NCBI RefSeq assembly: GCF_023650515.1
Contig: NZ_CP096016.1
Location: forward strand, 2,916,001 to 2,980,000
Reading direction: 5' to 3'
DNA from: Alkalimarinus coralli
GTDB lineage: Bacteria; Pseudomonadota; Gammaproteobacteria; Pseudomonadales; Oleiphilaceae
DNA length: 64,000 nt
The stretch's first letter is position 1, and the number at the start of each line of letters is the position of its first letter. Made by a program: the position numbers and the translations under genes. The notes beneath the pieces are model-generated. The model saw nothing but the letters and a program-made list of their open reading frames with translations, was not told the origin of the DNA and did no database searches. This document shows, piece after piece, positions 1-64,000 of the stretch.

Positions 1-711
1 GCCGTTGATGGCGTATCGCTTGATGTAAAAGAGCGGGAAATTATCTCGGTTATTGGCCCGAACGGCGCAGGAAAAACAACCGTTTTTAACTGCATTAGCG
101 GTTTCTACACGCCCACTGGTGGAAATATCAGCTACAAAGGGCAAGAGATCCACACGCTTGCAGATTACAAAATAAGCCGACTGGGAATGGTAAGAACATT
201 TCAGCACGTGCGGCTATTTAGTCAAATGACGGTTATCGAAAACCTGCTGGTCGCTCAGCACCGGCATGTGAATACCAATTTGTTCTCAGGGCTGTTTAAA
301 ACCCCTTCTTATCGCAAGAAAGAGCAAGAGTCGATAGACAGAGCGGTCTACTGGCTTAAGAAAGTAAACCTGCTGGACTTTGCCAACAGGGAAGCTGGGA
401 ACCTGGCTTATGGCCAGCAGCGAAGACTTGAAATAGCGCGCTGCATGGTTACTGAACCTGGTTTGTTGATGCTTGATGAGCCAGCAGCAGGCCTTAACCC
501 TAAAGAAACCAAAGAGCTTGATGAGTTAATTGTCAGCCTTAAAGAAGATTACAATGTTTCGATTTTGCTCATTGAACATGACATGAACCTTGTTATGGGC
601 ATTTCTGATCGAATATTCGTAATAAATCAAGGTCGACCCCTTGCATCTGGCACACCTGACGAAATCAGAGCAAACCCAGACGTTATCAAAGCTTACTTGG
701 GAGAGGTATAA
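1..711 (+). CDS. livG: LivG, branched-chain amino acid ABC transporter ATPase (5' end outside window)
   Basis: ATP-binding subunit of the high-affinity leucine/isoleucine/valine importer, working at the inner face of the membrane with LivF and the permeases LivHM. The frame is open from base 1, so the first ~20 residues are missing. Walker A (GPNGAGKTT) is encoded at about 55-81. The Q-loop region (RTFQHVRLF), the signature region (AYGQQRRLEIARC) and Walker B (LLMLDEPAAGLNP) follow in order. The tail IRANPDVIKAYLGEV is typical of LivG. The stop codon directly abuts the livF ATG, as expected for a liv operon. The permease genes would lie to the left of the window. Confidence 0.93.
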   Translation, partial: AVDGVSLDVKEREIISVIGPNGAGKTTVFNCISGFYTPTGGNISYKGQEIHTLADYKISRLGMVRTFQHVRLFSQMTVIENLLVAQHRHVNTNLFSGLFKTPSYRKKEQESIDRAVYWLKKVNLLDFANREAGNLAYGQQRRLEIARCMVTEPGLLMLDEPAAGLNPKETKELDELIVSLKEDYNVSILLIEHDMNLVMGISDRIFVINQGRPLASGTPDEIRANPDVIKAYLGEV

Positions 712-1413
712 ATGCTGAAGTTACAAAACGTTCATACCCATTACGGTAAGATTGAAGCGTTAAAGGGCGTATCACTGGAGGTTAATGAAGGCGAAATCGT
801 CTCTTTGATCGGTGCAAACGGTGCCGGGAAATCAACACTACTGATGACCGTATGTGGTGACCCAAGAGCGAGCTCGGGGCAGATTTTCTTTGAAGGAAAA
901 GACATTACACATACCAACACCGCAGAGATAATGCGAAGCGGTTTGGCGATTGTTCCCGAGGGACGACGCGTGTTTTCAGGCCTAACCGTCCTTGAGAACC
1001 TTCATATGGGTGGTTTCTTTACCAACAAGCGCGACTTTGACGCCACACTAGAGCATGTTTTTAAGCTATTTCCGCGGCTACGAGAGCGCCAGAATCAGCG
1101 CAGTGGAACTATGTCAGGAGGGGAGCAGCAAATGCTGGCGATTGGTCGAGCATTGATGACCAAACCCCGCATGATCTTTCTGGATGAACCTTCATTAGGT
1201 TTGGCACCTATCATCATTAATCAGATATTCGAAATTATCGAGCAATTGAGAGATGAAGGCATGACCGTCTTTTTGGTGGAGCAAAATGCAAACCAGGCCT
1301 TGCGTTTGGCCGACAGAGGTTATGTGCTTGAGAACGGTGAAGTCGTGCTCCAGGATACAGGCGACAACCTACTCATCAATGAAGATGTTCGTAAGGCCTA
1401 TCTAGGCGGATAA
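712..1413 (+). CDS. livF: LivF, branched-chain amino acid ABC transporter ATPase
   Basis: Second ATPase of the branched-chain amino-acid importer, 233 residues, the usual LivF length. Walker A (GANGAGKST, about residues 34-42), signature (MSGGEQQMLAIGRAL) and Walker B (MIFLDEPSLGLAP) are intact, and the protein ends in VRKAYLGG as LivF proteins commonly do. It starts immediately after the livG stop, so the two are translated from one message. It is the last gene of the operon, since a hairpin follows at once. The annotation is secure; substrate preference among branched-chain amino acids cannot be read from the ATPase alone. Confidence 0.95.
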   Translation: MLKLQNVHTHYGKIEALKGVSLEVNEGEIVSLIGANGAGKSTLLMTVCGDPRASSGQIFFEGKDITHTNTAEIMRSGLAIVPEGRRVFSGLTVLENLHMGGFFTNKRDFDATLEHVFKLFPRLRERQNQRSGTMSGGEQQMLAIGRALMTKPRMIFLDEPSLGLAPIIINQIFEIIEQLRDEGMTVFLVEQNANQALRLADRGYVLENGEVVLQDTGDNLLINEDVRKAYLGG

Positions 1414-1418
1414 ATTAT

Positions 1419-1456
1419 AGCTGGCCGGGCAATAAACCGCACGGCCAGCTCTTTAG
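1419..1456 (+). terminator. Hairpin after livF
   Basis: Inverted repeat with 9-bp arms (AGCTGGCCG / CGGCCAGCT) six bases after the livF stop. The following tract is only moderately T-rich, so it is a probable rather than a certain intrinsic terminator for the liv operon. Confidence 0.6.
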
Positions 1457-1520
1457 CTTTCCCCTCTCCAACGATACCCCCAACAACGCCCCATCCAGGA
1501 CTTGGCACTGTTTTTTTGTG

Positions 1521-3455
1521 CTAGAAGTAGTAGCGATAACCTATCGAAACGTCATAGAAATCGTCATCGTCATGCCACTCCTGAGCGACTGACAGCCTTA
1601 TGGCATGATCTACCGCAATATTGAAGTTCTGACTAAACGAAGCTCTTACCCGGTAGTCATCATTGAGAAATTGATAGCCCTGCACATCCAGCTTTTGCGC
1701 ACCTATTGGCGAGTAATACAGCAAACCAGTCTCAGCACCAATAGCAGGCTCCAGAATAGAGTTATACTGCTTGTTATGCTCAACTCTTCCGGTTAAAAAA
1801 CCAAATACCTCAACATCATCTGTTATTTCATAACTATGCCCTGCCCCGCCATTTAATTGCAGCACTCCAACCTCATCACCCCGGCTATATAACCTTTCAT
1901 AGCCGACCTGAACCTTCCACGAGAGCGGTTTAAGAAATAGGTTGCGCTTTGACAACGACGTAATATCAACAATATCAAAACGGTTTAGTTTTAAACCATC
2001 ATTATTGTAGTGCCGTAATTCCGTATTAAATAAAATGATCTGAGCGCCACGTAAATAGCCTTTTTCGTTATCCAGCAAATCGTGATAAGTAACACGATAA
2101 TTGACCTGCTGAAATACATCATCATTTCGCTCACCAGCAGAAATACCTGCGGTAATGGTCTTATGCCCGGTTTCCGGCGCATCGGGTCTGGCAACTTCAA
2201 CCTTTTTTGACGATAACTTGTTCAACGCCAGCAGTAGCTGATAACTTCTTTTCGCCATCTCCTCGTCACGCTGGGTTTGAAGCTGGACATAACGCAAATA
2301 GCTATAGGCAATTTGCACTACTTCGCCTTGTTGCTCCTGACTCAATGCCATGAACTCAGGCGACTGCATCACCTCAATATCGTCCGCCAATGCTCTACCA
2401 AGCCGCTGAATAGACTTGGGCAAGGAGTCAATACGCGCATGCAGCTCAGCAAGCTCAGAAGGTCTAAAATGAGTGCTCTCTACCAACCCCTCTTCCACTA
2501 CCGCTCGAACGGTATTGGTGGGTATCGCATCGAGCTTAAAGCGTTCAGTGAGATTCACTTCAGGACGCACCAGCTCAAGCAACTCCAAGAGCCTGAATGC
2601 ACAGTTTTCATCAAAGAAATAGTAGTCAAAATTTATATCTTTTAATTCCCAAACATGAGTGAGAATCAGGTCAACTTCTTCCGGCGTGTAATTAAGTTTG
2701 TACTCCCAGATATCCCGGTTTTCCATCCTGTTGTATTCTTTGATTTTCTCAAAGTAACGCATCATGTTATAGACACCAGGATAACCGCCCGCCAGCCCTC
2801 TGAAGGCAAATGAAACAGAGTTATCATCATTATTAATATTGGCACCAAAATTAAGCGCGTACGAAAGCCAGTCAGACCCTCCCTCAACATCCTTTGGGTC
2901 AAACCTCAGTAAAGTATGCCCAAACATAGACGATGGGCTATTAAGCGCTGTAGCGGGGAATATCAGTGAAACAGAGTGAGCGTTTACCTGCTTGCGCCAT
3001 TCAAGGTAGTCAGTGCACTGTGCAACAGGCATTTTATCCAGGTCAAGGTTCAGTTTGCTGGTAATCCACTGAAAACGGTAAACAAAGCGGCACTGTGCGT
3101 GCTCGTTACCCAGGCTTTCAGGTAAGAAAAGCGCATCGATTGTGCTTTGCAGTTCTTGCTCCGCATCGTAATGCCCCATAGGCGAGAAGAAGAAAGCAGA
3201 GTCATCAACATAACTGCTTACGCCCGATTCTGAAAAGCTGTCTTGCCTATAGTGCAGCAACGCCCTCCATGTTGTTTCCTCTGAAAGCTTAAGATCAGCA
3301 GCCTTCATTTTGGCTGACTCGGCATAACTTCTTATTTGATTTTTACTATCAGTATCAGAAAGACCAGTGCCAGAAAGACCTGTATCAGCAAATGCATTTA
3401 TAGCGGGTAGCCAGCCAAACAGCAAAAAGGAAATCAACAAACGTAACAGATACAT
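1521..3455 (-). CDS. DUF4105 / Lnb N-terminal periplasmic domain protein
   Basis: Exported protein of about 644 residues. A longer frame reaches 3518 from a TTG, but the ATG at 3455 puts a clean signal peptide first (MYLLRLLISFLLFGWLPA...AFA), so it is preferred. The central block has the DUF4105 hallmarks: an SSMFGHTLLRFD segment and, further on, FFDENCAFRLLELL. The His and Cys fit the papain-like fold assigned to the Lnb periplasmic domain; Lnb proteins N-acylate lipoproteins in some bacteria. The C-terminal third reads like beta-strand-rich outer-membrane sequence ending in YYF. Right after the signal peptide there is a short LSGTGLSDT-type amino-acid repeat. Acyltransferase activity is an inference from the family name only. 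Confidence 0.7.
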   Translation of the reverse strand: MYLLRLLISFLLFGWLPAINAFADTGLSGTGLSDTDSKNQIRSYAESAKMKAADLKLSEETTWRALLHYRQDSFSESGVSSYVDDSAFFFSPMGHYDAEQELQSTIDALFLPESLGNEHAQCRFVYRFQWITSKLNLDLDKMPVAQCTDYLEWRKQVNAHSVSLIFPATALNSPSSMFGHTLLRFDPKDVEGGSDWLSYALNFGANINNDDNSVSFAFRGLAGGYPGVYNMMRYFEKIKEYNRMENRDIWEYKLNYTPEEVDLILTHVWELKDINFDYYFFDENCAFRLLELLELVRPEVNLTERFKLDAIPTNTVRAVVEEGLVESTHFRPSELAELHARIDSLPKSIQRLGRALADDIEVMQSPEFMALSQEQQGEVVQIAYSYLRYVQLQTQRDEEMAKRSYQLLLALNKLSSKKVEVARPDAPETGHKTITAGISAGERNDDVFQQVNYRVTYHDLLDNEKGYLRGAQIILFNTELRHYNNDGLKLNRFDIVDITSLSKRNLFLKPLSWKVQVGYERLYSRGDEVGVLQLNGGAGHSYEITDDVEVFGFLTGRVEHNKQYNSILEPAIGAETGLLYYSPIGAQKLDVQGYQFLNDDYRVRASFSQNFNIAVDHAIRLSVAQEWHDDDDFYDVSIGYRYYF

Positions 3456-3594
3456 ATATTTAAAACTTAGAAGAGTGGAATGAACAAATACGCTAAGAAG
3501 TGTCGCACAATACATCAAGTAAGATGTATGCGATAGTCATATTATGGTGTGAAAGTTATATAGTGGTTGCTTATACGCGATTGAATCAATGTCA

Positions 3595-3628
3595 TTAAAA
3601 AAGAGCACCTAAACAGTTAGGCACTCTT
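3595..3628 (-). terminator. Intrinsic terminator after the DUF3015 gene
   Basis: 12-bp arms (aagagcacctaa / ttaggcactctt) with a 4-base loop and one G-T pair. On the minus strand the stem is followed by a run of T. It lies between the DUF3015 stop and the DUF4105 start, so the two genes are separate units. Confidence 0.85.
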
Positions 3629-3639
3629 TATCTGGCAAA

Positions 3640-4122
3640 TTAAGCAGCGTACTTGCTTAAACGGCTATCAGCCTTCATTACCTTCAATACTGTAGCCATT
3701 GCTTCTTCAGCTGTTACATTTTCATTTGGGAAAATAACAGCAAAGTTTTCGTGCATTACTGCATCAAAAACCTGACGATCCTGAGCTTCAACATTAAGTG
3801 CAACTGCGACTGTAGTCAATGCATCACCGTGACCACGAGCAACGTCTTCAGAGAACTCACCCATGATGCTTGACAGGTCGATCATCGACTTACCACCATA
3901 AGTTAGCGTTCCATCTGCAGAGCAACCATTTGTACCACTAGTCATACCGAATGTAGCGTTACCTGACGTACCGTTGGTGGTTGAAGCAAGAACGTGCATA
4001 GGAAGGCCTGACTGCCCTTCAAATAACATGTTACCCCAACCACAGCTGTCTCCACCTGGAACAACCGCAGAAGCTGATAAAGAAGCTGCCATTAAACTTG
4101 TCGCTAGTAAAACTCTTTTCAT
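3640..4122 (-). CDS. DUF3015 family exported protein
   Basis: Small protein of 160 residues with a cleavable signal peptide (MKRVLLATSLMAASLSASA). The mature part starts with a glycine-rich segment containing CGWGNMLFEGQSG and continues with VLASTTNGTSGN and TFGMTSGTNGC, the characteristic start of DUF3015 proteins. Two cysteines (CGWG and NGCS) could form a disulfide in the periplasm. Function is unknown in this family. An AAGAGGA ribosome-binding site lies about 6 bases before the ATG. It is monocistronic, with its own terminator downstream. Confidence 0.8.
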   Translation of the reverse strand: MKRVLLATSLMAASLSASAVVPGGDSCGWGNMLFEGQSGLPMHVLASTTNGTSGNATFGMTSGTNGCSADGTLTYGGKSMIDLSSIMGEFSEDVARGHGDALTTVAVALNVEAQDRQVFDAVMHENFAVIFPNENVTAEEAMATVLKVMKADSRLSKYAA

Positions 4123-4524
4123 TGTAATTCCTCTTACTTTTCATTCGATGCAACTGATCAAAATTAAACATTGCATTTGAAATTTTAAATTAGCTAATTA
4201 CATCCATTCTATGTCTTGCTTACCCAACAACGAGCAATTGCTCAAAGTAAACATAAGAGTGAATCGTAATTGCATTAGCCGATTTCTATTCTATTTACCG
4301 TTCCTTGCTTTGCAGCAATTCACTCAATAGCCGATCCATCGTCACTGATCGTCCCAAAAAAACATTGTCTTTTCAAGTGACTATCCCGAATTAAAGTAGA
4401 ACAAAGGCAATAAAGCAAGCGATTAGAACTAAGAATATGCTTTTTTAGAATTTGGATACAATAATGTTATGCTTAGTAAAGCAATTACTACACTATTCCG
4501 AACAACAAGTATTGACACTTAACT
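4123..4524. other. 402-bp divergent intergenic region
   Basis: AT-rich gap between the divergently transcribed DUF3015 gene and the lipoprotein hydrolase gene. It must carry both promoters. A TTGACA at 4512-4517 is too close to the hydrolase ATG to act as its -35. No ORF, RNA gene or strong hairpin was recognised. Confidence 0.5.
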
Positions 4525-5415
4525 ATGCACATGCAAAGCCCTGATAGAAACAACACCCATCACCTGCTGCGTAAGATCTCCTTCCTCATTATCTTATTGA
4601 CGATATGCTTAGGTCTAAGCGCTTGCAGCGGGCTCTTTTTTTTCCCCGATAAAACTCACTATTTTACCCCCAAGCAAGCCAACATAGAATATGACGATAT
4701 CTACTTAAGAACCTCAGACGGTGAGATCATTCATGGCTGGCACCTAAGGCCAGACGGACAAAGCCGAGGGATAATTTACTTTTTGCACGGGAACGCAGAA
4801 AACATCAGCACGCACACTGGCAGCGTTGTATGGCTTGTGCAAGAAGGATATGAGGTTTTTGCCTTAGACTATCGTGGCTATGGAAAATCTACCGGATCAC
4901 CAGATATAGAAGGTGCTCTGGAAGATATTAAGCAGGGCTACCAGTGGGTAACATCGCAAGCCGGGGCGAATGACAAAGATCTGTTTATATTAGGACAAAG
5001 TCTTGGCGCCGCACTCACACTTAGCTTTGCGAGCCGAACAATAGGCCTTGAAGAGCATGTTAGTGGCATCATAGTTGATGCAGGCTTTCCCAGCTTTAGG
5101 GGCATAGCACAAGAAAAGTTGAGCGAGGCCTGGCTAACCTGGCCATTTCAATATCCGCTGTCATGGTTGATACCATCAAGCTACGACTCCGAGAGCAGTA
5201 TAGAAAAAATAGCACCGATCCCTTTACTGGTGATTCACAGCACCAACGATATAGTTATCCCGTTCCACCACGGCCAGACGATTTTCCAACAAGCATCCGA
5301 ACCTAAAGAGTTCCTTGTAACAGACACACCGCACACAGCGACATTCGCATCAGCCGGATATATCGATTACACGCTAAAGTTCATAGAATATAATTCGACT
5401 CGCAGTTTGAACTGA
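4525..5415 (+). CDS. Lipoprotein alpha/beta hydrolase (BEM46/YfhR-like)
   Basis: 296-residue hydrolase anchored as a lipoprotein: a hydrophobic stretch (ISFLIILLTICLGL) ends in the lipobox LSAC. The fold is read from FLHGNAEN (oxyanion HG), DYRGYGKS, the nucleophile elbow GQSLGA, the acid region VIHSTNDIVIP and the late histidine in DTPHTATF, giving a complete Ser-Asp-His triad. This pattern matches the BEM46/YfhR group of serine hydrolases; the substrate is unknown. The gene stands alone and ends before a bidirectional terminator shared with pnp. Confidence 0.82.
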   Translation: MHMQSPDRNNTHHLLRKISFLIILLTICLGLSACSGLFFFPDKTHYFTPKQANIEYDDIYLRTSDGEIIHGWHLRPDGQSRGIIYFLHGNAENISTHTGSVVWLVQEGYEVFALDYRGYGKSTGSPDIEGALEDIKQGYQWVTSQAGANDKDLFILGQSLGAALTLSFASRTIGLEEHVSGIIVDAGFPSFRGIAQEKLSEAWLTWPFQYPLSWLIPSSYDSESSIEKIAPIPLLVIHSTNDIVIPFHHGQTIFQQASEPKEFLVTDTPHTATFASAGYIDYTLKFIEYNSTRSLN

Positions 5416-5491
5416 TTAACCAGAACCCATTAAGCACAGAGTAACTATTTGGGTTAGGGGTTTGCATTAATACTGTATTGACTAAATGCTT

Positions 5492-5524
5492 AAAAAAAAA
5501 GGGAGCCATTTAGGCTCCCTTTTT
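5492..5524. terminator. Bidirectional terminator between hydrolase gene and pnp
   Basis: Stem GGGAGCC / GGCTCCC flanked by A9 on the left and T5 on the right, so it can terminate in both directions for the convergent hydrolase and pnp genes. Confidence 0.9.
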
Positions 5525-5539
5525 ATAAGTCGATACAGA

Positions 5540-7639
5540 TTATGCTTCTGCACCTTCTTCAAGACCTTTCATTGTCAACTTGATACGGCCACGTGCATCG
5601 ACATCAAGCACCTTGACCTTAACCATCTGACCTTCAGAAAGAACATCTTTTACATTCTCAATTCGCTCTTGGGAGATTTGAGAAATATGAACAAGCCCGT
5701 CTTTACCTGGCAAGATATTAACAAACGCACCAAAATCTACGATGCGCTCAACCTTACCTTCGTATACTGAGCCCACTTCTGCTTCAGCTGTAATTTCATT
5801 GATGCGGTGTATCGCAGCTTCCGCCCCTTCCAATGTCTCAGCATACACTCGAACAGAACCGTCATCCTCAATATCGATCGAAGCATTGGTCTCTTCGCAG
5901 ATTGAGCGAATTGTTGCGCCACCTTTACCGATAATGTCACGAATCTTATCAGGGTGAACCTTAAGGTTGTGCATTGACGGTGCTTTATCAGAAACCTTCT
6001 CACGCGAAGTTTCAATAACCTTATTCATTTCACCCAAGATTTCGATACGCGCGTTCTGAGCCTGCTCTAGCGCGATTTCCATGATCTCTTCAGTGATACC
6101 TTCAATCTTGATATCCATCTGAAGCGCAGTCACGCCTTCTGCTGTACCTGCCACTTTAAAGTCCATATCACCCAAGTGATCTTCATCACCAAGGATATCG
6201 GTCAATACGGCAAACTCTGTACCTTCCTTAACCAGCCCCATTGCAATACCTGCAACCGGTGCTTTAATCGGCACACCCGCATCCATCAACGCAAGACTAC
6301 TACCACACACACTGGCCATAGAGCTTGAACCATTAGATTCAGTGATTTCAGAAACAACTCGAACGGCATAAGGGAACTCTTCCTGAGAAGGAAGAACTGC
6401 CTGAATACCACGGCTAGCCAACTTACCATGGCCGATTTCACGACGCCCTGGAGCGCCCATTCGACCACATTCGCCAACAGAGTATGAAGGGAAGTTGTAG
6501 TGCAGCATAAAGGCTTCTTTCTGTTCGCCCTGCAGTGTTTCTACCAGCTGGGAATCTCTTGCTGTACCTAATGTAGTGGTTACAATTGCCTGGGTTTCAC
6601 CACGTGTAAAGAGCGCTGAGCCATGAGTGTTTTGAAGTACACCGACTTCAACATTGACTGCACGAACCGTTTTAGTGTCTCTTCCATCAATACGAGGTTC
6701 ACCCTTAATGATGCGTGAACGAACAATATTCTTTTCAAGCTTGCTGAAGAAACCTTTTACATCCTCTTCACTTGCTTGACCATCTTCGCTACCTGCCAAC
6801 TTCTCAACGGCTTGAGTACGGATTTCTTCTAACCGGCTGTAACGAGCCATTTTGTCGCTGATGGTATAAGCTTCATTAATCTGCTCTGCAAAGCCTGATT
6901 TAACGGCCTCAAGTAACCCTTCGTTGGTTTCTTCTGGCTGCCAATCCCACTTTTCCTTTCCTGCTTCAGCCGCAAATTCTGCAACCGCATCAACAACAAC
7001 TTGCATTTCCTGATGAGCAAACAGCACAGCACCTAACATTTCATCTTCTGTTAGCTCTTTTGCTTCAGATTCCACCATTAGAACGGCGTCTTTTGTGCCC
7101 GCAACAACCATATCAAGGAGAGATGTCTCCAGTTGCTCATAAGATGGGTTAAGCAAATAGCCATCTTCGTCGGTAAATGCAACACGTGCAGCCCCAATCG
7201 GACCGTTAAATGGAATGCCTGAAATGCTCAGCGCAGCAGAAACACCAATCATCGCAGCAATATCGGCGTCCTGAGTTTTGTTTGCTGACATAACCTGACA
7301 AACAACCTGAACCTCGTTCATAAACCCCTTAGGGAATAGAGGGCGGATAGGTCGATCTATCAATCGAGACGTTAGCGTCTCTTTTTCACTTGGGCGATTT
7401 TCGCGCTTAATAAATCCACCCGGAATCTTACCTACAGAATACTTCTTTTCCTGGTAGTGAACAGATAGTGGGAAGAAGTCTTGTCCCGGTTTAGTTGTTT
7501 TTGCAGCAGTCACTGCCACCAGTACAGATGTGTCATCAACCGACACAAGAACAGCGCCTGTTGCTTGGCGCGCAATGCGACCTGTTTCCAAGGTCACTGA
7601 AGAATTACCGTATTTAAAAGTTTTTGTTACCGTAGTCAC
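5540..7639 (-). CDS. pnp: Polynucleotide phosphorylase
   Basis: 3'-to-5' exoribonuclease/polymerase that degrades mRNA using phosphate, a core degradosome enzyme. Order of domains: RNase PH 1 ([18 protein letters not shown]...), helical linker, RNase PH 2 ([47 protein letters not shown]), then KH ([15 protein letters not shown]) and S1 ([18 protein letters not shown]). The frame extends to a TTG at 7654, but a GTG at 7639 has an AGGAG site at ideal distance and gives 699 residues, the family length, so GTG is chosen. It lies downstream of rpsO, separated by a strong terminator, the classic rpsO-pnp arrangement. Confidence 0.97.
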
Positions 7640-7790
7640 GACGGCTCCTGTCAATTATTTAATATATATCCCAGTTCCAACTTGCTACTGCGGCCGACAT
7701 CTGGCCGAAGCAACACCAAATAAATTCTTTCTAAAGGATTCTTTACTGAAAAATCATCGCAATGGTTCAAGCGTAACCATAACACCATAG

Positions 7791-7837
7791 CACAAAAAAA
7801 AAATACCGGATTACCCCTATAAAAGAATAATCCGGTA
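7791..7837 (-). terminator. Terminator between rpsO and pnp
   Basis: 10-bp perfect arms (taccggatta / taatccggta) followed on the minus strand by a long T run (plus-strand A tract around 7793-7803). It is a strong intrinsic terminator after rpsO; pnp would depend on read-through or on a promoter in the ~150 bp that follow. Confidence 0.92.
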
Positions 7838-7917
7838 CTTATGCAGCGAGCCCGCTCCAGCATTGTGTATTAACAACACCTTGCAAGCGCGGCTCATTGC
7901 TCATCTATGCCTGAGTC

Positions 7918-8187
7918 TTATCGACGTAGACCAAGTCGACCAATCAGATCAACATAACGGCTTGCGTCTTTCTTCTTCAGGTAGTCAAGCAGCTTACGAC
8001 GCTGGTTAACCATGCGAATAAGTCCGCGACGAGAATGGTGATCCTGCTTGTTTTCCTTGAAGTGACCTTGCAATTTGTTGATGTTAACCGTCAACAATGC
8101 AACTTGAACTTCTGGGGAACCAGTATCGCCTTCTGAACGCTGGTACTCACTTACAACTTTTGATTTTTCATCGGCACTTAACGCCAT
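7918..8187 (-). CDS. rpsO: 30S ribosomal protein S15
   Basis: 89-residue primary 16S rRNA-binding protein of the small subunit. The sequence [16 protein letters not shown], the [14 protein letters not shown] segment, [22 protein letters not shown] and the end LIGRLGLRR are diagnostic. An upstream TTG extends the frame to 8202, but that segment contains the GAGGAG ribosome-binding site itself, so the ATG at 8187 is the start. It sits between truB and pnp as in most gammaproteobacteria. Confidence 0.98.
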
Positions 8188-8287
8188 GTTTAGTCTCCTC
8201 AATATGCATAAATTAAAGTTTTCAGTAACCGCGCATATTTACAGCTACTGACATTCGACTCCGCTAACCAACCATCAGAACAATAGT

Positions 8288-9226
8288 TTAGTCATTAGAA
8301 TCAAAATTCACCAACCGGCGTGGCGCTATCTCACCATCAGCCATGATTTCGGCCATGCCGATAAATCGCTCACCTGGAGAGTCATCGCTAGAATAAACTC
8401 GAACTAACCCAGGCTCTAAAGAGTGCGCTATTCTAACCCCTTGCCCATGTAATATCGAGTCAGATTGCTCACTATTCAGGCAAATTTTACCAAATCCTTC
8501 CAGCATTATATCAATTGGCAGTAGAAAACCGTCTAACTCAGACGTTTTTTCGTTTTCTCGCAACACCTCAAGTTGTTCAATAGTGGCTGTCTGGTCAAGT
8601 GAAAAAGGCCCTGCTTCTATCCGTCTGAGCATAGATACATGAGCGCCACAGCCCAGAGCTTCACCAATATCTTCAACTAGCGTACGAATATATGTCCCTT
8701 TACTGCAATAAACTTCCAGATCAAACTCACCATCTCTAATATCGAGCAGCTCTATTTTGAAAATAGTTACATTCCGAACTTTTCGCTCTACCTCAACGCC
8801 AGCCCGGGCATACTCATATAAAGGCTTACCTTTATGCTTAAGAGCGGAAAACATAGGAGGGACTTGTTCAACATCACCGACAAATTGGCTAATAATTTCC
8901 AGCAATGGGCCTCGCACAATTTCATTTACTGCACGCGTTTCCAGTACATTCCCATCGCTATCGCCACTATCAGTGATGACTCCGAGCTTTGCGGTTGTAC
9001 GATAAGCCTTATTTGCATCAAGGAGGTAGCGAGAAAACTTAGTGGCTTCCCCAAAGCAAATCGGCAAGACGCCGGTTGCCAACGGATCCAAATTACCCGT
9101 GTGTCCAGCCTTATTGGCATCAAACAACCAACGAACTTTTTGTAGCGCTTTGTTTGATGTAATTCCAGTGGGTTTATCTAAAAGAAGAACGCCGCTAATT
9201 TTGCGGCCTTTTTTTCTGCGCCCCAA
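8288..9226 (-). CDS. truB: tRNA pseudouridine-55 synthase
   Basis: Makes pseudouridine 55 in the T loop of tRNAs. 312 residues. N-terminal GVLLLDKPTGITSN is the family start motif; the catalytic aspartate is in GHTGNLDPLATGVLP (about residue 47). Y-R and CSKGTYIRTLVEDIGE motifs follow, and a C-terminal PUA-like domain ends the protein. Its start lies 5 bases after the rbfA stop, so it belongs to the rimP-nusA-infB-rbfA-truB operon. Confidence 0.96.
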   Translation of the reverse strand: MGRRKKGRKISGVLLLDKPTGITSNKALQKVRWLFDANKAGHTGNLDPLATGVLPICFGEATKFSRYLLDANKAYRTTAKLGVITDSGDSDGNVLETRAVNEIVRGPLLEIISQFVGDVEQVPPMFSALKHKGKPLYEYARAGVEVERKVRNVTIFKIELLDIRDGEFDLEVYCSKGTYIRTLVEDIGEALGCGAHVSMLRRIEAGPFSLDQTATIEQLEVLRENEKTSELDGFLLPIDIMLEGFGKICLNSEQSDSILHGQGVRIAHSLEPGLVRVYSSDDSPGERFIGMAEIMADGEIAPRRLVNFDSND

Positions 9227-9231
9227 GAGAG

Positions 9232-9654
9232 TTAACCTTTCGAGTCGTCAGTAGAGGAACTCGTTTTACTTCCGGCAAGCTGCTGGTCTTTGGAACGAGC
9301 CTTATCGATCAAGTTAGACATTCTACGCCCTTCACCTACAGTTTTATCAAAGTAAAAACGTAAATGAGGCACCATTCTGATTTTAAGTGCGCGGCCTAAT
9401 TCATTTCTCAAAAAGCCAGCAGCCTTGTTGAGGACATCTAATGTGACTTTGATTTCCTCTGAGTGCTCATCCAACTCTTCTGCGGTTAAAACCGTGATAT
9501 AGACATCTGCATACCCCATATCACGACTGACCCGAACATCGTTGATCGTCACCATCCCAATGCGAGGATCTTTTAAACCCGTTTGTACTAGCTGGGCAAG
9601 GTCTCGCTGTATCTGGTCTGCGATTCTCTGTGTACGGCTAAATTCTTTAGGCAT
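9232..9654 (-). CDS. rbfA: Ribosome-binding factor A
   Basis: Assembly factor for the 30S subunit (late 16S rRNA maturation, cold adaptation). 140 residues with the KH-like fold: EFSRTQRIADQIQRDLAQLVQ, DPRIGMVTINDVRVSRDMGYADVY, and the RIRMVPHLRFYFDKT-type segment (here KIRMVPHLRFYFDKTVGEGRR). The tail is polar and low complexity. Lies between infB and truB. Confidence 0.96.
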   Translation of the reverse strand: MPKEFSRTQRIADQIQRDLAQLVQTGLKDPRIGMVTINDVRVSRDMGYADVYITVLTAEELDEHSEEIKVTLDVLNKAAGFLRNELGRALKIRMVPHLRFYFDKTVGEGRRMSNLIDKARSKDQQLAGSKTSSSTDDSKG

Positions 9655-9693
9655 AGTTTCTCAATTAAACGGTTGTGACCGACTAAAAGCATG

Positions 9694-9723
9694 TAAACAA
9701 AGTGCCCCAAGACTTTGGGGCAC
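9694..9723 (-). terminator. Hairpin between infB and rbfA
   Basis: Perfect 9-bp arms (gtgccccaa / ttggggcac) with a 4-base loop, then TTTGTTT on the minus strand. It could reduce transcription of rbfA-truB relative to infB, or protect the infB message end. Confidence 0.7.
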
Positions 9724-9733
9724 CAAGGGCAAG

Positions 9734-12250
9734 TTAGAGCTTTCTTTCAACTCTTACTGAGTCAAAGACCTCAATCTTATCGCCTACTTTTACATCGTAA
9801 TTCTTAACACCGATACCACATTCGGTACCAGAACGAACTTCGTTAACATCATCCTTAAATCTGCGCAGTGACTCTAGCTCACCTTCAAAGATAACGACGT
9901 TGTCACGCAGAACCCGGATTTGCTTGTTCCGGTAAATCGTTCCTTCTGTGACCATACATCCTGCAACCTGACCAAATCTTGGAGATCTGAACGTATCACG
10001 AACCTCTGCCAAGCCAACGATATCTTCTCTAAATTCTGGCGCCAGCATTCCGGTAAGCGCTTTCTTGATATGATCAATAATATCGTAGATGACGCTGTAG
10101 TAACGAAGGTCAAGCCCTTCTGCATCAATAACTTTCTTGGCCGCAGCATCTGCCCGAACATTAAAGCCAATGATTACAGCATTGGTTGCCAGAGCCAAGT
10201 TAGCATCAGTTTCAGCAATACCACCTACACCGCTGGAAACAATTTTCACTTGCACTTCTTCGTTACCGATTTCTGCAAGCGCGGCTGTCAATGCCTCAAG
10301 AGATCCGCGAACATCGGTCTTAAGAACGATATTAAGATTCTTAACTTCGTCCTGTCCCATTCCCTGGAATAGGTTTTCAAGTTTCGCAGACTGCTGTCGC
10401 TGGAACCTGACATCCCGGTATTTACCCTGTCGGAAATTAGCCACTTCACGTGCACGCTTTTCATCAGGCACAACAATAAAATCATCGCCCGCATCTGGCG
10501 TTCCATTTAGACCTAAGATCTCAACCGGGATAGAAGGACCTGCTTCCGAAACTTTTTGTCCGTTCTCATCAAGCATGGCCCGAACTTTACCAAAGAACAT
10601 ACCGGCAATGACAACATCACCTTGGCGCAACGTTCCATTCTGAATTAGAACGGTTGATACCGCCCCGCGTCCCTTATCCAGGCTTGCTTCAACCACAACA
10701 CCTTTCGCGGGTGCAGACGGTACCGCTTTTAGCTCCAGCAGTTCTGACTGGAGAAGAACAGCATCCAACAGCTCATCAATGCCCTGCCCTGTATGAGCAG
10801 AAACCTCAACAAACTGAACATCACCACCCCAGTCTTCTGGAATAACATCTTTAGCAGCAAGCTCGTTCTTAACTCGATCAGGGTCTGCGGCTTCTTTATC
10901 TATTTTGTTCACAGCAACGATAATAGGAACACCTGCTGAACGCGCATGCTGAACAGCTTCCTCGGTCTGAGGCATCACACCATCATCCGCGGCAACAACC
11001 AGGATAACGATATCGGTACTGTTTGCTCCACGAGCCCGCATCGCTGTAAAGGCCGCGTGTCCAGGCGTATCAAGGAAGGAGATCATGCCATGCCCAGTCT
11101 CTACATGGTATGCACCGATGTGCTGGGTAATACCACCAGACTCGCCCGCCGCCACTTTAGCCCGACGAATATAGTCAAGAAGAGAGGTCTTACCATGGTC
11201 AACATGCCCCATCACACTCACGACTGGCGCGCGTGTTACTTCTTCGCCTTCGTAGTCAATAGAGTCAATAATATTGGTTTCAACTGCATCATCCTGAATC
11301 AGCGTCGGCGTGTGTCCCATTTCTTCAACAACAAGCGTCGCCGTCTCTTGATCTATTGTTTGGTTAATGGTTGCCATAACACCTAGACCAAACAGCACTT
11401 TAACAACCTGGGTGCCCTTAACATTCATTCGAGAAGCCAGTTCTGAAACCGTTATACTTTCAGGAACCTGAACTTCGTGCACCTGAGCCTCAGTAGGCTT
11501 CTCAAACTGATGCTCTCTATCCGCTTTTGGCTTCTTCTTGCTGCGTATCTTACGGTGACGAGACTCTTCTTCACCTGTCAGCGAAACAAATCCACCTTTT
11601 CTGCCGCCTTTTCCAGCAGACTTGGCTTTCTCACGACGATGTCTGCTTTCGCTATCATCATGATCACTACGCCCCTTTTTCTTATGCCCTTTCTTCGCAT
11701 CATCTTTTGCAGGCACATGAGCTTTCTTAGGTGCGGCTTCTGGCGTTCTGTGCTTTCTCTCACCCGCTGGGGCAGATTCTTTTTCCTTATTGGCAGCTTC
11801 GGCTAACTTAGCTTGCTCTTCAGCAAGTTTCTTGGCTTCAGCTTCTTTGCGCTCTTTTTCAGCCTGGATGCTTGCTTCTTCAGCTTTTTTACGAGCCATC
11901 TCTTCTTCAAGCTGCTTTTGCTTCTCAGCTTCAAGATCAACACTCACTTCGCTACGCTTAACATAAGTTCGTTTTTTACGAACCTCTACGTTAACCGTTT
12001 TTGTTTTACCCTGCATACCCGCAACTTTAAGCGTGCTAGTCGTTTTTCTCTTTAGGGTAATTTTCTTTGCTTCAGCGTCCGATTCGCCATGACTTCTTTT
12101 TAGAAATGACAATAAGGCCTGTTTCTCATCAGCAGACATAACATCTGTTTCTGATGTGTGCTTAAGACCGGCGGCCTGAATTTGTTTCAACAAACGGTCG
12201 ACTGGGGCGCCAACATCTTCAGCGAGTTTCTTTACGGTAACTTCTGACAT
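9734..12250 (-). CDS. infB: Translation initiation factor IF-2
   Basis: GTPase that places initiator tRNA on the ribosome. 838 residues. An IF2_N domain ([20 protein letters not shown]) is followed by a long Lys/Glu/Ala-rich linker (roughly 85-250), a second IF2_N region ([16 protein letters not shown]) and the GTPase domain with [31 protein letters not shown] and a SAHTGQG motif. Domains II-IV complete the C-terminus. Its start follows nusA by 27 bases. Confidence 0.98.
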
Positions 12251-12277
12251 TATTCATTCTCCTACTTCTCGCCACTA

Positions 12278-13771
12278 CTACTGGTTTTCAAACCAGGGTG
12301 CTCGAGCCGTCATAATTAATTGGCCGGCACGTTCTTCGTCGATGCCTTCAATATCGATAAGATCATCAACTGACTGCTCAGCAAGATCTTCCATGGAAAC
12401 GATACCTTTACTGGCGAGAACAAATGCTAGGTGTCGCTCCATTCCATCCATTTCCAGAAGGTCTTTTGCTGGCTCTGTCCCCTCAAGTGCTTCTTCTGAA
12501 GCGATTGCCTGGTTCAATAGCTGATCTTTTGCCCGTCGTCTTAGTTCTTCAACCAAGTCCTCGTCAAACCCGTCAATAGCAACCATCTCTTCCAGTGGCA
12601 CATAGGCAATTTCTTCTAAAGAGGTAAACCCTTCTTCAACAAGCTCTGTTGCCAGCTCTTCATCCACATCAAGTGCGTCAATAAAGTTTTCTACAAAGCG
12701 GCCGACTTCTTCTTCCTTCTGCCTTCCAGCTTCATCTTCGGTCATGACATTCAAGACCCACCCAGTTAATTCACTGGCGAGCCTTACATTTTGTCCACCT
12801 CGACCAATTGCCATTGCCAAGTTTTCTTCTGCGACAGCAACACTCATTGAGTGTGTATCTTCATCAACGACAATAGATGCGACTTCTGCCGGTGCCATTG
12901 CATTAACAACAAGCTGGGCAGGGTTGTCATCCCATAGCACAATATCAATTCGCTCGTTACCAAACTCACCCGAAACAGCTTGAACCCTGGCGCCTCGCAT
13001 ACCTACACAGGCACCAACAGGGTCGATCCTTCCATCGTTAGTTTTAACCGCTATTTTAGACCTTAAGCCAGGATCTCTCGCCGCGGCTCTAATCTCGATA
13101 ACTTCCTCTGCGATTTCCGGTACTTCTATTTTGAATAGTTCAATCAGCATCTTGGAACTGGTTCGGCTCAAGATTAACTGTGGACCACGGCCTTCTGTGC
13201 TAATTTCGGACAGAAGCGCCCTGACACGATCCCCCATTCTAAATATTTCTTTTGGGATAAGGTTATCTCTTGGCAAAAGGGCTTCTGCGTTATTGCCTAA
13301 ATCAACAATGACATTGTCTCTGGTAACCTTCTTTACCGTTCCCGAGACAAGCTCACCAACACGATCTCTATAGCTATCAACAATACGTGCTCGCTCTGCT
13401 TCCCTAACCTTCTGAACAATAATTTGTTTAGCGGCTTGGGCACCAATGCGCCCAAACGCAGCAGGCTCTACCTGCTCTTCGTGAATATCTCCCGGTTTAA
13501 GCGCCGGGTTGATTTCCTGAGCCTCTTCCAAAGTCAAGTCATCACCTAGTCCAGGTACCGTATCGTTATCTACCACAGTCCAACGACGGAACGCATCATA
13601 TTCGCCTGTTTTGCGATCGATAGTGACATAAATATCTACAGTTTCTTCTTCGTCATATCGTTTCTTAGTTGCCATAGCCAGCGCCAACTCAATAGCTTCA
13701 AATATGACATCTTTATCAACATTTTTTTCGTTGGAAACCGCTTCTACAACTAGCAATATTTCTTTATTCAT
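12278..13771 (-). CDS. nusA: Transcription termination/antitermination protein NusA
   Basis: RNA-polymerase-bound factor controlling pausing, termination and antitermination. 497 residues: N-terminal domain ([18 protein letters not shown]), S1 ([21 protein letters not shown]), KH1/KH2 ([17 protein letters not shown] and [17 protein letters not shown]) and two acidic helix-hairpin-helix repeats at the C-terminus ([15 protein letters not shown] and [15 protein letters not shown]). It lies between rimP and infB; NusA is known to regulate this operon in E. coli, which fits the tandem terminators upstream of rimP. Confidence 0.98.
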
Positions 13772-13791
13772 TGCGTTGCCCTCAAACCCAT

Positions 13792-14250
13792 TTAATCAAA
13801 CTGTGGTACAACGTTAGCTTTATCAATACTGTCAACCGGGAAAAGATACTCTGTATCCTCAACCACCATGACAACATCACTGCCTTCAATACCTTTCAGC
13901 ACACCTTCAAACTTTCTTCGACCATCAAAAGGCATTCGGAGCCTTAAACTCACCTTGTGCCCTGCATAACGCTCAAACTGATCAAGCGTATATAATGGCC
14001 GATCCATTCCGGGAGAAGAGACTTCTAGTGCATACTCACCTGCAATAGGGTCTTCAACATCCATCACACCACTAACCTGTCGGCTTACCGCTTCGCAATC
14101 CTCTAGCATGATGCCGTTTTCACTATCGATAAACACCCTAAGCACCGAATGCTTACCCTGAGAAATAAATTCTATTCCCCAAAATTCATAGCCTAAACCT
14201 TCAACTACAGGGCGAATCATTTCATCAAGTATTCGTTGTTTTCCGGACAA
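13792..14250 (-). CDS. rimP: Ribosome maturation factor RimP
   Basis: 30S maturation factor, first gene of the nusA operon. The frame runs back to a TTG at 14268, but a second TTG at 14250 has a GGAG site 7 bases upstream and gives the family-like start [27 protein letters not shown] and a length of 152, so this TTG is preferred. [26 protein letters not shown] and [14 protein letters not shown] are the RimP core motifs; an Sm-like domain follows. The rare TTG start could keep expression low. Confidence 0.94.
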
Positions 14251-14280
14251 ATTCCTACTCCGAGTCAACCAATTTTCAGC

Positions 14281-14312
14281 ACAAATAAAAAATGGGCCTA
14301 AATGCCCATTTT
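14281..14312 (-). terminator. Leader terminator 2 upstream of rimP
   Basis: Arms aaaatgggc / gcccatttt with a 7-base loop, followed on the minus strand by TTTTATTTG. It is the second of two intrinsic-terminator-like hairpins in the rimP leader, ending only ~30 bases before the chosen start. Confidence 0.75.
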
Positions 14313-14320
14313 AAACTAGC

Positions 14321-14347
14321 AAAAAGCCCCTTCATGAGGGGCTTTTT
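14321..14347 (-). terminator. Leader terminator 1 upstream of rimP
   Basis: Arms aaaaagcccc / ggggcttttt with a 7-base loop, a strong GC-core stem running straight into T5. Located downstream of the promoter at 14465-14493, so transcripts must pass it to reach rimP. Confidence 0.85.
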
Positions 14348-14464
14348 GCAAGATTTCTGCAATCAATACGCAGATATCTGTAACCATTACGTAGATTAGC
14401 GTACTTTTATAACACAAACCCACAAAATACGAGATACATACAATATCCGTAATACAATCGGGGC

Positions 14465-14493
14465 ATTATATTCCCACAGACCTACACGGTCAA
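14465..14493 (-). promoter_or_regulatory. Sigma-70 promoter for the rimP-nusA-infB operon
   Basis: Minus-strand TTGACC (14493-14488), 17-base spacer, perfect TATAAT (14470-14465). It lies just downstream of the tRNA-Leu terminator and gives a ~200-nt leader containing the two hairpins before rimP. Confidence 0.8.
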
Positions 14494-14540
14494 GGATACG
14501 CAACACTAACTTCACCACTAGAAGCGGATACCCAGAAAGC

Positions 14541-14570
14541 AAAAGAGCGACTTGATCACTCAAGTCGCTC
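14541..14570 (-). terminator. Terminator after tRNA-Leu
   Basis: Perfect 11-bp arms (gagcgacttga / tcaagtcgctc), 4-base loop, then TTTT on the minus strand, five bases after the tRNA CCA end. Confidence 0.85.
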
Positions 14571-14575
14571 CTAAT

Positions 14576-14661
14576 TGGTGCCGAAGGCCGGACTTGAACC
14601 GGCACGCCCAAAGAGCACTACCCCCTCAAGGTAGCGTGTCTACCAATTTCACCACTTCGGC
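14576..14661 (-). tRNA. tRNA-Leu (anticodon GAG)
   Basis: 86-nt gene with encoded CCA. Acceptor stem GCCGAAG/CTTCGGC plus discriminator A; anticodon loop TTGAGGG gives GAG, reading CUC/CUU leucine codons; a long variable arm as expected for tRNA-Leu; T arm GGTTCAAGTCC. It follows secG on the same strand by 30 bases. Confidence 0.97.
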
Positions 14662-14691
14662 TAAACTTATCACCTTACTTATTTAACTCGA

Positions 14692-15078
14692 TCACTCCAG
14701 CTCGGGAGCATCAGTTCCTTGCTCTTGAGTTTCAAGCTGAGGCGCCTCCAAATCAATGGCACCCTCTACTTCTGACCCAGAAGACTCACTCTCTTTTACC
14801 ACCGGAACAGCAATACCCTGATCAACAGCCACTCTTGACTGCTGCTTTGCAAACACAGCCAATGAGAAGCTGGTTACAAAAAACACCACCGCAAGCAACG
14901 ATGTTGTTTTGGTTAAAAAATTGCCGCTCCCCTGACTACCAAATACTGTTTGTGATGCACCGCCACCGAAAGAAGCACCTGCATCAGCGCCCTTTCCTTG
15001 CTGAAGAAGAACCAAACCGATCAGGCCAACAGAGACCAGCACATGAACCACAAGAACTATCGTCTCTAACCATTCCAT
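14692..15078 (-). CDS. secG: Preprotein translocase subunit SecG
   Basis: Small inner-membrane subunit of the SecYEG channel. 128 residues with two membrane segments (LETIVLVVHVLVSVGLIGLVLL and SLLAVVFFVTSFSLAVFA) flanking the conserved GKGADAGASFGGGASQTVFGS loop. The C-terminal acidic tail (about 45 residues rich in Glu, Ser, Gln) is a little longer than in E. coli. Starts 4 bases after tpiA; the tpiA-secG-tRNA-Leu order is common in Pseudomonas-like genomes. Confidence 0.96.
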   Translation of the reverse strand: MEWLETIVLVVHVLVSVGLIGLVLLQQGKGADAGASFGGGASQTVFGSQGSGNFLTKTTSLLAVVFFVTSFSLAVFAKQQSRVAVDQGIAVPVVKESESSGSEVEGAIDLEAPQLETQEQGTDAPELE

Positions 15079-15082
15079 ACAA

Positions 15083-15835
15083 TTAACCTATCGCCTTGCA
15101 AATTTCTTCAAATTCTTCAAGTTTCAACGAGGCCCCACCAACCAAGCCTCCGTCAATATCTGCCATAGCAAAAAGACTCTTTGCATTACCGGCATTAACG
15201 CTACCACCATATATAATTGGCATAACGCTGGCAGTCGCCTCATCCAGGGCAGCGACCTCACCCCTGATAAATTCGTGCACTTCCTGAGCCTGCTCAGGCG
15301 TTGCAGTTTTTCCTGTTCCTATCGCCCAAACAGGCTCATAGGCAACAATAACCTTTTCTAGCTCATCGCCAGTTAATTTTTCTAGCGCGCTATGCAATTG
15401 ACCACCAATCACTTCTAGCGTTTTTCCGGACTCTCGTTCTTCCAGAGTCTCGCCAACGCAAACAATTGGCTGAACATTTTTTTCAACACATTTCGCTACT
15501 TTGGCGGCAACAACTTCATCAGTATCACCAAACAACGCCCTGCGTTCCGAGTGACCGACGATACTATAAGCACATCCGAACTCACTCAGCATATCAACCG
15601 ACACTTCGCCGGTATATGCACCATTGTCATAACTGGAAACATCTTGTGCAGCTAAATTCACACTGGATGAAACATTTTCAGCAACATCAGTCATCAACAC
15701 AAAAGGAGGCGCAACCAATATTTCCGCGGACGAGTTCAGTCTCTCAACAATTTTTGAGACACCAACAGCCAAATCTTTAGCGATTTGGCGATTCCCGTTC
15801 ATTTTCCAGTTTCCAGCTACAACCTTACGGCGCAT
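15083..15835 (-). CDS. tpiA: Triosephosphate isomerase
   Basis: Interconverts dihydroxyacetone phosphate and glyceraldehyde 3-phosphate in glycolysis/gluconeogenesis. Start motif RRKVVAGNWKMNG carries the catalytic Lys; the His is in YSIVGHSERR and the catalytic Glu in IVAYEPVWAIGTG; GGSVNAGN and GGLVGGASL bind phosphate. An in-frame ATG at 15850 adds five residues; the internal ATG (15835) matches family starts and gives 250 residues. Neither has a strong ribosome-binding site, so the exact start is uncertain. Confidence 0.96.
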   Translation of the reverse strand: MRRKVVAGNWKMNGNRQIAKDLAVGVSKIVERLNSSAEILVAPPFVLMTDVAENVSSSVNLAAQDVSSYDNGAYTGEVSVDMLSEFGCAYSIVGHSERRALFGDTDEVVAAKVAKCVEKNVQPIVCVGETLEERESGKTLEVIGGQLHSALEKLTGDELEKVIVAYEPVWAIGTGKTATPEQAQEVHEFIRGEVAALDEATASVMPIIYGGSVNAGNAKSLFAMADIDGGLVGGASLKLEEFEEICKAIG

Positions 15836-15975
15836 TTTCTGTACCACCATTTAAGAAGGCGCAAATACTAACCGAGTTATTTACAACTTACAAGTATCCT
15901 CTAGCCCGTTTTTTAAGTGAAATACAGGATTTTTCGCAAGCTGATCGACTAACACTCTTCAGCACCCCTCTCCGA

Positions 15976-17319
15976 CTAGATTTTCGCGCTCTCTACTTCT
16001 TTTGCAAGCGCCGAAACCACGTCCTGAACGAGCGCTTCATCCCGCCCCTCAGCCATCACTCTAATAACCGGTTCAGTGCCTGATGGACGAAGTAAAACCC
16101 GCCCTTCACCTGCAAAACGCTGCTCCGCTGACTCAATAGCCTTAGCAATATCGGGATGCGAAACAGGGTCAAATTTCTGCGCCACTTTAACATTGATCAT
16201 TGTTTGTGGAAGCTTATTCATACCCCCTTTCAATTCATGCAGCGGTTTCTCTTCCTCCCACATGGCGATCAATACCTGTAATGCGGAAATAATCGCATCC
16301 CCAGTAGTTGAGTTATCAAGACACAGAATATGCCCTGACCCCTCCCCGCCAAGCAACCAATTATTCGCGACAAGCTTCTCCATTACATACCTGTCACCAA
16401 CGTTCGCCCGAATAAATGGAACCCCCATCTCCTGATAGGCAAGCTCGGCACCGAAGTTCGTCATCAGAGTACCAACAACACCTCCGCCCAATCGTTCACG
16501 GCCATGACGATTTTGAGCAATAACATATATCAACTCATCACCATCAACCACTTCACCTTTATGATCAACCATCACAACGCGATCACCATCACCGTCAAAA
16601 GCAATGCCAAGATCAGCATTTTGTTCGATAACCGCTTTAACCAATTGCTCAGGGCTCGTAGAGCCAACATCCTTGTTGATATTGAGACCGTTAGGCTCGA
16701 CACCCAACGTAGTCACATTTGCACCAAGCTCAGCAAAAACAGATGGCGCAACATGGTAGGTCGCACCGTGAGCGCAATCCAACACAATATTTAGCCCTTC
16801 AAGAGACATATTGTAAGGTACGGTACTCTTACAGAACTCTACGTAGCGGCCTGCCGCATCCTCAATACGGGAGGCCTTACCCAAATGCGCCGACTCCACC
16901 ACCTCAATATCGCCATCTAACAAGGATTCAATCTTATGCTCCAAAGCATCATCTAACTTGAACCCCTCTTGTGAAAAAAACTTGATCCCATTATCGTAAT
17001 GAGGGTTATGAGAAGCACTTATTACAATGCCCGCTGACGCTCTGAAAGTTCGGGTCAAATACGCGATGGCGGGAGTCGGCATAGGGCCCAGCAAACCAAC
17101 ATCAACACCCGCTGCTGAAAGCCCCGCCTCAAGTGCAGACTCAAACATATAACCAGACAGCCGAGTATCCTTGCCTATAAGCACTCGCCCTCGCTGCCCT
17201 TGCTTTTTAAATGTCTGACCAACAGCCCAGCCAAGCTTCAATACAAATTCAGGCGTTATAACGCCTTCACCAACCTTTCCACGAATACCGTCTGTGCCAA
17301 AATACTTCCTTCCACTCAT
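15976..17319 (-). CDS. glmM: Phosphoglucosamine mutase
   Basis: Converts glucosamine-6-phosphate to glucosamine-1-phosphate for UDP-GlcNAc, feeding peptidoglycan and LPS synthesis. 447 residues: [14 protein letters not shown] start, phosphoserine loop [19 protein letters not shown], metal-binding [14 protein letters not shown], sugar loop [10 protein letters not shown] and phosphate-binding [14 protein letters not shown]. Starts 3 bases after folP; the folP-glmM pair is conserved next to ftsH. Confidence 0.97.
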
Positions 17320-17322
17320 ATC

Positions 17323-18144
17323 TCACTCCTCAAGCAAAGCCTGCACAACAGACATAGCATCAACTGTTTCTTCAACATCGTGCACCCTAAGTATAGAGGC
17401 ACCCTTGTACGCAGCTATTGTCGCAGCCGCAACACTACCAATCATCCGCTCATCAACCGGCTTATTAAGAATTGAGCCAATCATCGACTTTCTCGAAACG
17501 CCAACCAAAACCGGATACCCATGCCCTGAAAACCTATCAACAGCATTAAGAAGCTGAAGGTTATGAGAGAGCGTCTTACCGAACCCAAACCCTGGATCAA
17601 TGATTATTTTGCTTCGATCAAACCCTCCATTAACAAGCTGATTCGAGCATGTCAGCAAATAATCCTCGACAACATCAACAACAGAGTCGTAATGCGGGTT
17701 ATCCTGCATGGTTTCAGGCACACCCTGCATATGCATAAGACACACAGGCACACCTAGATTTATTGCAGTATTCATTGCGCCTTCACGCTGCAAAGCCCTG
17801 ACATCATTAATGAGGCCAGCTCCTGCAGCAACAGCCTCCACCATCACTTCCGGCGTGCTGGTATCAACAGAGACAACAATGTCCAGGTTGCGCTTAATGA
17901 GCTCGACCACGGGGCAAACCCTATCCAACTCTTCCGTTAGTGAAACTGGTGTTGCTCCCGGCCTGGTAGACTCCCCGCCTACATCAATGAAGGATGCACC
18001 AGCGCGAACCATCGCTTCTGCCTGCTCAATGGCCGTGTCGAGCGAATTAAATCGGCCGCCATCAGAGAATGAGTCAGGTGTGACATTTAGAACCCCCATA
18101 ACCCTCGGCCTGGTTAGGTCTATACCACAATTTGGGAAATTCAT
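17323..18144 (-). CDS. folP: Dihydropteroate synthase
   Basis: Joins p-aminobenzoate to the pterin pyrophosphate in folate synthesis; target of sulfonamides. 273 residues. Motifs: VMGVLNVTPDSFSDGGRF, DVGGESTRPGA, VSVDTSTPEVM, LINDVRALQ, CLMHMQG, IIDPGFGFGKTLSHNLQLL, VGVSRKSMIG and the closing LRVHDVEETVDAM. All conserved positions appear intact. Follows ftsH by 83 bases on the same strand. Confidence 0.97.
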   Translation of the reverse strand: MNFPNCGIDLTRPRVMGVLNVTPDSFSDGGRFNSLDTAIEQAEAMVRAGASFIDVGGESTRPGATPVSLTEELDRVCPVVELIKRNLDIVVSVDTSTPEVMVEAVAAGAGLINDVRALQREGAMNTAINLGVPVCLMHMQGVPETMQDNPHYDSVVDVVEDYLLTCSNQLVNGGFDRSKIIIDPGFGFGKTLSHNLQLLNAVDRFSGHGYPVLVGVSRKSMIGSILNKPVDERMIGSVAAATIAAYKGASILRVHDVEETVDAMSVVQALLEE

Positions 18145-18227
18145 TTAAACACCAACAACAAAAGATTAGACGCCTTAGAAATGCCAAAGGCGCGAGTTCA
18201 TCGCGCCTTTCTTAACAATATCAAAAA

Positions 18228-20147
18228 TTAATGCTCGCCAGCAGCATCACCGATATCATCTTTTGAGGAAGTCTGCCCCTCTGAATCAGCACCACCTTTT
18301 GATGCAGGCCCCTTAGGAGCACCGTCACCCCACCCCTTTGGCGGACGAGGCTGATTGCCATCCATAATGTCATCTATCTGGCCTGAATCAATAGTTTCAT
18401 ACTTCATCAGAGCATCCGCCATAATATGAAGCTTCTCCATATTATCGACTAACACTTTTTCTGCAGTAGCATAGCAGTCATCAATAATCTGCCGGATCTC
18501 TTCATCAATACGTTGAGCCGTCTCTGGCGCAAACACTTTTGCAGGTGCACCAGCAGAACGCCCCAGAAAAACTTCCTCACTATCTTCATCGTACATTAGC
18601 GGGCCAAGTTTTGCTGATAGGCCCCACTTTGTGACCATGCTTCGAGCCAGCTCTGTCGCCCTCTTAATATCATTTGATGCGCCAGTCGTCACGCCTTCCA
18701 CTCCCAGCGTCAGCTCTTCTGCAATACGGCCACCAAATAAGCTACAAATCTGGCTAATTAAGAATCGACGACTATGACTATATCGATCCTCCTCTGGCAA
18801 AAACATGGTCACACCTAAAGCCCTGCCCCGGGGAATGATGCTCACTTTATAGACAGGGTCATGCTCTGGCATAAGTCGACCAACAATGGCATGCCCTGCC
18901 TCATGGTAGGCGGTATTACGCTTTTCATCCTCAGACATCACCATGGACTTACGCTCAGCCCCCATCATGATCTTGTCTTTTGCAAGCTCAAATTCAGACA
19001 TTGATACAGTGCGACGATTTGCCCGCGCAGCAAACAAGGCAGCCTCGTTTACCAGATTTGCGAGGTCTGCACCTGAAAAGCCCGGTGTTCCCCTTGCTAT
19101 AAAACCAGGTTCAACATCATCCCCTAACGGCACTTTTCGCATATGAACTTTCAGGATCTGCTCACGACCAATAATATCCGGTAAACCAACAACAACCTGG
19201 CGATCAAAACGGCCCGGTCTTAACAGTGCCGGATCGAGAACATCCGGACGGTTAGTCGCAGCAATAACAATGACACCTTCATTGCCTTCAAATCCGTCCA
19301 TTTCAACCAAGAGTTGGTTCAGCGTCTGCTCACGCTCATCATGACCACCACCTAAACCGGCACCACGATGCCGACCAACCGCGTCAATCTCATCAATAAA
19401 AATAATGCACGGTGATTGTTTCTTGGCTTGATCAAACATATCTCTCACACGAGAAGCACCCACACCGACAAACATCTCAACAAAGTCTGAGCCCGAAATT
19501 GAAAAGAACGGTACTTTCGCCTCGCCTGCAATCGCCTTGGCCAACAATGTCTTACCCGTACCCGGCTGACCTACCATCAAAACACCGCGAGGGATTTTCC
19601 CACCCAACCGCTGGAACTTACTTGGGTCACGAAGAAACTCTACCAGCTCCTTAACATCTTCTTTTGCTTCATCAACACCTGCAACATCTGCAAATGTTGT
19701 TTTTATCTGATCTTCACTCATCAATCGAGCTTTACTCTTACCAAAGGACATCGGCCCTTTGCCACCGCCACCGCCTTGCATCTGGCGCATAAAGAACATA
19801 AACACCGCAATAATGACCAGTATCGGGAAGGATGCAACTAATAGCTGCGTCCAAATACTTTGAGTTTCAGGTTCTTTACCTTCAATCGCGACCTTATGCT
19901 TTAGAAGATCATCAATTAGATTTAAATCAGGTGCACTTGGGCGTACAGTCTCAAACCGAGTACCATCAGGGCGATAACCTTCTATACGTAAACCATCAAT
20001 AACCACTTTACGCACCTGGCCACTTTCATACAGCTCTACAAACTGCGAATACTCCATCGGCTCAGTCGACCGATTCATACTAAAATTGTTAAAAACCGTT
20101 AGTAGTACTGCAGCTATGATCAGCCAGAGAATTAAATTCTTTGCCAT
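18228..20147 (-). CDS. ftsH: ATP-dependent zinc metalloprotease FtsH
   Basis: Membrane-bound AAA+ protease for quality control of membrane and regulatory proteins. About 639 residues from the ATG at 20147 ([19 protein letters not shown]). A TTG three codons earlier (20156) has the better GAGAGGGG site, so the start is not fully settled. Two membrane segments (about 5-22 and 105-125), Walker [17 protein letters not shown], Walker [12 protein letters not shown], second region of homology [20 protein letters not shown] and the zinc site HEAGH. The tail is Gly/Pro/acidic. Confidence 0.97.
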
Positions 20148-20265
20148 ATCGTTCAAGAGAGACCCCTCTCAACCTTTTTTAAAAATTCATTACATTTAGA
20201 GCTTCCAAACATACTACATGTTGGTCAGCCAAGCCAGTTCACAAACATTAAAATAAATAAATTTA

Positions 20266-20886
20266 TTACCCTTTAAACCCTGCACCTATTTGATAAACTT
20301 CTCTCGACCTTGCCCGAGAAGCATCAGGCTTTCTGCTATAGACTTTTTTGTACTTCTCTCGCATCTGCTTGATCAATCCATCAAAACCCTCGCCCTGAAA
20401 CACTTTCGCCACGAAAGTTCCGCCTGGTTTTAGCACTTGATCAGCCATATCCAGTGCCAACTCAACCAAATACATCGCCCGAGGAATATCAACAGATGCT
20501 GAACCACTCATATTGGGGGCCATATCTGAAATTACAAGGTCTGCCTTCTGATCACCTAATAAATTAAGGATACGGTCAAAGGGTTCTTGTTCTGTAAAAT
20601 CGCCTTGAACAAAATCAACCCCCGCTATAGAGTCCATAGGCAATATATCACTTGCCACTACTCGACCTTTATCACCAACATACCTAATCGCAACTTGAGA
20701 CCAACCTCCCGGAGCCGCGCCCAAATCAACAACCGTCATTCCAGGCTTAAAAAGCCGGTCTTTTTTGTGCAGCTCAATCAGCTTATAGCTCGCACGGGTA
20801 CGATACCCCTCTTTTTGCGATAGCTTTACATACGGGTCATCAAAGTGCTCTTTTAACCACTGAGAACTAGACTTGGAACGAGCCAT
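20266..20886 (-). CDS. rlmE: 23S rRNA 2'-O-ribose U2552 methyltransferase
   Basis: Methylates U2552 in the A-loop of 23S rRNA (FtsJ/RrmJ). 206 residues; SAM-binding motif [41 protein letters not shown] and [16 protein letters not shown] carry the K-D-K-E catalytic set. It precedes ftsH on the same strand and is divergent from yhbY, the conserved yhbY/rlmE/ftsH neighbourhood. Confidence 0.97.
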
Positions 20887-21058
20887 ATTTTAAAACCCCA
20901 TACAAACAATCAGACACTGATTTGATTTAACCATTTGCCCACAACTGATAGAATAGCGCCAATCCCGAAAGATAATGATATTTTTGAACAGCGTATTTTT
21001 GTGAAGCCATATTAAACGCATTCAAGATATCAACCGCAGAAATTTAAGAGAGACAAAG

Positions 21059-21361
21059 ATGACCCTAACCGCCGCGCAAAAAAAGCAATACCGTGCCATT
21101 GCACACTCACTTAGCCCTGTCATCATTGTCGGCGAAAAAGGCCTTGGCGAGGGCTTGCTACAAGAGCTCAATCGAGCACTGGATGACCACGAGTTAATTA
21201 AAGTTAAGATTGCGTTCAATGATCGTGATGATAGAGCTGCCGTTATTGAAGAGCTTTGTGAGCAAACTCAATCAACACTGGTTCAAACCATTGGAAAGAT
21301 TGCAATAATTCTACGAAAAGCGGAACAGCCAAACCCTAAGCTATCAAACCTACTTAGATAA
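21059..21361 (+). CDS. yhbY: YhbY-family RNA-binding (CRM domain) protein
   Basis: 100-residue single CRM-domain protein associated with pre-50S ribosomal particles. Motifs LTAAQKKQYRAIAHSLSPVIIVGEKGL, LIKVKI and the closing IGKIAIILRKAEQPNPKL are typical. An AGAGAGA site lies upstream of the ATG. It is the only plus-strand gene in this stretch and is divergent from rlmE. Confidence 0.94.
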   Translation: MTLTAAQKKQYRAIAHSLSPVIIVGEKGLGEGLLQELNRALDDHELIKVKIAFNDRDDRAAVIEELCEQTQSTLVQTIGKIAIILRKAEQPNPKLSNLLR

Positions 21362-21397
21362 TCCTGCTTTAGATTAATCCAACAACCTCATATTACT

Positions 21398-21433
21398 AAG
21401 AGGACGTGCTGCATATTGGGTGCACATCCTCTT
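21398..21433. terminator. Hairpin between convergent yhbY and greA
   Basis: Arms aagaggacgtgc / gcacatcctctt, one mismatch, about 12-base loop. There is no long T run; likely a shared transcription stop for two converging genes. Confidence 0.5.
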
Positions 21434-21476
21434 TGACTGAGCTATCAGCCTACCTTCGCCAGAGAAACAACCAGGG

Positions 21477-21953
21477 CTATACGTGTAAAACCTCATCAAT
21501 CTCATATTCAACCAAACCGCTAGGTATCTGCACAGGAACAATTTCACCCTCTTCCTTACCAATCAAGGCACGCGCAATAGGCGAAGAAACTGAGATTTTT
21601 CCAGCTTTTATATCTGCCTCATCATCCCCAACAATTTGATAGCAAAGCTCTTCATCCGTATCAACATTAATCAGGTTAACAGTCGTACCGAAAATAACCT
21701 TCCCACTCTTGTCGATTTTTGTAACATCAATGACCTGAGCATGAGAGAGCTTTGATTCAATCTCTAAAATTCTCCCTTCAATAAAGCTCTGTTGCTCTCT
21801 TGCAGCATGGTACTCTGCATTTTCTTTAAGATCACCGTGAGCCCGAGCCTCCGCTATCGCCTCGATAACTTTTGGACGCTCCTCTGTTTTTAGTTTTTGC
21901 ACTTCTTCACGAAGGGCTTTTTCGCCCTTAACAGTCATTGGGATTCTATTCAT
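21477..21953 (-). CDS. greA: Transcription elongation factor GreA
   Basis: Rescues backtracked RNA polymerase by stimulating transcript cleavage. 158 residues: N-terminal coiled coil ([39 protein letters not shown] with the acidic tip) and a C-terminal FKBP-like domain ([19 protein letters not shown]). Downstream of carB and close to yhbY/rlmE/ftsH, the standard place for greA. Confidence 0.97.
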
Positions 21954-22030
21954 TTTAATTCAACCTTGAAAATGCGCCCCTTTAACACACAACACAATAC
22001 AGAGGGCGGCTTTATAAATTAGTAAGACAT

Positions 22031-22069
22031 AAAATACAAAAGCCTCACTTGAGGATATCAAGTGAGGCT
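22031..22069 (-). terminator. Terminator after carB
   Basis: Perfect 12-bp arms (agcctcacttga / tcaagtgaggct), 5-base loop, followed on the minus strand by TTTGTATTTT. Confidence 0.85.
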
Positions 22070-22109
22070 CCGAGAGCTTGCTTAAAACAACTCCCAGGCT
22101 TGCGATACG

Positions 22110-25100
22110 CTAGTGCAGATCTTGAAGACGCCTAACCAGCTTCTCAGGACCGAACTTAATTGCTCTACAGAACGCTTCGCCGCCCGCCAACGTAGTGGTA
22201 TAAGTCACCTTGTGCTGCAATGCAGACTGACGAATCTGAGAAGAGTCAGCAATTGCTCTACGCCCCTCTGTGGTATTGATGATCAAGTCAATCTCGTCAT
22301 TTTTGATTGCATCAACAATATGAGGGCGACCCTCATTAACTTTATTGATCGGCGTAACATCAAGACCAGCATCCTTTAACGCTTTGGCCGTTCCGCTCGT
22401 AGCAACCAGCTTGAAGCCAGCTTCAACAAGATCATTCCCCAACGCAACAGCTGCCGCCTTATCCGCATCACGAACACTAATGAAGACAGATCCCCCTGTT
22501 GGCAAGATTTCTCCAGCCGCCAGCGCACCTTTCGCGAAAGCCTCATCGAAGCTGTCACCAATCCCCATTACTTCACCAGTCGACTTCATCTCTGGCCCAA
22601 GAATAGGGTCAACCCCTTGAAACTTATTGAAAGGAAAAACAGATTCTTTCACGCTAAAGTGAGAAGGAATAATCTCTTTTGTGAACCCCTGCTCCTCAAG
22701 AGAAACACCCGCCATGCAACGCGCTGCCACTTTAGCCAGCGACACACCAATTGCTTTTGACACAAACGGAACCGTTCTCGATGCTCGCGGATTTACTTCA
22801 ATAACGTAAATCTCGCCATCCTGGTAAGCCAACTGAACATTCATCAAACCGACAACGCCCAACTCCAACGCCATACGCTTAACAATTTCGCGCATCTCAT
22901 CCTGAACGTCATTTGCCAGCGTATAAGGAGGCAGTGAACACGCAGAGTCACCCGAGTGGACACCCGCCTGCTCAATATGCTGCATAATAGAGCCGATCAC
23001 AACCTGTTTACCGTCACTCACCGCATCAATATCGACCTCAATAGCGGCATTGAGAAAGTGATCCAGTAATACCGGACTATCATTCGAGACACTTACCGCC
23101 TCACGCATATATTTAGTCAGCTCAGCTTCACTATAGACAATCTCCATAGCGCGACCACCCAACACATAAGAAGGCCTAACAACCAAAGGATAACCAATTT
23201 CCTTGGCTGCAATAACACCCTCTTCGAGACTTCTTACTGTCGCATTTGGCGGCTGAAGAATATTCAGTCGCTGAATCATTCGCTGAAAACGCTCTCGGTC
23301 TTCTGCTCTATCTATCGCGTCTGGAGACGTACCAATGATTGGAACACCAGCCTCTTCCAGGCCACGAGCCAATTTTAGAGGTGTCTGACCACCATAGTGA
23401 ACAATAACCCCTTTTGGCTTTTCCAGATCAATGATTTCTAACACATCTTCCAGCGTAATGGGCTCAAAATAGAGCCTGTCAGAGGTATCATAGTCAGTTG
23501 AAACTGTCTCGGGGTTACAGTTAATCATGATAGCTTCATAGCCATCTTCTTTCATCGCGAGGGCCGCATGAACACAACAGTAGTCAAATTCAATGCCCTG
23601 ACCAATTCTGTTTGGCCCACCGCCGATTACAACGATTTTTTCCCGATCCGTTGCGTCAGCTTCACACTCTTCTTCATACGTTGAGTACATGTAAGCCGTC
23701 GACGATGCAAACTCAGCTGCACAGGTATCAACTCGCTTGTAGACGGGGCGAACATTTAAGTCATGACGGAGTTTTCTGAACTCTTTTTCCGACACATCCA
23801 TCAATGTTGCCAAACGGGAATCCGAGAAGCCCTTGCGCTTAAGCTTATACACTAGCTCCTGCGTCATCTCAGCTTTACCCAGCTGAGCAACCTTGGCTTC
23901 ATCCTGAATTAAGTCCTGAATCTGAACCAGGTACCATGGGTCAATACCGGAGTACTCATAGATTTCTTCTACCGTCATCCCAGCCCTAAATGCATCGCCA
24001 ACATACCAGACGCGCTCCGCACTTGGCGTCTTCATCTCACGGATAAGGCTTTCACGAACATCTTCAGCAGATAGATCTTGTTTGGGGTCAAAGCCTGAAG
24101 CACCAACCTCAAGCCCTCTCAATGCCTTTTGAATGGATTCCTGGAATGTTCGCCCAATAGCCATCACCTCACCCACCGACTTCATCTGAGTGGTTAGGCG
24201 CTGGTCAGATTGAGGGAACTTTTCAAAAGTAAAACGAGGAATTTTGGTAACAACATAATCGATAGAAGGTTCGAATGACGCCGGAGTCGCCCCTCCTGTA
24301 ATATCATTCTGTAGTTCATCCAGGGTATAACCCACTGCCAACTTAGCTGCGATCTTGGCGATTGGGAAGCCTGTCGCTTTTGAAGCCAACGCCGACGAAC
24401 GCGATACACGCGGGTTCATCTCGATAATGACCATGCGCCCATCTTTAGGATTAATACCAAACTGAACGTTAGACCCTCCCGTTTCGATACCGATTTCTCT
24501 AAGCACCGCCAACGATGCGTTACGCATGATCTGGTATTCTTTATCGGTCAGCGTTTGAGCAGGTGCAACGGTAATGGAATCGCCAGTGTGAACCCCCATG
24601 GCATCAAAATTCTCGATCGCACAAACGATGATACAGTTGTCATTACGATCACGAACCACCTCCATTTCATACTCTTTCCAACCAATCAGTGATTCATCGA
24701 TAAGAAGTTCGCTGGTCGGTGAAAGATCCAACCCTCTGGCACAAATCTCTTCGAACTCATCCCGGTTGTAGGCGATCCCGCCTCCGGTTCCTCCCATGGT
24801 AAAGGAAGGTCTAATAATGCAAGGGAAGCCAAGGTTATCAAGAACCTGAAACGACTCCTCCATGCTGTGAGCAATAGCTGATCGCGGCGTACTCAGACCA
24901 ATAGCCTTCATCGCTTTATCAAACCGCTCTCGATCTTCAGCCTTATCAATAGCATCTGCATCTGCGCCAATCATTTCAACATTGTATTTCTCAAGCACAC
25001 CATGGCGCTCTAAATCCAAGGCACAGTTAAGCGCAGTCTGCCCACCCATCGTCGGCAGGACAGCATCGGGACGCTCTTTCTCTATAATTTTCTCAACAGT

Positions 25101-25316
25101 CTTCCACGTAATGGGCTCTATATATGTAGAGTCTGCCATCGCCGGGTCAGTCATTATCGTCGCAGGGTTCGAGTTAACCAGAATAACCCGATAACCCTCT
25201 TCTCTAAGAGCTTTACAAGCCTGCGCTCCAGAATAGTCAAATTCACAGGCCTGACCAATAACAATAGGGCCAGCACCCAAAATCAAAATACTCTTAAGGT
25301 CGGTACGCTTTGGCAT
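22110..25316 (-). CDS. carB: Carbamoyl-phosphate synthase large subunit
   Basis: Makes carbamoyl phosphate for arginine and pyrimidines from ammonia delivered by CarA. 1068 residues from the ATG at 25316 ([16 protein letters not shown]); a TTG three codons upstream is less likely. Two homologous ATP-grasp halves ([15 protein letters not shown] and [14 protein letters not shown]) with their [17 protein letters not shown]-type biotin carboxylase N-like fold, and a C-terminal MGS-like allosteric domain ([27 protein letters not shown]). Follows carA by 153 bases. Confidence 0.98.
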
Positions 25317-25469
25317 AGAATTCAATCCATCTATATCTGTTTTAATCCAGGAGTAAGCGGTTATAGCTTCCCCTAGTCAATAAACGTTGCTATCAAAACC
25401 CATGAACAAGCACGAGAAGACGGCGTATATTCGTTAAGTCAATGACTCAAGCAATCAGCAGCTAAATAG

Positions 25470-26606
25470 CTATTCACGGAACGCTTTAATCGACTCAATA
25501 AACTGGTCAAATAGTGGCGCAACATCATGCGGTCCAGGGCTTGCTTCAGGGTGTCCCTGAAAACTAAATGCAGGCGTATCCGTTCTTCGAATACCTTGCA
25601 GCGAGCCATCAAACAGTGACTTGTGCGTTGCCTCAATATGATCGGGCAACGATGCTTCATCAACCGCAAAACCATGGTTCTGACTGGTGATCATTACCGT
25701 TCCATCCGCCAGACACTGCACAGGATGGTTAGCGCCATGATGACCAAACTTCATTTTCAACGTCTGCGCACCGCTAGCCAGCGCCAGCAACTGATGCCCG
25801 AGACAAATACCAAAAACAGGTACTTTCGCTGACAGGATTTCCTTTATCGCCGCAATCGCATAATCGCAAGGCTCGGGGTCACCTGGGCCATTTGAAAGGA
25901 ATACACCATCCGGGTTCATCGCCAGTACGTCTGCAGCTGGCGTTTGCGCTGGAACCACTGTTAAGCGACAGCCGCGGTCAGCCAGCATTCTTAGTATATT
26001 GTGCTTAACACCGAAGTCATAAGCGACCACATGGTAAGACTCATCACTATTCTTGCCGTAGCCAGTCACCAAATCCCAGCTGGACTCATCCCAAGTGGAA
26101 ATATCAGATCGGGTAACCTCTTTAGCCAGATCCATCCCCTTTAACCCGGGAAACTCCTTCGCCGCACTTAAGGCTGCATCTTCTGTAAGATTGTCGCCAG
26201 CAATAATGCAACCATTAAGTGCGCCTTTTTCACGAAGAATACGTGTTAAACGGCGAGTATCGATATCAGCAATGGCAACAATATTATTTTCTGTCAGATA
26301 AGCATCCAGTGATTTTTCTGAACGCCAATTGCTCGCTAATAGAGGTAAATCTCGAATCACTAATCCGGCCGCCGATATAGACTCAGATTCAATATCTTCA
26401 GAATTAACCCCTGTATTACCGATATGTGGATAGGTCAGGGTTACAATCTGGCGGGCATAAGATGGGTCAGTCAGAATTTCCTGATAACCGGTCATGGATG
26501 TGTTAAATACCACTTCTCCGCTAGATTGCCCATTTGCACCGATAGAAACCCCCTTAAAGATACTTCCATCTTCAAGGGCAAGAATTGCAGGTTTAGTCAA
26601 CGCCAT
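25470..26606 (-). CDS. carA: Carbamoyl-phosphate synthase small (glutaminase) subunit
   Basis: Hydrolyses glutamine and channels ammonia to CarB. 378 residues: N-terminal CPSase domain ([34 protein letters not shown]) and a class I glutamine amidotransferase domain with the nucleophile Cys268 in [20 protein letters not shown], and the His/Glu pair in [19 protein letters not shown] ribosome-binding site precedes the ATG. Order dapB-carA-carB is conserved in related genomes. Confidence 0.98.
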
Positions 26607-26655
26607 TTCCTCTTTAAATCGATTGGCCAGGGCTTATAAAACACCGATTCAATTT

Positions 26656-26695
26656 GTAAAAAAGCGAGATGAGGTAAAAACCTCATCTCGCTTTT
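26656..26695 (-). terminator. Hairpin between dapB and carA
   Basis: Perfect 15-bp arms (aaaagcgagatgagg / cctcatctcgctttt), 6-base loop, T run on the minus strand. Either the dapB terminator or a leader attenuator, since it lies only ~50 bases before carA. Confidence 0.85.
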
Positions 26696-26697
26696 AT

Positions 26698-26721
26698 TAT
26701 GAATTCCAGTAACAGTTCATA
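26698..26721. promoter_or_regulatory. Inverted repeat upstream of carA
   Basis: TATGAA-N12-TTCATA, immediately upstream of the carA leader hairpin. The half-sites resemble ARG-box halves (TGAAT/ATTCA) but the spacing is not standard, so an ArgR role is only a guess. Confidence 0.3.
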
Positions 26722-26885
26722 TACGGCTTACACATTGCGCATTTAATTGAACCAGAGCATGTGAATCGACCCAAACCAAGGGATCTTAACCACACTCAAA
26801 CTTTATCATTTTACTGTTTTCACACTATTATGTCCACGAAACAATTAACTCTTTTGCTGTGACAGGGTAGAACCCAGGGTCACCC

Positions 26886-27701
<816 letters not shown>

Positions 27702-27763
27702 TCAATAAAAATCAACAAACTATTAATTGATCAATCGCTCAATAGAACAACCATTTAACAGGC

Positions 27764-27791
27764 CAAAAAAACGGGGCGTCCTAGCCCCGAT
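27764..27791 (-). terminator. Terminator after dnaJ
   Basis: Stem CGGGGC / GCCCCG with a 6-base loop, then seven T residues on the minus strand; separates dnaJ from dapB. Confidence 0.85.
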
Positions 27792-27827
27792 TCTTTTGTT
27801 TCTACAATCTAAAACCTAAGCCCCACA

Positions 27828-28961
27828 CTAAAACTTCATATCTTCAAAAAAGTTTTTAACACCCTCAAACCAGGAGTGCTTATGAGGTGCATGCTGACTA
27901 TCGCCGCCAGACTCCATGGTAGCCTGAAGCTCTTTCAGCATATCTTTCTGCTTCTTACTCAAGTTGACAGGCGTTTCCACTGTTACTCTACATAACAGGT
28001 CACCAGCACCCCCACCACGAACAGGAGCAACCCCCTTACCCCGCAAACGGAATAACTTACCCGTCTGAGTCTCAGCCGGTATCTTCAGCTTAACACGGCC
28101 ATTCAAGGTAGGCACTTCAAGCTCACCACCCAATGCGGCATCAACAAATGTTATAGGTACATCGCAATACAGGTTTTTACCATCTCTCACAAAGATAGGG
28201 TGCTCTCGAACCGCAATCTGCACATACAAGTCACCCGCTGGGCCACCTTGCGCTCCAGCTTCACCCTCTCCAGCCAAGCGAATTCTGTCACCGGTATCAA
28301 CACCCGCAGGCACTTTAACAGAAAGCGTCTTCTGCTCTTCTTTCAGACCTGCACCATGGCAACTCTTACAAGGCTTCTTGATAACCTTGCCCCGTCCTCG
28401 GCAATGAGGGCAAGTCTGCTGCACAGAGAAGAACCCCTGTTGCATACGCACCTGACCCGCACCATGACAAGTTCCACAAGTCTCTGGTTTGGAGCCTTTC
28501 TCCGCACCACTGCCATCACACTCAGTACAATTAACCTGTGTAGGCACCCGAATTTTTACCGTTGTACCTTTAACTGCATCTTCCAAGTCAAGATCCAAGG
28601 TATATCTTAGATCTGCACCTCGAGTGGTTCGGCTGCGGCCACCGCCACCTCCGCCACCGAAGATATCCCCAAAAACGTCACCAAAAATATCACTGAAATT
28701 ACCGCTTCCGCCGCCAAAGCCTCCACCGGCACTTCCATCAACACCCGCATGACCAAATTGATCATACGCTGCTCGCTTCTCCGAGTCAGAGAGGATTTCA
28801 TAGGCTTCAGTCGCCTCTTTGAACTTTTCCTCGGCATTCTGATCATCAGAGTTTCGATCAGGATGGAATTTCATCGCCAGTCGTCGATAGGCTTTTTTAA
28901 CTTCTTTTTCGTCCGCGGACTTTGATACTCCGAGAACCTCGTAATAATCTCTCTTTGACAT
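27828..28961 (-). CDS. dnaJ: Chaperone protein DnaJ
   Basis: Hsp40 co-chaperone that delivers substrates to DnaK. The frame extends to 29006, but the ATG at 28961 ([25 protein letters not shown]) gives the standard start and 377 residues. J domain with HPD (FHPDRN), Gly/Phe-rich linker (about 75-125), four zinc-finger repeats ([32 protein letters not shown]) and the C-terminal substrate-binding domains. Downstream of dnaK with two hairpins in between. Confidence 0.98.
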
Positions 28962-29047
28962 AGCTGCTCTGCTGCGCTTCGGTTCTGGCAGCTTCAGGAA
29001 CCGCACTAAGCAATACCCAAAACCACATTAAATCTTTATTTGCCCTA

Positions 29048-29125
29048 TAGCACAACGCGGGAGAAAACCCCCGCGTTGTGCTACACAGTATACATCAGAC
29101 CGTTGCCGCTCGATATACGAGCGGC
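29048..29125 (-). promoter_or_regulatory. Two hairpins in the dnaK-dnaJ gap
   Basis: Hairpin A has perfect 14-bp arms (tagcacaacgcggg / cccgcgttgtgcta, 29048-29083); hairpin B has 8-bp arms (gccgctcg / cgagcggc, 29105-29125). Neither has a T run on the minus strand, so partial attenuation, RNA processing or message protection is more likely than full termination. Confidence 0.65.
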
Positions 29126-29137
29126 CAAGTCTTTAAT

Positions 29138-31060
29138 TTACTGCTTATCTTCTTTAACCTCTTCAAACTCAGCATCAACCACATCATCTTGTGATTGAGC
29201 ACTTTCTCCTTCTGGTGCTGCTTGCGCACCTTCAGCAGACTGAGCCTGCTCGGCATACATTTTCTCAGCCAACTTGGAAGAAGCCTCAGTCAATTTCTGA
29301 GTTTTGGCTTCGATATCATCCTTATCGTCACCCTTAATGGCTTCCTCAAGTTCGCTTATTGCAGTTTCAATCTGCTCTTTCTCTTCAGCAGTGGCTTTGT
29401 CGCCCGCTTCTTCCAAGGTTTTCTTCACGGCGTGAATCATACCATCAGCCTGGTTTCGAACAGTAATCAGCTCTTCGAACTTACGATCTTCTTCTGCATG
29501 ACTTTCAGCATCTTGAACCATGCTTTCCACTTCGTCATCAGACAGACCAGAAGACGCCTTAATGACGATAGACTGCTCTTTGCCTGTTGCTTTATCTTTT
29601 GCCGATACGTTCAGAATACCGTTCGCATCGATATCAAAAGTAACTTCAATCTGAGGCATGCCTCGTGGCGCTGGAGGAATGTCTGCCAAGTCGAATCGAC
29701 CCAGCGACTTGTTTTGCGCCGCTTGCTTACGCTCACCCTGAACAACATGGATTGTTACTGCAGACTGGTTATCTTCTGCCGTCGAGAACACCTGAGACTT
29801 CTTCGAAGGAATAGTTGTGTTCTTGTCGATCAGAGGCGTTGCAACACCACCCATTGTTTCAATACCCAAAGTCAGAGGAGTAACATCCAGCAACAATACG
29901 TCTGTTACGTCACCTGATAATACACCCGCCTGGATAGCCGCACCGATTGCAACCGCTTCATCAGGGTTAACATCCTTACGAGGCTCCTTACCAAAGAACT
30001 TTTGAACCTGCTCCTGAACCATAGGCATACGAGACTGACCACCAACCAAAATCACTTCATCGATCTCGGAAGCACTTAGGCCAGAATCTTTAAGGGCCAT
30101 TTTGCATGGCTCTAAGCTGCGGGTAACCAACTCTTCAACCAGTGACTCAAGCTTCGCACGCGTAACCTTAACGTTAAGGTGCTTAGGGCCAGTTTGATCA
30201 GCAGTAATGTAAGGCAGATTAACATCCGTTTGCTGAGAGCTTGAAAGCTCTACTTTTGCCTTTTCAGCGGCTTCTTTTAAGCGCTGCATTGCAAGTGGGT
30301 CACCTGTTAAGTCAATACCGCTATCTTTTTTGAATTCTGACGCAAGGTGCTCGATCAAACGCAAGTCGAAGTCTTCACCACCCAGGAATGTGTCACCATT
30401 GGTTGCCAATACTTCAAACTGCATTTCACCATCTACATCGGCAATTTCGATAATCGAAATATCAAACGTACCACCACCAAGGTCATAAACCGCAACGGTA
30501 GAGTCGCCACCACGCTTATCTAAACCGTATGCCAGCGCCGCCGCTGTTGGCTCGTTAATAATACGCTTAACATCCAGCCCTGCAATACGGCCCGCATCTT
30601 TTGTCGCTTGACGCTGGGAGTCATTAAAGTAAGCAGGAACGGTGATAACCGCCTCACTGACTGACTCACCCAAGAAGTCTTCTGCTGTCTTCTTCATTTT
30701 CTTAAGAATTTCAGCAGACACTTGAGGTGGTGCCTTTTTGTCACCTTTTATATCAACCCACGCATCACCGTTATCTGCCTTGGTGATTTTGTACGGAACC
30801 ATTTTGATATCTTTCTGTACAACATCATCTTCAAAACGACGGCCAATTAGGCGCTTGATTGCAAACAGCGTGTTGTTTGGGTTTGTCACTGACTGACGCT
30901 TAGCAGACTGACCTACTAACGTTTCGTCGTCGGTGTAAGCAACAATAGATGGCGTGGTACGATCACCCTCAGCGTTTTCAATTACGCGTGCTTTATCACC
31001 ATCCAGGATTGCAACACATGAGTTGGTTGTTCCTAAATCGATACCTATAATCTTGCCCAT
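29138..31060 (-). CDS. dnaK: Chaperone protein DnaK (Hsp70)
   Basis: ATP-dependent chaperone. 640 residues: nucleotide-binding domain with [49 protein letters not shown] and [11 protein letters not shown]; linker [16 protein letters not shown]; substrate-binding domain and helical lid; C-terminal Gln/Ala-rich stretch ending in an acidic EEVKEDKQ tail. It follows grpE with its own candidate sigma-32 promoter. Confidence 0.98.
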
Positions 31061-31173
31061 TTATATACTCCAAACCTAATTCGTAATAACTCTATTCATT
31101 TGGGACACACCCTCTACGCTGTGTGCATCCTATTTTCTATGTCTTAAGCATTTCCACGACACCAACTAATTTA

Positions 31174-31219
31174 GAACCTGAATACTCTGGTAACTTTAAA
31201 ACCTGAATACACTGGCAAC
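31174..31219. repeat. Short direct repeat in grpE-dnaK gap
   Basis: Two 21-bp copies (31174-31194 and 31199-31219) sharing AACCTGAATAC-CTGG-AAC with a 25-bp period; three differences. Lies in the dnaK leader on the minus strand. Confidence 0.6.
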
Positions 31220-31289
31220 CCAAAATAGCTTCCAATAAACGTCCGCTTATCTTTCGTTCCAAATGCCAGACTCAATTGGATTACTGCCT

Positions 31290-31318
31290 TATATTGGCAT
31301 CAAATATTTTTTTTCAAG
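31290..31318 (-). promoter_or_regulatory. Candidate sigma-32 promoter for dnaK
   Basis: Minus strand CTTGAAA (31318-31312), 13-base spacer, GCCAATATA (31298-31290), close to the heat-shock consensus CTTGAAA-N11-16-CCCCATNT. The -35 overlaps the grpE stop codon. Confidence 0.55.
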
Positions 31319-31943
31319 CCTTTTCGTCGATTTTTCCTGTACCTTTTGCAACCATAACCATTGCAGGGCGAATTAGTCGGCCATTCAATGTGTAACCTTT
31401 TTGAATCACCGCAATAACGGAGTTCGGCTCCGCGTCAGGCGCATCTATCATAGACATTGCTTCATGGAGTGCAGGGTCAAAAGGCTCTCCGACCGGATTG
31501 ACCTGCTCCACGCTAAACTTTTTAAGACCAGCAATCAGTATCGACAAGGTCATTTCGACCCCCTCTACCAAGGCGTTTTTCTCGCCTTCTTCTGCCTGAC
31601 TGCTTTCAATTGTTTTTTCCAGGCCATCTACGACAGGCAAAAGCTCTTTAGAGAATTTTTCCAGTGCAAACTTATGCGCCTTTTCAACATCCTTCTCAGC
31701 CCGCCGTCTAATATTCTGCGCATCGGCGGTCGCTCTCAGAGCCTGATCTTTAAGTTCAGAAATCTGCTCTTGAAGTGAAAGTGCTTCTTTCTGCCAATCC
31801 TTCTCTCCTTCTGGCGTAACGTCTGCCTCTGTTTCTACATCATCTACAGATTGAGCACCCTGCTCGACTTCAACATCCAACACATCATGATCGTGGGAAT
31901 CCTGCTCAGGATTATTTTCAACCTTTTCTTCTTCTACACTCAT
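31314..31943 (-). CDS. grpE: Nucleotide exchange factor GrpE
   Basis: Releases ADP from DnaK. 209 residues: acidic disordered N-terminus (about 1-45), long helix (KEALSLQEQISELKDQALRATADAQNIRRRAEKDVEKAHKF without break in the heptad pattern) and C-terminal beta domain with PFDPALHEAMSM and VIQKGYTLNGRLIRPAMVMVAK. First gene of the grpE-dnaK-dnaJ cluster, behind a near-perfect heat-shock promoter. Confidence 0.97.
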   Translation of the reverse strand: MSVEEEKVENNPEQDSHDHDVLDVEVEQGAQSVDDVETEADVTPEGEKDWQKEALSLQEQISELKDQALRATADAQNIRRRAEKDVEKAHKFALEKFSKELLPVVDGLEKTIESSQAEEGEKNALVEGVEMTLSILIAGLKKFSVEQVNPVGEPFDPALHEAMSMIDAPDAEPNSVIAVIQKGYTLNGRLIRPAMVMVAKGTGKIDEKA

Positions 31944-31996
31944 TCAGTGCTCTCCCGCTTCAACCGTTAAACCGAAATCAATAATTCAAGTGCCGT

Positions 31997-32025
31997 ATAT
32001 GGGGCTCACCAAATGAACTTTCAAG
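31997..32025 (-). promoter_or_regulatory. Sigma-32 heat-shock promoter for grpE
   Basis: Minus strand CTTGAAA (32025-32019), 14-base spacer, CCCCATAT (32004-31997), matching the sigma-32 consensus. Predicted start of transcription is about 45 bases before the grpE ATG. Confidence 0.85.
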
Positions 32026-32114
32026 GGCTCACTAGCAGCCAATTTATCTCACCACTAAAAATTTCATCTTTTTTTAAAATGCAAATATTGACTACCCAGT
32101 AATTTTCGCCATAC

Positions 32115-32134
32115 TACTGTACATCCAAACATAT
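32115..32134 (+). promoter_or_regulatory. LexA-box-like site upstream of recN
   Basis: TACTGT-N8-ACATAT, one base off in the right half from CTGT-N8-ACAG, placed ~75 bases before recN, a standard SOS gene. Weak but well positioned. Confidence 0.4.
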
Positions 32135-32209
32135 TAATAAGTTTTCAATTTACCGTTCCACAAAAACTGCTTTCTACAAACCGTTTTTTGCAAACAAAAG
32201 GAGCACCCC

Positions 32210-33913
32210 ATGCTAACCCAGCTTACAGTGGACAATTTGGCTATCGCAGATCATATTGAGCTGTTTTTTGAAAAAGGCATGAGTGTAATCACCGGCGAAA
32301 CTGGCGCAGGGAAATCAATAATCCTGGACGCGCTAGGGTTAACACTAGGAGACAGAGCTGATAGCGGCCTGGTCAGACACGGAGCCGACAGAACTGACAT
32401 ATCCGCAGTTTTTGATATTAGCAATATCCCAAGCGCCAAGGCATGGCTAAAAGACAACGATCTTGATAACGGAAACGACCTCGACAGCCAGCACGACTGT
32501 ATACTACGCAGAGTTATTACCAGTGAAGGACGATCACGAGGTTATATCAACGGCCAACCCAGCTCGCTGAGCAACCTGCGCGAAGTGGGTGAAATGCTAA
32601 TAGACATTCACAGCCAGCACGAGCACCAGTCACTGTTAAAAAAAGAGACGCATCGACGGTTAATTGATGAATTTGGCAACCTCAAGAAGCTAGCTAATAG
32701 CACAGCCACAAACTACAAACACTGGTCAGAGAAGGCGCAAAAACTAGAACAGTTAAAGAGCAATCAGGATGAGCGGGATGCAAGACTACAACTACTGAAA
32801 TACCAGGTAAAAGAACTGAATGAGTTAGGCCTTGCTGAAGGTGAGCTGGCAGACTTGGAAAAAGAACAACAGTCGCTTAGCCACGCAGAACAGCTACTAA
32901 ACAGTGGCCACGAAGTATTGCAGTTGTGCAGTGAAGGAGACACCACCGCACAATCAATATTATCGCTAGCAATGAGCGCACTCGAAGCCTTACCTGTCAA
33001 GCATGAGGCGCTCTCCGAAGCGCAAAACTTGCTATCTGAAGCGCTTATTCAAGTGGAAGAAGCCAGCCATAGCATCAGAGGATTTGTTGATCATTTTGAG
33101 ATAGACCCAGCTCGCTTGCAGGAAGTGGATGAGCGATTAAGCTCCACCTATGAGCTCGCCCGAAAACATAGAACAACGCCCGAAGAACTTCCAGCCCTGC
33201 ATCAAACACTGATCAATGAGTTAAAGTCATTTGAAGAGGGTGATGGAAACCTTGAAATTCTGACCGAAGAAACAGCGCTACTTGCGGGAGAATATCTTCA
33301 GTCCGCCAATAAGCTAAGTGAAGCACGCATAAAAACAGCACAAAAGCTTGATAAAAAAATCACCACACAACTTGCCGAGCTAGGCATGCCTTCGGTTAAG
33401 TTTGTTACCCAAATCACCCCTCTGCCAGAAGACGTGTTTTCCCGTCATGGACAAGAAGAGATAGAATTCCTGGTTAGCGCCAACCCAGGCCAGCCCGCAA
33501 AGCCTCTCAATAAAGTTGCATCTGGCGGTGAACTGTCTCGCATCAGCCTGGCCATACAAGTCGTTACCGCACAAACATCAGCAACCCCCACCTTAGTATT
33601 TGATGAGGTCGATGTAGGCATTGGCGGAGGCACTGCCGAGGTCGTAGGAAGACTGCTTAGAGCATTAGGTGAAAAAGGCCAGGCCATATGCATCACCCAC
33701 CAGCCTCAGGTCGCATCTCAAGGCCATCATCATTTATTTGTCAGCAAGAAAACAAACAAAAAAGAGACACACTCAAGCATCAATATACTTAACGGAAGCT
33801 CTCGAACCGAAGAGATCGCCCGCATGCTTGGCGGAATTAATATGACTGAGCAAACACTGGCACACGCGCAGGAGATGTTGAATATTCCAGAAATGGAAGC
33901 AGAGGGCGCATAA
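32210..33913 (+). CDS. recN: DNA repair protein RecN
   Basis: SMC-like ATPase for double-strand break repair. 567 residues: N-terminal LTVDNLAIADHIELFFEKGMSVITGETGAGKSIILDAL (read as separate motifs; Walker A GETGAGKS), DSQHDCILRRVI and RGYINGQPSSL, central coiled coil (about 150-400), signature KVASGGELSRISLAI and Walker B TLVFDEVDVGIGGGTAEVVG. A good AAGGAG site precedes the ATG. Divergent from grpE. Confidence 0.97.
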   Translation: MLTQLTVDNLAIADHIELFFEKGMSVITGETGAGKSIILDALGLTLGDRADSGLVRHGADRTDISAVFDISNIPSAKAWLKDNDLDNGNDLDSQHDCILRRVITSEGRSRGYINGQPSSLSNLREVGEMLIDIHSQHEHQSLLKKETHRRLIDEFGNLKKLANSTATNYKHWSEKAQKLEQLKSNQDERDARLQLLKYQVKELNELGLAEGELADLEKEQQSLSHAEQLLNSGHEVLQLCSEGDTTAQSILSLAMSALEALPVKHEALSEAQNLLSEALIQVEEASHSIRGFVDHFEIDPARLQEVDERLSSTYELARKHRTTPEELPALHQTLINELKSFEEGDGNLEILTEETALLAGEYLQSANKLSEARIKTAQKLDKKITTQLAELGMPSVKFVTQITPLPEDVFSRHGQEEIEFLVSANPGQPAKPLNKVASGGELSRISLAIQVVTAQTSATPTLVFDEVDVGIGGGTAEVVGRLLRALGEKGQAICITHQPQVASQGHHHLFVSKKTNKKETHSSINILNGSSRTEEIARMLGGINMTEQTLAHAQEMLNIPEMEAEGA

Positions 33914-33969
33914 GCAGAACGCCGCGCCCGTATATTAAAATATGCGAAGACCTAAATCGTAAATAAACG

Positions 33970-34377
33970 CTAACTTTTAGGCTTAACGTACAGCGTAAGG
34001 CTATGGTCTATCAACTCAAAGCCATGCTCTTCGGCAATTTCATGCTGTCGACGCTCAATAATAGGGTCACAAAACTCTATAACCTTGCCCGACTGCGTGC
34101 ATACCATGTGATCATGGTGGCTGTCAGTTGCCAGCTCAAACACAGCATGCCCACCTTCAAAGTTATGCCGCAAGATTAGACCTGCACTTTCAAATTGGGT
34201 CAGTACGCGATAAACCGTTGCCAACCCCACATCTTCCCCTGCATCCAACAGCGCCTTATAGACATCTTCGGCACTCATATGGTGGTCATCTGCATTTTCT
34301 AGCATGTTCAATATTTTTACGCGCGGCAGCGTGACCTTTAATCCGGCCTTACGCAATTCACTATTTTCTGGAGCCAT
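33970..34377 (-). CDS. fur: Ferric uptake regulator Fur
   Basis: Iron-responsive repressor, 135 residues. Winged helix (SELRKAGLKVTLPRVKILNMLE, AEDVYKALLDAGEDVGLATVYRVLTQFESAGL) followed by the dimerisation/metal domain with HHDHMVC and a His-rich N-terminal H-H motif (DDHHMSAEDV). A second CxxC often present at the Fur C-terminus is absent, as in some Fur proteins. Convergent with recN and divergent from bamE, the usual fur-omlA/bamE arrangement. Confidence 0.96.
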   Translation of the reverse strand: MAPENSELRKAGLKVTLPRVKILNMLENADDHHMSAEDVYKALLDAGEDVGLATVYRVLTQFESAGLILRHNFEGGHAVFELATDSHHDHMVCTQSGKVIEFCDPIIERRQHEIAEEHGFELIDHSLTLYVKPKS

Positions 34378-34425
34378 ATTGATACACCAACAACATTTTT
34401 ATTTAATTACATACCTGATGCAGCA

Positions 34426-34567
34426 TGAGAGCTTTGCACGACGTTATGAGCGAAGCAAAGACAAGGCAAAAAATGACGAAAAAGCGCAGTTTATGTGTAA
34501 TAAATGAGCATTTTGAGCCATTTTTTAACGATGCATTTGTGAGCGCAGTAGTCGTGCAAAACTCTCA
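34426..34567. repeat. Palindromic (MITE/REP-like) repeat element between fur and bamE
   Basis: A 142-bp block bounded by inverted 17-bp ends TGAGAG(C/T)TTTGCACGAC with one mismatch. The interior contains AAGCAAAGACAAGGCAAAAAATGACG and similar non-coding sequence read in parts. The ORFs found across it are overlapping and unlike any protein. It fills the fur-bamE promoter gap. Confidence 0.6.
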
Positions 34568-34644
34568 GCATATATTATCGCAGTTACCGACAAGTTCAGG
34601 TATCATTCAAAAGATTCGCCAAAGATAGTGGAATTCAATTTCAG

Positions 34645-34989
34645 ATGCAAAAAATCCGTTTCAAAATACTCATTCCTACACTCGTTTTACTACTTGGCAC
34701 AATCGGGTGCTCATTCCCTGGTGTCTATAAAATCAACATCCAGCAAGGCAACATTATCACCCAAGACATGTTGGATCAGCTTAAGCCTGGCATGAACAGA
34801 CGACAAGTACACTTTATTTTGGGCAACCCACTCGTTGACAACGTATTTGACGACAGCCACGAAAACTACGCATACACCTACCAGCACGCAGGTGAAAAAA
34901 CTGATCGCCAGCTTATCACGGTGTATTTTGAAGAAGATAAATACACTCATTTTACCGGTGAACTACTAGACAAAAACCCTGCCTATTAG
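34645..34989 (+). CDS. bamE: Outer membrane assembly lipoprotein BamE (SmpA/OmlA)
   Basis: 114-residue lipoprotein of the BAM complex that inserts beta-barrel proteins. Signal peptide with lipobox LLGTIGC, then the mature motif PGVYKINIQQGNIITQDMLDQL, LKPGMNRRQVHFILGNPLVDNVF and YAYTYQHAGEKTDRQLITVYF, all standard for BamE. Starts 77 bases after the palindromic repeat element; divergent from fur. Confidence 0.95.
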   Translation: MQKIRFKILIPTLVLLLGTIGCSFPGVYKINIQQGNIITQDMLDQLKPGMNRRQVHFILGNPLVDNVFDDSHENYAYTYQHAGEKTDRQLITVYFEEDKYTHFTGELLDKNPAY

Positions 34990-35020
34990 CCGATAAAAAA
35001 GACGCACTTAGCCAAAAATA

Positions 35021-35120
35021 CCCAGAGACTCTTAACCGGCTTAGAACCTTCTGCAAGTATCTAGGTGTTTCTTCAACTATTTAGATACACCTTTAACTGT
35101 TTAAGCACGTCTTTAACTGC
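35021..35120. repeat. Degenerate 20-bp tandem repeats
   Basis: Four 20-bp units in register at 35041, 35061, 35081 and 35101 with consensus roughly TTAG-N5-YCTTNAACTRT, and a weaker fifth unit before them. They occupy the gap between the convergent bamE and rnfH genes and are not in a recognisable gene. Confidence 0.55.
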
Positions 35121-35132
35121 GCAGGTAGCAGC

Positions 35133-35423
35133 TTACTTTTTTGCAGCTCTATTCAGCCTGGCTTGTTTGGGGTCGATAATCAGAGGGCGATAGATTTCAA
35201 CTCGATCCCCCTCTATCAACTCATGCTCTCGCGGGTTTTTAACCGCCTTACCAAAAATCCCCATTTTATCTTTGTCGATATCTATCTGAGGAAACAGTTC
35301 GGTGATGCCAGACTGCTCTACTGCATCGTACATAGAGGTACCCGCCATCACATCAAGTTCAATAATTTTCTGCTCTTCCGGGGTTGCATAAGCAACCTCC
35401 ACTTTTATCTTACTAATTCCCAT
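35133..35423 (-). CDS. rnfH: RnfH family ubiquitin-like protein
   Basis: 96-residue beta-grasp protein. The frame reaches 35456, but the ATG at 35423 (MGISKIKVEVAYATPEEQKIIELDV) is the family start. GTSMYDAVEQSGI, KMGIFGKAV and GDRVEIYRPLIIDPKQARLNRA are diagnostic. It overlaps the ratA 3' end by 11 bases, so the two are co-translated. Cellular role remains unclear (linked by name to the Rnf complex; paired with RatA widely). Confidence 0.9.
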   Translation of the reverse strand: MGISKIKVEVAYATPEEQKIIELDVMAGTSMYDAVEQSGITELFPQIDIDKDKMGIFGKAVKNPREHELIEGDRVEIYRPLIIDPKQARLNRAAKK

Positions 35424-35850
35424 AGACCTCATTCGCTCGCTTGCAAAAAGCATCAACCATTGTATTCGCAGCCTGATTAAACAACGAGGCTAAAGCCATT
35501 TTGGCCAGCTGGCTATCAAAATCAAAATCCAATTTAAGCATAACCTTGCACGCCGTAGTCTCGAGTGGCTTAAATTGCCATGCACCCGATAGGTAGCGAA
35601 ATGGCCCTTCAACTAGCTCCATTTTGATTTCATTATGCTCAACAAAGCAGTTCCTTGTCGTAAATTGCTGCCGCATTGCGCCTTTAGCAACCCCTAATGT
35701 AGCAATCATCTCTCCATTTCCATGCGACACGACCTTTGCGTCAGAACACCAGGGGAGGAATATCGGGTAAGAGGTAATATCGTTTACGATACTGTACATA
35801 CGCTCTGAGGAGTGAAACACAAGCGCGCTTCGATCAATACTATGAGCCAT
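35413..35850 (-). CDS. ratA: RatA-like START/Coq10 domain protein
   Basis: 145 residues from the ATG at 35850 (MAHSIDRSALVFHSSERMYSIVNDI); an upstream start at 35874 is unlikely. SYPIFLPWCSDAKVV and the terminal MVDAFCKRANEVYG are typical of the polyketide cyclase/Coq10-like family. In E. coli RatA was reported to block 70S association and named a toxin; a ubiquinone-binding role like Coq10 is also possible. Always next to rnfH and near smpB. Confidence 0.88.
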   Translation of the reverse strand: MAHSIDRSALVFHSSERMYSIVNDITSYPIFLPWCSDAKVVSHGNGEMIATLGVAKGAMRQQFTTRNCFVEHNEIKMELVEGPFRYLSGAWQFKPLETTACKVMLKLDFDFDSQLAKMALASLFNQAANTMVDAFCKRANEVYGN

Positions 35851-36046
35851 TAATAAACCAACACCATGAACCATTTAAAATCAGAGGAAGTACAATCTGG
35901 CATATTTAACATGCCTAACATGCGGTTAATAAATTGTTAGCGCATGCTCAATGCCCACCTTCTTAAAAATACATACTGAGGCTATTCTAACTGCTTTCTC
36001 CAAGTATCTCATCTAAAAAGCAGCACTGAAACGGTAGAAGCACGCT

Positions 36047-37549
36047 CTAGTCTGAAGGTGAAGGGGTTGTCGCTTCATGAGCGTCACTATTTATCCCTTC
36101 ATCAAGAGTCGGTTTACTTACCGAAGTGGAAGCAGCAGAAACCTCGACACCAGCAGAACAAAACGCTCTGCGATGGTCTTTTTCACATAGGTCATGCCTA
36201 AGCTCAAACAGGTTAACAAAGAAAATCGTCACCACCGCCAAAGGTGCAAACCACCTCAGAATCAAACGCCATAAACTAAAAAACCATGACTGATAATTGG
36301 CAAACTGCTCCCCAATAAACTCTTTCTTTAGAAACCATCCAGCATACAGCGCTATCAGTAAACCACACACAGGCAAGAGTAGCCGTGACGTTACAATATC
36401 CAAGCCATTAAAAACATTAATCCCGTATAACTGAACATGCTGCCAGCTACTAAAGGACAATATGGCCGCCACCCCTACCCCCCATGCGGCAATGGCAACA
36501 AGCAGCGTGGCAAATCGACGATTAACGTTAAATTTTTCAACACACCATGCGACTGCGGGTTCCATTACAGCTATCGCTGAACTCCATGCAGCAAAGGTCA
36601 CCAAAACAAAAAATATCACACTCATAAACTGCCCGCCTTCCAGCGTGCTATAAGCAAGCGGAGCCGAGTGAAAGATCAACCCAAAACCAGCAATCGGCTC
36701 CAGATGGCCGACAAACAAGATAGGAAAAATAACCAACCCAGCAGCAACCGCAACAAGCAAATCAAGAAGAGCCACCGTTAGCATCAGGCGTCCGATTTTA
36801 GCTCTGCCCGGCATATAGGCGCCATAAACCATCATCGCACCCGCGCCAATACCCAGCGTAAAAAAAGCATGTCCCAGAGCGTCCATCCATGCCTGAGGCG
36901 TAAGCTTTCTCAACGTAAACAAGAAATTAACCGCTCGCTCCATCTCCCCGTGGCGCATCGAGAAAAGCAACAATACCGAAATGAGAATAACCATCATTGG
37001 AAAGAGAATTCTCGCCGCCTTTTCTAAACCTCGATTAACACCTCGAGCCAGTACAACAACCACTAGCAGCAAAAACAGTGTATGCCAGGATGAAAAATAA
37101 CTGGGAGAGGACTCTAACCGGCGCAAAACATCAACAACCTGACCCGGCTGCCCACCAACAAACTCGCCAAAAGCTGAAGAGAACACATATGCCAGCGCCA
37201 TTCCACCAACAACAGAGTACAAGGTTAAAATTAAAAAACCGGAAATCACAGCTAAAATGCCAATGCTTTTCCAGGCACGAGCCGACCCAGCCCTAACGAC
37301 TAGCGCATTGATACTGCCAATGGGGCTTTTTCGCCCTTGCCTTCCAAGCGCGACCTCGGCCATTACCACAGGAATGCCAACCAGCAGTAGACAGAGTGCG
37401 TAGGCAATAATAAACCCGCCGCCATGCACGCCAGCTAAATAAGGGAATTTCCAGAGATTGGCCAGCCCTACCGCTGCACCTGTGGCAGCAAGAACAAACG
37501 TTAGCTGGCTATTCCATGAGCCATGTATGGTTTCGTGTTTACCTAGCAT
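36047..37549 (-). CDS. Neurotransmitter:sodium symporter (NSS) family transporter
   Basis: 500-residue inner-membrane protein with about 11-12 hydrophobic segments. The N-terminal WNSQLTFVLAATGAAVGLANLWKFPYLAGVHGGGFI carries the NSS sodium/substrate motif (split here: AATGAAVGLANLWKFPY). GIPVVMAEVALGRQGR and GAGAMMVYGAYMPG follow. Bacterial homologues (LeuT, TnaT, MhsT) import amino acids with sodium; the substrate here is unknown. The C-terminal ~45 residues form a polar tail rich in Ser/Thr. It is transcribed alone, opposite to smpB. Confidence 0.9.
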   Translation of the reverse strand: MLGKHETIHGSWNSQLTFVLAATGAAVGLANLWKFPYLAGVHGGGFIIAYALCLLLVGIPVVMAEVALGRQGRKSPIGSINALVVRAGSARAWKSIGILAVISGFLILTLYSVVGGMALAYVFSSAFGEFVGGQPGQVVDVLRRLESSPSYFSSWHTLFLLLVVVVLARGVNRGLEKAARILFPMMVILISVLLLFSMRHGEMERAVNFLFTLRKLTPQAWMDALGHAFFTLGIGAGAMMVYGAYMPGRAKIGRLMLTVALLDLLVAVAAGLVIFPILFVGHLEPIAGFGLIFHSAPLAYSTLEGGQFMSVIFFVLVTFAAWSSAIAVMEPAVAWCVEKFNVNRRFATLLVAIAAWGVGVAAILSFSSWQHVQLYGINVFNGLDIVTSRLLLPVCGLLIALYAGWFLKKEFIGEQFANYQSWFFSLWRLILRWFAPLAVVTIFFVNLFELRHDLCEKDHRRAFCSAGVEVSAASTSVSKPTLDEGINSDAHEATTPSPSD

Positions 37550-37704
37550 GCAACCTCGCTGTACATCCTTGTGAGATCATATATAGATGCCTCATACTCA
37601 CCAACGATCAAGACCCAATAAACAATAAGTGACAAAAGACAAAGAAGGCAGCAATTCTATAAGATAATTTATCTGAAAGTCAGCGAAACGAGTCACCTAA
37701 CGCC

Positions 37705-37722
37705 GATATTTTATAAAATATC
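37705..37722. promoter_or_regulatory. Perfect 18-bp palindrome upstream of smpB
   Basis: GATATTTTATAAAATATC, perfectly self-complementary, in the divergent gap between the NSS transporter and smpB, 70 bases before the smpB ATG. Possible operator. Confidence 0.35.
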
Positions 37723-37792
37723 ACATGATTATTATTGAGGTTACGTTACAATACACCTCCTTCTTTAAGTATTTCCTAGATAAAAGACGACA

Positions 37793-38272
37793 ATGGCAAA
37801 AAAGAAAAAAAGTAGTCTCGGCAGCGGAACCATCGCCCAAAATAAAAAGGCGCGCCACGATTACCACATAGAAGAGAAGTTTGAAGCAGGTCTGGTACTC
37901 ACTGGCTGGGAGGTAAAAAGCCTGCGGGCAGGAAAGGCCCAACTGACCGACGCCTTCGTAATGATAAAAAACGGAGAAGCCTGGTTACATGGCACTCATT
38001 TCTCACCATTAACTGCCGCTTCCACTCATGTTGTTGCCGACCCAACCAGAACACGAAAGCTACTGTTGAATAAAAAGCAGATCAGCAAAATCGCCACCAA
38101 GATAAACCAAACAGGACGAAGCTGCGTCGCATTAGCGCTATACTGGAGTGGAAACCTGGTTAAATGTGAAATAGCACTGGTAACAGGTAAGAAACAACAC
38201 GATAAACGGGCTTCCGAGAAAGAAAAAGACTGGAACCGTGAAAAGCAACGCACCATGCAAAAAAGCCTGTAA
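37793..38272 (+). CDS. smpB: SsrA-binding protein SmpB
   Basis: Binds tmRNA and brings it to stalled ribosomes. 159 residues: [32 protein letters not shown] (read as two motifs: [14 protein letters not shown] and [14 protein letters not shown]), [13 protein letters not shown] and the basic C-terminal tail ([16 protein letters not shown]) that mimics the mRNA path. Lies 131 bases upstream of ssrA on the same strand, so both partners of trans-translation are side by side. Confidence 0.97.
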
Positions 38273-38362
38273 CCGCCCCTCATTGCTTCTGTGTTAAATC
38301 ACTAGGCTTCATAGCATTGAAGCCTATATCAAACTGAAATATTCTTTTTTAACCATCCCCCC

Positions 38363-38390
38363 TTGAACTTTGCCACAGCGCCCCTATATA
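38363..38390 (+). promoter_or_regulatory. ssrA promoter
   Basis: TTGAAC (38363-38368), 16-base spacer, TATATA (38385-38390), about 14 bases before the mature tmRNA 5' end. The same stretch reads CTTGAAC-N12-CCCCTATAT, so sigma-32 may also use it. Confidence 0.6.
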
Positions 38391-38403
38391 CTTGATTAAC
38401 CTT

Positions 38404-38790
38404 GGGGACGACATGGCTTCGACGCTGGTAACAAAACCAAAGGTGCATGTCGAGATGACAACTAATCTCGTAAAATCAAAGTTGTAAACATATAGTTGCA
38501 AACGATGACAACTACGGTGCTCAACTAGCTGCGTAAGCAGTGAAAGAACACTTTTAGGGTTTCGACCCTAACGGTCCTTAGCAAGATGCCTGTATCGCGC
38601 TACTGACTGTCACTGAGAACAGGATCGCAACACGGCTTACTCAGGGTCGTTTTGTTAGACTTTACTGAGCTCGCCAACCACGTCCTGCCCGTTGGGCTGT
38701 GGAAGGTTAAACTAATTAACGGAATCTAAGCATGTAGAGCCGATGGCAGAGTGCTGACGGACGCGGGTTCGATCCCCGCCGTCTCCACCA
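38404..38790 (+). ncRNA. ssrA: Transfer-messenger RNA (tmRNA)
   Basis: One-piece tmRNA of 387 nt with encoded CCA. The 5' GGGGACG pairs with the 3' CGTCTCC (one G-U) as the acceptor stem, and the 3' part has the T arm GGGTTCGATCCCCG. The tag reading frame starts at GCA (38498) and reads A-N-D-D-N-Y-G-A-Q-L-A-A then TAA (38534-38536). With the alanine from the tRNA part this gives a 13-residue degradation tag ending in LAA, recognised by ClpXP. The tag is two residues longer than that of E. coli. Confidence 0.97.
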
Positions 38791-38796
38791 AATACG

Positions 38797-38829
38797 AAAC
38801 CCCAACTGTTATCAGTTGGGGTTTTTTAT
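38797..38829 (+). terminator. ssrA terminator
   Basis: Perfect 11-bp arms (aaaccccaact / agttggggttt), 6-base loop, T6 run. Ends the conserved core region; accessory DNA begins right after. Confidence 0.92.
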
Positions 38830-39064
38830 TGCCTACGCCCCGCGCTACAGGCTATATGTGGCAAGGGTTTACGGACTTCGCGCCATTTCTAATCACGGAC
38901 TTTTCAAGGCAAATATTCTCTAAATTGCCGAATACTCTCTGCGCCTCTCCCCACCTCTCAGGCCCCAAGTCCATAACCAGAGAACAGAGAACCCTTTAGA
39001 ATCAGCAGCTTATTATCGGACTAATCAAAAGGTTTGTTGGGTGAATTGGTTGGGCGAAAGGAAA
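38830..39064. other. Core-to-island junction region
   Basis: 235 bp between the ssrA terminator and the jetD 3' end. No gene, integrase remnant or second copy of the ssrA 3' end was recognised. It marks the change from conserved core gene order to defence genes. Confidence 0.5.
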
Positions 39065-40396
39065 TCACAGTACCCAAGCGTCAATATGTTGCGCGACATA
39101 CTCCATCGGCAGACGCTCTTGCTCCAGCCTCTTGTCAGCATACTGAGCAGCACGTAAACCCTTAAACAGAGCGAGCTCTTTTTCTGTTAAGGAAACCGGG
39201 TCTTTAGATACCGAGTCAGGTTCTGGCACCATGCGCTCTTCGAAAGCCTTGACCGTCTGTGCATCCATCATCAATGGAGCAATGCTACTCAGCTTACTTC
39301 TGGCATCACTTAAAATAGCCAAGCCTTCAGAATCAATATCTCCCCAGTAACCAACATTCTTATCAGCCAACCAGCCTGCCTTCATCCATGAAACATTTTT
39401 GCCTCCACCCGAGACTGCTATCGTGTTGTGAACATCACTAAGCGCTAGGCAGGACTGTTCGTTCTCGATCACCAAGATATTTCTCGCGGGCAACTCAAAA
39501 TCTTGCAAAGTGTCTGAGGATAGGCGAAGCAATGGTAGGCCACCCAACAGTGACCTAGTTTCCTGACATAGAGGCTTAACTAACAACCAGTCCTTCGGTT
39601 TTTCTTTACAATCAAGCCAGCTCATCAAGCCAGTATCTTTAACGCTCCTATCAAGCAGCGCAGTAACGACAGACTCAATTATTCGTAAATTTTTCTCGAT
39701 GAATTTTGTATCCACAAAAGTGACAGGTAACGCCCTGAGGTAACATCCTTGCCCCATTCCTTTTTGTAACTGTGGCAACAACCTCACCAGCAGCTCCAAA
39801 TCGTCCTGCTCGAAACCATCTAACGTTTCTAAATGATCAATTAATACTTGGAACAAGTTCTGGTCGCTATCTCTAAGGGAAGAGTCATGGGAAGAGCTTC
39901 CCTCATCAGAGCTGGCTTGGTGACTCTGACTTTGAGGTAAATAGGATTGCGATGAAAGGGATTCAAAAATGTAACGAATTTTCGAAAGCCAGTCTTGTAA
40001 CTGGCGCTCCTCATCCAAACCAAGTATGCAGGCAAGTGAGCCGATATCTAAGATATTTAAGTGTGTGGGAACATCCTGCTCTGCGAGCGAGCGGAAATTC
40101 CGTTTTTCCCAAACCACCTCAAACCCTTTGCTTTTTGAGTCGCCTCTTTCTTGGCCAGCCCCATTAATAGAATCTTGGGAAAAGCTCTTCCAAGACGATA
40201 CAAAGCTCTGAAAATGGCCAATATTCTGGATTGCCGCATTTCCCCTTGGAGGCTTCAAAGGAACTACCAAGGGAAATGAGTCCCCACCGCTCAGCAAGCT
40301 TTTCAAATTTCTTGAGTTCTGCCAGTGATTATTTTTCAGCGTAAGAAGGACATCTTCTGGTAGTAAGCCCCAAGTCGCTTTTGATGAAGTGCTCAT
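39065..40396 (-). CDS. jetD: Wadjet system nuclease subunit JetD
   Basis: 443 residues. The C-terminal half is the DUF2220 Toprim-like nuclease: NILVIENEQSCLALSD carries the catalytic glutamate and KNVGYWGDIDSEGLAILSDAR the DID-S-EG metal site; this is the topoisomerase VI-like cleavage module that cuts closed plasmids after loop extrusion. The N-terminal DUF3322 part (about 1-190) contains a Ser/Gln-rich insertion around 155-180. Start overlaps the jetC stop by one base. Last gene of the jetABCD operon. Confidence 0.9.
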   Translation of the reverse strand: MSTSSKATWGLLPEDVLLTLKNNHWQNSRNLKSLLSGGDSFPLVVPLKPPRGNAAIQNIGHFQSFVSSWKSFSQDSINGAGQERGDSKSKGFEVVWEKRNFRSLAEQDVPTHLNILDIGSLACILGLDEERQLQDWLSKIRYIFESLSSQSYLPQSQSHQASSDEGSSSHDSSLRDSDQNLFQVLIDHLETLDGFEQDDLELLVRLLPQLQKGMGQGCYLRALPVTFVDTKFIEKNLRIIESVVTALLDRSVKDTGLMSWLDCKEKPKDWLLVKPLCQETRSLLGGLPLLRLSSDTLQDFELPARNILVIENEQSCLALSDVHNTIAVSGGGKNVSWMKAGWLADKNVGYWGDIDSEGLAILSDARSKLSSIAPLMMDAQTVKAFEERMVPEPDSVSKDPVSLTEKELALFKGLRAAQYADKRLEQERLPMEYVAQHIDAWVL

Positions 40397-43300
40397 TAAG
40401 TTCTGACCAGATCGATTTCGGCGGTGATTTCATCATGTAGCGACGCACCGATCGCAGAGCGTTTTTGCTCTGCCATGCGCCGATCAATTTCCTCCCATGT
40501 CACCTCACATAAGTGGCTTTCATGAAGCTCAGGATCCCGCTCGGCAATGAGCAATGATCTCGCTGACTCTCGCGCTAAATTCAGATTTTTATAGGGCGTA
40601 ATCAAATTGACGTGTATATGAAGTTCCTTGAAGACACGAAGCACTCTTCGGCTAACTGCCTCAGCGGTATTTGAAAATGCCTCATCCAAAAATACTGTGC
40701 AATAAATAGGCTTATCATACCCATCTGGAGTCAACACGTAAGCAAGACTCGCGGCAACGATAGTACCGGCAAACGACTCTTTTTCACCGCCTGACTTTCC
40801 ACTACTAGACTCAAGCACATCACGCACACTGAACGTCTGCGAATCAATCTCTTCAGCAAAGAATGACATTTGATATCTTGGATCTAGCAGCCTCAAACTT
40901 TCCATATTGTTGGACGTTCCTGGCGCACTCGCTTTCTCAAGAATTTCCACAACTTCAGCCAAAAGGTTAAATCGAGCTTCATGATCATCACTTGTCGCCT
41001 GACTTAGCGCACTTCTAACTTTACGCTCAAACTCCTGAACATGCGGATACTTTTCACGTTTTGAGCCAAGCTTTAAGTGACTGCCTTGCTTAAATTCAGT
41101 TCGCTTCAACACGCGATTGATTGTATCGATCCGCTCTAAGATATCTTCTCTCTCAGATTCAAGCTTGGTCTTAATTCGAGCCAGAGATTGAGTTGCGTGC
41201 TTATTTAAGCGCTCTTTGAACTGATCGATTAAATCGGGCAAACCCTCTTTTTCAATATAGGAGTAATGCTCTAAATAATCTGGCAGTCCATCTAAGCCAG
41301 TGGGCCAATCAACCGTAAGGGGCTGCCATTTATCTTTTCCTCTAAAGGAGCCCATAATGCCATTTGCAGAGTTTTCAGCAGTGTTTTTAGCAGATCGGAC
41401 TTTTTCCAATTCGCTATCCAGCGTTTTTTCAAACTCCGATTGTTGATCTGCTATTTCTAAAGTGACGACACCAATTCGATCCGACAGGAGTGTCCTAACT
41501 TCATCACTCATACCAGTTGACGCCAATAAACGGTATTTCTCAGCCTGGCGTTGCGCATCACCCTTTTTGGTTTCTAATGCACCTTCATCCTTTTTGAGTT
41601 GCTCTTTATTTTTCTGAATATCTTGCAACAGCTTCTTAGCTGCATCCCAGCGAGATTTAGCCAACTCAAGGTTTCCGCCTGATTGTTCAAGTCTCTCCAA
41701 GTCGGCTTTCACTGTGTCCAAGCGCTTCTGCCAATAGGGTGCGTCCACTTGCTCCCAATTATAGCCATCAATTCTTTCCCAAAGCTTAGCTCTCTCAGCG
41801 ATATTGTTGAGGGACTCTCGTGCCTGGGATAACGTTGCAGCCAACTCTGCCACGCGAGATTCTGCTTCTTTCTCATCGTTATTTAAAAGCACTAAGCGTG
41901 ACTTATTCGAAAAACCAAGACTCCAACTTCTGCGATCATCTATCTTCCGCTGATCTTTCTTTTCAAAGCGGCCTCGTTCCATATGCACGAGACCTTCCTT
42001 TGTCATTGAGAATGGCGTCGCATCAAGCTCATCGGTACCAGACACACATCGCAAATCAAACTTATTCAAGTGAGCTTTTAGCCAATCACGATATGGGTGA
42101 TCTTTCCATACCAATTTACGAAGGTAGCCACGCTCATTAAATTCAGTAAAGTTTGACGGCCTATCTTGAGAATTGTATTTCGCTACAACCTGAGCACGAA
42201 CATGCAAGCCGGTATGCCGTACATTGAGCCAGCGAGTCACCATTGAGTAATTCTTTTGAGGTACTAACAAAGTCGTCCTGAGGCCACCTAGCGCACGCTC
42301 AACAGCTCCCTGCCAAGCTTTCTCATCGTCTTTAACATCAAGTAATTCACCAATAAAAACCAGCTCATCACCAGATAAATTAAGCGACTCGATCATTTCA
42401 TCACGAAGCTGCTGATAGCGGACATCGATGTTTGAGTCTGGGCGAGCTTCTATCTCCCGTATCTCGTCTTTAATATCGTTTAAGCTTTTCTGTTGCTCGC
42501 TCAACTGTGCTGCAATGCCACCAAAATAATCTTGGCTTTGCTTAGTGTCATCTTCGATTTTTTCTAACTTTAAAGTCGCTGCACGCTTATTCGAGATAAA
42601 TATTTCTTCGTTCAGCTCAGCATCCAGCTCCAAACTGCGACAGTCACTTTGATAATTTGAGGATGCTTGTATGACAGAGTTAAGCTTGTCCTTAGCATGC
42701 TGAATGTCTTTCTCAAGGGATTCGATCTTATCGCCACCAAGGTTGAGGTACTCCTCATGCCTTTTCTCTACCGAATCCTGTGCATCATTCTCTTCTTTTT
42801 CGGCGCGAGCAATAGACCTTCCAAGCAATGCTAGCTCTTCTTCTAACTCACTCAGCTTTTTTGACCAAAGCATTGAGAGTGCCTCACCAAAGTAAACGCT
42901 TAAATGATTTTTCTGCAGATGAAGCTTCTCTAAAGCAAGCTTGGATTCGGCAATGGATTCTGAAAGTTCAGGTAATCTACTCAAGTGAGATTTTTGCTCT
43001 TTAGCATCAATCAGCTGTTCGTGAATGGCGACGAGATCAGAGAACTCTTCAACAACCTTCTTGGCATCCTCTTTTACACCACTAGGTTCCAAGACTAATT
43101 CACGGATAAGTTTTGTAAGATCATCTATCTTCTTGAGGCCCAGCGCACGCGATAACAAAGCAGGCGCATTTTTGTTGTCCATGTATAGATGCTTGCGATA
43201 AAGCTCCTGGTAATCAGTAAAGTTGCTATCACAATCGGTAATGGCAGGATCGTCACGCAGCCATTGTTTCAACTTCCTAGCATTTCCTTCACCAAATGCG

Positions 43301-43794
43301 TCTAACAACTCTTTTAGTTGCATGTTCCTTTTTGCAACAAGATAAACCCGCTTAACATCGCTAAGTGTATTAGTTGAGCTCGCTGTCCAAAAAAGTGCCG
43401 CCAGAGTAATACTTGAACCATCTTCACATTGGTAAAGCGCTCGAAGTCCAGTCACAACCCCTTTCTCACGCTTACTTTTGACTCGCGTGGAAGATCCATC
43501 ATGAGCAGACCCAAAGCTTCCACGCATATAGGATAAAAGTGATCTATCAGAGCGGTCGCCCTGAGCCGCAGCAACGTTAAAAGTTGCTTTTCCTGCTGGT
43601 AAAAGTAGAGCCATTAGCCCATCAATAAAGGTCGACTTTCCAGCGCCGTTATCACCTGTTACCAAAGTTCCATCAGAATCGATAGAAGCAGTATGCAAGC
43701 CATGAAAAGAGCCCCAGTTGAAAACCGACAACTCCGCTAATCTTATTTGACCTTGAGCAAACAAGTCAGCTCGTGATGTTGTAACGTCATTCAT
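40396..43794 (-). CDS. jetC: Wadjet SMC-like ATPase JetC
   Basis: 1132-residue SMC-type motor that extrudes DNA loops and senses small circular DNA. Walker A in LVTGDNGAGKSTFIDGL, long coiled coil (about 240-1000) with a central hinge-like block, signature SSGKSGGEKESFAGT and Walker B TVFLDEAFSN. The frame extends to a TTG at 43806; the ATG at 43794 overlaps the jetB stop as ATGAATGA, a translational-coupling arrangement, and is preferred. Confidence 0.92.
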   Translation of the reverse strand: MNDVTTSRADLFAQGQIRLAELSVFNWGSFHGLHTASIDSDGTLVTGDNGAGKSTFIDGLMALLLPAGKATFNVAAAQGDRSDRSLLSYMRGSFGSAHDGSSTRVKSKREKGVVTGLRALYQCEDGSSITLAALFWTASSTNTLSDVKRVYLVAKRNMQLKELLDAFGEGNARKLKQWLRDDPAITDCDSNFTDYQELYRKHLYMDNKNAPALLSRALGLKKIDDLTKLIRELVLEPSGVKEDAKKVVEEFSDLVAIHEQLIDAKEQKSHLSRLPELSESIAESKLALEKLHLQKNHLSVYFGEALSMLWSKKLSELEEELALLGRSIARAEKEENDAQDSVEKRHEEYLNLGGDKIESLEKDIQHAKDKLNSVIQASSNYQSDCRSLELDAELNEEIFISNKRAATLKLEKIEDDTKQSQDYFGGIAAQLSEQQKSLNDIKDEIREIEARPDSNIDVRYQQLRDEMIESLNLSGDELVFIGELLDVKDDEKAWQGAVERALGGLRTTLLVPQKNYSMVTRWLNVRHTGLHVRAQVVAKYNSQDRPSNFTEFNERGYLRKLVWKDHPYRDWLKAHLNKFDLRCVSGTDELDATPFSMTKEGLVHMERGRFEKKDQRKIDDRRSWSLGFSNKSRLVLLNNDEKEAESRVAELAATLSQARESLNNIAERAKLWERIDGYNWEQVDAPYWQKRLDTVKADLERLEQSGGNLELAKSRWDAAKKLLQDIQKNKEQLKKDEGALETKKGDAQRQAEKYRLLASTGMSDEVRTLLSDRIGVVTLEIADQQSEFEKTLDSELEKVRSAKNTAENSANGIMGSFRGKDKWQPLTVDWPTGLDGLPDYLEHYSYIEKEGLPDLIDQFKERLNKHATQSLARIKTKLESEREDILERIDTINRVLKRTEFKQGSHLKLGSKREKYPHVQEFERKVRSALSQATSDDHEARFNLLAEVVEILEKASAPGTSNNMESLRLLDPRYQMSFFAEEIDSQTFSVRDVLESSSGKSGGEKESFAGTIVAASLAYVLTPDGYDKPIYCTVFLDEAFSNTAEAVSRRVLRVFKELHIHVNLITPYKNLNLARESARSLLIAERDPELHESHLCEVTWEEIDRRMAEQKRSAIGASLHDEITAEIDLVRT

Positions 43795-44731
43795 TGGCTT
43801 CACCAATTGCTTCCCCGTCTATGTTATCAATACGGCTGTTATCAACAGGACTTGCTTGAACCGAAGTACCTTCTGTTTGCTGCGCCAATAGTGTGTACTC
43901 GGCCAACATGCTCTCTAAAAAGCTCGCACTGACCACATAACGAATAATCGGAGTTATTTCGTATCGATCTTCAGTCCCGCGAATCGTAGATAACACCTTC
44001 CTCTTAACCATCTCCTTCACTCGAGCTAGCAACTTTTTACGATCTTTAGATACATGATCAGTAATTGGGAGAAAAGGGGTGAGATAGGATTCAAGACGTT
44101 CAATGTCTATCGTAATTTTTTGCTCTCCGGCCGACTCTCTGTCTTGATAATGTTTTCTCAGAACCAGCAATATCAGAGTGTCGTAAAGCGATAGTGCTCT
44201 CTTGGGTATCAATGTTGTCGATTCATCTAATTCAAGATCATCTTGATTCTCAGAGTCAGATTCGACATTAATGTCACCGATATCATTCTGATAATCGGCA
44301 CTAGCAACAAACGCCACCCCCATTTTTTGATCAAGAACTAACTGCAGGTAAACTTCCGACAAATGCTTTCGTATTGCAGATTCATGTCGACAAAGCAACT
44401 CAAAGAGCTTGGATTTTTGCGAAGCCATCACTGAACCTTGCCGCATTAGGTGCACCAGAACCCGCCTTGCATCGTGAGGCATTGTTTCAGAGTGAACAGC
44501 AGAGTCGCTTTGCATTACGGAAGAGGCTAAGGCTTCATCTTCAGACGGCCGAGATGTACTTTCACCCAGCCCCATAGCACTTTCGGAAAGCTGACTTTCC
44601 GGAGCATCTGCTTTGACCACTTCATTCTCGGCAGACTCTTCTTCAGAACCTGGCTTGCCGCCGCTCTTATTGTCGCTCTCTTTATCCATGACGAGAGAAA
44701 AGAAACTGTTCGGAGGAGAATTATTGGTCAT
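43787..44731 (-). CDS. jetB: Wadjet kite-like subunit JetB (DUF4194), with acidic extension
   Basis: 314 residues. The DUF4194 core (about 85-300) reads ARRVLVHLMRQGSVMASQKSKLFELL, YDTLILLVLRKHYQDRE and YEITPIIRYVVSASFLESMLAEY, two winged helices expected for a kleisin-binding KITE subunit. Two acidic, low-complexity stretches are added: an ~80-residue Ser/Glu-rich N-terminus and an insert around 150-175 (DIGDINVESDSENQDDLELD). Compared with JetB proteins I know, this is long. The start codon choice is uncertain; M15 (VMDKESDNK) is an alternative. Confidence 0.88.
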   Translation of the reverse strand: MTNNSPPNSFFSLVMDKESDNKSGGKPGSEEESAENEVVKADAPESQLSESAMGLGESTSRPSEDEALASSVMQSDSAVHSETMPHDARRVLVHLMRQGSVMASQKSKLFELLCRHESAIRKHLSEVYLQLVLDQKMGVAFVASADYQNDIGDINVESDSENQDDLELDESTTLIPKRALSLYDTLILLVLRKHYQDRESAGEQKITIDIERLESYLTPFLPITDHVSKDRKKLLARVKEMVKRKVLSTIRGTEDRYEITPIIRYVVSASFLESMLAEYTLLAQQTEGTSVQASPVDNSRIDNIDGEAIGEANE

Positions 44732-44769
44732 AGTTTTTCCTTAAAGCTTTTTATTCAGGAGGCGTCCTT

Positions 44770-46311
44770 TTACAACGACAACTCATCAATATCTTCGGGG
44801 AATAAATCGAGGGTCAACAGGTAAGTAGGTATTGATGCTTTCAACATAGCTCCTTGCTTATCCATCAATTCCACATCTTCTTTTTGCTCCAAGGCCGTTG
44901 CCCCCACTGCTTTGGCCACTCGTAGATAGGCAACCAGTTCTTCCAAACCAGACTCCAATGGATTCTTAGCAGCCAACCCGGCTATCGACATCGGGCCATG
45001 CTCTTTGAGCGAGTCGAATGTTTTATGTGCAATTTCCCTAACCTGAACTGCATCCAAGCAATCGAGAACATGAGAGCTTGGTTCACGACTGTTTGCTTTT
45101 TCTTCCACACCTGATGTGTCTAACTTATCGTCAGGGTTTCTTAGTCGCATAGCTTCTGGTGACTTAATTTCGATGGGGCCAACAGGTAAACTAAGCGTGG
45201 TTTCGGTTTTTAAGTCCACTCTTAAGCCTAAACCGTCATCACGCATCCCATCCCTTAACAACACAGCCTGCCTTTCAAGTTTTGATAGCAAGCGATCAAC
45301 CGCTTGATTTTCTGCCGCAGCGCCACTTTCGATATAAGAACGAAGACCTTCTTCTGTGCGACGCCTAATGCGAAAAACGCGATCACTTTCGCGGCTTAGC
45401 TCTCGCATCAGTTGATTCAAGAATTGTTGCTGACTACCAGATAGCTGCTTAGCGACAGGCCTATTCAAAATGCTGCGAAGCTGCTCACGAAACTCCATTG
45501 ATCTGTTTTGGTCGCAGAGCAATTGAAAGAACCCCTCAAATGCGCTTCCGGCCTCAGTGGTAGAAAGGAATGCTTCTTTCTCCATAACGGATAAAAGAAT
45601 ATCGCCACGAGATACATCTCCCTCGATTATCTGCACCCTCAGCTCTTTGTCTAACACTCTAATTTCGTCTTCTACTCGACGAAAATCACCCGTTAACACT
45701 GAAGCAAGTTGGTAGATTTCTCTAATTCGCTCTCGCTGCTCTACCTCGCTAAGCTCAGGCACAACTCCGGCCTGTAGCGCATCTATTTCGCGCTGAATCT
45801 CAGCTTTTTTACTTTCCAGCAAGGTGACTCGCTCATCTACATTGGGGCTTATAGCAACAGCTAAGTCACGAACCGCTTCCTGAACAATGCGTAAATGCGA
45901 TGCTGTGGTGCCAGAGTTCCTTTCATCCAAACCCTTACAGAACCTAAGCGCAATCTCACTTGCGTCGGTTTTGGTTAAAGAATCATCCATTTCTCGCAGC
46001 CAACCGGTTCGAATCCACTGATTCAGATAAGTCGCCGCAGACGTTTCTGTGGACCAAATACCCAATTCACGGCTACGCTCTATTTCTGCATGCAGCATTA
46101 TTCGAGCGCGACCGTATGGAATTTCACTTTCCTCAGAAAATAAATCAGCAATAAAAGCCAATATATAAGGCGCATTGTCGGCTCTTAAAAGTTTCCATGA
46201 GGCATGCTCGGCAAATAAGCGCCGATACTTTGCCTGTAAACCCTGAAAGCTCAATGCACCTTCCTCATAGCTCTCTCCTTGCCCTTTATTTAAAACAGTC
46301 GGCTCATTCAC
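44770..46311 (-). CDS. jetA: Wadjet kleisin subunit JetA (DUF3375)
   Basis: 513 residues, DUF3375. N-terminal LQAKYRRLFAEHASWKLLRADNAPYILAFIADLF is the typical start (read in parts), followed by helical segments and coiled coil, then the C-terminal winged helix (MSIAGLAAKNPLESGLEELVAYLRVAKAVG). It bridges the JetC heads in the Wadjet complex. First gene of the operon jetA-B-C-D, which by its DUF3375/DUF4194/SMC/DUF2220 content fits type I Wadjet, an anti-plasmid system. Confidence 0.9.
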   Translation of the reverse strand: MNEPTVLNKGQGESYEEGALSFQGLQAKYRRLFAEHASWKLLRADNAPYILAFIADLFSEESEIPYGRARIMLHAEIERSRELGIWSTETSAATYLNQWIRTGWLREMDDSLTKTDASEIALRFCKGLDERNSGTTASHLRIVQEAVRDLAVAISPNVDERVTLLESKKAEIQREIDALQAGVVPELSEVEQRERIREIYQLASVLTGDFRRVEDEIRVLDKELRVQIIEGDVSRGDILLSVMEKEAFLSTTEAGSAFEGFFQLLCDQNRSMEFREQLRSILNRPVAKQLSGSQQQFLNQLMRELSRESDRVFRIRRRTEEGLRSYIESGAAAENQAVDRLLSKLERQAVLLRDGMRDDGLGLRVDLKTETTLSLPVGPIEIKSPEAMRLRNPDDKLDTSGVEEKANSREPSSHVLDCLDAVQVREIAHKTFDSLKEHGPMSIAGLAAKNPLESGLEELVAYLRVAKAVGATALEQKEDVELMDKQGAMLKASIPTYLLTLDLFPEDIDELSL

Positions 46312-46618
46312 TAGGAATTAGTTATAATCAATAGCAAAACCTTATCATCATCTTTTTGATTATGTCAACAACCATTATTGACACGCATAAGCTATCAGTA
46401 TTATGATCCATGATAAATTTGAGCAGCACTTTATACGTCAAGTGAGATCACTATTGTAAATGGCGGTAGTTTGACGTAAATGCCCAAGACTCAGATAAAC
46501 AAGAGTAATGATGGCCAGCCTTATCCCTTCCGAAGAGTAGGATAAAGCGCAGACCATCAGCGGATAAATAGGTAGCAATTGTTTTGACCACTTTTGATAA
46601 GACAAAGGTCCTCAACCC
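46312..46618. promoter_or_regulatory. Divergent control region between jetA and the WYL regulator
   Basis: 307 bp without a gene. Holds TGTCAA-N9-TTGACA at 46363-46383, whose two arms read as TTGACA -35 boxes pointing in opposite directions. On the plus strand TTGACA is followed after 18 bases by TATGAT (46402-46407). A long imperfect inverted repeat lies at 46510-46558. Confidence 0.55.
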
Positions 46619-47527
46619 TTGATTGAAAACAAAGCACTAGAAGACATCAGCCAAGCGCAGCAAGAAAGGCTATTCCATATAGATTTCAAGCTACGCTTTT
46701 TAGGCGCAGTCAACAGAAATGACCTGGTCAGCCGGTTTGGCATTAAAGCCGCCGCCGCGACTCGGGATATTTCTCTATACAAAGAACTGGCACCTAAAAA
46801 CCTTGTCTACGACACAAAAGCTAAGACCTATATAGAAGCCAATCAATTCAAGCCCCTGTTTGACTATCAAGGGAGCCAAGCATTATCTGCATTGTGCTAC
46901 GGGCTAGGTGACGATCATGTATCAGGCAGCACGTCTTTGGTCACTGCAGAGTCGCCAACTCAACTCAATTTTCCAAACCTAGATGTGTTGGCTGAGATCA
47001 CCAAAGCCATTCACCAGAAAAAGGCGCTTAAGATAGACTACCGGTCCCTCTCCAGTGGTTTAAGCCAACGAGAAATCGTGCCTTTTGCTCTGGTGGATAA
47101 CGGCCTTCGCTGGCATGTAAGAGCCTTCGACCGAAAAAGAGAAAGATTCACCGACTTTGTCATTAACCGCATAGCAAAACCGAAACTGCTCAATACAGAA
47201 ATTACAAAGCCTGAAACGAAAGAAGGCGATATTCAGTGGAACCGTATTGTTGAAATGCACATTGTTCCGCACCCTAACTTGAAACACCCAGAAACCATTG
47301 AGACCGAGTATGGAATGGCAAATGGAATGCTCAAGATACAAGTGCGAGCTGCAGTTGCTGGCTACGTACTAAGACACTGGAATATCGATTGCTCTGAACG
47401 ACACATCCTCACAGGCCCTGAAAATCATCTCTGGCTGCAAAACAGGCAGACCTTATACGGTGTTGAAAACCTGGTTATTGCCCCTGGCTATCAAGACGAA
47501 ACTATCACGGACGATATGGAGCGCTAA
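46619..47527 (+). CDS. BrxR/CapW-like WYL-domain transcriptional regulator
   Basis: 302 residues, TTG start. N-terminal winged helix ([47 protein letters not shown]), a WYL domain (about 120-195, [29 protein letters not shown] and [22 protein letters not shown] as separate motifs) and a C-terminal WCX-like domain. This architecture is that of BrxR/CapW repressors that guard BREX, CBASS and other defence loci and respond to nucleic acid ligands. It ends with ATGGAGCGCTAATGC, so its stop overlaps the helicase ATG by one base; it leads the operon. Confidence 0.85.
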
Positions 47528-50500
47528 TGCTAAAACTCGAAGACATTAAAAAAGATGCGCAGGTGCGCGGCATCCAAGCTGAAGAAATTGTCCGCGTCGT
47601 GCAGGTTGAACCGGTTGGTGATGCCGCAATTACGGTTTACTACAAAGACAGCCAAGGCAAACTGGGCGAGCAAATGCTTTTCCGCTCAGACGAGGCACGC
47701 CTTGAACTGGCTACTGTTGGTAGACCATGGGCATTTGATGCGCCGGGTGCCGAGTTTAAATTGGGCTTAGAAGCTTACCGTATCAGCCAAGCTGCCCTGT
47801 TTGACCCAATGATGGCGGTACACACCTCAAACGTTGAGCCACTGCCTCACCAGATCTCTGCGGTATACGAAGCCATGCTACCAAAGCAGCCTTTGCGTTT
47901 TGTCTTGGCCGATGACCCCGGTGCCGGTAAAACCATTATGGCTGGGCTGTTAATTCGTGAGCTCATTATGCGCGGTGATGCCAAGCGTATTTTGATCGTT
48001 TCTCCCGGCTCTCTCACCGAGCAGTGGCAGGATGAGTTACTCGAAAAGTTCGGTGTTACCTTCGATATTTTTAGTCGAGAGAAGCAAGAGCAATGCGCTT
48101 CTGGCAACTACTTTGATGAATCCGACCAACTCATTTGCCGTTTAGATCAGTTATCGCGCAACGAAGAGTTCCAGGAAAAACTCAAAAACACCGAGTGGGA
48201 CATCATCATAGTGGATGAGGCCCACAAACTGTCGGCCAGTTACTTCGGCACCAAAATCAATAAAACCAAGCGTTTTCAACTGGGTGAGCTCCTTGGCTCC
48301 ATCACGCGCCACTTCTTGCTGATGACTGCAACACCACACAACGGTAAGGAAGAAGACTTTCAGATTTGGCTATCCCTGTTAGATGGCGATCGCTTTTACG
48401 GTAAGTTCCGCGAAGGTGCCCATAAAGTTGATGTGTCAGACATGATGCGTCGTATGGTGAAAGAAGAGCTACTCAAGTTTGATGGTACGCCACTGTTCCC
48501 AGAGCGCCGCGCTTATACAGCCAATTACGAGCTTTCGCCGATGGAGGCATCGCTTTACGAACAAGTGACCACCTACGTGCGTGAAGAGATGAACCGCGCC
48601 GATAACCTCGACAGCAAAAAGAAGAACAACGTTGGCTTCGCACTAACCATGCTGCAACGCAGGCTGGCTTCCAGCCCAGAAGCCATCTACCAGTCATTGA
48701 AACGTCGCCGCAAGCGCTTAGAAGATCGCCTAGAAGAAACCAAACTCATGGCGCGTGGTCAGGCTGTTCAAAAAGATGGCCAGTCTGGTGCTGGAGTAGC
48801 CGAAACATTGGGCGAATACACTGTTAAAAAGAAAATCGATATACCGGATAACTTTGACGAACTCGATGAAGACTTAAGCGCAGAAGAATACGAAATTCTC
48901 TCCGAGCAAGTGGTCGATCAGGCATCGGCAGCAGAAACCATTCCGGAACTTGAGGCCGAAATACTCAGTTTAAAAGATCTAGAGCATCAGGCGCTTACTG
49001 TTGTGCAATCCGGCAACGACAAAAAGTGGGAAGAACTTTCTTACCTGTTGCAAGACAAGCCAGAAATGTTCACCGCCAGTGGTGCTCGTCGCAAGCTTCT
49101 GATATTTACCGAACATAAAGACACCCTGAACTACTTGGTGAAGCGCATCGGTGACATGCTCGGCAACGAAAACGCGGTGCGTACTATTTATGGTGGCACC
49201 AACCGGGATGAACGCCGCAAAGTACAGGAAGAGTTCCGTAACGATCCAGAAGTGGTTGTATTAGTTGCCACCGATGCCGCAGGCGAAGGTGTGAACCTGC
49301 AAAACGCCAACCTCATGGTGAACTACGACCTGCCTTGGAACCCAAATCGCCTGGAACAGCGCTTTGGTCGTATTCACCGTATTGGTCAAACCGACGTCTG
49401 TCACCTCTGGAATATCGTTGCCGCCGAAACCCGTGAAGGTGAAGTATTCAAAAAGCTCTTCGACAAGATTGAGATCGAAAAAGAAGCACTGGGCGGCAAA
49501 GTCTTCGATGTGCTCGGTGAAGCCTTCGACAACGTATCGCTAAAAGACCTATTAGTTGATGCCATTCGCTATGGCGAAGCCCCAGAAACCAAGGCCAAAA
49601 TGAACGAAGTGATCGATGGTGCGCTCGATGCTGAGCACTTGAAAGAAATCCTGCGTCGTAACGCTTTGGTCGAGCAGCACATGGGGCTAGAAGAGCTCTA
49701 TGCTGTTAAAGAAGAAATGGAAAAGGCAGAAGCCCGTAAACTACAACCTTACTTCATTCGTGCCTTTTTTACCGAAGCATTCCAAACCTTGGGCGGTGAA
49801 ATGCGCAACCGTGAATCGGGCCGCTTTGAGGTGCGCCATGTGCCTGCCGCCATTCGTGAGCGCGACCGCATCATCGGCGAAACGCGAACCCCAGTATTGC
49901 GAAAATATGAACGTATCTGCTTCGAAAAGCAGCATGTTCGGCAGCAAGGCAAGCCGATGGCCGACCTGATTCACCCATCGCACCCATTAATGCATGCCTC
50001 AACCGATTTGGTGCTAGAGGCCCATCGCCCCAAGCTCAAGCAAGGTACTGTGTTGGTAGACCCAAATGATGATGGTTTAGAACCAAAAGTACTCTTCATG
50101 GTGGACCATACGGTAAGAGAAGGCGGCAACTCCACAGATATCGCATCGCGTAGATTGCAGTTTGTAGAGATCGACGAAAAAGGCAATGCCATCAATGCAG
50201 GCTGGGCACCTCACCTCGATTTGCAACCGATCGATGACTACGACTTAAAACTGGTTGGCGGTGTTCTTAATGCCCCCTGGTTGAATGGAGAGCACAACAA
50301 CCTTGAAGCATTAGCTTTAAACCACGCGTCACAGCAACTGGTGCCCGAACACTATGGCGAAGTGAAAGGTCGCCGTGAACGCCAGGCAGATAAAACCCTT
50401 GCGGCAGTGAATGAGCGCCTAGTGAAAGAGATTAACTACTGGTCTGACCGCTACATCAAACTGCAAGACGATGTGAACGCAGGCAAACAACCCCGCATGC

Positions 50501-51090
50501 AGCCTGAAATGGCACGTCGCCGCGTGGATGAACTCACCGCTCGGTTAGAGCAGCGTAAAACAGAACTAGAAGCACTGAAAAACGTCGTCTCCAGTACGCC
50601 AGTGGTAATGGGCGGCGCCCTAGTCATTCCGCAAGGCTTGTTGGCTCATCGCAAAGGCGAAACCCAATTTAGTGTCGATGCCGAAGCCCGCTCTCGCGTG
50701 GAGCGCATCGCCATGCATGCCGTAATGAATATCGAGCGCAGTTTTGGCTTTGAAGTAAAAGACGTTGGTGCAGAAAAATGCGGTTGGGATGTTACCTCAC
50801 GCCCACCTGCCAATGCCGATGGATCAATCCGGCCAGATCGTCACATAGAAGTGAAAGGCCGCGCCAAAGGTAAAAGCACCATTACTGTTAGCCGTAATGA
50901 AATCATCTACGGCTTAAACCAGGCAGACAAATTTATGCTCGCCATAGTCATTGTCGACGGAGAAGAATTTGAAGGGCCGTATTACGTAAAAACGCCGTTC
51001 ACCGCCGAGCCAGACTTTGGTGTAGCCAGTATTAATTATGATCTCAGTGACCTGCTGTCGAAAGCAGTATCACCGGAGCAAACGACATGA
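47527..51090 (+). CDS. SNF2-family helicase with C-terminal DUF3883 nuclease-like domain
   Basis: 1187 residues. Superfamily 2 helicase: Walker A DDPGAGKT (129-136), DEAH (230-233), [14 protein letters not shown] and arginine finger motif [11 protein letters not shown] (about 611). The C-terminus is DUF3883, with Asp1088 in CGWDVTS and HIEVKGR (Glu1108, Lys1110), a spacing compatible with a PD-(D/E)XK fold. It is the helicase partner of the DUF1156 methylase and DUF499 ATPase downstream. The last 58 residues are duplicated at 53198-53373. Its TGA overlaps the next ATG (ATGA). Confidence 0.88.
50912..51087 (+). repeat. Direct repeat copy A: 3' end of helicase gene
   Basis: 176-bp segment coding helicase residues ~1130-1187. 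Copy B is at 53198-53373. By hand count there are 12 differences in the first ~170 bp, mostly at third codon positions, and divergence in the last six bases. Confidence 0.9.
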
Positions 51091-52502
51091 AACTGACAGA
51101 AATTACTATCGAAAATTACCGGTGTTTTGAAAGACTTAATATTTCATTTCACCCAGAAGTCACTGTGTTAATTGCACCCAATGGTGCAGGTAAAACAACC
51201 ATTATTGATGCGGCACGCATTGCTATGTGGCCACTCGTAAAAGCCTTTGACTTGGGAAGCCAAACGGGGAAATCAGCAACCATACAAATTGAGGACGTAC
51301 GTTTAACGCGTCGTGATCAAAACAACATGGAGGCAGTCATACCTTCTATTGTGGATGCTCAGGGAATTTGGCCAGGAGAGTCTGAAGAGAAGCATTGGAT
51401 CCAGACACGAGAAAAACTTAAGTCAGGCACCAATACTCTGCAAGATGAACATGCTAAAGCGTTAACCAAACTTGGTAAGAAGCTTCAGAACCAAGTTCGC
51501 GACGAAAAAAACCTTACAGCAATAGATTTGCCTCTCATTGTTTATTTGGGGACGGGTAGGCTTTGGTATCAAGGACGTTATACGTCTACAGTAGCCGACA
51601 AAAAATTAGATAAAAGCATGCAATCTCGCCTTTGGGGCTATCAGAACTGCTTAACTACTGCATCGAGCTACAAACAATTCGAAGATTGGTATGGCTGGGT
51701 TTACAAAAGCTATCGTGAACTTCAAATACAACAATTGGAAGGCTCCGATTATTTTGACTTTCAACTCTTAGAGCAATTTAAATCTGCCATTCAAGTCGTC
51801 AAGCAATCTGTAAATGCACTTACTCAAAAAGCAACAGGATGGCACGACATTGAATATAGCGTTAGCCAGCGCCAGCAACTGGTTATGAACCACCCTGTAC
51901 ATGGTGCCTTACCACTGAGTATGCTAAGTGATGGTTTGCGCAATATGGTTGTCATGGTGTCAGACATAGCCTTTCGCTGTATCAAACTAAACCCACACTT
52001 CGGTGAACAAGCGGCTCTAAAAACCGAAGGTGTGGTCATGATAGATGAAGTGGATATGTTTCTTCATCCAACTTGGCAACAAACCGTGATTGGCTCATTG
52101 CGAGAAGCATTTCCAAAAATTCAGTTTATTGTGACTACCCACAGCCCTCAAGTATTGTCTACGGTACCTGCTGAATGTATCCGTGTTTTAAGACACGAAC
52201 CTGATCCCAACACAGGGGAAACAATATCAACTGCCGAACGAAAAGATGAGCAAACTATTGGCATCCCGAGCAGCGATATTCTGATCGATTACCAAGAAGT
52301 GAACCCAATTCCTCCTGTAGAGGAAGCACAATGGGTTGCTGATTACACCGCATTAATCGAGCAAGGCCAACATGAAAGCGATCAAGGAAAGGCACTACGA
52401 ACAAAACTCATCGATATATATGGGGAATCCCATCGCGTTTTGTTGGATGCAGATAAACTCATTCGCTTCCAGTCCTTCAAGCAAAAGAACAATAAGGGTT
52501 AG
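51087..52502 (+). CDS. ptuA: PtuA-like AAA ATPase (Septu)
   Basis: 471 residues, SMC/RecF-like ATPase. Walker [10 protein letters not shown] (30-38), signature-like [14 protein letters not shown], Walker [14 protein letters not shown] (Asp320, Glu321) and the switch VTTHSPQVL. The short PtuA type found in Septu and retron-associated PtuAB pairs. It starts inside the helicase stop (ATGA) and is followed two bases later by the HNH gene. No reverse transcriptase gene is nearby, so it is not part of a retron here. Confidence 0.85.
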
Positions 52503-52504
52503 CG

Positions 52505-53179
52505 ATGCATAAGTTAGATCGAGACAACACAGAAGCGCCTCAGTGTTTAAGTGAATATGATCACAATACACAGACTTGGGATAATTTCGGTGGCGAATGT
52601 AAAAAGCAACTTCGTGCGGCACTTGTGCAAATGCAAGGTGTGCCAGGCGTAACAACGGCGGAAGCATCTGAATATGGAGTGCGTTGTGCCTATTGCGAAG
52701 ATGCTATTCACCATGCAGGACACATTGAACATTTTCGCCGAAAAAATCCAAGCCACTTTCCAGAATTAACATTCGAATGGAGCAACCTGTTTTTAGCTTG
52801 TGGCTCAAACGACCACTGTGGCCATTACAAAGATCGCTCCAGAGCTGAAGCCTATAACCCAGATAACCTTATCAAGCCCGACATAGAAGACCCCGATGGT
52901 TATCTATATTTTCATTCTTCCGGCGAAGTCAGGGCACGCGCCGGTATAGGTGCAAACGATGTTCGCAAAGCCACCGAAACCATTCGAGTGTTTGGTTTAG
53001 ACAATCGAGTGCTGAAAGGTAATAGAGCCAGAGCAGTACAGCCCTATAAAAAAATGCTGGAAGAAATAGCCGATTGGGATTCTGAGTTAATAGCTGAGTA
53101 TATCCAAGAAGAAATTGAAAGCACCCAGTGGCAAGCATTTTCCACAACGATCAAACACTTCTTGGCAGGAGCCTGTTAA
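52505..53179 (+). CDS. ptuB: PtuB-like HNH endonuclease (Septu)
   Basis: 224 residues of the TIGR02646/PtuB type. Zinc-stabilised HNH: CAYC (61-64), GHIEHF (His73, His76), EWSNLFLACGSNDHCGHYK (Asn94, Cys99, Cys105, His107). The nuclease effector that PtuA activates against phage. The stop TAA overlaps the ATG of the next small ORF (TAATG). The pair separates the helicase from the methylase of the host operon. Confidence 0.87.
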   Translation: MHKLDRDNTEAPQCLSEYDHNTQTWDNFGGECKKQLRAALVQMQGVPGVTTAEASEYGVRCAYCEDAIHHAGHIEHFRRKNPSHFPELTFEWSNLFLACGSNDHCGHYKDRSRAEAYNPDNLIKPDIEDPDGYLYFHSSGEVRARAGIGANDVRKATETIRVFGLDNRVLKGNRARAVQPYKKMLEEIADWDSELIAEYIQEEIESTQWQAFSTTIKHFLAGAC

Positions 53180-53376
53180 TGAACGCTGCTGTATTTCGCT
53201 TAAACCAAGCAGACAAATTTATGCTCGCCATAGTCATGGTCGACGGAGAAGAGTTTGAAGGGCCGTACTACGTTAAAACGCCGTTCACCGCCGAACCAGA
53301 CTTTGGTGTAGCCAGTATTAATTATGATCTCAGTGACCTGCTCTCAAAAGCAGTTGCGCCTGAGCAAACCGTTTAA
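53179..53376 (+). pseudogene. Remnant duplicate of the helicase C-terminus
   Basis: 65-codon ORF starting at the TAATG overlap with the ptuB stop. After six unrelated residues (MNAAVF) it matches the last 58 residues of the helicase ([19 protein letters not shown] onward), differing at a few positions. The nuclease-like motif (GWDV/EVKG) of DUF3883 is not included, so it cannot be active on its own. It ends 9 bases before the methylase ATG, exactly where the helicase stop would have been before the PtuAB insertion. Confidence 0.85.
53198..53373 (+). repeat. Direct repeat copy B: 3' end of helicase gene
   Basis: Partner of copy A at 50912-51087. Together they bracket ptuA and ptuB. Reading frame is kept through the copy. 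Confidence 0.9.
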
Positions 53377-53385
53377 GGCAGATAA

Positions 53386-56307
53386 ATGAGTAACATTAAA
53401 ATTCCAAAGAAATTGATTGAAGTGGCATTGCCTCTCGACGACATCAATGCTGCTTGTGCTCATGAAAAGCAACCAGGGATTGGCGCACACCCGAGAGGCC
53501 TTCACTTGTGGTGGGCAAGACGCCCTTTACCTGCTGCTAGAGCTGTTATTTTTGCGCAAATGGTAAATGATCCTTCTGAAACTGTTTCTGGCGATAAACG
53601 CCTTCGTGAAACTCAACTAAAAATGCAAAATGAACGAGAAAGACTGTTTGATATTATTCGTGAATTGGTGAAGTGGGAAAACACCAATAATGAAGAGGTA
53701 TTGAATAAAGCGCGTGAAGCTATTAAAGAAAGCTGGCGCTTTACCTGTGAGCTAAACAAAAAGCATCCGCAAGCTAATGAGCTTTTTAATCCGGAAAAAC
53801 TACCTGCTTTCCATGACCCCTTTGCTGGTGGAGGTGCAATACCGCTTGAAGGACAGCGTTTAGGTTTAGAAAGTTTCGCTAGTGACTTAAATCCTGTTGC
53901 GGTCATGATCAATAAGGCGATGATTGAAATACCTCCAAAGTTTTCAGGTCAAGCACCGATTGGCCCAACGAACCCAGAAGACAAACAATCAGACCTAATA
54001 AATGATTGGTCAGGAGCCAGAGGACTAGCGGAGGACGTGCGCAGATATGGCCATTGGGTAAATCAAGAAGCGACCAAACGAATAGGTCACCTCTATCCAA
54101 AAATAAAAATAACAGCCGATATGGTGAATGAACGCCCTGACCTAAAAGCATACGAAGGGAAAGAGTTAACTGTTTTAACATGGTTATGGGCAAGGACAGT
54201 TAAGAGTCCAAATCCTGCTTTTAGCAGTGTAGATGTACCTTTAGTTTCGACATTTGTACTTTCAAGCAAAAAAGGTAAAGAAGCTTATGTAGAACCACGC
54301 ATCGATGGTACAAATTATGAGTTTAAAGTTATTAAAGGGAAACCAACCTCTGAAGCAAAACAAGGAACAAAAGTAGGTCGAGGCGGAAACTTTCGATGCC
54401 TAATTTCTGATACTCCAATTCCAGTTAAAGACATAAGGGCGCAAGGACAAAAGGGTACCTTTAAGCAACGACTAATGGCCATCGTTGCTGAAGGCAAGCA
54501 AGGTCGAGTCTATCTATCTCCAACCCAAGAGATGGAAGAAATCGCTAACTCAGCCACTCCAGATTGGAAGCCAAACACGGAAATTAATCATAATCCGCGA
54601 GATATACGAACACAGCTATATGGGCTGAATGTCTATGGCGACCTATTTACCTCGAGACAACTTTTCGCACTCACGACATTTTCAGATTTAGTGCAAGTTG
54701 CTCGCGAAAAGGCAATTGAAGATGCCATAGCTAGTGGTATGGAAAATGATGACCTAGGCATCGATCAAGGTGGAACAGGGGCAAAAGCCTACGGAGATGC
54801 GATTGCGGTCTATTTAGCGTTTGCCGTTGATCGTTTGGCTGACTACAACAGTAGTATCGCGACTTGGAAAGCTTCGGGCGAGCAAGTTATGCAGACGTAT
54901 AAAAGACAAGCCCTACCAATGACTTGGGATTTTCCAGAATCAAATATCCTTGGCGAGAAATCTATCTGCTGGCTAAAGGCAATTAAATACACTTCTGACA
55001 ACCTGAATGCGTGTACCAAACTTAATTCTTTGATTGCGGGTTCTGTAGCACAAGCAGATGCTGCTACTCAGTCAATATCTACTGGAAAAGTTATTTCAAC
55101 AGACCCGCCATACTACGACAACATAGGTTATGCGGATCTATCAGATTATTTTTATGTTTGGATGCGCCGATCTCTAAAATCAATATATCCAAACCTGTTT
55201 TCAACCATGGCTGTGCCTAAGAGCGAAGAGTTAGTAGCAACACCTTACCGCCACGGAAGTAAAGAAAGTGCAGAATCTTTCTTTTTGGATGGAATGACTC
55301 GAGCCATTCATAGCATGGCAGAAAAAGGAAATCCTGCTTTTCCTGTAACCATTTACTATGCATTCAAACAATCAGAAACCAAGGAAGGCAGCACATCCAG
55401 TACTGGTTGGGAAACATTCCTCGAGTCGATTATCAGTGCAGGTTTTTCAATTGATGGAACGTGGCCAATGAGAACAGAATTAGCCAATAGGATGATTGCA
55501 TCAGGCACAAACGCTCTAGCATCCTCTGTCGTTTTGGTGTGTAAAAAACGAGGTGAACAAGCAGAGTCTATTTCACGCCGACAATTCCAACGTGAACTCC
55601 GTGAAGAAATGCCCGAAGCCCTTGAAGCGATGATCGGCGGCAGTACTGGTGCATCACCTATCGCCCCAGTAGATTTAGCACAAGCCGCTATCGGCCCTGG
55701 CATGGCCATTTTCTCGAAGTATGAGGCGGTTCTGAATCAAGACGGTAGCAAAATGAGTGTGCACGATGCGCTTATTTTAATTAACCGCGCCATCACCGAT
55801 TACCTCAACCCAGACAGCGGTAACTTCGACAACGACACTTTATTCTGCGACGACTGGTTTAGCCAGTACGGTTGGGGTCAAGGACAGTTTGGAGAAGCTG
55901 ACACTCTCGCTCGCGCTAAAGGCACATCGGTAGATGGTGTGCGTGATGCCGGAGTGATTGAATCCGGCGGCGGTAAAGTCCGCCTGTTGAAGTGGAGCGA
56001 GTACCCCACTGATTGGGACCCAAAAACTGATACCCGCACCCCGATATGGGAAGCCTGCCACCAGATGATCCGCGTACTGAACCAGCAAGGCGAAGCCGAA
56101 GCAGGCAGCCTGCTTGCTCGTATGCCTGAGCGAGGCGAGCACATTCGCCAGCTGGCCTACCACCTATACACACTATGCGAACGCAAAAAGTGGGCAGAAG
56201 AAGCCCGCGCCTATAACGAATTAATTGGTTCCTGGCATGCCATTGTCGCCGCTTCGCACGAAGTAGGCCATCGCGGTACCCAGTCTGAACTTGGCTTAGA
56301 TTTTTAA
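53386..56307 (+). CDS. DUF1156 DNA methyltransferase (COG1743-like)
   Basis: 973 residues. N-terminal DUF1156 ([38 protein letters not shown]). SAM-binding motif [14 protein letters not shown] (Asp144), catalytic [14 protein letters not shown] (Asp573), which predicts N6-adenine or N4-cytosine methylation. Large spacer between motif I and the DPPY motif. Works with the upstream helicase and the downstream DUF499 ATPase; together they form a helicase-methylase-ATPase defence module (named Hma in defence surveys, from memory). Starts 9 bases after the helicase remnant. Confidence 0.87.
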
Positions 56308-56322
56308 GAGGGAGAAAAAAGA

Positions 56323-59160
56323 ATGAGTTTAAAACCATGGCGTGAAATTGCCCGCCCTCACAAAGATGTACTAGAAGGCACTTTCAAGCAATCTGAATTT
56401 GCGGCTGATATTTCGCAAGTCGCTTCAGGGACTGCGACAGTCGAATATCAAGATGCGGAAAAGTTCTTCTCCCGTACCTTTATTACTGAAGGCATGCGCT
56501 TATTGTTAATGTCGGTTGCGCAGCGCTTAGCAGGCCAAGGTGGTGACCCGGTCATTCAACTGCAAACCGCATTTGGTGGTGGTAAAACCCATACCATGTT
56601 AGCGGTTTTACATTTGGCCTCTCGCCAAGTCAGTACCGATAAGCTTGAAGGTATTCCACCGCTATTGGATGAAGCGGGCATCCATGACTTACCCAGTGCA
56701 AAAGTAGCAGTCATAGATGGCATTAAGCTTTCTCCAAGCCAACCACAACAGCATGACAATATTGCGGCGAACACGCTGTGGGGTGAATTAGCTTGGCAGC
56801 TACTCGGCGATGAAGGTTACGCCATGGTTGCCCAGAGCGATGCCGATGGTACATCACCGGGTAAAGAAGTGGTGCGGCAGCTGGTTGAGAAAGCAGCGCC
56901 TTGTGTCATCCTCATTGACGAGCTCGTGGCCTTTGTTCGCCAATTAGAAGTGGGCAAACAATTTAAAGCCGGTACTTTCGACAGCAACATTTCATTTATT
57001 CAGGCGCTCACCGAAGCCATGAAAGCGGTCCCCAACGCGATTCTATTGGCCTCGTTACCGGAGTCTGAATTAGAAGTGGGTGGCACCATGGGCCAACGTG
57101 CTCTGGAATCGCTGGAAAAATACTTTGCACGTGTTGAATCGGTTTGGAAACCTGTCGCCAGCACTGAAGCCTTTGAAATTGTACGCCGCCGTTTGTTTGA
57201 ATCGGCTGGAGAACGTGCCGAAGTAGAAGGGATTAGCCGACAGTTCTCTGATTTCTATCGCACCAATAGTGACAAGTTCCCGCTGGAAACACAGTCGAAT
57301 GTGTATTTTGAGCGACTTTGCCAGTCTTACCCCATTCACCCAGAAGTATTCGACCGCTTATATGAAGACTGGTCGACCTTGGATAAATTCCAGCGCACAC
57401 GTGGCGTGTTGCAGTACATGGCAATTGTGATTCACCGCCTTTGGAATTCAGATAACAAAGACGCGTTGATTATGCCGGGCTCCATTGCCTTGGACGACAG
57501 CAATGTACGCAATAAGAGCATTCACTACTTACCTCAAGGTTGGGAGCCGGTACTGGAAAAAGAAGTGGATGGCCCACGTTCAGAGCCCGCTAATATTGAT
57601 GGCCACGATACCCGTTTTGGTAGCGTACAGGCTGCCCGCCGCGCAATGCGCACCATCTTTTTAGGCAGTGCCCCTTCGAATGCGGAACAAGGTGTTAAAG
57701 GCTTAAACCAGGAACACATTTTATTAGGCTGTGCCCAGCCTGGGCAAACCATCGGTGTGTTTGAAGATGTGCTTAAGCGCTTACGAGATCGTTTGCATTA
57801 TTTATATTCAGAGCAAGATCGTTACTACCTGGACACACGGCCAAACCTACGCCGTGAAATGGAAAGCCGAAAGCAAAATATTAATGAACCCCAAGAGCTG
57901 CACCCATTATTGAAAGAGCGTGTAGGAAGGGTATTTGGTAGAAACCATTGTTTTGGCGGGATTCATGTTTTCACCCCTTCGGTAGACGTACCTGACGACT
58001 ATGCGCCAGGCCCACGCTTAGTAGTGCTGCCACCAAATGCTGCATACAGCCGTGGTGATGCCAGACAAGCCTATGAAGCCGCTGAGGAGATACTGCGCAA
58101 TCGCGGCGACCAACCAAGGCAAAAGCAAAACCGATTGATTTTCTTTGCTGCCGATTATGATGTGGTTAGCCGTTTAAAAGATGCGGGTAGAACTTATCTT
58201 GCGTGGAAGAGCATCGTGTCTGATGTGGCTGATGGGAAATTGGACCTAACGGTATCACTGTCTAAACAGGCTAAGCGCAACGCAGATACTGCCGAGCAAA
58301 GCTTACATCAAATCGTGCGTGAAACTTATAAGTGGATAATCTGCCCGGTTGAAGAATTTTCTAAAGGTAAGCCTCAGCTTGTATGGGAGTCTGTATCAGT
58401 ATCTCCGGCGGCACAAAACTTAATTTCTGAAATAGAAAATAAGCTAAAGGAAGAAGAGTGGCTGATTTCTGAATGGAGCCCTATTCATCTGCGTAACACA
58501 CTTCAACAGTGGTATCTGAAAGATGGCGTAACCGAGGTAGGCGCGTTAAAGGTTTGGCAAGACAGCTGCCACTACTTATACCTGCCTCGCCTTGTAAATG
58601 ACCACGTTTTCAAAAATGCGATTACTTCGGGCTTAGACAGCGAAGATTATTTTGGCTTTGCTTCGGGTAAAGATGGTGACCGTTATCTAGGTTTCGTATT
58701 TGGCCGTGGCTCTATGTCTATATTGGATGACTCTTCATTGTTAATCGAGCGTGAAGCAGCGGCTGATTATCGTGAGCGAACAAAACCAGCACCACAGCCT
58801 GAGCCCACACCACCAACTGGGGGGCAACCAACACCTACTCCGACTGGTGGAACAGGCCCGACTGGAGGGTCACAGCCTCAACCAACACCTGGCGGCACGA
58901 CGCCTACACCAGTTCAAACGGCAGCTAAGAGACAGTTCTACGGCAATATAGAACTCGACCCAGTGAAAGCAAAAATGGACTTCGCCACCATTGTTGATGA
59001 GGTGGTGCAGCAATTCACCGCGAAGTTAGGCGTGGAAGTGTCGATCTCTGTCGAGATTCAAGCTCGCTCAAAGGATGGGTTTGATGAAGCGCTTCAACGC
59101 ACCATCAAAGAGAACTGTAATGTGCTGCGGTTCAGCAGTTCGGAGTTTGAAGAGGAATAG
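56323..59160 (+). CDS. DUF499 ATPase (COG1483-like)
   Basis: 945 residues, AAA-type ATPase. Walker [11 protein letters not shown] (Gly85-Thr89) and Walker [11 protein letters not shown] (near residue 200). Residues about 822-868 form a Pro/Thr/Gly-rich linker ([11 protein letters not shown] and similar) before a ~80-residue C-terminal domain ([17 protein letters not shown]...). GGGAGAAAAAAG site upstream. Constant partner of DUF1156 methylases; mechanism unknown. It is the last gene of the helicase-methylase-ATPase operon. Confidence 0.85.
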
Positions 59161-59222
59161 GAATTGATCCTTTGTCATCACGCAAATTGGCTGATTAAAA
59201 TAAACAATGCAAGGATGCAATC

Positions 59223-60227
59223 GTGGCCACAACGGTAATAGAAGCTTTTAACAAATTTCTGGCCGATCAGGTGAATTTGTGTGATGACGAAACCAAGATA
59301 GCCAGAGCTAGCCGTGATTGGCTGGTTGGGCAAATCTGTAATTTTCCATCAAAGGTCGATCACTTTCCTCAAGTGTATACGGAGAAAAATATTTTCTTTG
59401 GTTCATTTGCTCGAAGTACAAAGAAGAGACCCCTTGATGACATTGACATCATGATTTGTCTAAACGCTCAAGGCTCAACTTATTTCGAAGGACTATTAGG
59501 TGGCATTTCAATATCTGTTCCTGAACAATCAACACAGCTTCGGCGTCTATGTAACGATGGAACAGATACTCTCAACTCAATCAAGGTTGTAAATAAAATC
59601 GTCTCTGCCCTGAATAATGTTCCTCAATATGCAAGTGCAGACACTAAACGAAATCAAGAGGCCGCTATATTGTCTCTGACAAGTTATGACTGGAGCTATG
59701 ACATTGTTCCCTGTTTTTTCACTTCGCCAGACACATATGGAAATTCATTCTATTTAATTCCTGACGGAAGCGGGTCATGGAAAAAGACCAACCCGATACT
59801 CGATCAAAATCGGACGCAAGCAATAAATGCAAACCATAATGGCAACGTACTTAACGTGATCCGGATAATGAAATACTGGAACAAACGGCCAACGATGCCA
59901 TCAATGAGTTCCTATCTTCTTGAGGTAATGATCTTAAATTATTATTCGACGAGATCTGATGCTGCAAGTGAATTTGTAGACTTGGAGCTTCCTAAGATAT
60001 TCGAATATGTCTGGCTAAACGTGACTAACGATGTGTCAGACCCGAAAGGTATTCAAGGCAATATCAATTCCCTAACGCAAGACGAACGAAGCAAAATATC
60101 CACCCGAGCATGGGCTGATAAAAACAAAGCTATTGAAGCACGACAATTTGAGTCCGACAAGGATCACCGCAGCTCTATTAAAAAATGGGGTGATATCTTT
60201 GGCAGCAACTTCCCGGATTATGGATAA
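59223..60227 (+). CDS. CBASS SMODS-family nucleotidyltransferase (CD-NTase)
   Basis: 334 residues, GTG start with an AAGGA site. Polymerase-beta-like fold: GS at 60-61 in IFFGSFARSTKKRPLDDID, DxD at Asp73/Asp75 and third Asp160 in SYDIVP. Expected to make a cyclic oligonucleotide upon phage infection. It is followed 6 bases later by an S-4TM effector gene. No Cap2/Cap3 or HORMA/TRIP13 genes are present, so a minimal (type I) CBASS. The product nucleotide cannot be predicted here. Confidence 0.87.
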   Translation: MATTVIEAFNKFLADQVNLCDDETKIARASRDWLVGQICNFPSKVDHFPQVYTEKNIFFGSFARSTKKRPLDDIDIMICLNAQGSTYFEGLLGGISISVPEQSTQLRRLCNDGTDTLNSIKVVNKIVSALNNVPQYASADTKRNQEAAILSLTSYDWSYDIVPCFFTSPDTYGNSFYLIPDGSGSWKKTNPILDQNRTQAINANHNGNVLNVIRIMKYWNKRPTMPSMSSYLLEVMILNYYSTRSDAASEFVDLELPKIFEYVWLNVTNDVSDPKGIQGNINSLTQDERSKISTRAWADKNKAIEARQFESDKDHRSSIKKWGDIFGSNFPDYG

Positions 60228-60233
60228 CCAAAG

Positions 60234-61145
60234 ATGAACAGGATTAATGAATTTCAGTCACAAGACTCGAATGTGAAGATCGCAGCAGCGTTCAGACGCG
60301 CCTACAAAATGGCTAAGATATGGAAGACATGGATATGGATCCCAACCATACTACTCTCTGTACTCCAGCTAATCGTCGCTATCAATATTCAAAAAATCAT
60401 TTCTTTTCCAACTGTAAATCTTGCAGCTTACGTTACCGCCACCACTCTTTTGATGATAATGGCCAGCACTATTGGAAAACACACAAAAATCAATAAATAC
60501 GTCGGTTTAGGTAGCAGTCTACAACGCCTCCACGATTTCAATGTTTTAGGGATAGGAATAAAACCAAGCCCAATTGAAACGCCGCAATCTCAAATAAATA
60601 GACTATCCAAAAAGTGGCTCGACAAAAACAGTCAAGACAAATCTAACCTATCTGAATGGTGGCCAGCTAGGGTTTCCGAGCTAGGAAGGGAAAAAGGCAT
60701 AGCACTCTGCCTACTTTCAACATTTCGCTGGGAAACAGAGATTAGAAAAAAATATGGCGTTGTTTTAGCAATGATATTTATTGCCACTACAGCTCTGAGT
60801 TTATTTCTGATGTATACATTAAACTACAGAATTGAAGATTACATTGTTCGAATACTCGTGCCGATTTCACCTTTCCTAGGTTTATTGATCGATGAATGGT
60901 TGTGCAATCGAACCAGCATAGATACTGCTTCAAAGTGTTCTGACCAGTGCTTTCAGCTATGGCAGAGTAATGGCGTTGATATTAGTAGTGAATTAGACCA
61001 ACTTAGCTACTTATGGAACGGCTACAGGGCTAACTCAAACCCTATATTCGAGTGGTTATACTGGACGACACAAAAAGTTACGAACGAAGATATGATAATC
61101 GATGCCAATGCTCTTGTAGATGATGCTTTAGTTCAGAGCCAATGA
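60234..61145 (+). CDS. S-4TM family pore-forming CBASS effector
   Basis: 303 residues with four membrane segments: about 33-55 (TWIWIPTILLSVLQLIVAI), 61-81 (LAAYVTATTLLMIMASTIG), 176-196 (VVLAMIFIATTALSLFLM) and 204-223 (VRILVPISPFLGLLIDEWL), with a soluble middle and C-terminal part. Matches the SMODS-associated 4TM effector type that is thought to permeabilise the inner membrane when the CD-NTase signal binds, killing the infected cell. Its stop overlaps the convergent downstream gene by 13 bases. Confidence 0.8.
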   Translation: MNRINEFQSQDSNVKIAAAFRRAYKMAKIWKTWIWIPTILLSVLQLIVAINIQKIISFPTVNLAAYVTATTLLMIMASTIGKHTKINKYVGLGSSLQRLHDFNVLGIGIKPSPIETPQSQINRLSKKWLDKNSQDKSNLSEWWPARVSELGREKGIALCLLSTFRWETEIRKKYGVVLAMIFIATTALSLFLMYTLNYRIEDYIVRILVPISPFLGLLIDEWLCNRTSIDTASKCSDQCFQLWQSNGVDISSELDQLSYLWNGYRANSNPIFEWLYWTTQKVTNEDMIIDANALVDDALVQSQ

Positions 61146-61435
61146 TTCGGTATTTCAATTTCAAAAGAGTTGGCTGCATAGCGAAGCATATTTAGTATTT
61201 CTTTATGCTTGGCTTCATCGTAAGGCTGGCCCGCTTGTTTTTTATCTACAATATCTTTCAGTTGAGGAAGATTGAACATACCAAGCTTATAAAAATTACC
61301 CCAGGTGGGTTGCCCGAATAAATTGTAAATAGTTTCGGTAGCATCACGCTCGCTAGCCAAGCGCTTTTCTCCGGTGATTTTTTGAGCCGCTGCCTCGGCT
61401 TCATCCCTGTCTTCATAGGTGTTTAGCAGTTTCAT
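61133..61435 (-). CDS. Hypothetical protein (100 aa)
   Basis: Not recognised. 100 residues from the ATG at 61435 (MKLLNTYEDRDEAEAAAQKIT); the frame can extend to 61525 but then overlaps the endolysin gene. Mixed charged helical sequence with NLFGQPTWGNFYKLG in the middle; no signal peptide or membrane segment. Transcribed with the lysis genes upstream on the minus strand, tail-to-tail with the CBASS effector. The length and position suggest a phage-type accessory protein, but no function is assigned. Confidence 0.6.
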   Translation of the reverse strand: MKLLNTYEDRDEAEAAAQKITGEKRLASERDATETIYNLFGQPTWGNFYKLGMFNLPQLKDIVDKKQAGQPYDEAKHKEILNMLRYAANSFEIEIPNHWL

Positions 61436-61493
61436 TAATATGCGCCTGTCAAAATGAATCTTACAAAAACCAGATATTAACATTTCCTGTAGT

Positions 61494-61928
61494 TTAGCTA
61501 TAGACATACAGATTTGATTCAGCACCGCGACGCCTAATCAATCCGTTCAACTTCCGCCCACCAGCCCACACCCAGCGCATCATTTGCGCTGGCACCTCGG
61601 TATGAGCTCGGCGATTCACCTTTCTCCGAAGGGTTGAACGCTGAAAAGCCCCGGCCCCCAGATTGAAGGTAAATGAAACCAACGCATCAAACTGGCCATC
61701 TGTTAATGGGACGTTCACCAAACGCAGGACCGCTCGCTCAGCTGTCTCAACGTCCTTGCGCAATAGTTCTTCGGCTTCAGTCTCACTGATCTCATTAAAA
61801 GATTCGCCCGAACGGACCAAGTGCCCATAGCCGATGGTTGGGTAACCGGCTGGGCAGATATAAACCGTTGAGCTAAAGCCCTCGAAACGCTTGATTAAGT
61901 CGATGCCATCTTGAGTAATGTGGCGCAT
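61494..61928 (-). CDS. Phage-type endolysin (GH24 lysozyme)
   Basis: 144 residues from the ATG at 61928, which has a GGGGG site and lies one base after the holin stop. A frame to 61967 would overlap the holin. T4/P21-lysozyme fold: catalytic Glu in IKRFEGF, Cys nine residues later (YICPAGYPT) where T4 has Asp, and Thr in PTIGYGHLV, the E-C-T triad of several endolysins. DGQFDALVSFTFNLGAGAF and RRRGAESNLY complete the family pattern. No signal peptide, so it needs the neighbouring holin. Confidence 0.9.
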   Translation of the reverse strand: MRHITQDGIDLIKRFEGFSSTVYICPAGYPTIGYGHLVRSGESFNEISETEAEELLRKDVETAERAVLRLVNVPLTDGQFDALVSFTFNLGAGAFQRSTLRRKVNRRAHTEVPAQMMRWVWAGGRKLNGLIRRRGAESNLYVYS

Positions 61929-61929
61929 A

Positions 61930-62388
61930 TTACTGCCCCCTGGCTTTTGCCAAAGCTCGCTGTCCAAACCAAAAGCTCATCACGGCGGCAAACAGGGCTT
62001 GTGTTTCTGCGTCCCAGATTTGCGGCAAAGCCGCAACAAACTCCACACCTTGATCGACCATTAGCACATACAGCGCACTGACTTTTACAGTGGTAAACAG
62101 CAGGAAGAAAGCGTAAGTGATTACCGGGCGCACTGAGGCTCTAAGCCCATCCACCCACTTTACTCCAGAAGGCTGGCTGTCGTATTTCAGTAAGGCGAGG
62201 CTTTCGTTAATATCCGCATTGACAGTAATTTCTTCAAGCCTCTGGTTATGGCCGAGGCGCATCTGCTCCATTTGTCGATCGAGAATCTGTAGCTCGTGTT
62301 TTCTGTCTTGTTTGTCTTGCCAGATTTTAAGCAAGTCTGGAAAGGCACTGGAAATAAAGCCAAGCAGGCTACCTAACAATGTGAGCAT
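61930..62388 (-). CDS. 3TM-type holin
   Basis: 152 residues: N-terminal hydrophobic segment (LTLLGSLLGFISSAF), a charged coiled-coil middle (KQDRKHELQILDRQMEQMRL), then two membrane segments (VITYAFFLLFTTVKVSALYVLM and a C-terminal ALFAAVMSFWFGQRAL). It resembles the 'holin of 3TMs' family of phages and gene-transfer agents. Next to the endolysin it forms a two-gene lysis cassette. Confidence 0.8.
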   Translation of the reverse strand: MLTLLGSLLGFISSAFPDLLKIWQDKQDRKHELQILDRQMEQMRLGHNQRLEEITVNADINESLALLKYDSQPSGVKWVDGLRASVRPVITYAFFLLFTTVKVSALYVLMVDQGVEFVAALPQIWDAETQALFAAVMSFWFGQRALAKARGQ

Positions 62389-62422
62389 GTTATTGTCCTC
62401 CGTTATTTATTTTGAAATGCGC

Positions 62423-62704
62423 TCAAGGCTGCTTCAATTTGATAGCGACCCCCAGAATGAAAGCCGCAAGAATGCCTGTAGTGGCGACTTTGATTACCGT
62501 TTGCCATGCGGTGCGTCTGGCATCACGCCAAGCATCAAGTAAGTCTCGAAGCTCTCGTATATCTCGAGCGGCATGACCGTTTTCTAAACCCAGGTGTGCC
62601 AATACACGTTCCGCCCCTCGCTCGGCAGCGTTATTTAAAAGGCTCTCAAATTCGTCTTTTGGCATGACGACCATGCCGCTCTCTTTTTCTTTGGCAGGCG
62701 CCAT
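62423..62704 (-). CDS. DUF6127-like small membrane protein
   Basis: 93 residues. Soluble charged N-terminal part (MVVMPKDEFESLLNNAAERGAERVLAHLGL, RDLLDAWRDARRTAW) and one C-terminal membrane segment (VIKVATTGILAAFILGVAI). It resembles DUF6127 proteins that occur beside holin/lysozyme genes in phages, possibly a spanin-like or holin accessory part; role unknown. First gene of the lysis cassette on the minus strand. Confidence 0.65.
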   Translation of the reverse strand: MAPAKEKESGMVVMPKDEFESLLNNAAERGAERVLAHLGLENGHAARDIRELRDLLDAWRDARRTAWQTVIKVATTGILAAFILGVAIKLKQP

Positions 62705-62773
62705 TTATGCTCTCCTAAAACACGGTCGCTCTATGCCATCCATGGCATCGCGACATACCGTATGTCCTATACA

Positions 62774-62797
62774 TAAAAACCGCCTCAGGGGCGGTTT
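62774..62797 (-). terminator. Terminator upstream of the lysis cassette
   Basis: Arms aaaccgcc / ggcggttt, 5-base loop, T5 run on the minus strand. It ends a minus-strand transcript coming from the right, i.e. the small ORF at 62814-62945 or a gene lost at the recombinase junction. Confidence 0.65.
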
Positions 62798-62813
62798 CAA
62801 CAATCAAGAATAT

Positions 62814-62945
62814 TCAATCAGTTATTGGGGACTTCAGCCTGCGATACTTCTGACTTAAACGATCGAGTGATGCACCAAGGGGGGTGTTTTCACGCGATAG
62901 CGCTCGCGCAGAGACACCAGCCTGTCTGGCTACCGAAGCGTTCAT
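62814..62945 (-). CDS. Possible 43-aa ORF
   Basis: Minus-strand ORF MNASVARQAGVSARALSREN... ending ...LKSPITD, followed 17 bases later by an intrinsic terminator. The composition (Ala/Arg/Ser/Leu) is protein-like, and VARQAGVS looks like part of a helix-turn-helix, but the ORF is too short to be classified. It may be the surviving 3' end of a longer gene whose 5' part was replaced by the recombinase locus. Confidence 0.35.
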   Translation of the reverse strand: MNASVARQAGVSARALSRENTPLGASLDRLSQKYRRLKSPITD

Positions 62946-62980
62946 GGTGAACCAGAGAACACCAGCACTTCGGAGGCAAA

Positions 62981-64000
62981 ATGAGCTCAGATATCATATT
63001 CGAACCATCTACTTCGGCCGTTGCGCAGATACCTGTCGAGGATGACTACGACGATCCCGCATACTCCGGTGGAAATATGGATCGCCCGGCAATGAAACGT
63101 CTACTTAAGGACATTCAGGATGACAAAATCGATGTAGTTGTTGTTTACAAAATTGACCGACTGACACGAAGCCTAACCGACTTCTCCAAAATGATTGAGG
63201 TATTTGAACGCCATAACACATCATTCGTTTCAGTCACCCAGCAATTTAACACCACTAACTCAATGGGCAGGCTGATGCTGAATATTCTGCTGTCTTTCGC
63301 CCAATTTGAAAGAGAGGTCACCGGCGAAAGGATCCGCGATAAGATCACCGCCAGTAAGAAGAAAGGTTTATGGATGGGAGGAATTCCTCCTCTTGGTTAC
63401 GATGTAAAGGACCGCTGCCTTGTGATAAACCCCAAGGAAGCTAAGTTGGTGCAACAAGTCTTCCTACGCTTTACTGAAATCGGCTCAACAACGCTGCTGT
63501 ATAAGGAGCTGAGACTGGAAGGTGCCACCAGTAAATCCTGGACTACTCAGGATGGTCGGTTTCGGCCCGGAAAACCAATTGATAGAGGCCTTATCTACAA
63601 GCTACTTCATAACCGCACCTACCTCGGAGAGCTTAGGCACAAGGACCAGTGGTACGAAGGCAAGCACGACGCAATCATTAATCAAAAACTTTGGGATGAC
63701 GTTCACTCAATACTATCGATCAATGGGCACAAACGCGGCAACTACACCCGCGCAAAGATCCCATTTCTTCTCAAGGGGATGGTCTTCGCAGAAGATGGTC
63801 GAGCGCTTACAACATGGAGCTCAACCAAAAAGAAAAGTGGCAGGCGATACCGCTATTACATTAGCACCCGCGATACCAAAGAATATTCTGGCGCCTCAGG
63901 CTTACCGAGAATACCCGCCGCTGAATTGGAGTCGGCCGTAGTCGAGCAAATCAGAGGTATTCTCAAAGCACCGCCCATTACTCAGCAGGTAGCATCGATT
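62981..64000 (+). CDS. Large serine recombinase, N-terminally truncated, right end outside window
   Basis: 340 codons visible, frame open at the window end. CGGAGG site then ATG at 62981. From residue ~19 on it matches resolvase-family recombinases: YDDPAYSGGNMDRPAM, DVVVVYKIDRLTRSLTDF, SFAQFEREVTGERIRDKI, then the recombinase domain (GGIPPLGYDVKD..., DRGLIYKLLHNRTYLGEL) and a zinc-ribbon-like RRYRYYISTR region. The N-terminal motif with the catalytic serine (Y-x-R-x-S) is not found: an in-frame TGA lies 45 bases upstream, and no other frame shows it. Probably inactive unless complemented; likely a phage/island recombinase. Confidence 0.85.
   Translation, partial: MSSDIIFEPSTSAVAQIPVEDDYDDPAYSGGNMDRPAMKRLLKDIQDDKIDVVVVYKIDRLTRSLTDFSKMIEVFERHNTSFVSVTQQFNTTNSMGRLMLNILLSFAQFEREVTGERIRDKITASKKKGLWMGGIPPLGYDVKDRCLVINPKEAKLVQQVFLRFTEIGSTTLLYKELRLEGATSKSWTTQDGRFRPGKPIDRGLIYKLLHNRTYLGELRHKDQWYEGKHDAIINQKLWDDVHSILSINGHKRGNYTRAKIPFLLKGMVFAEDGRALTTWSSTKKKSGRRYRYYISTRDTKEYSGASGLPRIPAAELESAVVEQIRGILKAPPITQQVASI

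Follow-up and report, generated by a model that had tools for sequence, protein, structure and literature searches.

How can a defence cassette come to lie within an operon that encodes a different defence system and leave both neighbouring genes unbroken? The question is raised by a stretch of 64,000 nucleotides from Alkalimarinus coralli (contig NZ_CP096016.1, positions 2,916,001 to 2,980,000), referred to here as the window. In it, the phage-defence pair ptuAB, a type I Septu system, is lodged within the operon of a second defence system, Hma (hmaA-hmaB-hmaC). The embedding of one defence system in another is documented. Hma has been noticed as a frequent companion of type I Septu (Payne 2021, PMC8565338), Septu in Hma is named as an example of embedding (PMC12255303), and a preprint on Septu in Hma (Payne 2024, 10.1101/2024.01.29.577857) is cited in PMC12255303 and in PMC11411939, the latter of which also cites GmrSD-like genes in Hma. 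The embedding is thus not new; its route of entry is left open in the published passages. The genes concerned are the following.

46619–47527, + strand: gene for a WYL-domain protein, immediately 5' of hmaA (Pfam WYL, E 2.8e-13)
47527–51090, + strand: hmaA, helicase (PADLOC HmaA, 2248 bits, full length; Pfam Helicase_C, SNF2-rel_dom and NOV_C)
51087–52502, + strand: ptuA, Septu ATPase (PADLOC PtuA1, E 2.5e-172)
52505–53179, + strand: ptuB, Septu HNH-type nuclease (PADLOC PtuB1, E 3.2e-74)
53386–56307, + strand: hmaB, DUF1156 methylase (PADLOC HmaB, 1723 bits; Pfam DUF1156)
56323–59160, + strand: hmaC, DUF499 ATPase (PADLOC HmaC, 1627 bits; Pfam DUF499)

The WYL-domain protein is probably a transcriptional regulator. 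By its gene content the operon is assigned to Hma: a helicase, a methylase and an ATPase, each recognized by PADLOC over its full length, are encoded in one operon on the same strand. All five PADLOC models (HmaA, HmaB, HmaC, PtuA and PtuB) were matched over nearly their full length. The assignment to type I Septu follows from a PtuA ATPase gene that adjoins a gene for an HNH-type PtuB nuclease (PADLOC). In Septu type II and its retron relatives a reverse transcriptase gene stands before ptuA (PMC8565338, in the passage on these types), whereas in the window ptuA is preceded by hmaA, with no further + strand ORF of at least 80 aa from hmaA to ptuA. Base composition does not decide on the origin of ptuAB, because its GC3 (38% in both genes) differs from that of hmaA (53%) yet equals that of hmaB (38%). 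The whole operon had no match in E. coli genomes, nor had the HmaB protein any in phages at an E-value cut-off of 1e-30.

The adjoining region on the - strand (40396–46311) carries genes with DUF3375, DUF4194 and SbcC Walker-B domains, which we take to be the make-up of the anti-plasmid system Wadjet (Jet). Directly 3' of hmaC, on the same strand, are a CBASS-type cyclase and a 4TM effector (59223–61145; PADLOC, Pfam). Genes for a phage lysozyme and a DUF6127 protein (- strand) and then a large serine recombinase (+ strand) occupy 61494–64000 and may mark the border of a mobile or prophage region next to the defence genes.

The joints between ptuAB and its host operon are made up of the following elements.

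50912–51090, + strand: copy A, the end of hmaA (compared site by site with the empty loci L121, L177 and L178)
51069–51090, + strand: tail of copy A, different from the empty relatives and by eye like the hmaA end of L046 (sequence comparison)
53179–53197, + strand: 19 bp, putative remnant of a donor hmaB start, consisting of ATG, six codons and one base (compare the TAATG overlap in L073, L122 and L038)
53198–53376, + strand: copy B, a second hmaA end (repeat comparison; matches positions 1113–1175 of the PADLOC HmaA profile)
53377–53385, + strand: spacer of 9 bp, GGCAGATAA, between copy B and hmaB (compared with empty relatives)

A first-pass annotation of this DNA had claimed that about 176 bp of the helicase 3' end recur behind ptuB, and this is indeed the case: 50912–51087 and 53198–53373 are identical in 160 of 176 bases in an ungapped alignment. 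When copy A was compared by blastn to the complete 4.83 Mb genome, two places were found, copy A itself and 53198–53369 (93%, E 3.7e-69), and no third copy; with this E-value the repeat is not due to chance. Its left edge is sharp, at GCTTAAACC, and the 5' flanks of the two copies are unlike each other. The differences are mostly synonymous, as had been proposed (7 of the 8 changed codons in the repeat body), and the 9 bases that had been counted between the second helicase end and the methylase start are confirmed, since copy B stops at 53376 and hmaB starts at 53386.

The homologous segment thus stands in direct orientation on both sides of ptuAB. Direct repeats around a cargo would also be left by a transposon or integrase which duplicates its target. 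We give this explanation hardly any credence: ptuA and ptuB are the only + strand ORFs of at least 80 aa between the copies, so that no recombinase is encoded there, and we know of no such element with a 176 bp target duplication that contains 16 differences.

Translational coupling of the cargo to the host operon had been proposed on the basis of overlapping start and stop codons. Both overlaps exist. At the hmaA/ptuA junction, the ptuA start lies over the hmaA stop (ATGA), and TAATG is present at the end of ptuB. The proposal is half right. The ATG of TAATG (at 53179) does not belong to hmaB; it opens a frame of 65 codons which begins with MNAAVFR, continues with LNQADK and runs through copy B in the HmaA frame. 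The open frame, its coupled start and the mostly synonymous changes might suggest that copy B is maintained as a small protein. Copy B begins at about residue 1130 of HmaA, and the NOV_C match covers residues 1058–1147 (Pfam); it therefore contains only the end of this match and the part downstream, and such a protein would lack most of NOV_C. The one other clear hmaA-end relic among 65 gaps longer than 60 bp (L061, see below) is shorter, and selection before the copies were joined accounts equally well for the synonymous bias. A small protein is thus highly improbable, and copy B would have no function of its own.

Which copy is the resident one was assessed with three genomes from one other family whose loci are empty-slot relatives of this Hma lineage (L121, L177 and L178; HmaA 92–93% and HmaC 88–89% identical to the window). 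Their HmaB is only 56–66% identical to that of the window, and the methylase seems from these values to have been exchanged separately from its partners HmaA and HmaC. The tail of copy B is common to all three empty relatives, and the 9 bp spacer recurs unchanged in L177 and with one base less in L121, while that of L178 differs. The last 22 bp of copy A are unlike all three. On this comparison copy B is the resident hmaA end at the junction, and the tail of copy A is foreign-looking. The first-pass annotation had taken copy A as the true helicase end and copy B as the spare; since the copy B tail occurs in three empty relatives and the spacer in two, this assignment has to be reversed at the junction.

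The likeness to the empty relatives changes inside the repeat. The body has 8 differing sites, of which L121 shares 7 with copy A and 1 with copy B; of the 9 in the tail it shares 7 with copy B, 1 with copy A and 1 with neither. Body sites are distributed 6:2 (A:B) in L177 and 6:1 in L178, with one site like neither, and the tails of both resemble that of L121. The opposite mosaic is based on 17 sites, several of which are adjacent, and one site in each part is contrary; Fisher's test of 7:1 against 1:7, calculated by hand, gives P of only about 0.01, with neighbouring sites not being independent. Copy A alone departs from L121 at 8 sites, 7 of which belong to the tail (P 2e-6 for a tail taken as 21 of 179 positions, the actual stretch being 22). 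Where copy B departs from L121 in the body, 6 of 7 changes are synonymous as compared to 24% expected (P 0.001), which indicates that the two copies had diverged under selection before they were joined. We thus best read copy A as a resident-like body (to 51060) followed by an incoming tail (from 51069), and copy B as an incoming body followed by the resident tail. In L046, whose hmaA end resembles the copy A tail by eye, ptuA comes next.

Two similar copies in direct orientation could also stem from a tandem duplication of the hmaA end within this genome, if ptuAB had gone in between the copies at that time or later. Fresh duplicates would show neither a clustered foreign tail (copy A) nor mostly synonymous changes (copy B), and the 19 bp 5' of copy B would be left unexplained, so that we regard a tandem duplication as very unlikely. 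The mosaic points to a single crossover in which the hmaA end of the resident recombined with that of an incoming molecule, and not to the decay of fresh duplicates.

The 19 bp themselves bear on the origin of that molecule. Between ptuB and copy B stand the bases TAATGAACGCTGCTGTATTTC. In L073, which has the nearest relative of PtuB that was found (61%), ptuB overlaps hmaB as TAATG, and the same overlap occurs in L122 and L038. The 19 bp from the ATG onwards are best read, from this likeness, as the start of a donor hmaB fused to hmaA sequence, and the TAATG most likely comes from a donor with such a ptuB/hmaB overlap. Among the fetched loci, no donor allele was found whose body, tail and hmaB start are as predicted, and an exact 23-base pattern gave 0 matches in viral contigs.

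There is good support for recombination at the hmaA end, and the first-pass proposal that PtuAB entered in this way is upheld. As to the route, we lean towards the view that ptuAB entered from another Hma operon via a single crossover of an end-joined donor piece in the hmaA 3' end. The donor would have been an Hma operon which already carried ptuAB in its hmaA-hmaB slot, and the piece would have comprised the last 176 bp or so of hmaA, ptuAB, and hmaB as far as about codon 6. Joining of its ends, without evident homology, would have generated a circular intermediate, and the circle would then have been taken up through a single homologous crossover within the 3' end of hmaA, with the switch between 51060 and 51069. 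Single-crossover integration always leaves the shared segment on both sides of the cargo. The predicted product has a copy A with resident body and donor tail, and a copy B with donor body followed by the resident tail, spacer and hmaB. HmaA would retain a complete C-terminus, the native start of hmaB would be kept, and the operon would remain continuous by way of the copy B frame.

A linear donor might have sufficed if pairing in hmaA on the left had been combined with an illegitimate joint at about hmaB codon 6 on the right (homology-facilitated illegitimate recombination). No circle is then needed, and the repeat, the resident tail and spacer, the foreign copy A tail and the hmaB remnant are all explained; homology-anchored illegitimate insertion has been proposed for type VI effector modules in passages of PMC5361080. 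This route predicts that copy B is resident throughout, so that its body, rather than that of copy A, should be the more resident-like, and the reverse is seen at 7 of 8 sites (L121), 6 of 8 (L177) and 6 of 8 (L178). The typical product of such events is a deletion in the experiments described in the relevant part of PMC3240628. We therefore consider the linear route unlikely.

The hmaA-hmaB slot was also compared in other loci. From the Hma locus search, 80 of 582 confirmed stretches were kept, and a further search for Hma genomes yielded none beyond the first. There were 115 loci with an hmaB start, from which 25 without a recognisable hmaA end were dropped, leaving 90, the window included (L171–L178 were fetched later and are outside these counts). 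The gap between hmaA and hmaB is at most 60 bp in 25 of the 90 loci, 61–150 bp in 3 and longer than 150 bp in 62, the longest being 6.8 kb. Of 111 listed ORFs of the cargo, 16 were set aside because they were short, lay on the opposite strand or were copy B, and the remaining 95 were scanned. Of these, 20 match the PtuA model PDLC00278 and 21 match PDLC00271, with such ATPase models cross-matching each other. The domains include AAA_21 (23 ORFs) and NYN (10), followed by GmrSD_N, RloB, Schlafen AlbA_2, PemK and DUF4143 (2 each) and by YhcG_C and DUF4435 (1 each).

A quick tree was computed from 82 HmaA C-termini (17 with PtuA, 24 empty, 41 with other cargo), with 8 of the 90 dropped for C-termini below 200 aa. 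On this tree at least 29 changes are needed for the three slot states, against a mean of 35.0 after shuffling; 1 of 200 shuffles gave a value as low. For the PtuA label 14 changes are needed, of which 9 are forced by starred branches. With a shuffled mean of 15.9 and equally low values in 52 of 500 shuffles, this label is hardly clustered. Turnover of slot content is frequent. The hmaA-hmaB slot is thus a turnover hotspot with varied cargo; different cargo at the same point is what the first-pass annotation had named as proof of a hotspot.

Extra DNA also occurs between hmaB and hmaC (1.8 kb in L037, 2.3 kb in L043, 6.6 kb in L057 and 3.5 kb in L059), and this junction is perhaps a second slot; hmaB-hmaC gaps near 500 bp may result from longer HmaC starts, and the value for L046 is wrong. 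No relic of an hmaC start was matched in the hmaB-hmaC gap, and eight apparent hmaB-end relics were dropped because their best query was a stretch wrongly taken from the L046 cargo ATPase. The HmaB proteins of L158 and L024 have in-frame inserts at the same place near residue 450, one with Y1_Tnp (IS200-like transposase) and the other with DUF559; by eye, similar short repeats are found on both sides of these inserts.

The first-pass annotation had predicted two helicase ends wherever cargo is present. As a rule this fails. Clear relics at the protein level were found in 4 of the 65 gaps longer than 60 bp. Two are hmaA ends, in the window (E 1e-36) and in L061 (8e-10), and two are hmaB starts, in L109 (8e-11) and L024 (2e-6). 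In the control, for which 73 loci were searched whole, none of the matches beyond the gaps had an E-value below 8e-5. The ptuAB of L061 is an independent case (PtuB 38% identical to that of the window), with the hmaA-end relic directly after ptuB and further cargo next. L109 and L024 are the mirror image, the likeness in L109 being interrupted. PtuAB loci with no detected duplication occur (e.g., L038, L122 and L157). Such clean junctions would follow if established cargo spreads by ordinary allele replacement.

Several weaker candidates were not counted. These are matches in L038 (E 0.006, reverse strand) and L119 (0.003), a second, weaker match in L061, and matches in L110, L112, L125 and L162 (9e-9 to 1e-3), which all derive from one library member, the hmaA C-terminal sequence L126, and lie 193–220 bp past the assigned hmaA end. 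We suspect that the last four represent a related domain in the cargo; the relic count would rise if they were relics. A DNA-level comparison of the 90 bp 5' of hmaB in the 62 filled loci gave scores of 43.6 for the window, 17.6 for L069 and at most 12.9 for all others, with a maximum of 14.4 in a null set of 354 stretches; L069 is a possible short relic. Likenesses seen by eye in L087 and L157 were not counted; neither is within the best 14 of this comparison. L044 was rejected as a locus with two hmaA ends: its best HmaA match ends at 101, with the hmaA end carried on in a different frame as far as 1736, and it is read as a broken hmaA at a contig edge, with the gap set to 767 bp.

As 61 of the 65 gaps longer than 60 bp have no clear relic, single crossover is at most one route among others. 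Only as a tentative and rather doubtful generalization would we propose that a single crossover in the conserved hmaA end, or its mirror image in the hmaB start, is the usual way of loading the Hma slot. Each insertion would then be reversible by loop-out, because direct repeats flank the cargo, and the slot would be a cargo bay driven by recombination, with scars that for the most part disappear through later exchange of alleles. The legible junctions of the window open the question of how embedding happens to tests by loop-out PCR and by systematic surveys for relics of hmaA ends and hmaB starts.

Among the closest known systems is the published Septu in Hma, which has the same genes as the window; the passages on it in PMC8565338, PMC12255303 and PMC11411939 report neither a duplicated hmaA end, as present in the window, nor a route of entry, and no report of a duplicated hmaA end was found in open-access papers (bioRxiv preprints being outside this coverage). 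The DUF499-centred BREX-related systems (PMC12839542) share the core of helicase, methylase and DUF499 ATPase, and nucleases are lodged in their core loci; in the part concerned, that survey deals with gene content and describes no insertion scars, whereas the window has one. In the displacement of type VI effector modules, as outlined in PMC5361080, cargo enters beside a conserved anchor and the displaced resident segment stays, as it does here. The remnant in that case is an orphan immunity gene, whereas in the window the anchor gene's own end plays this part, with oppositely mosaic copies. Integration of circles by single crossover in E. coli, as described in the relevant part of PMC3240628, gave duplications of 109–950 bp (56 of 60 clones with a duplication PCR product, 14 sequenced), and there, as in the window, the integrated DNA is flanked by the homologous segment in direct orientation; the E. 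coli case is a laboratory construct, that of the window a natural defence cargo. While embedding is already known, a readable arrival scar is uncommon. The window holds a real, legible insertion scar within a known type of arrangement: both junctions can be read, resident and incoming sequence can be separated and the switch point can be given, and they illustrate how entry of a cassette into a multi-gene operon can leave both neighbours unbroken.
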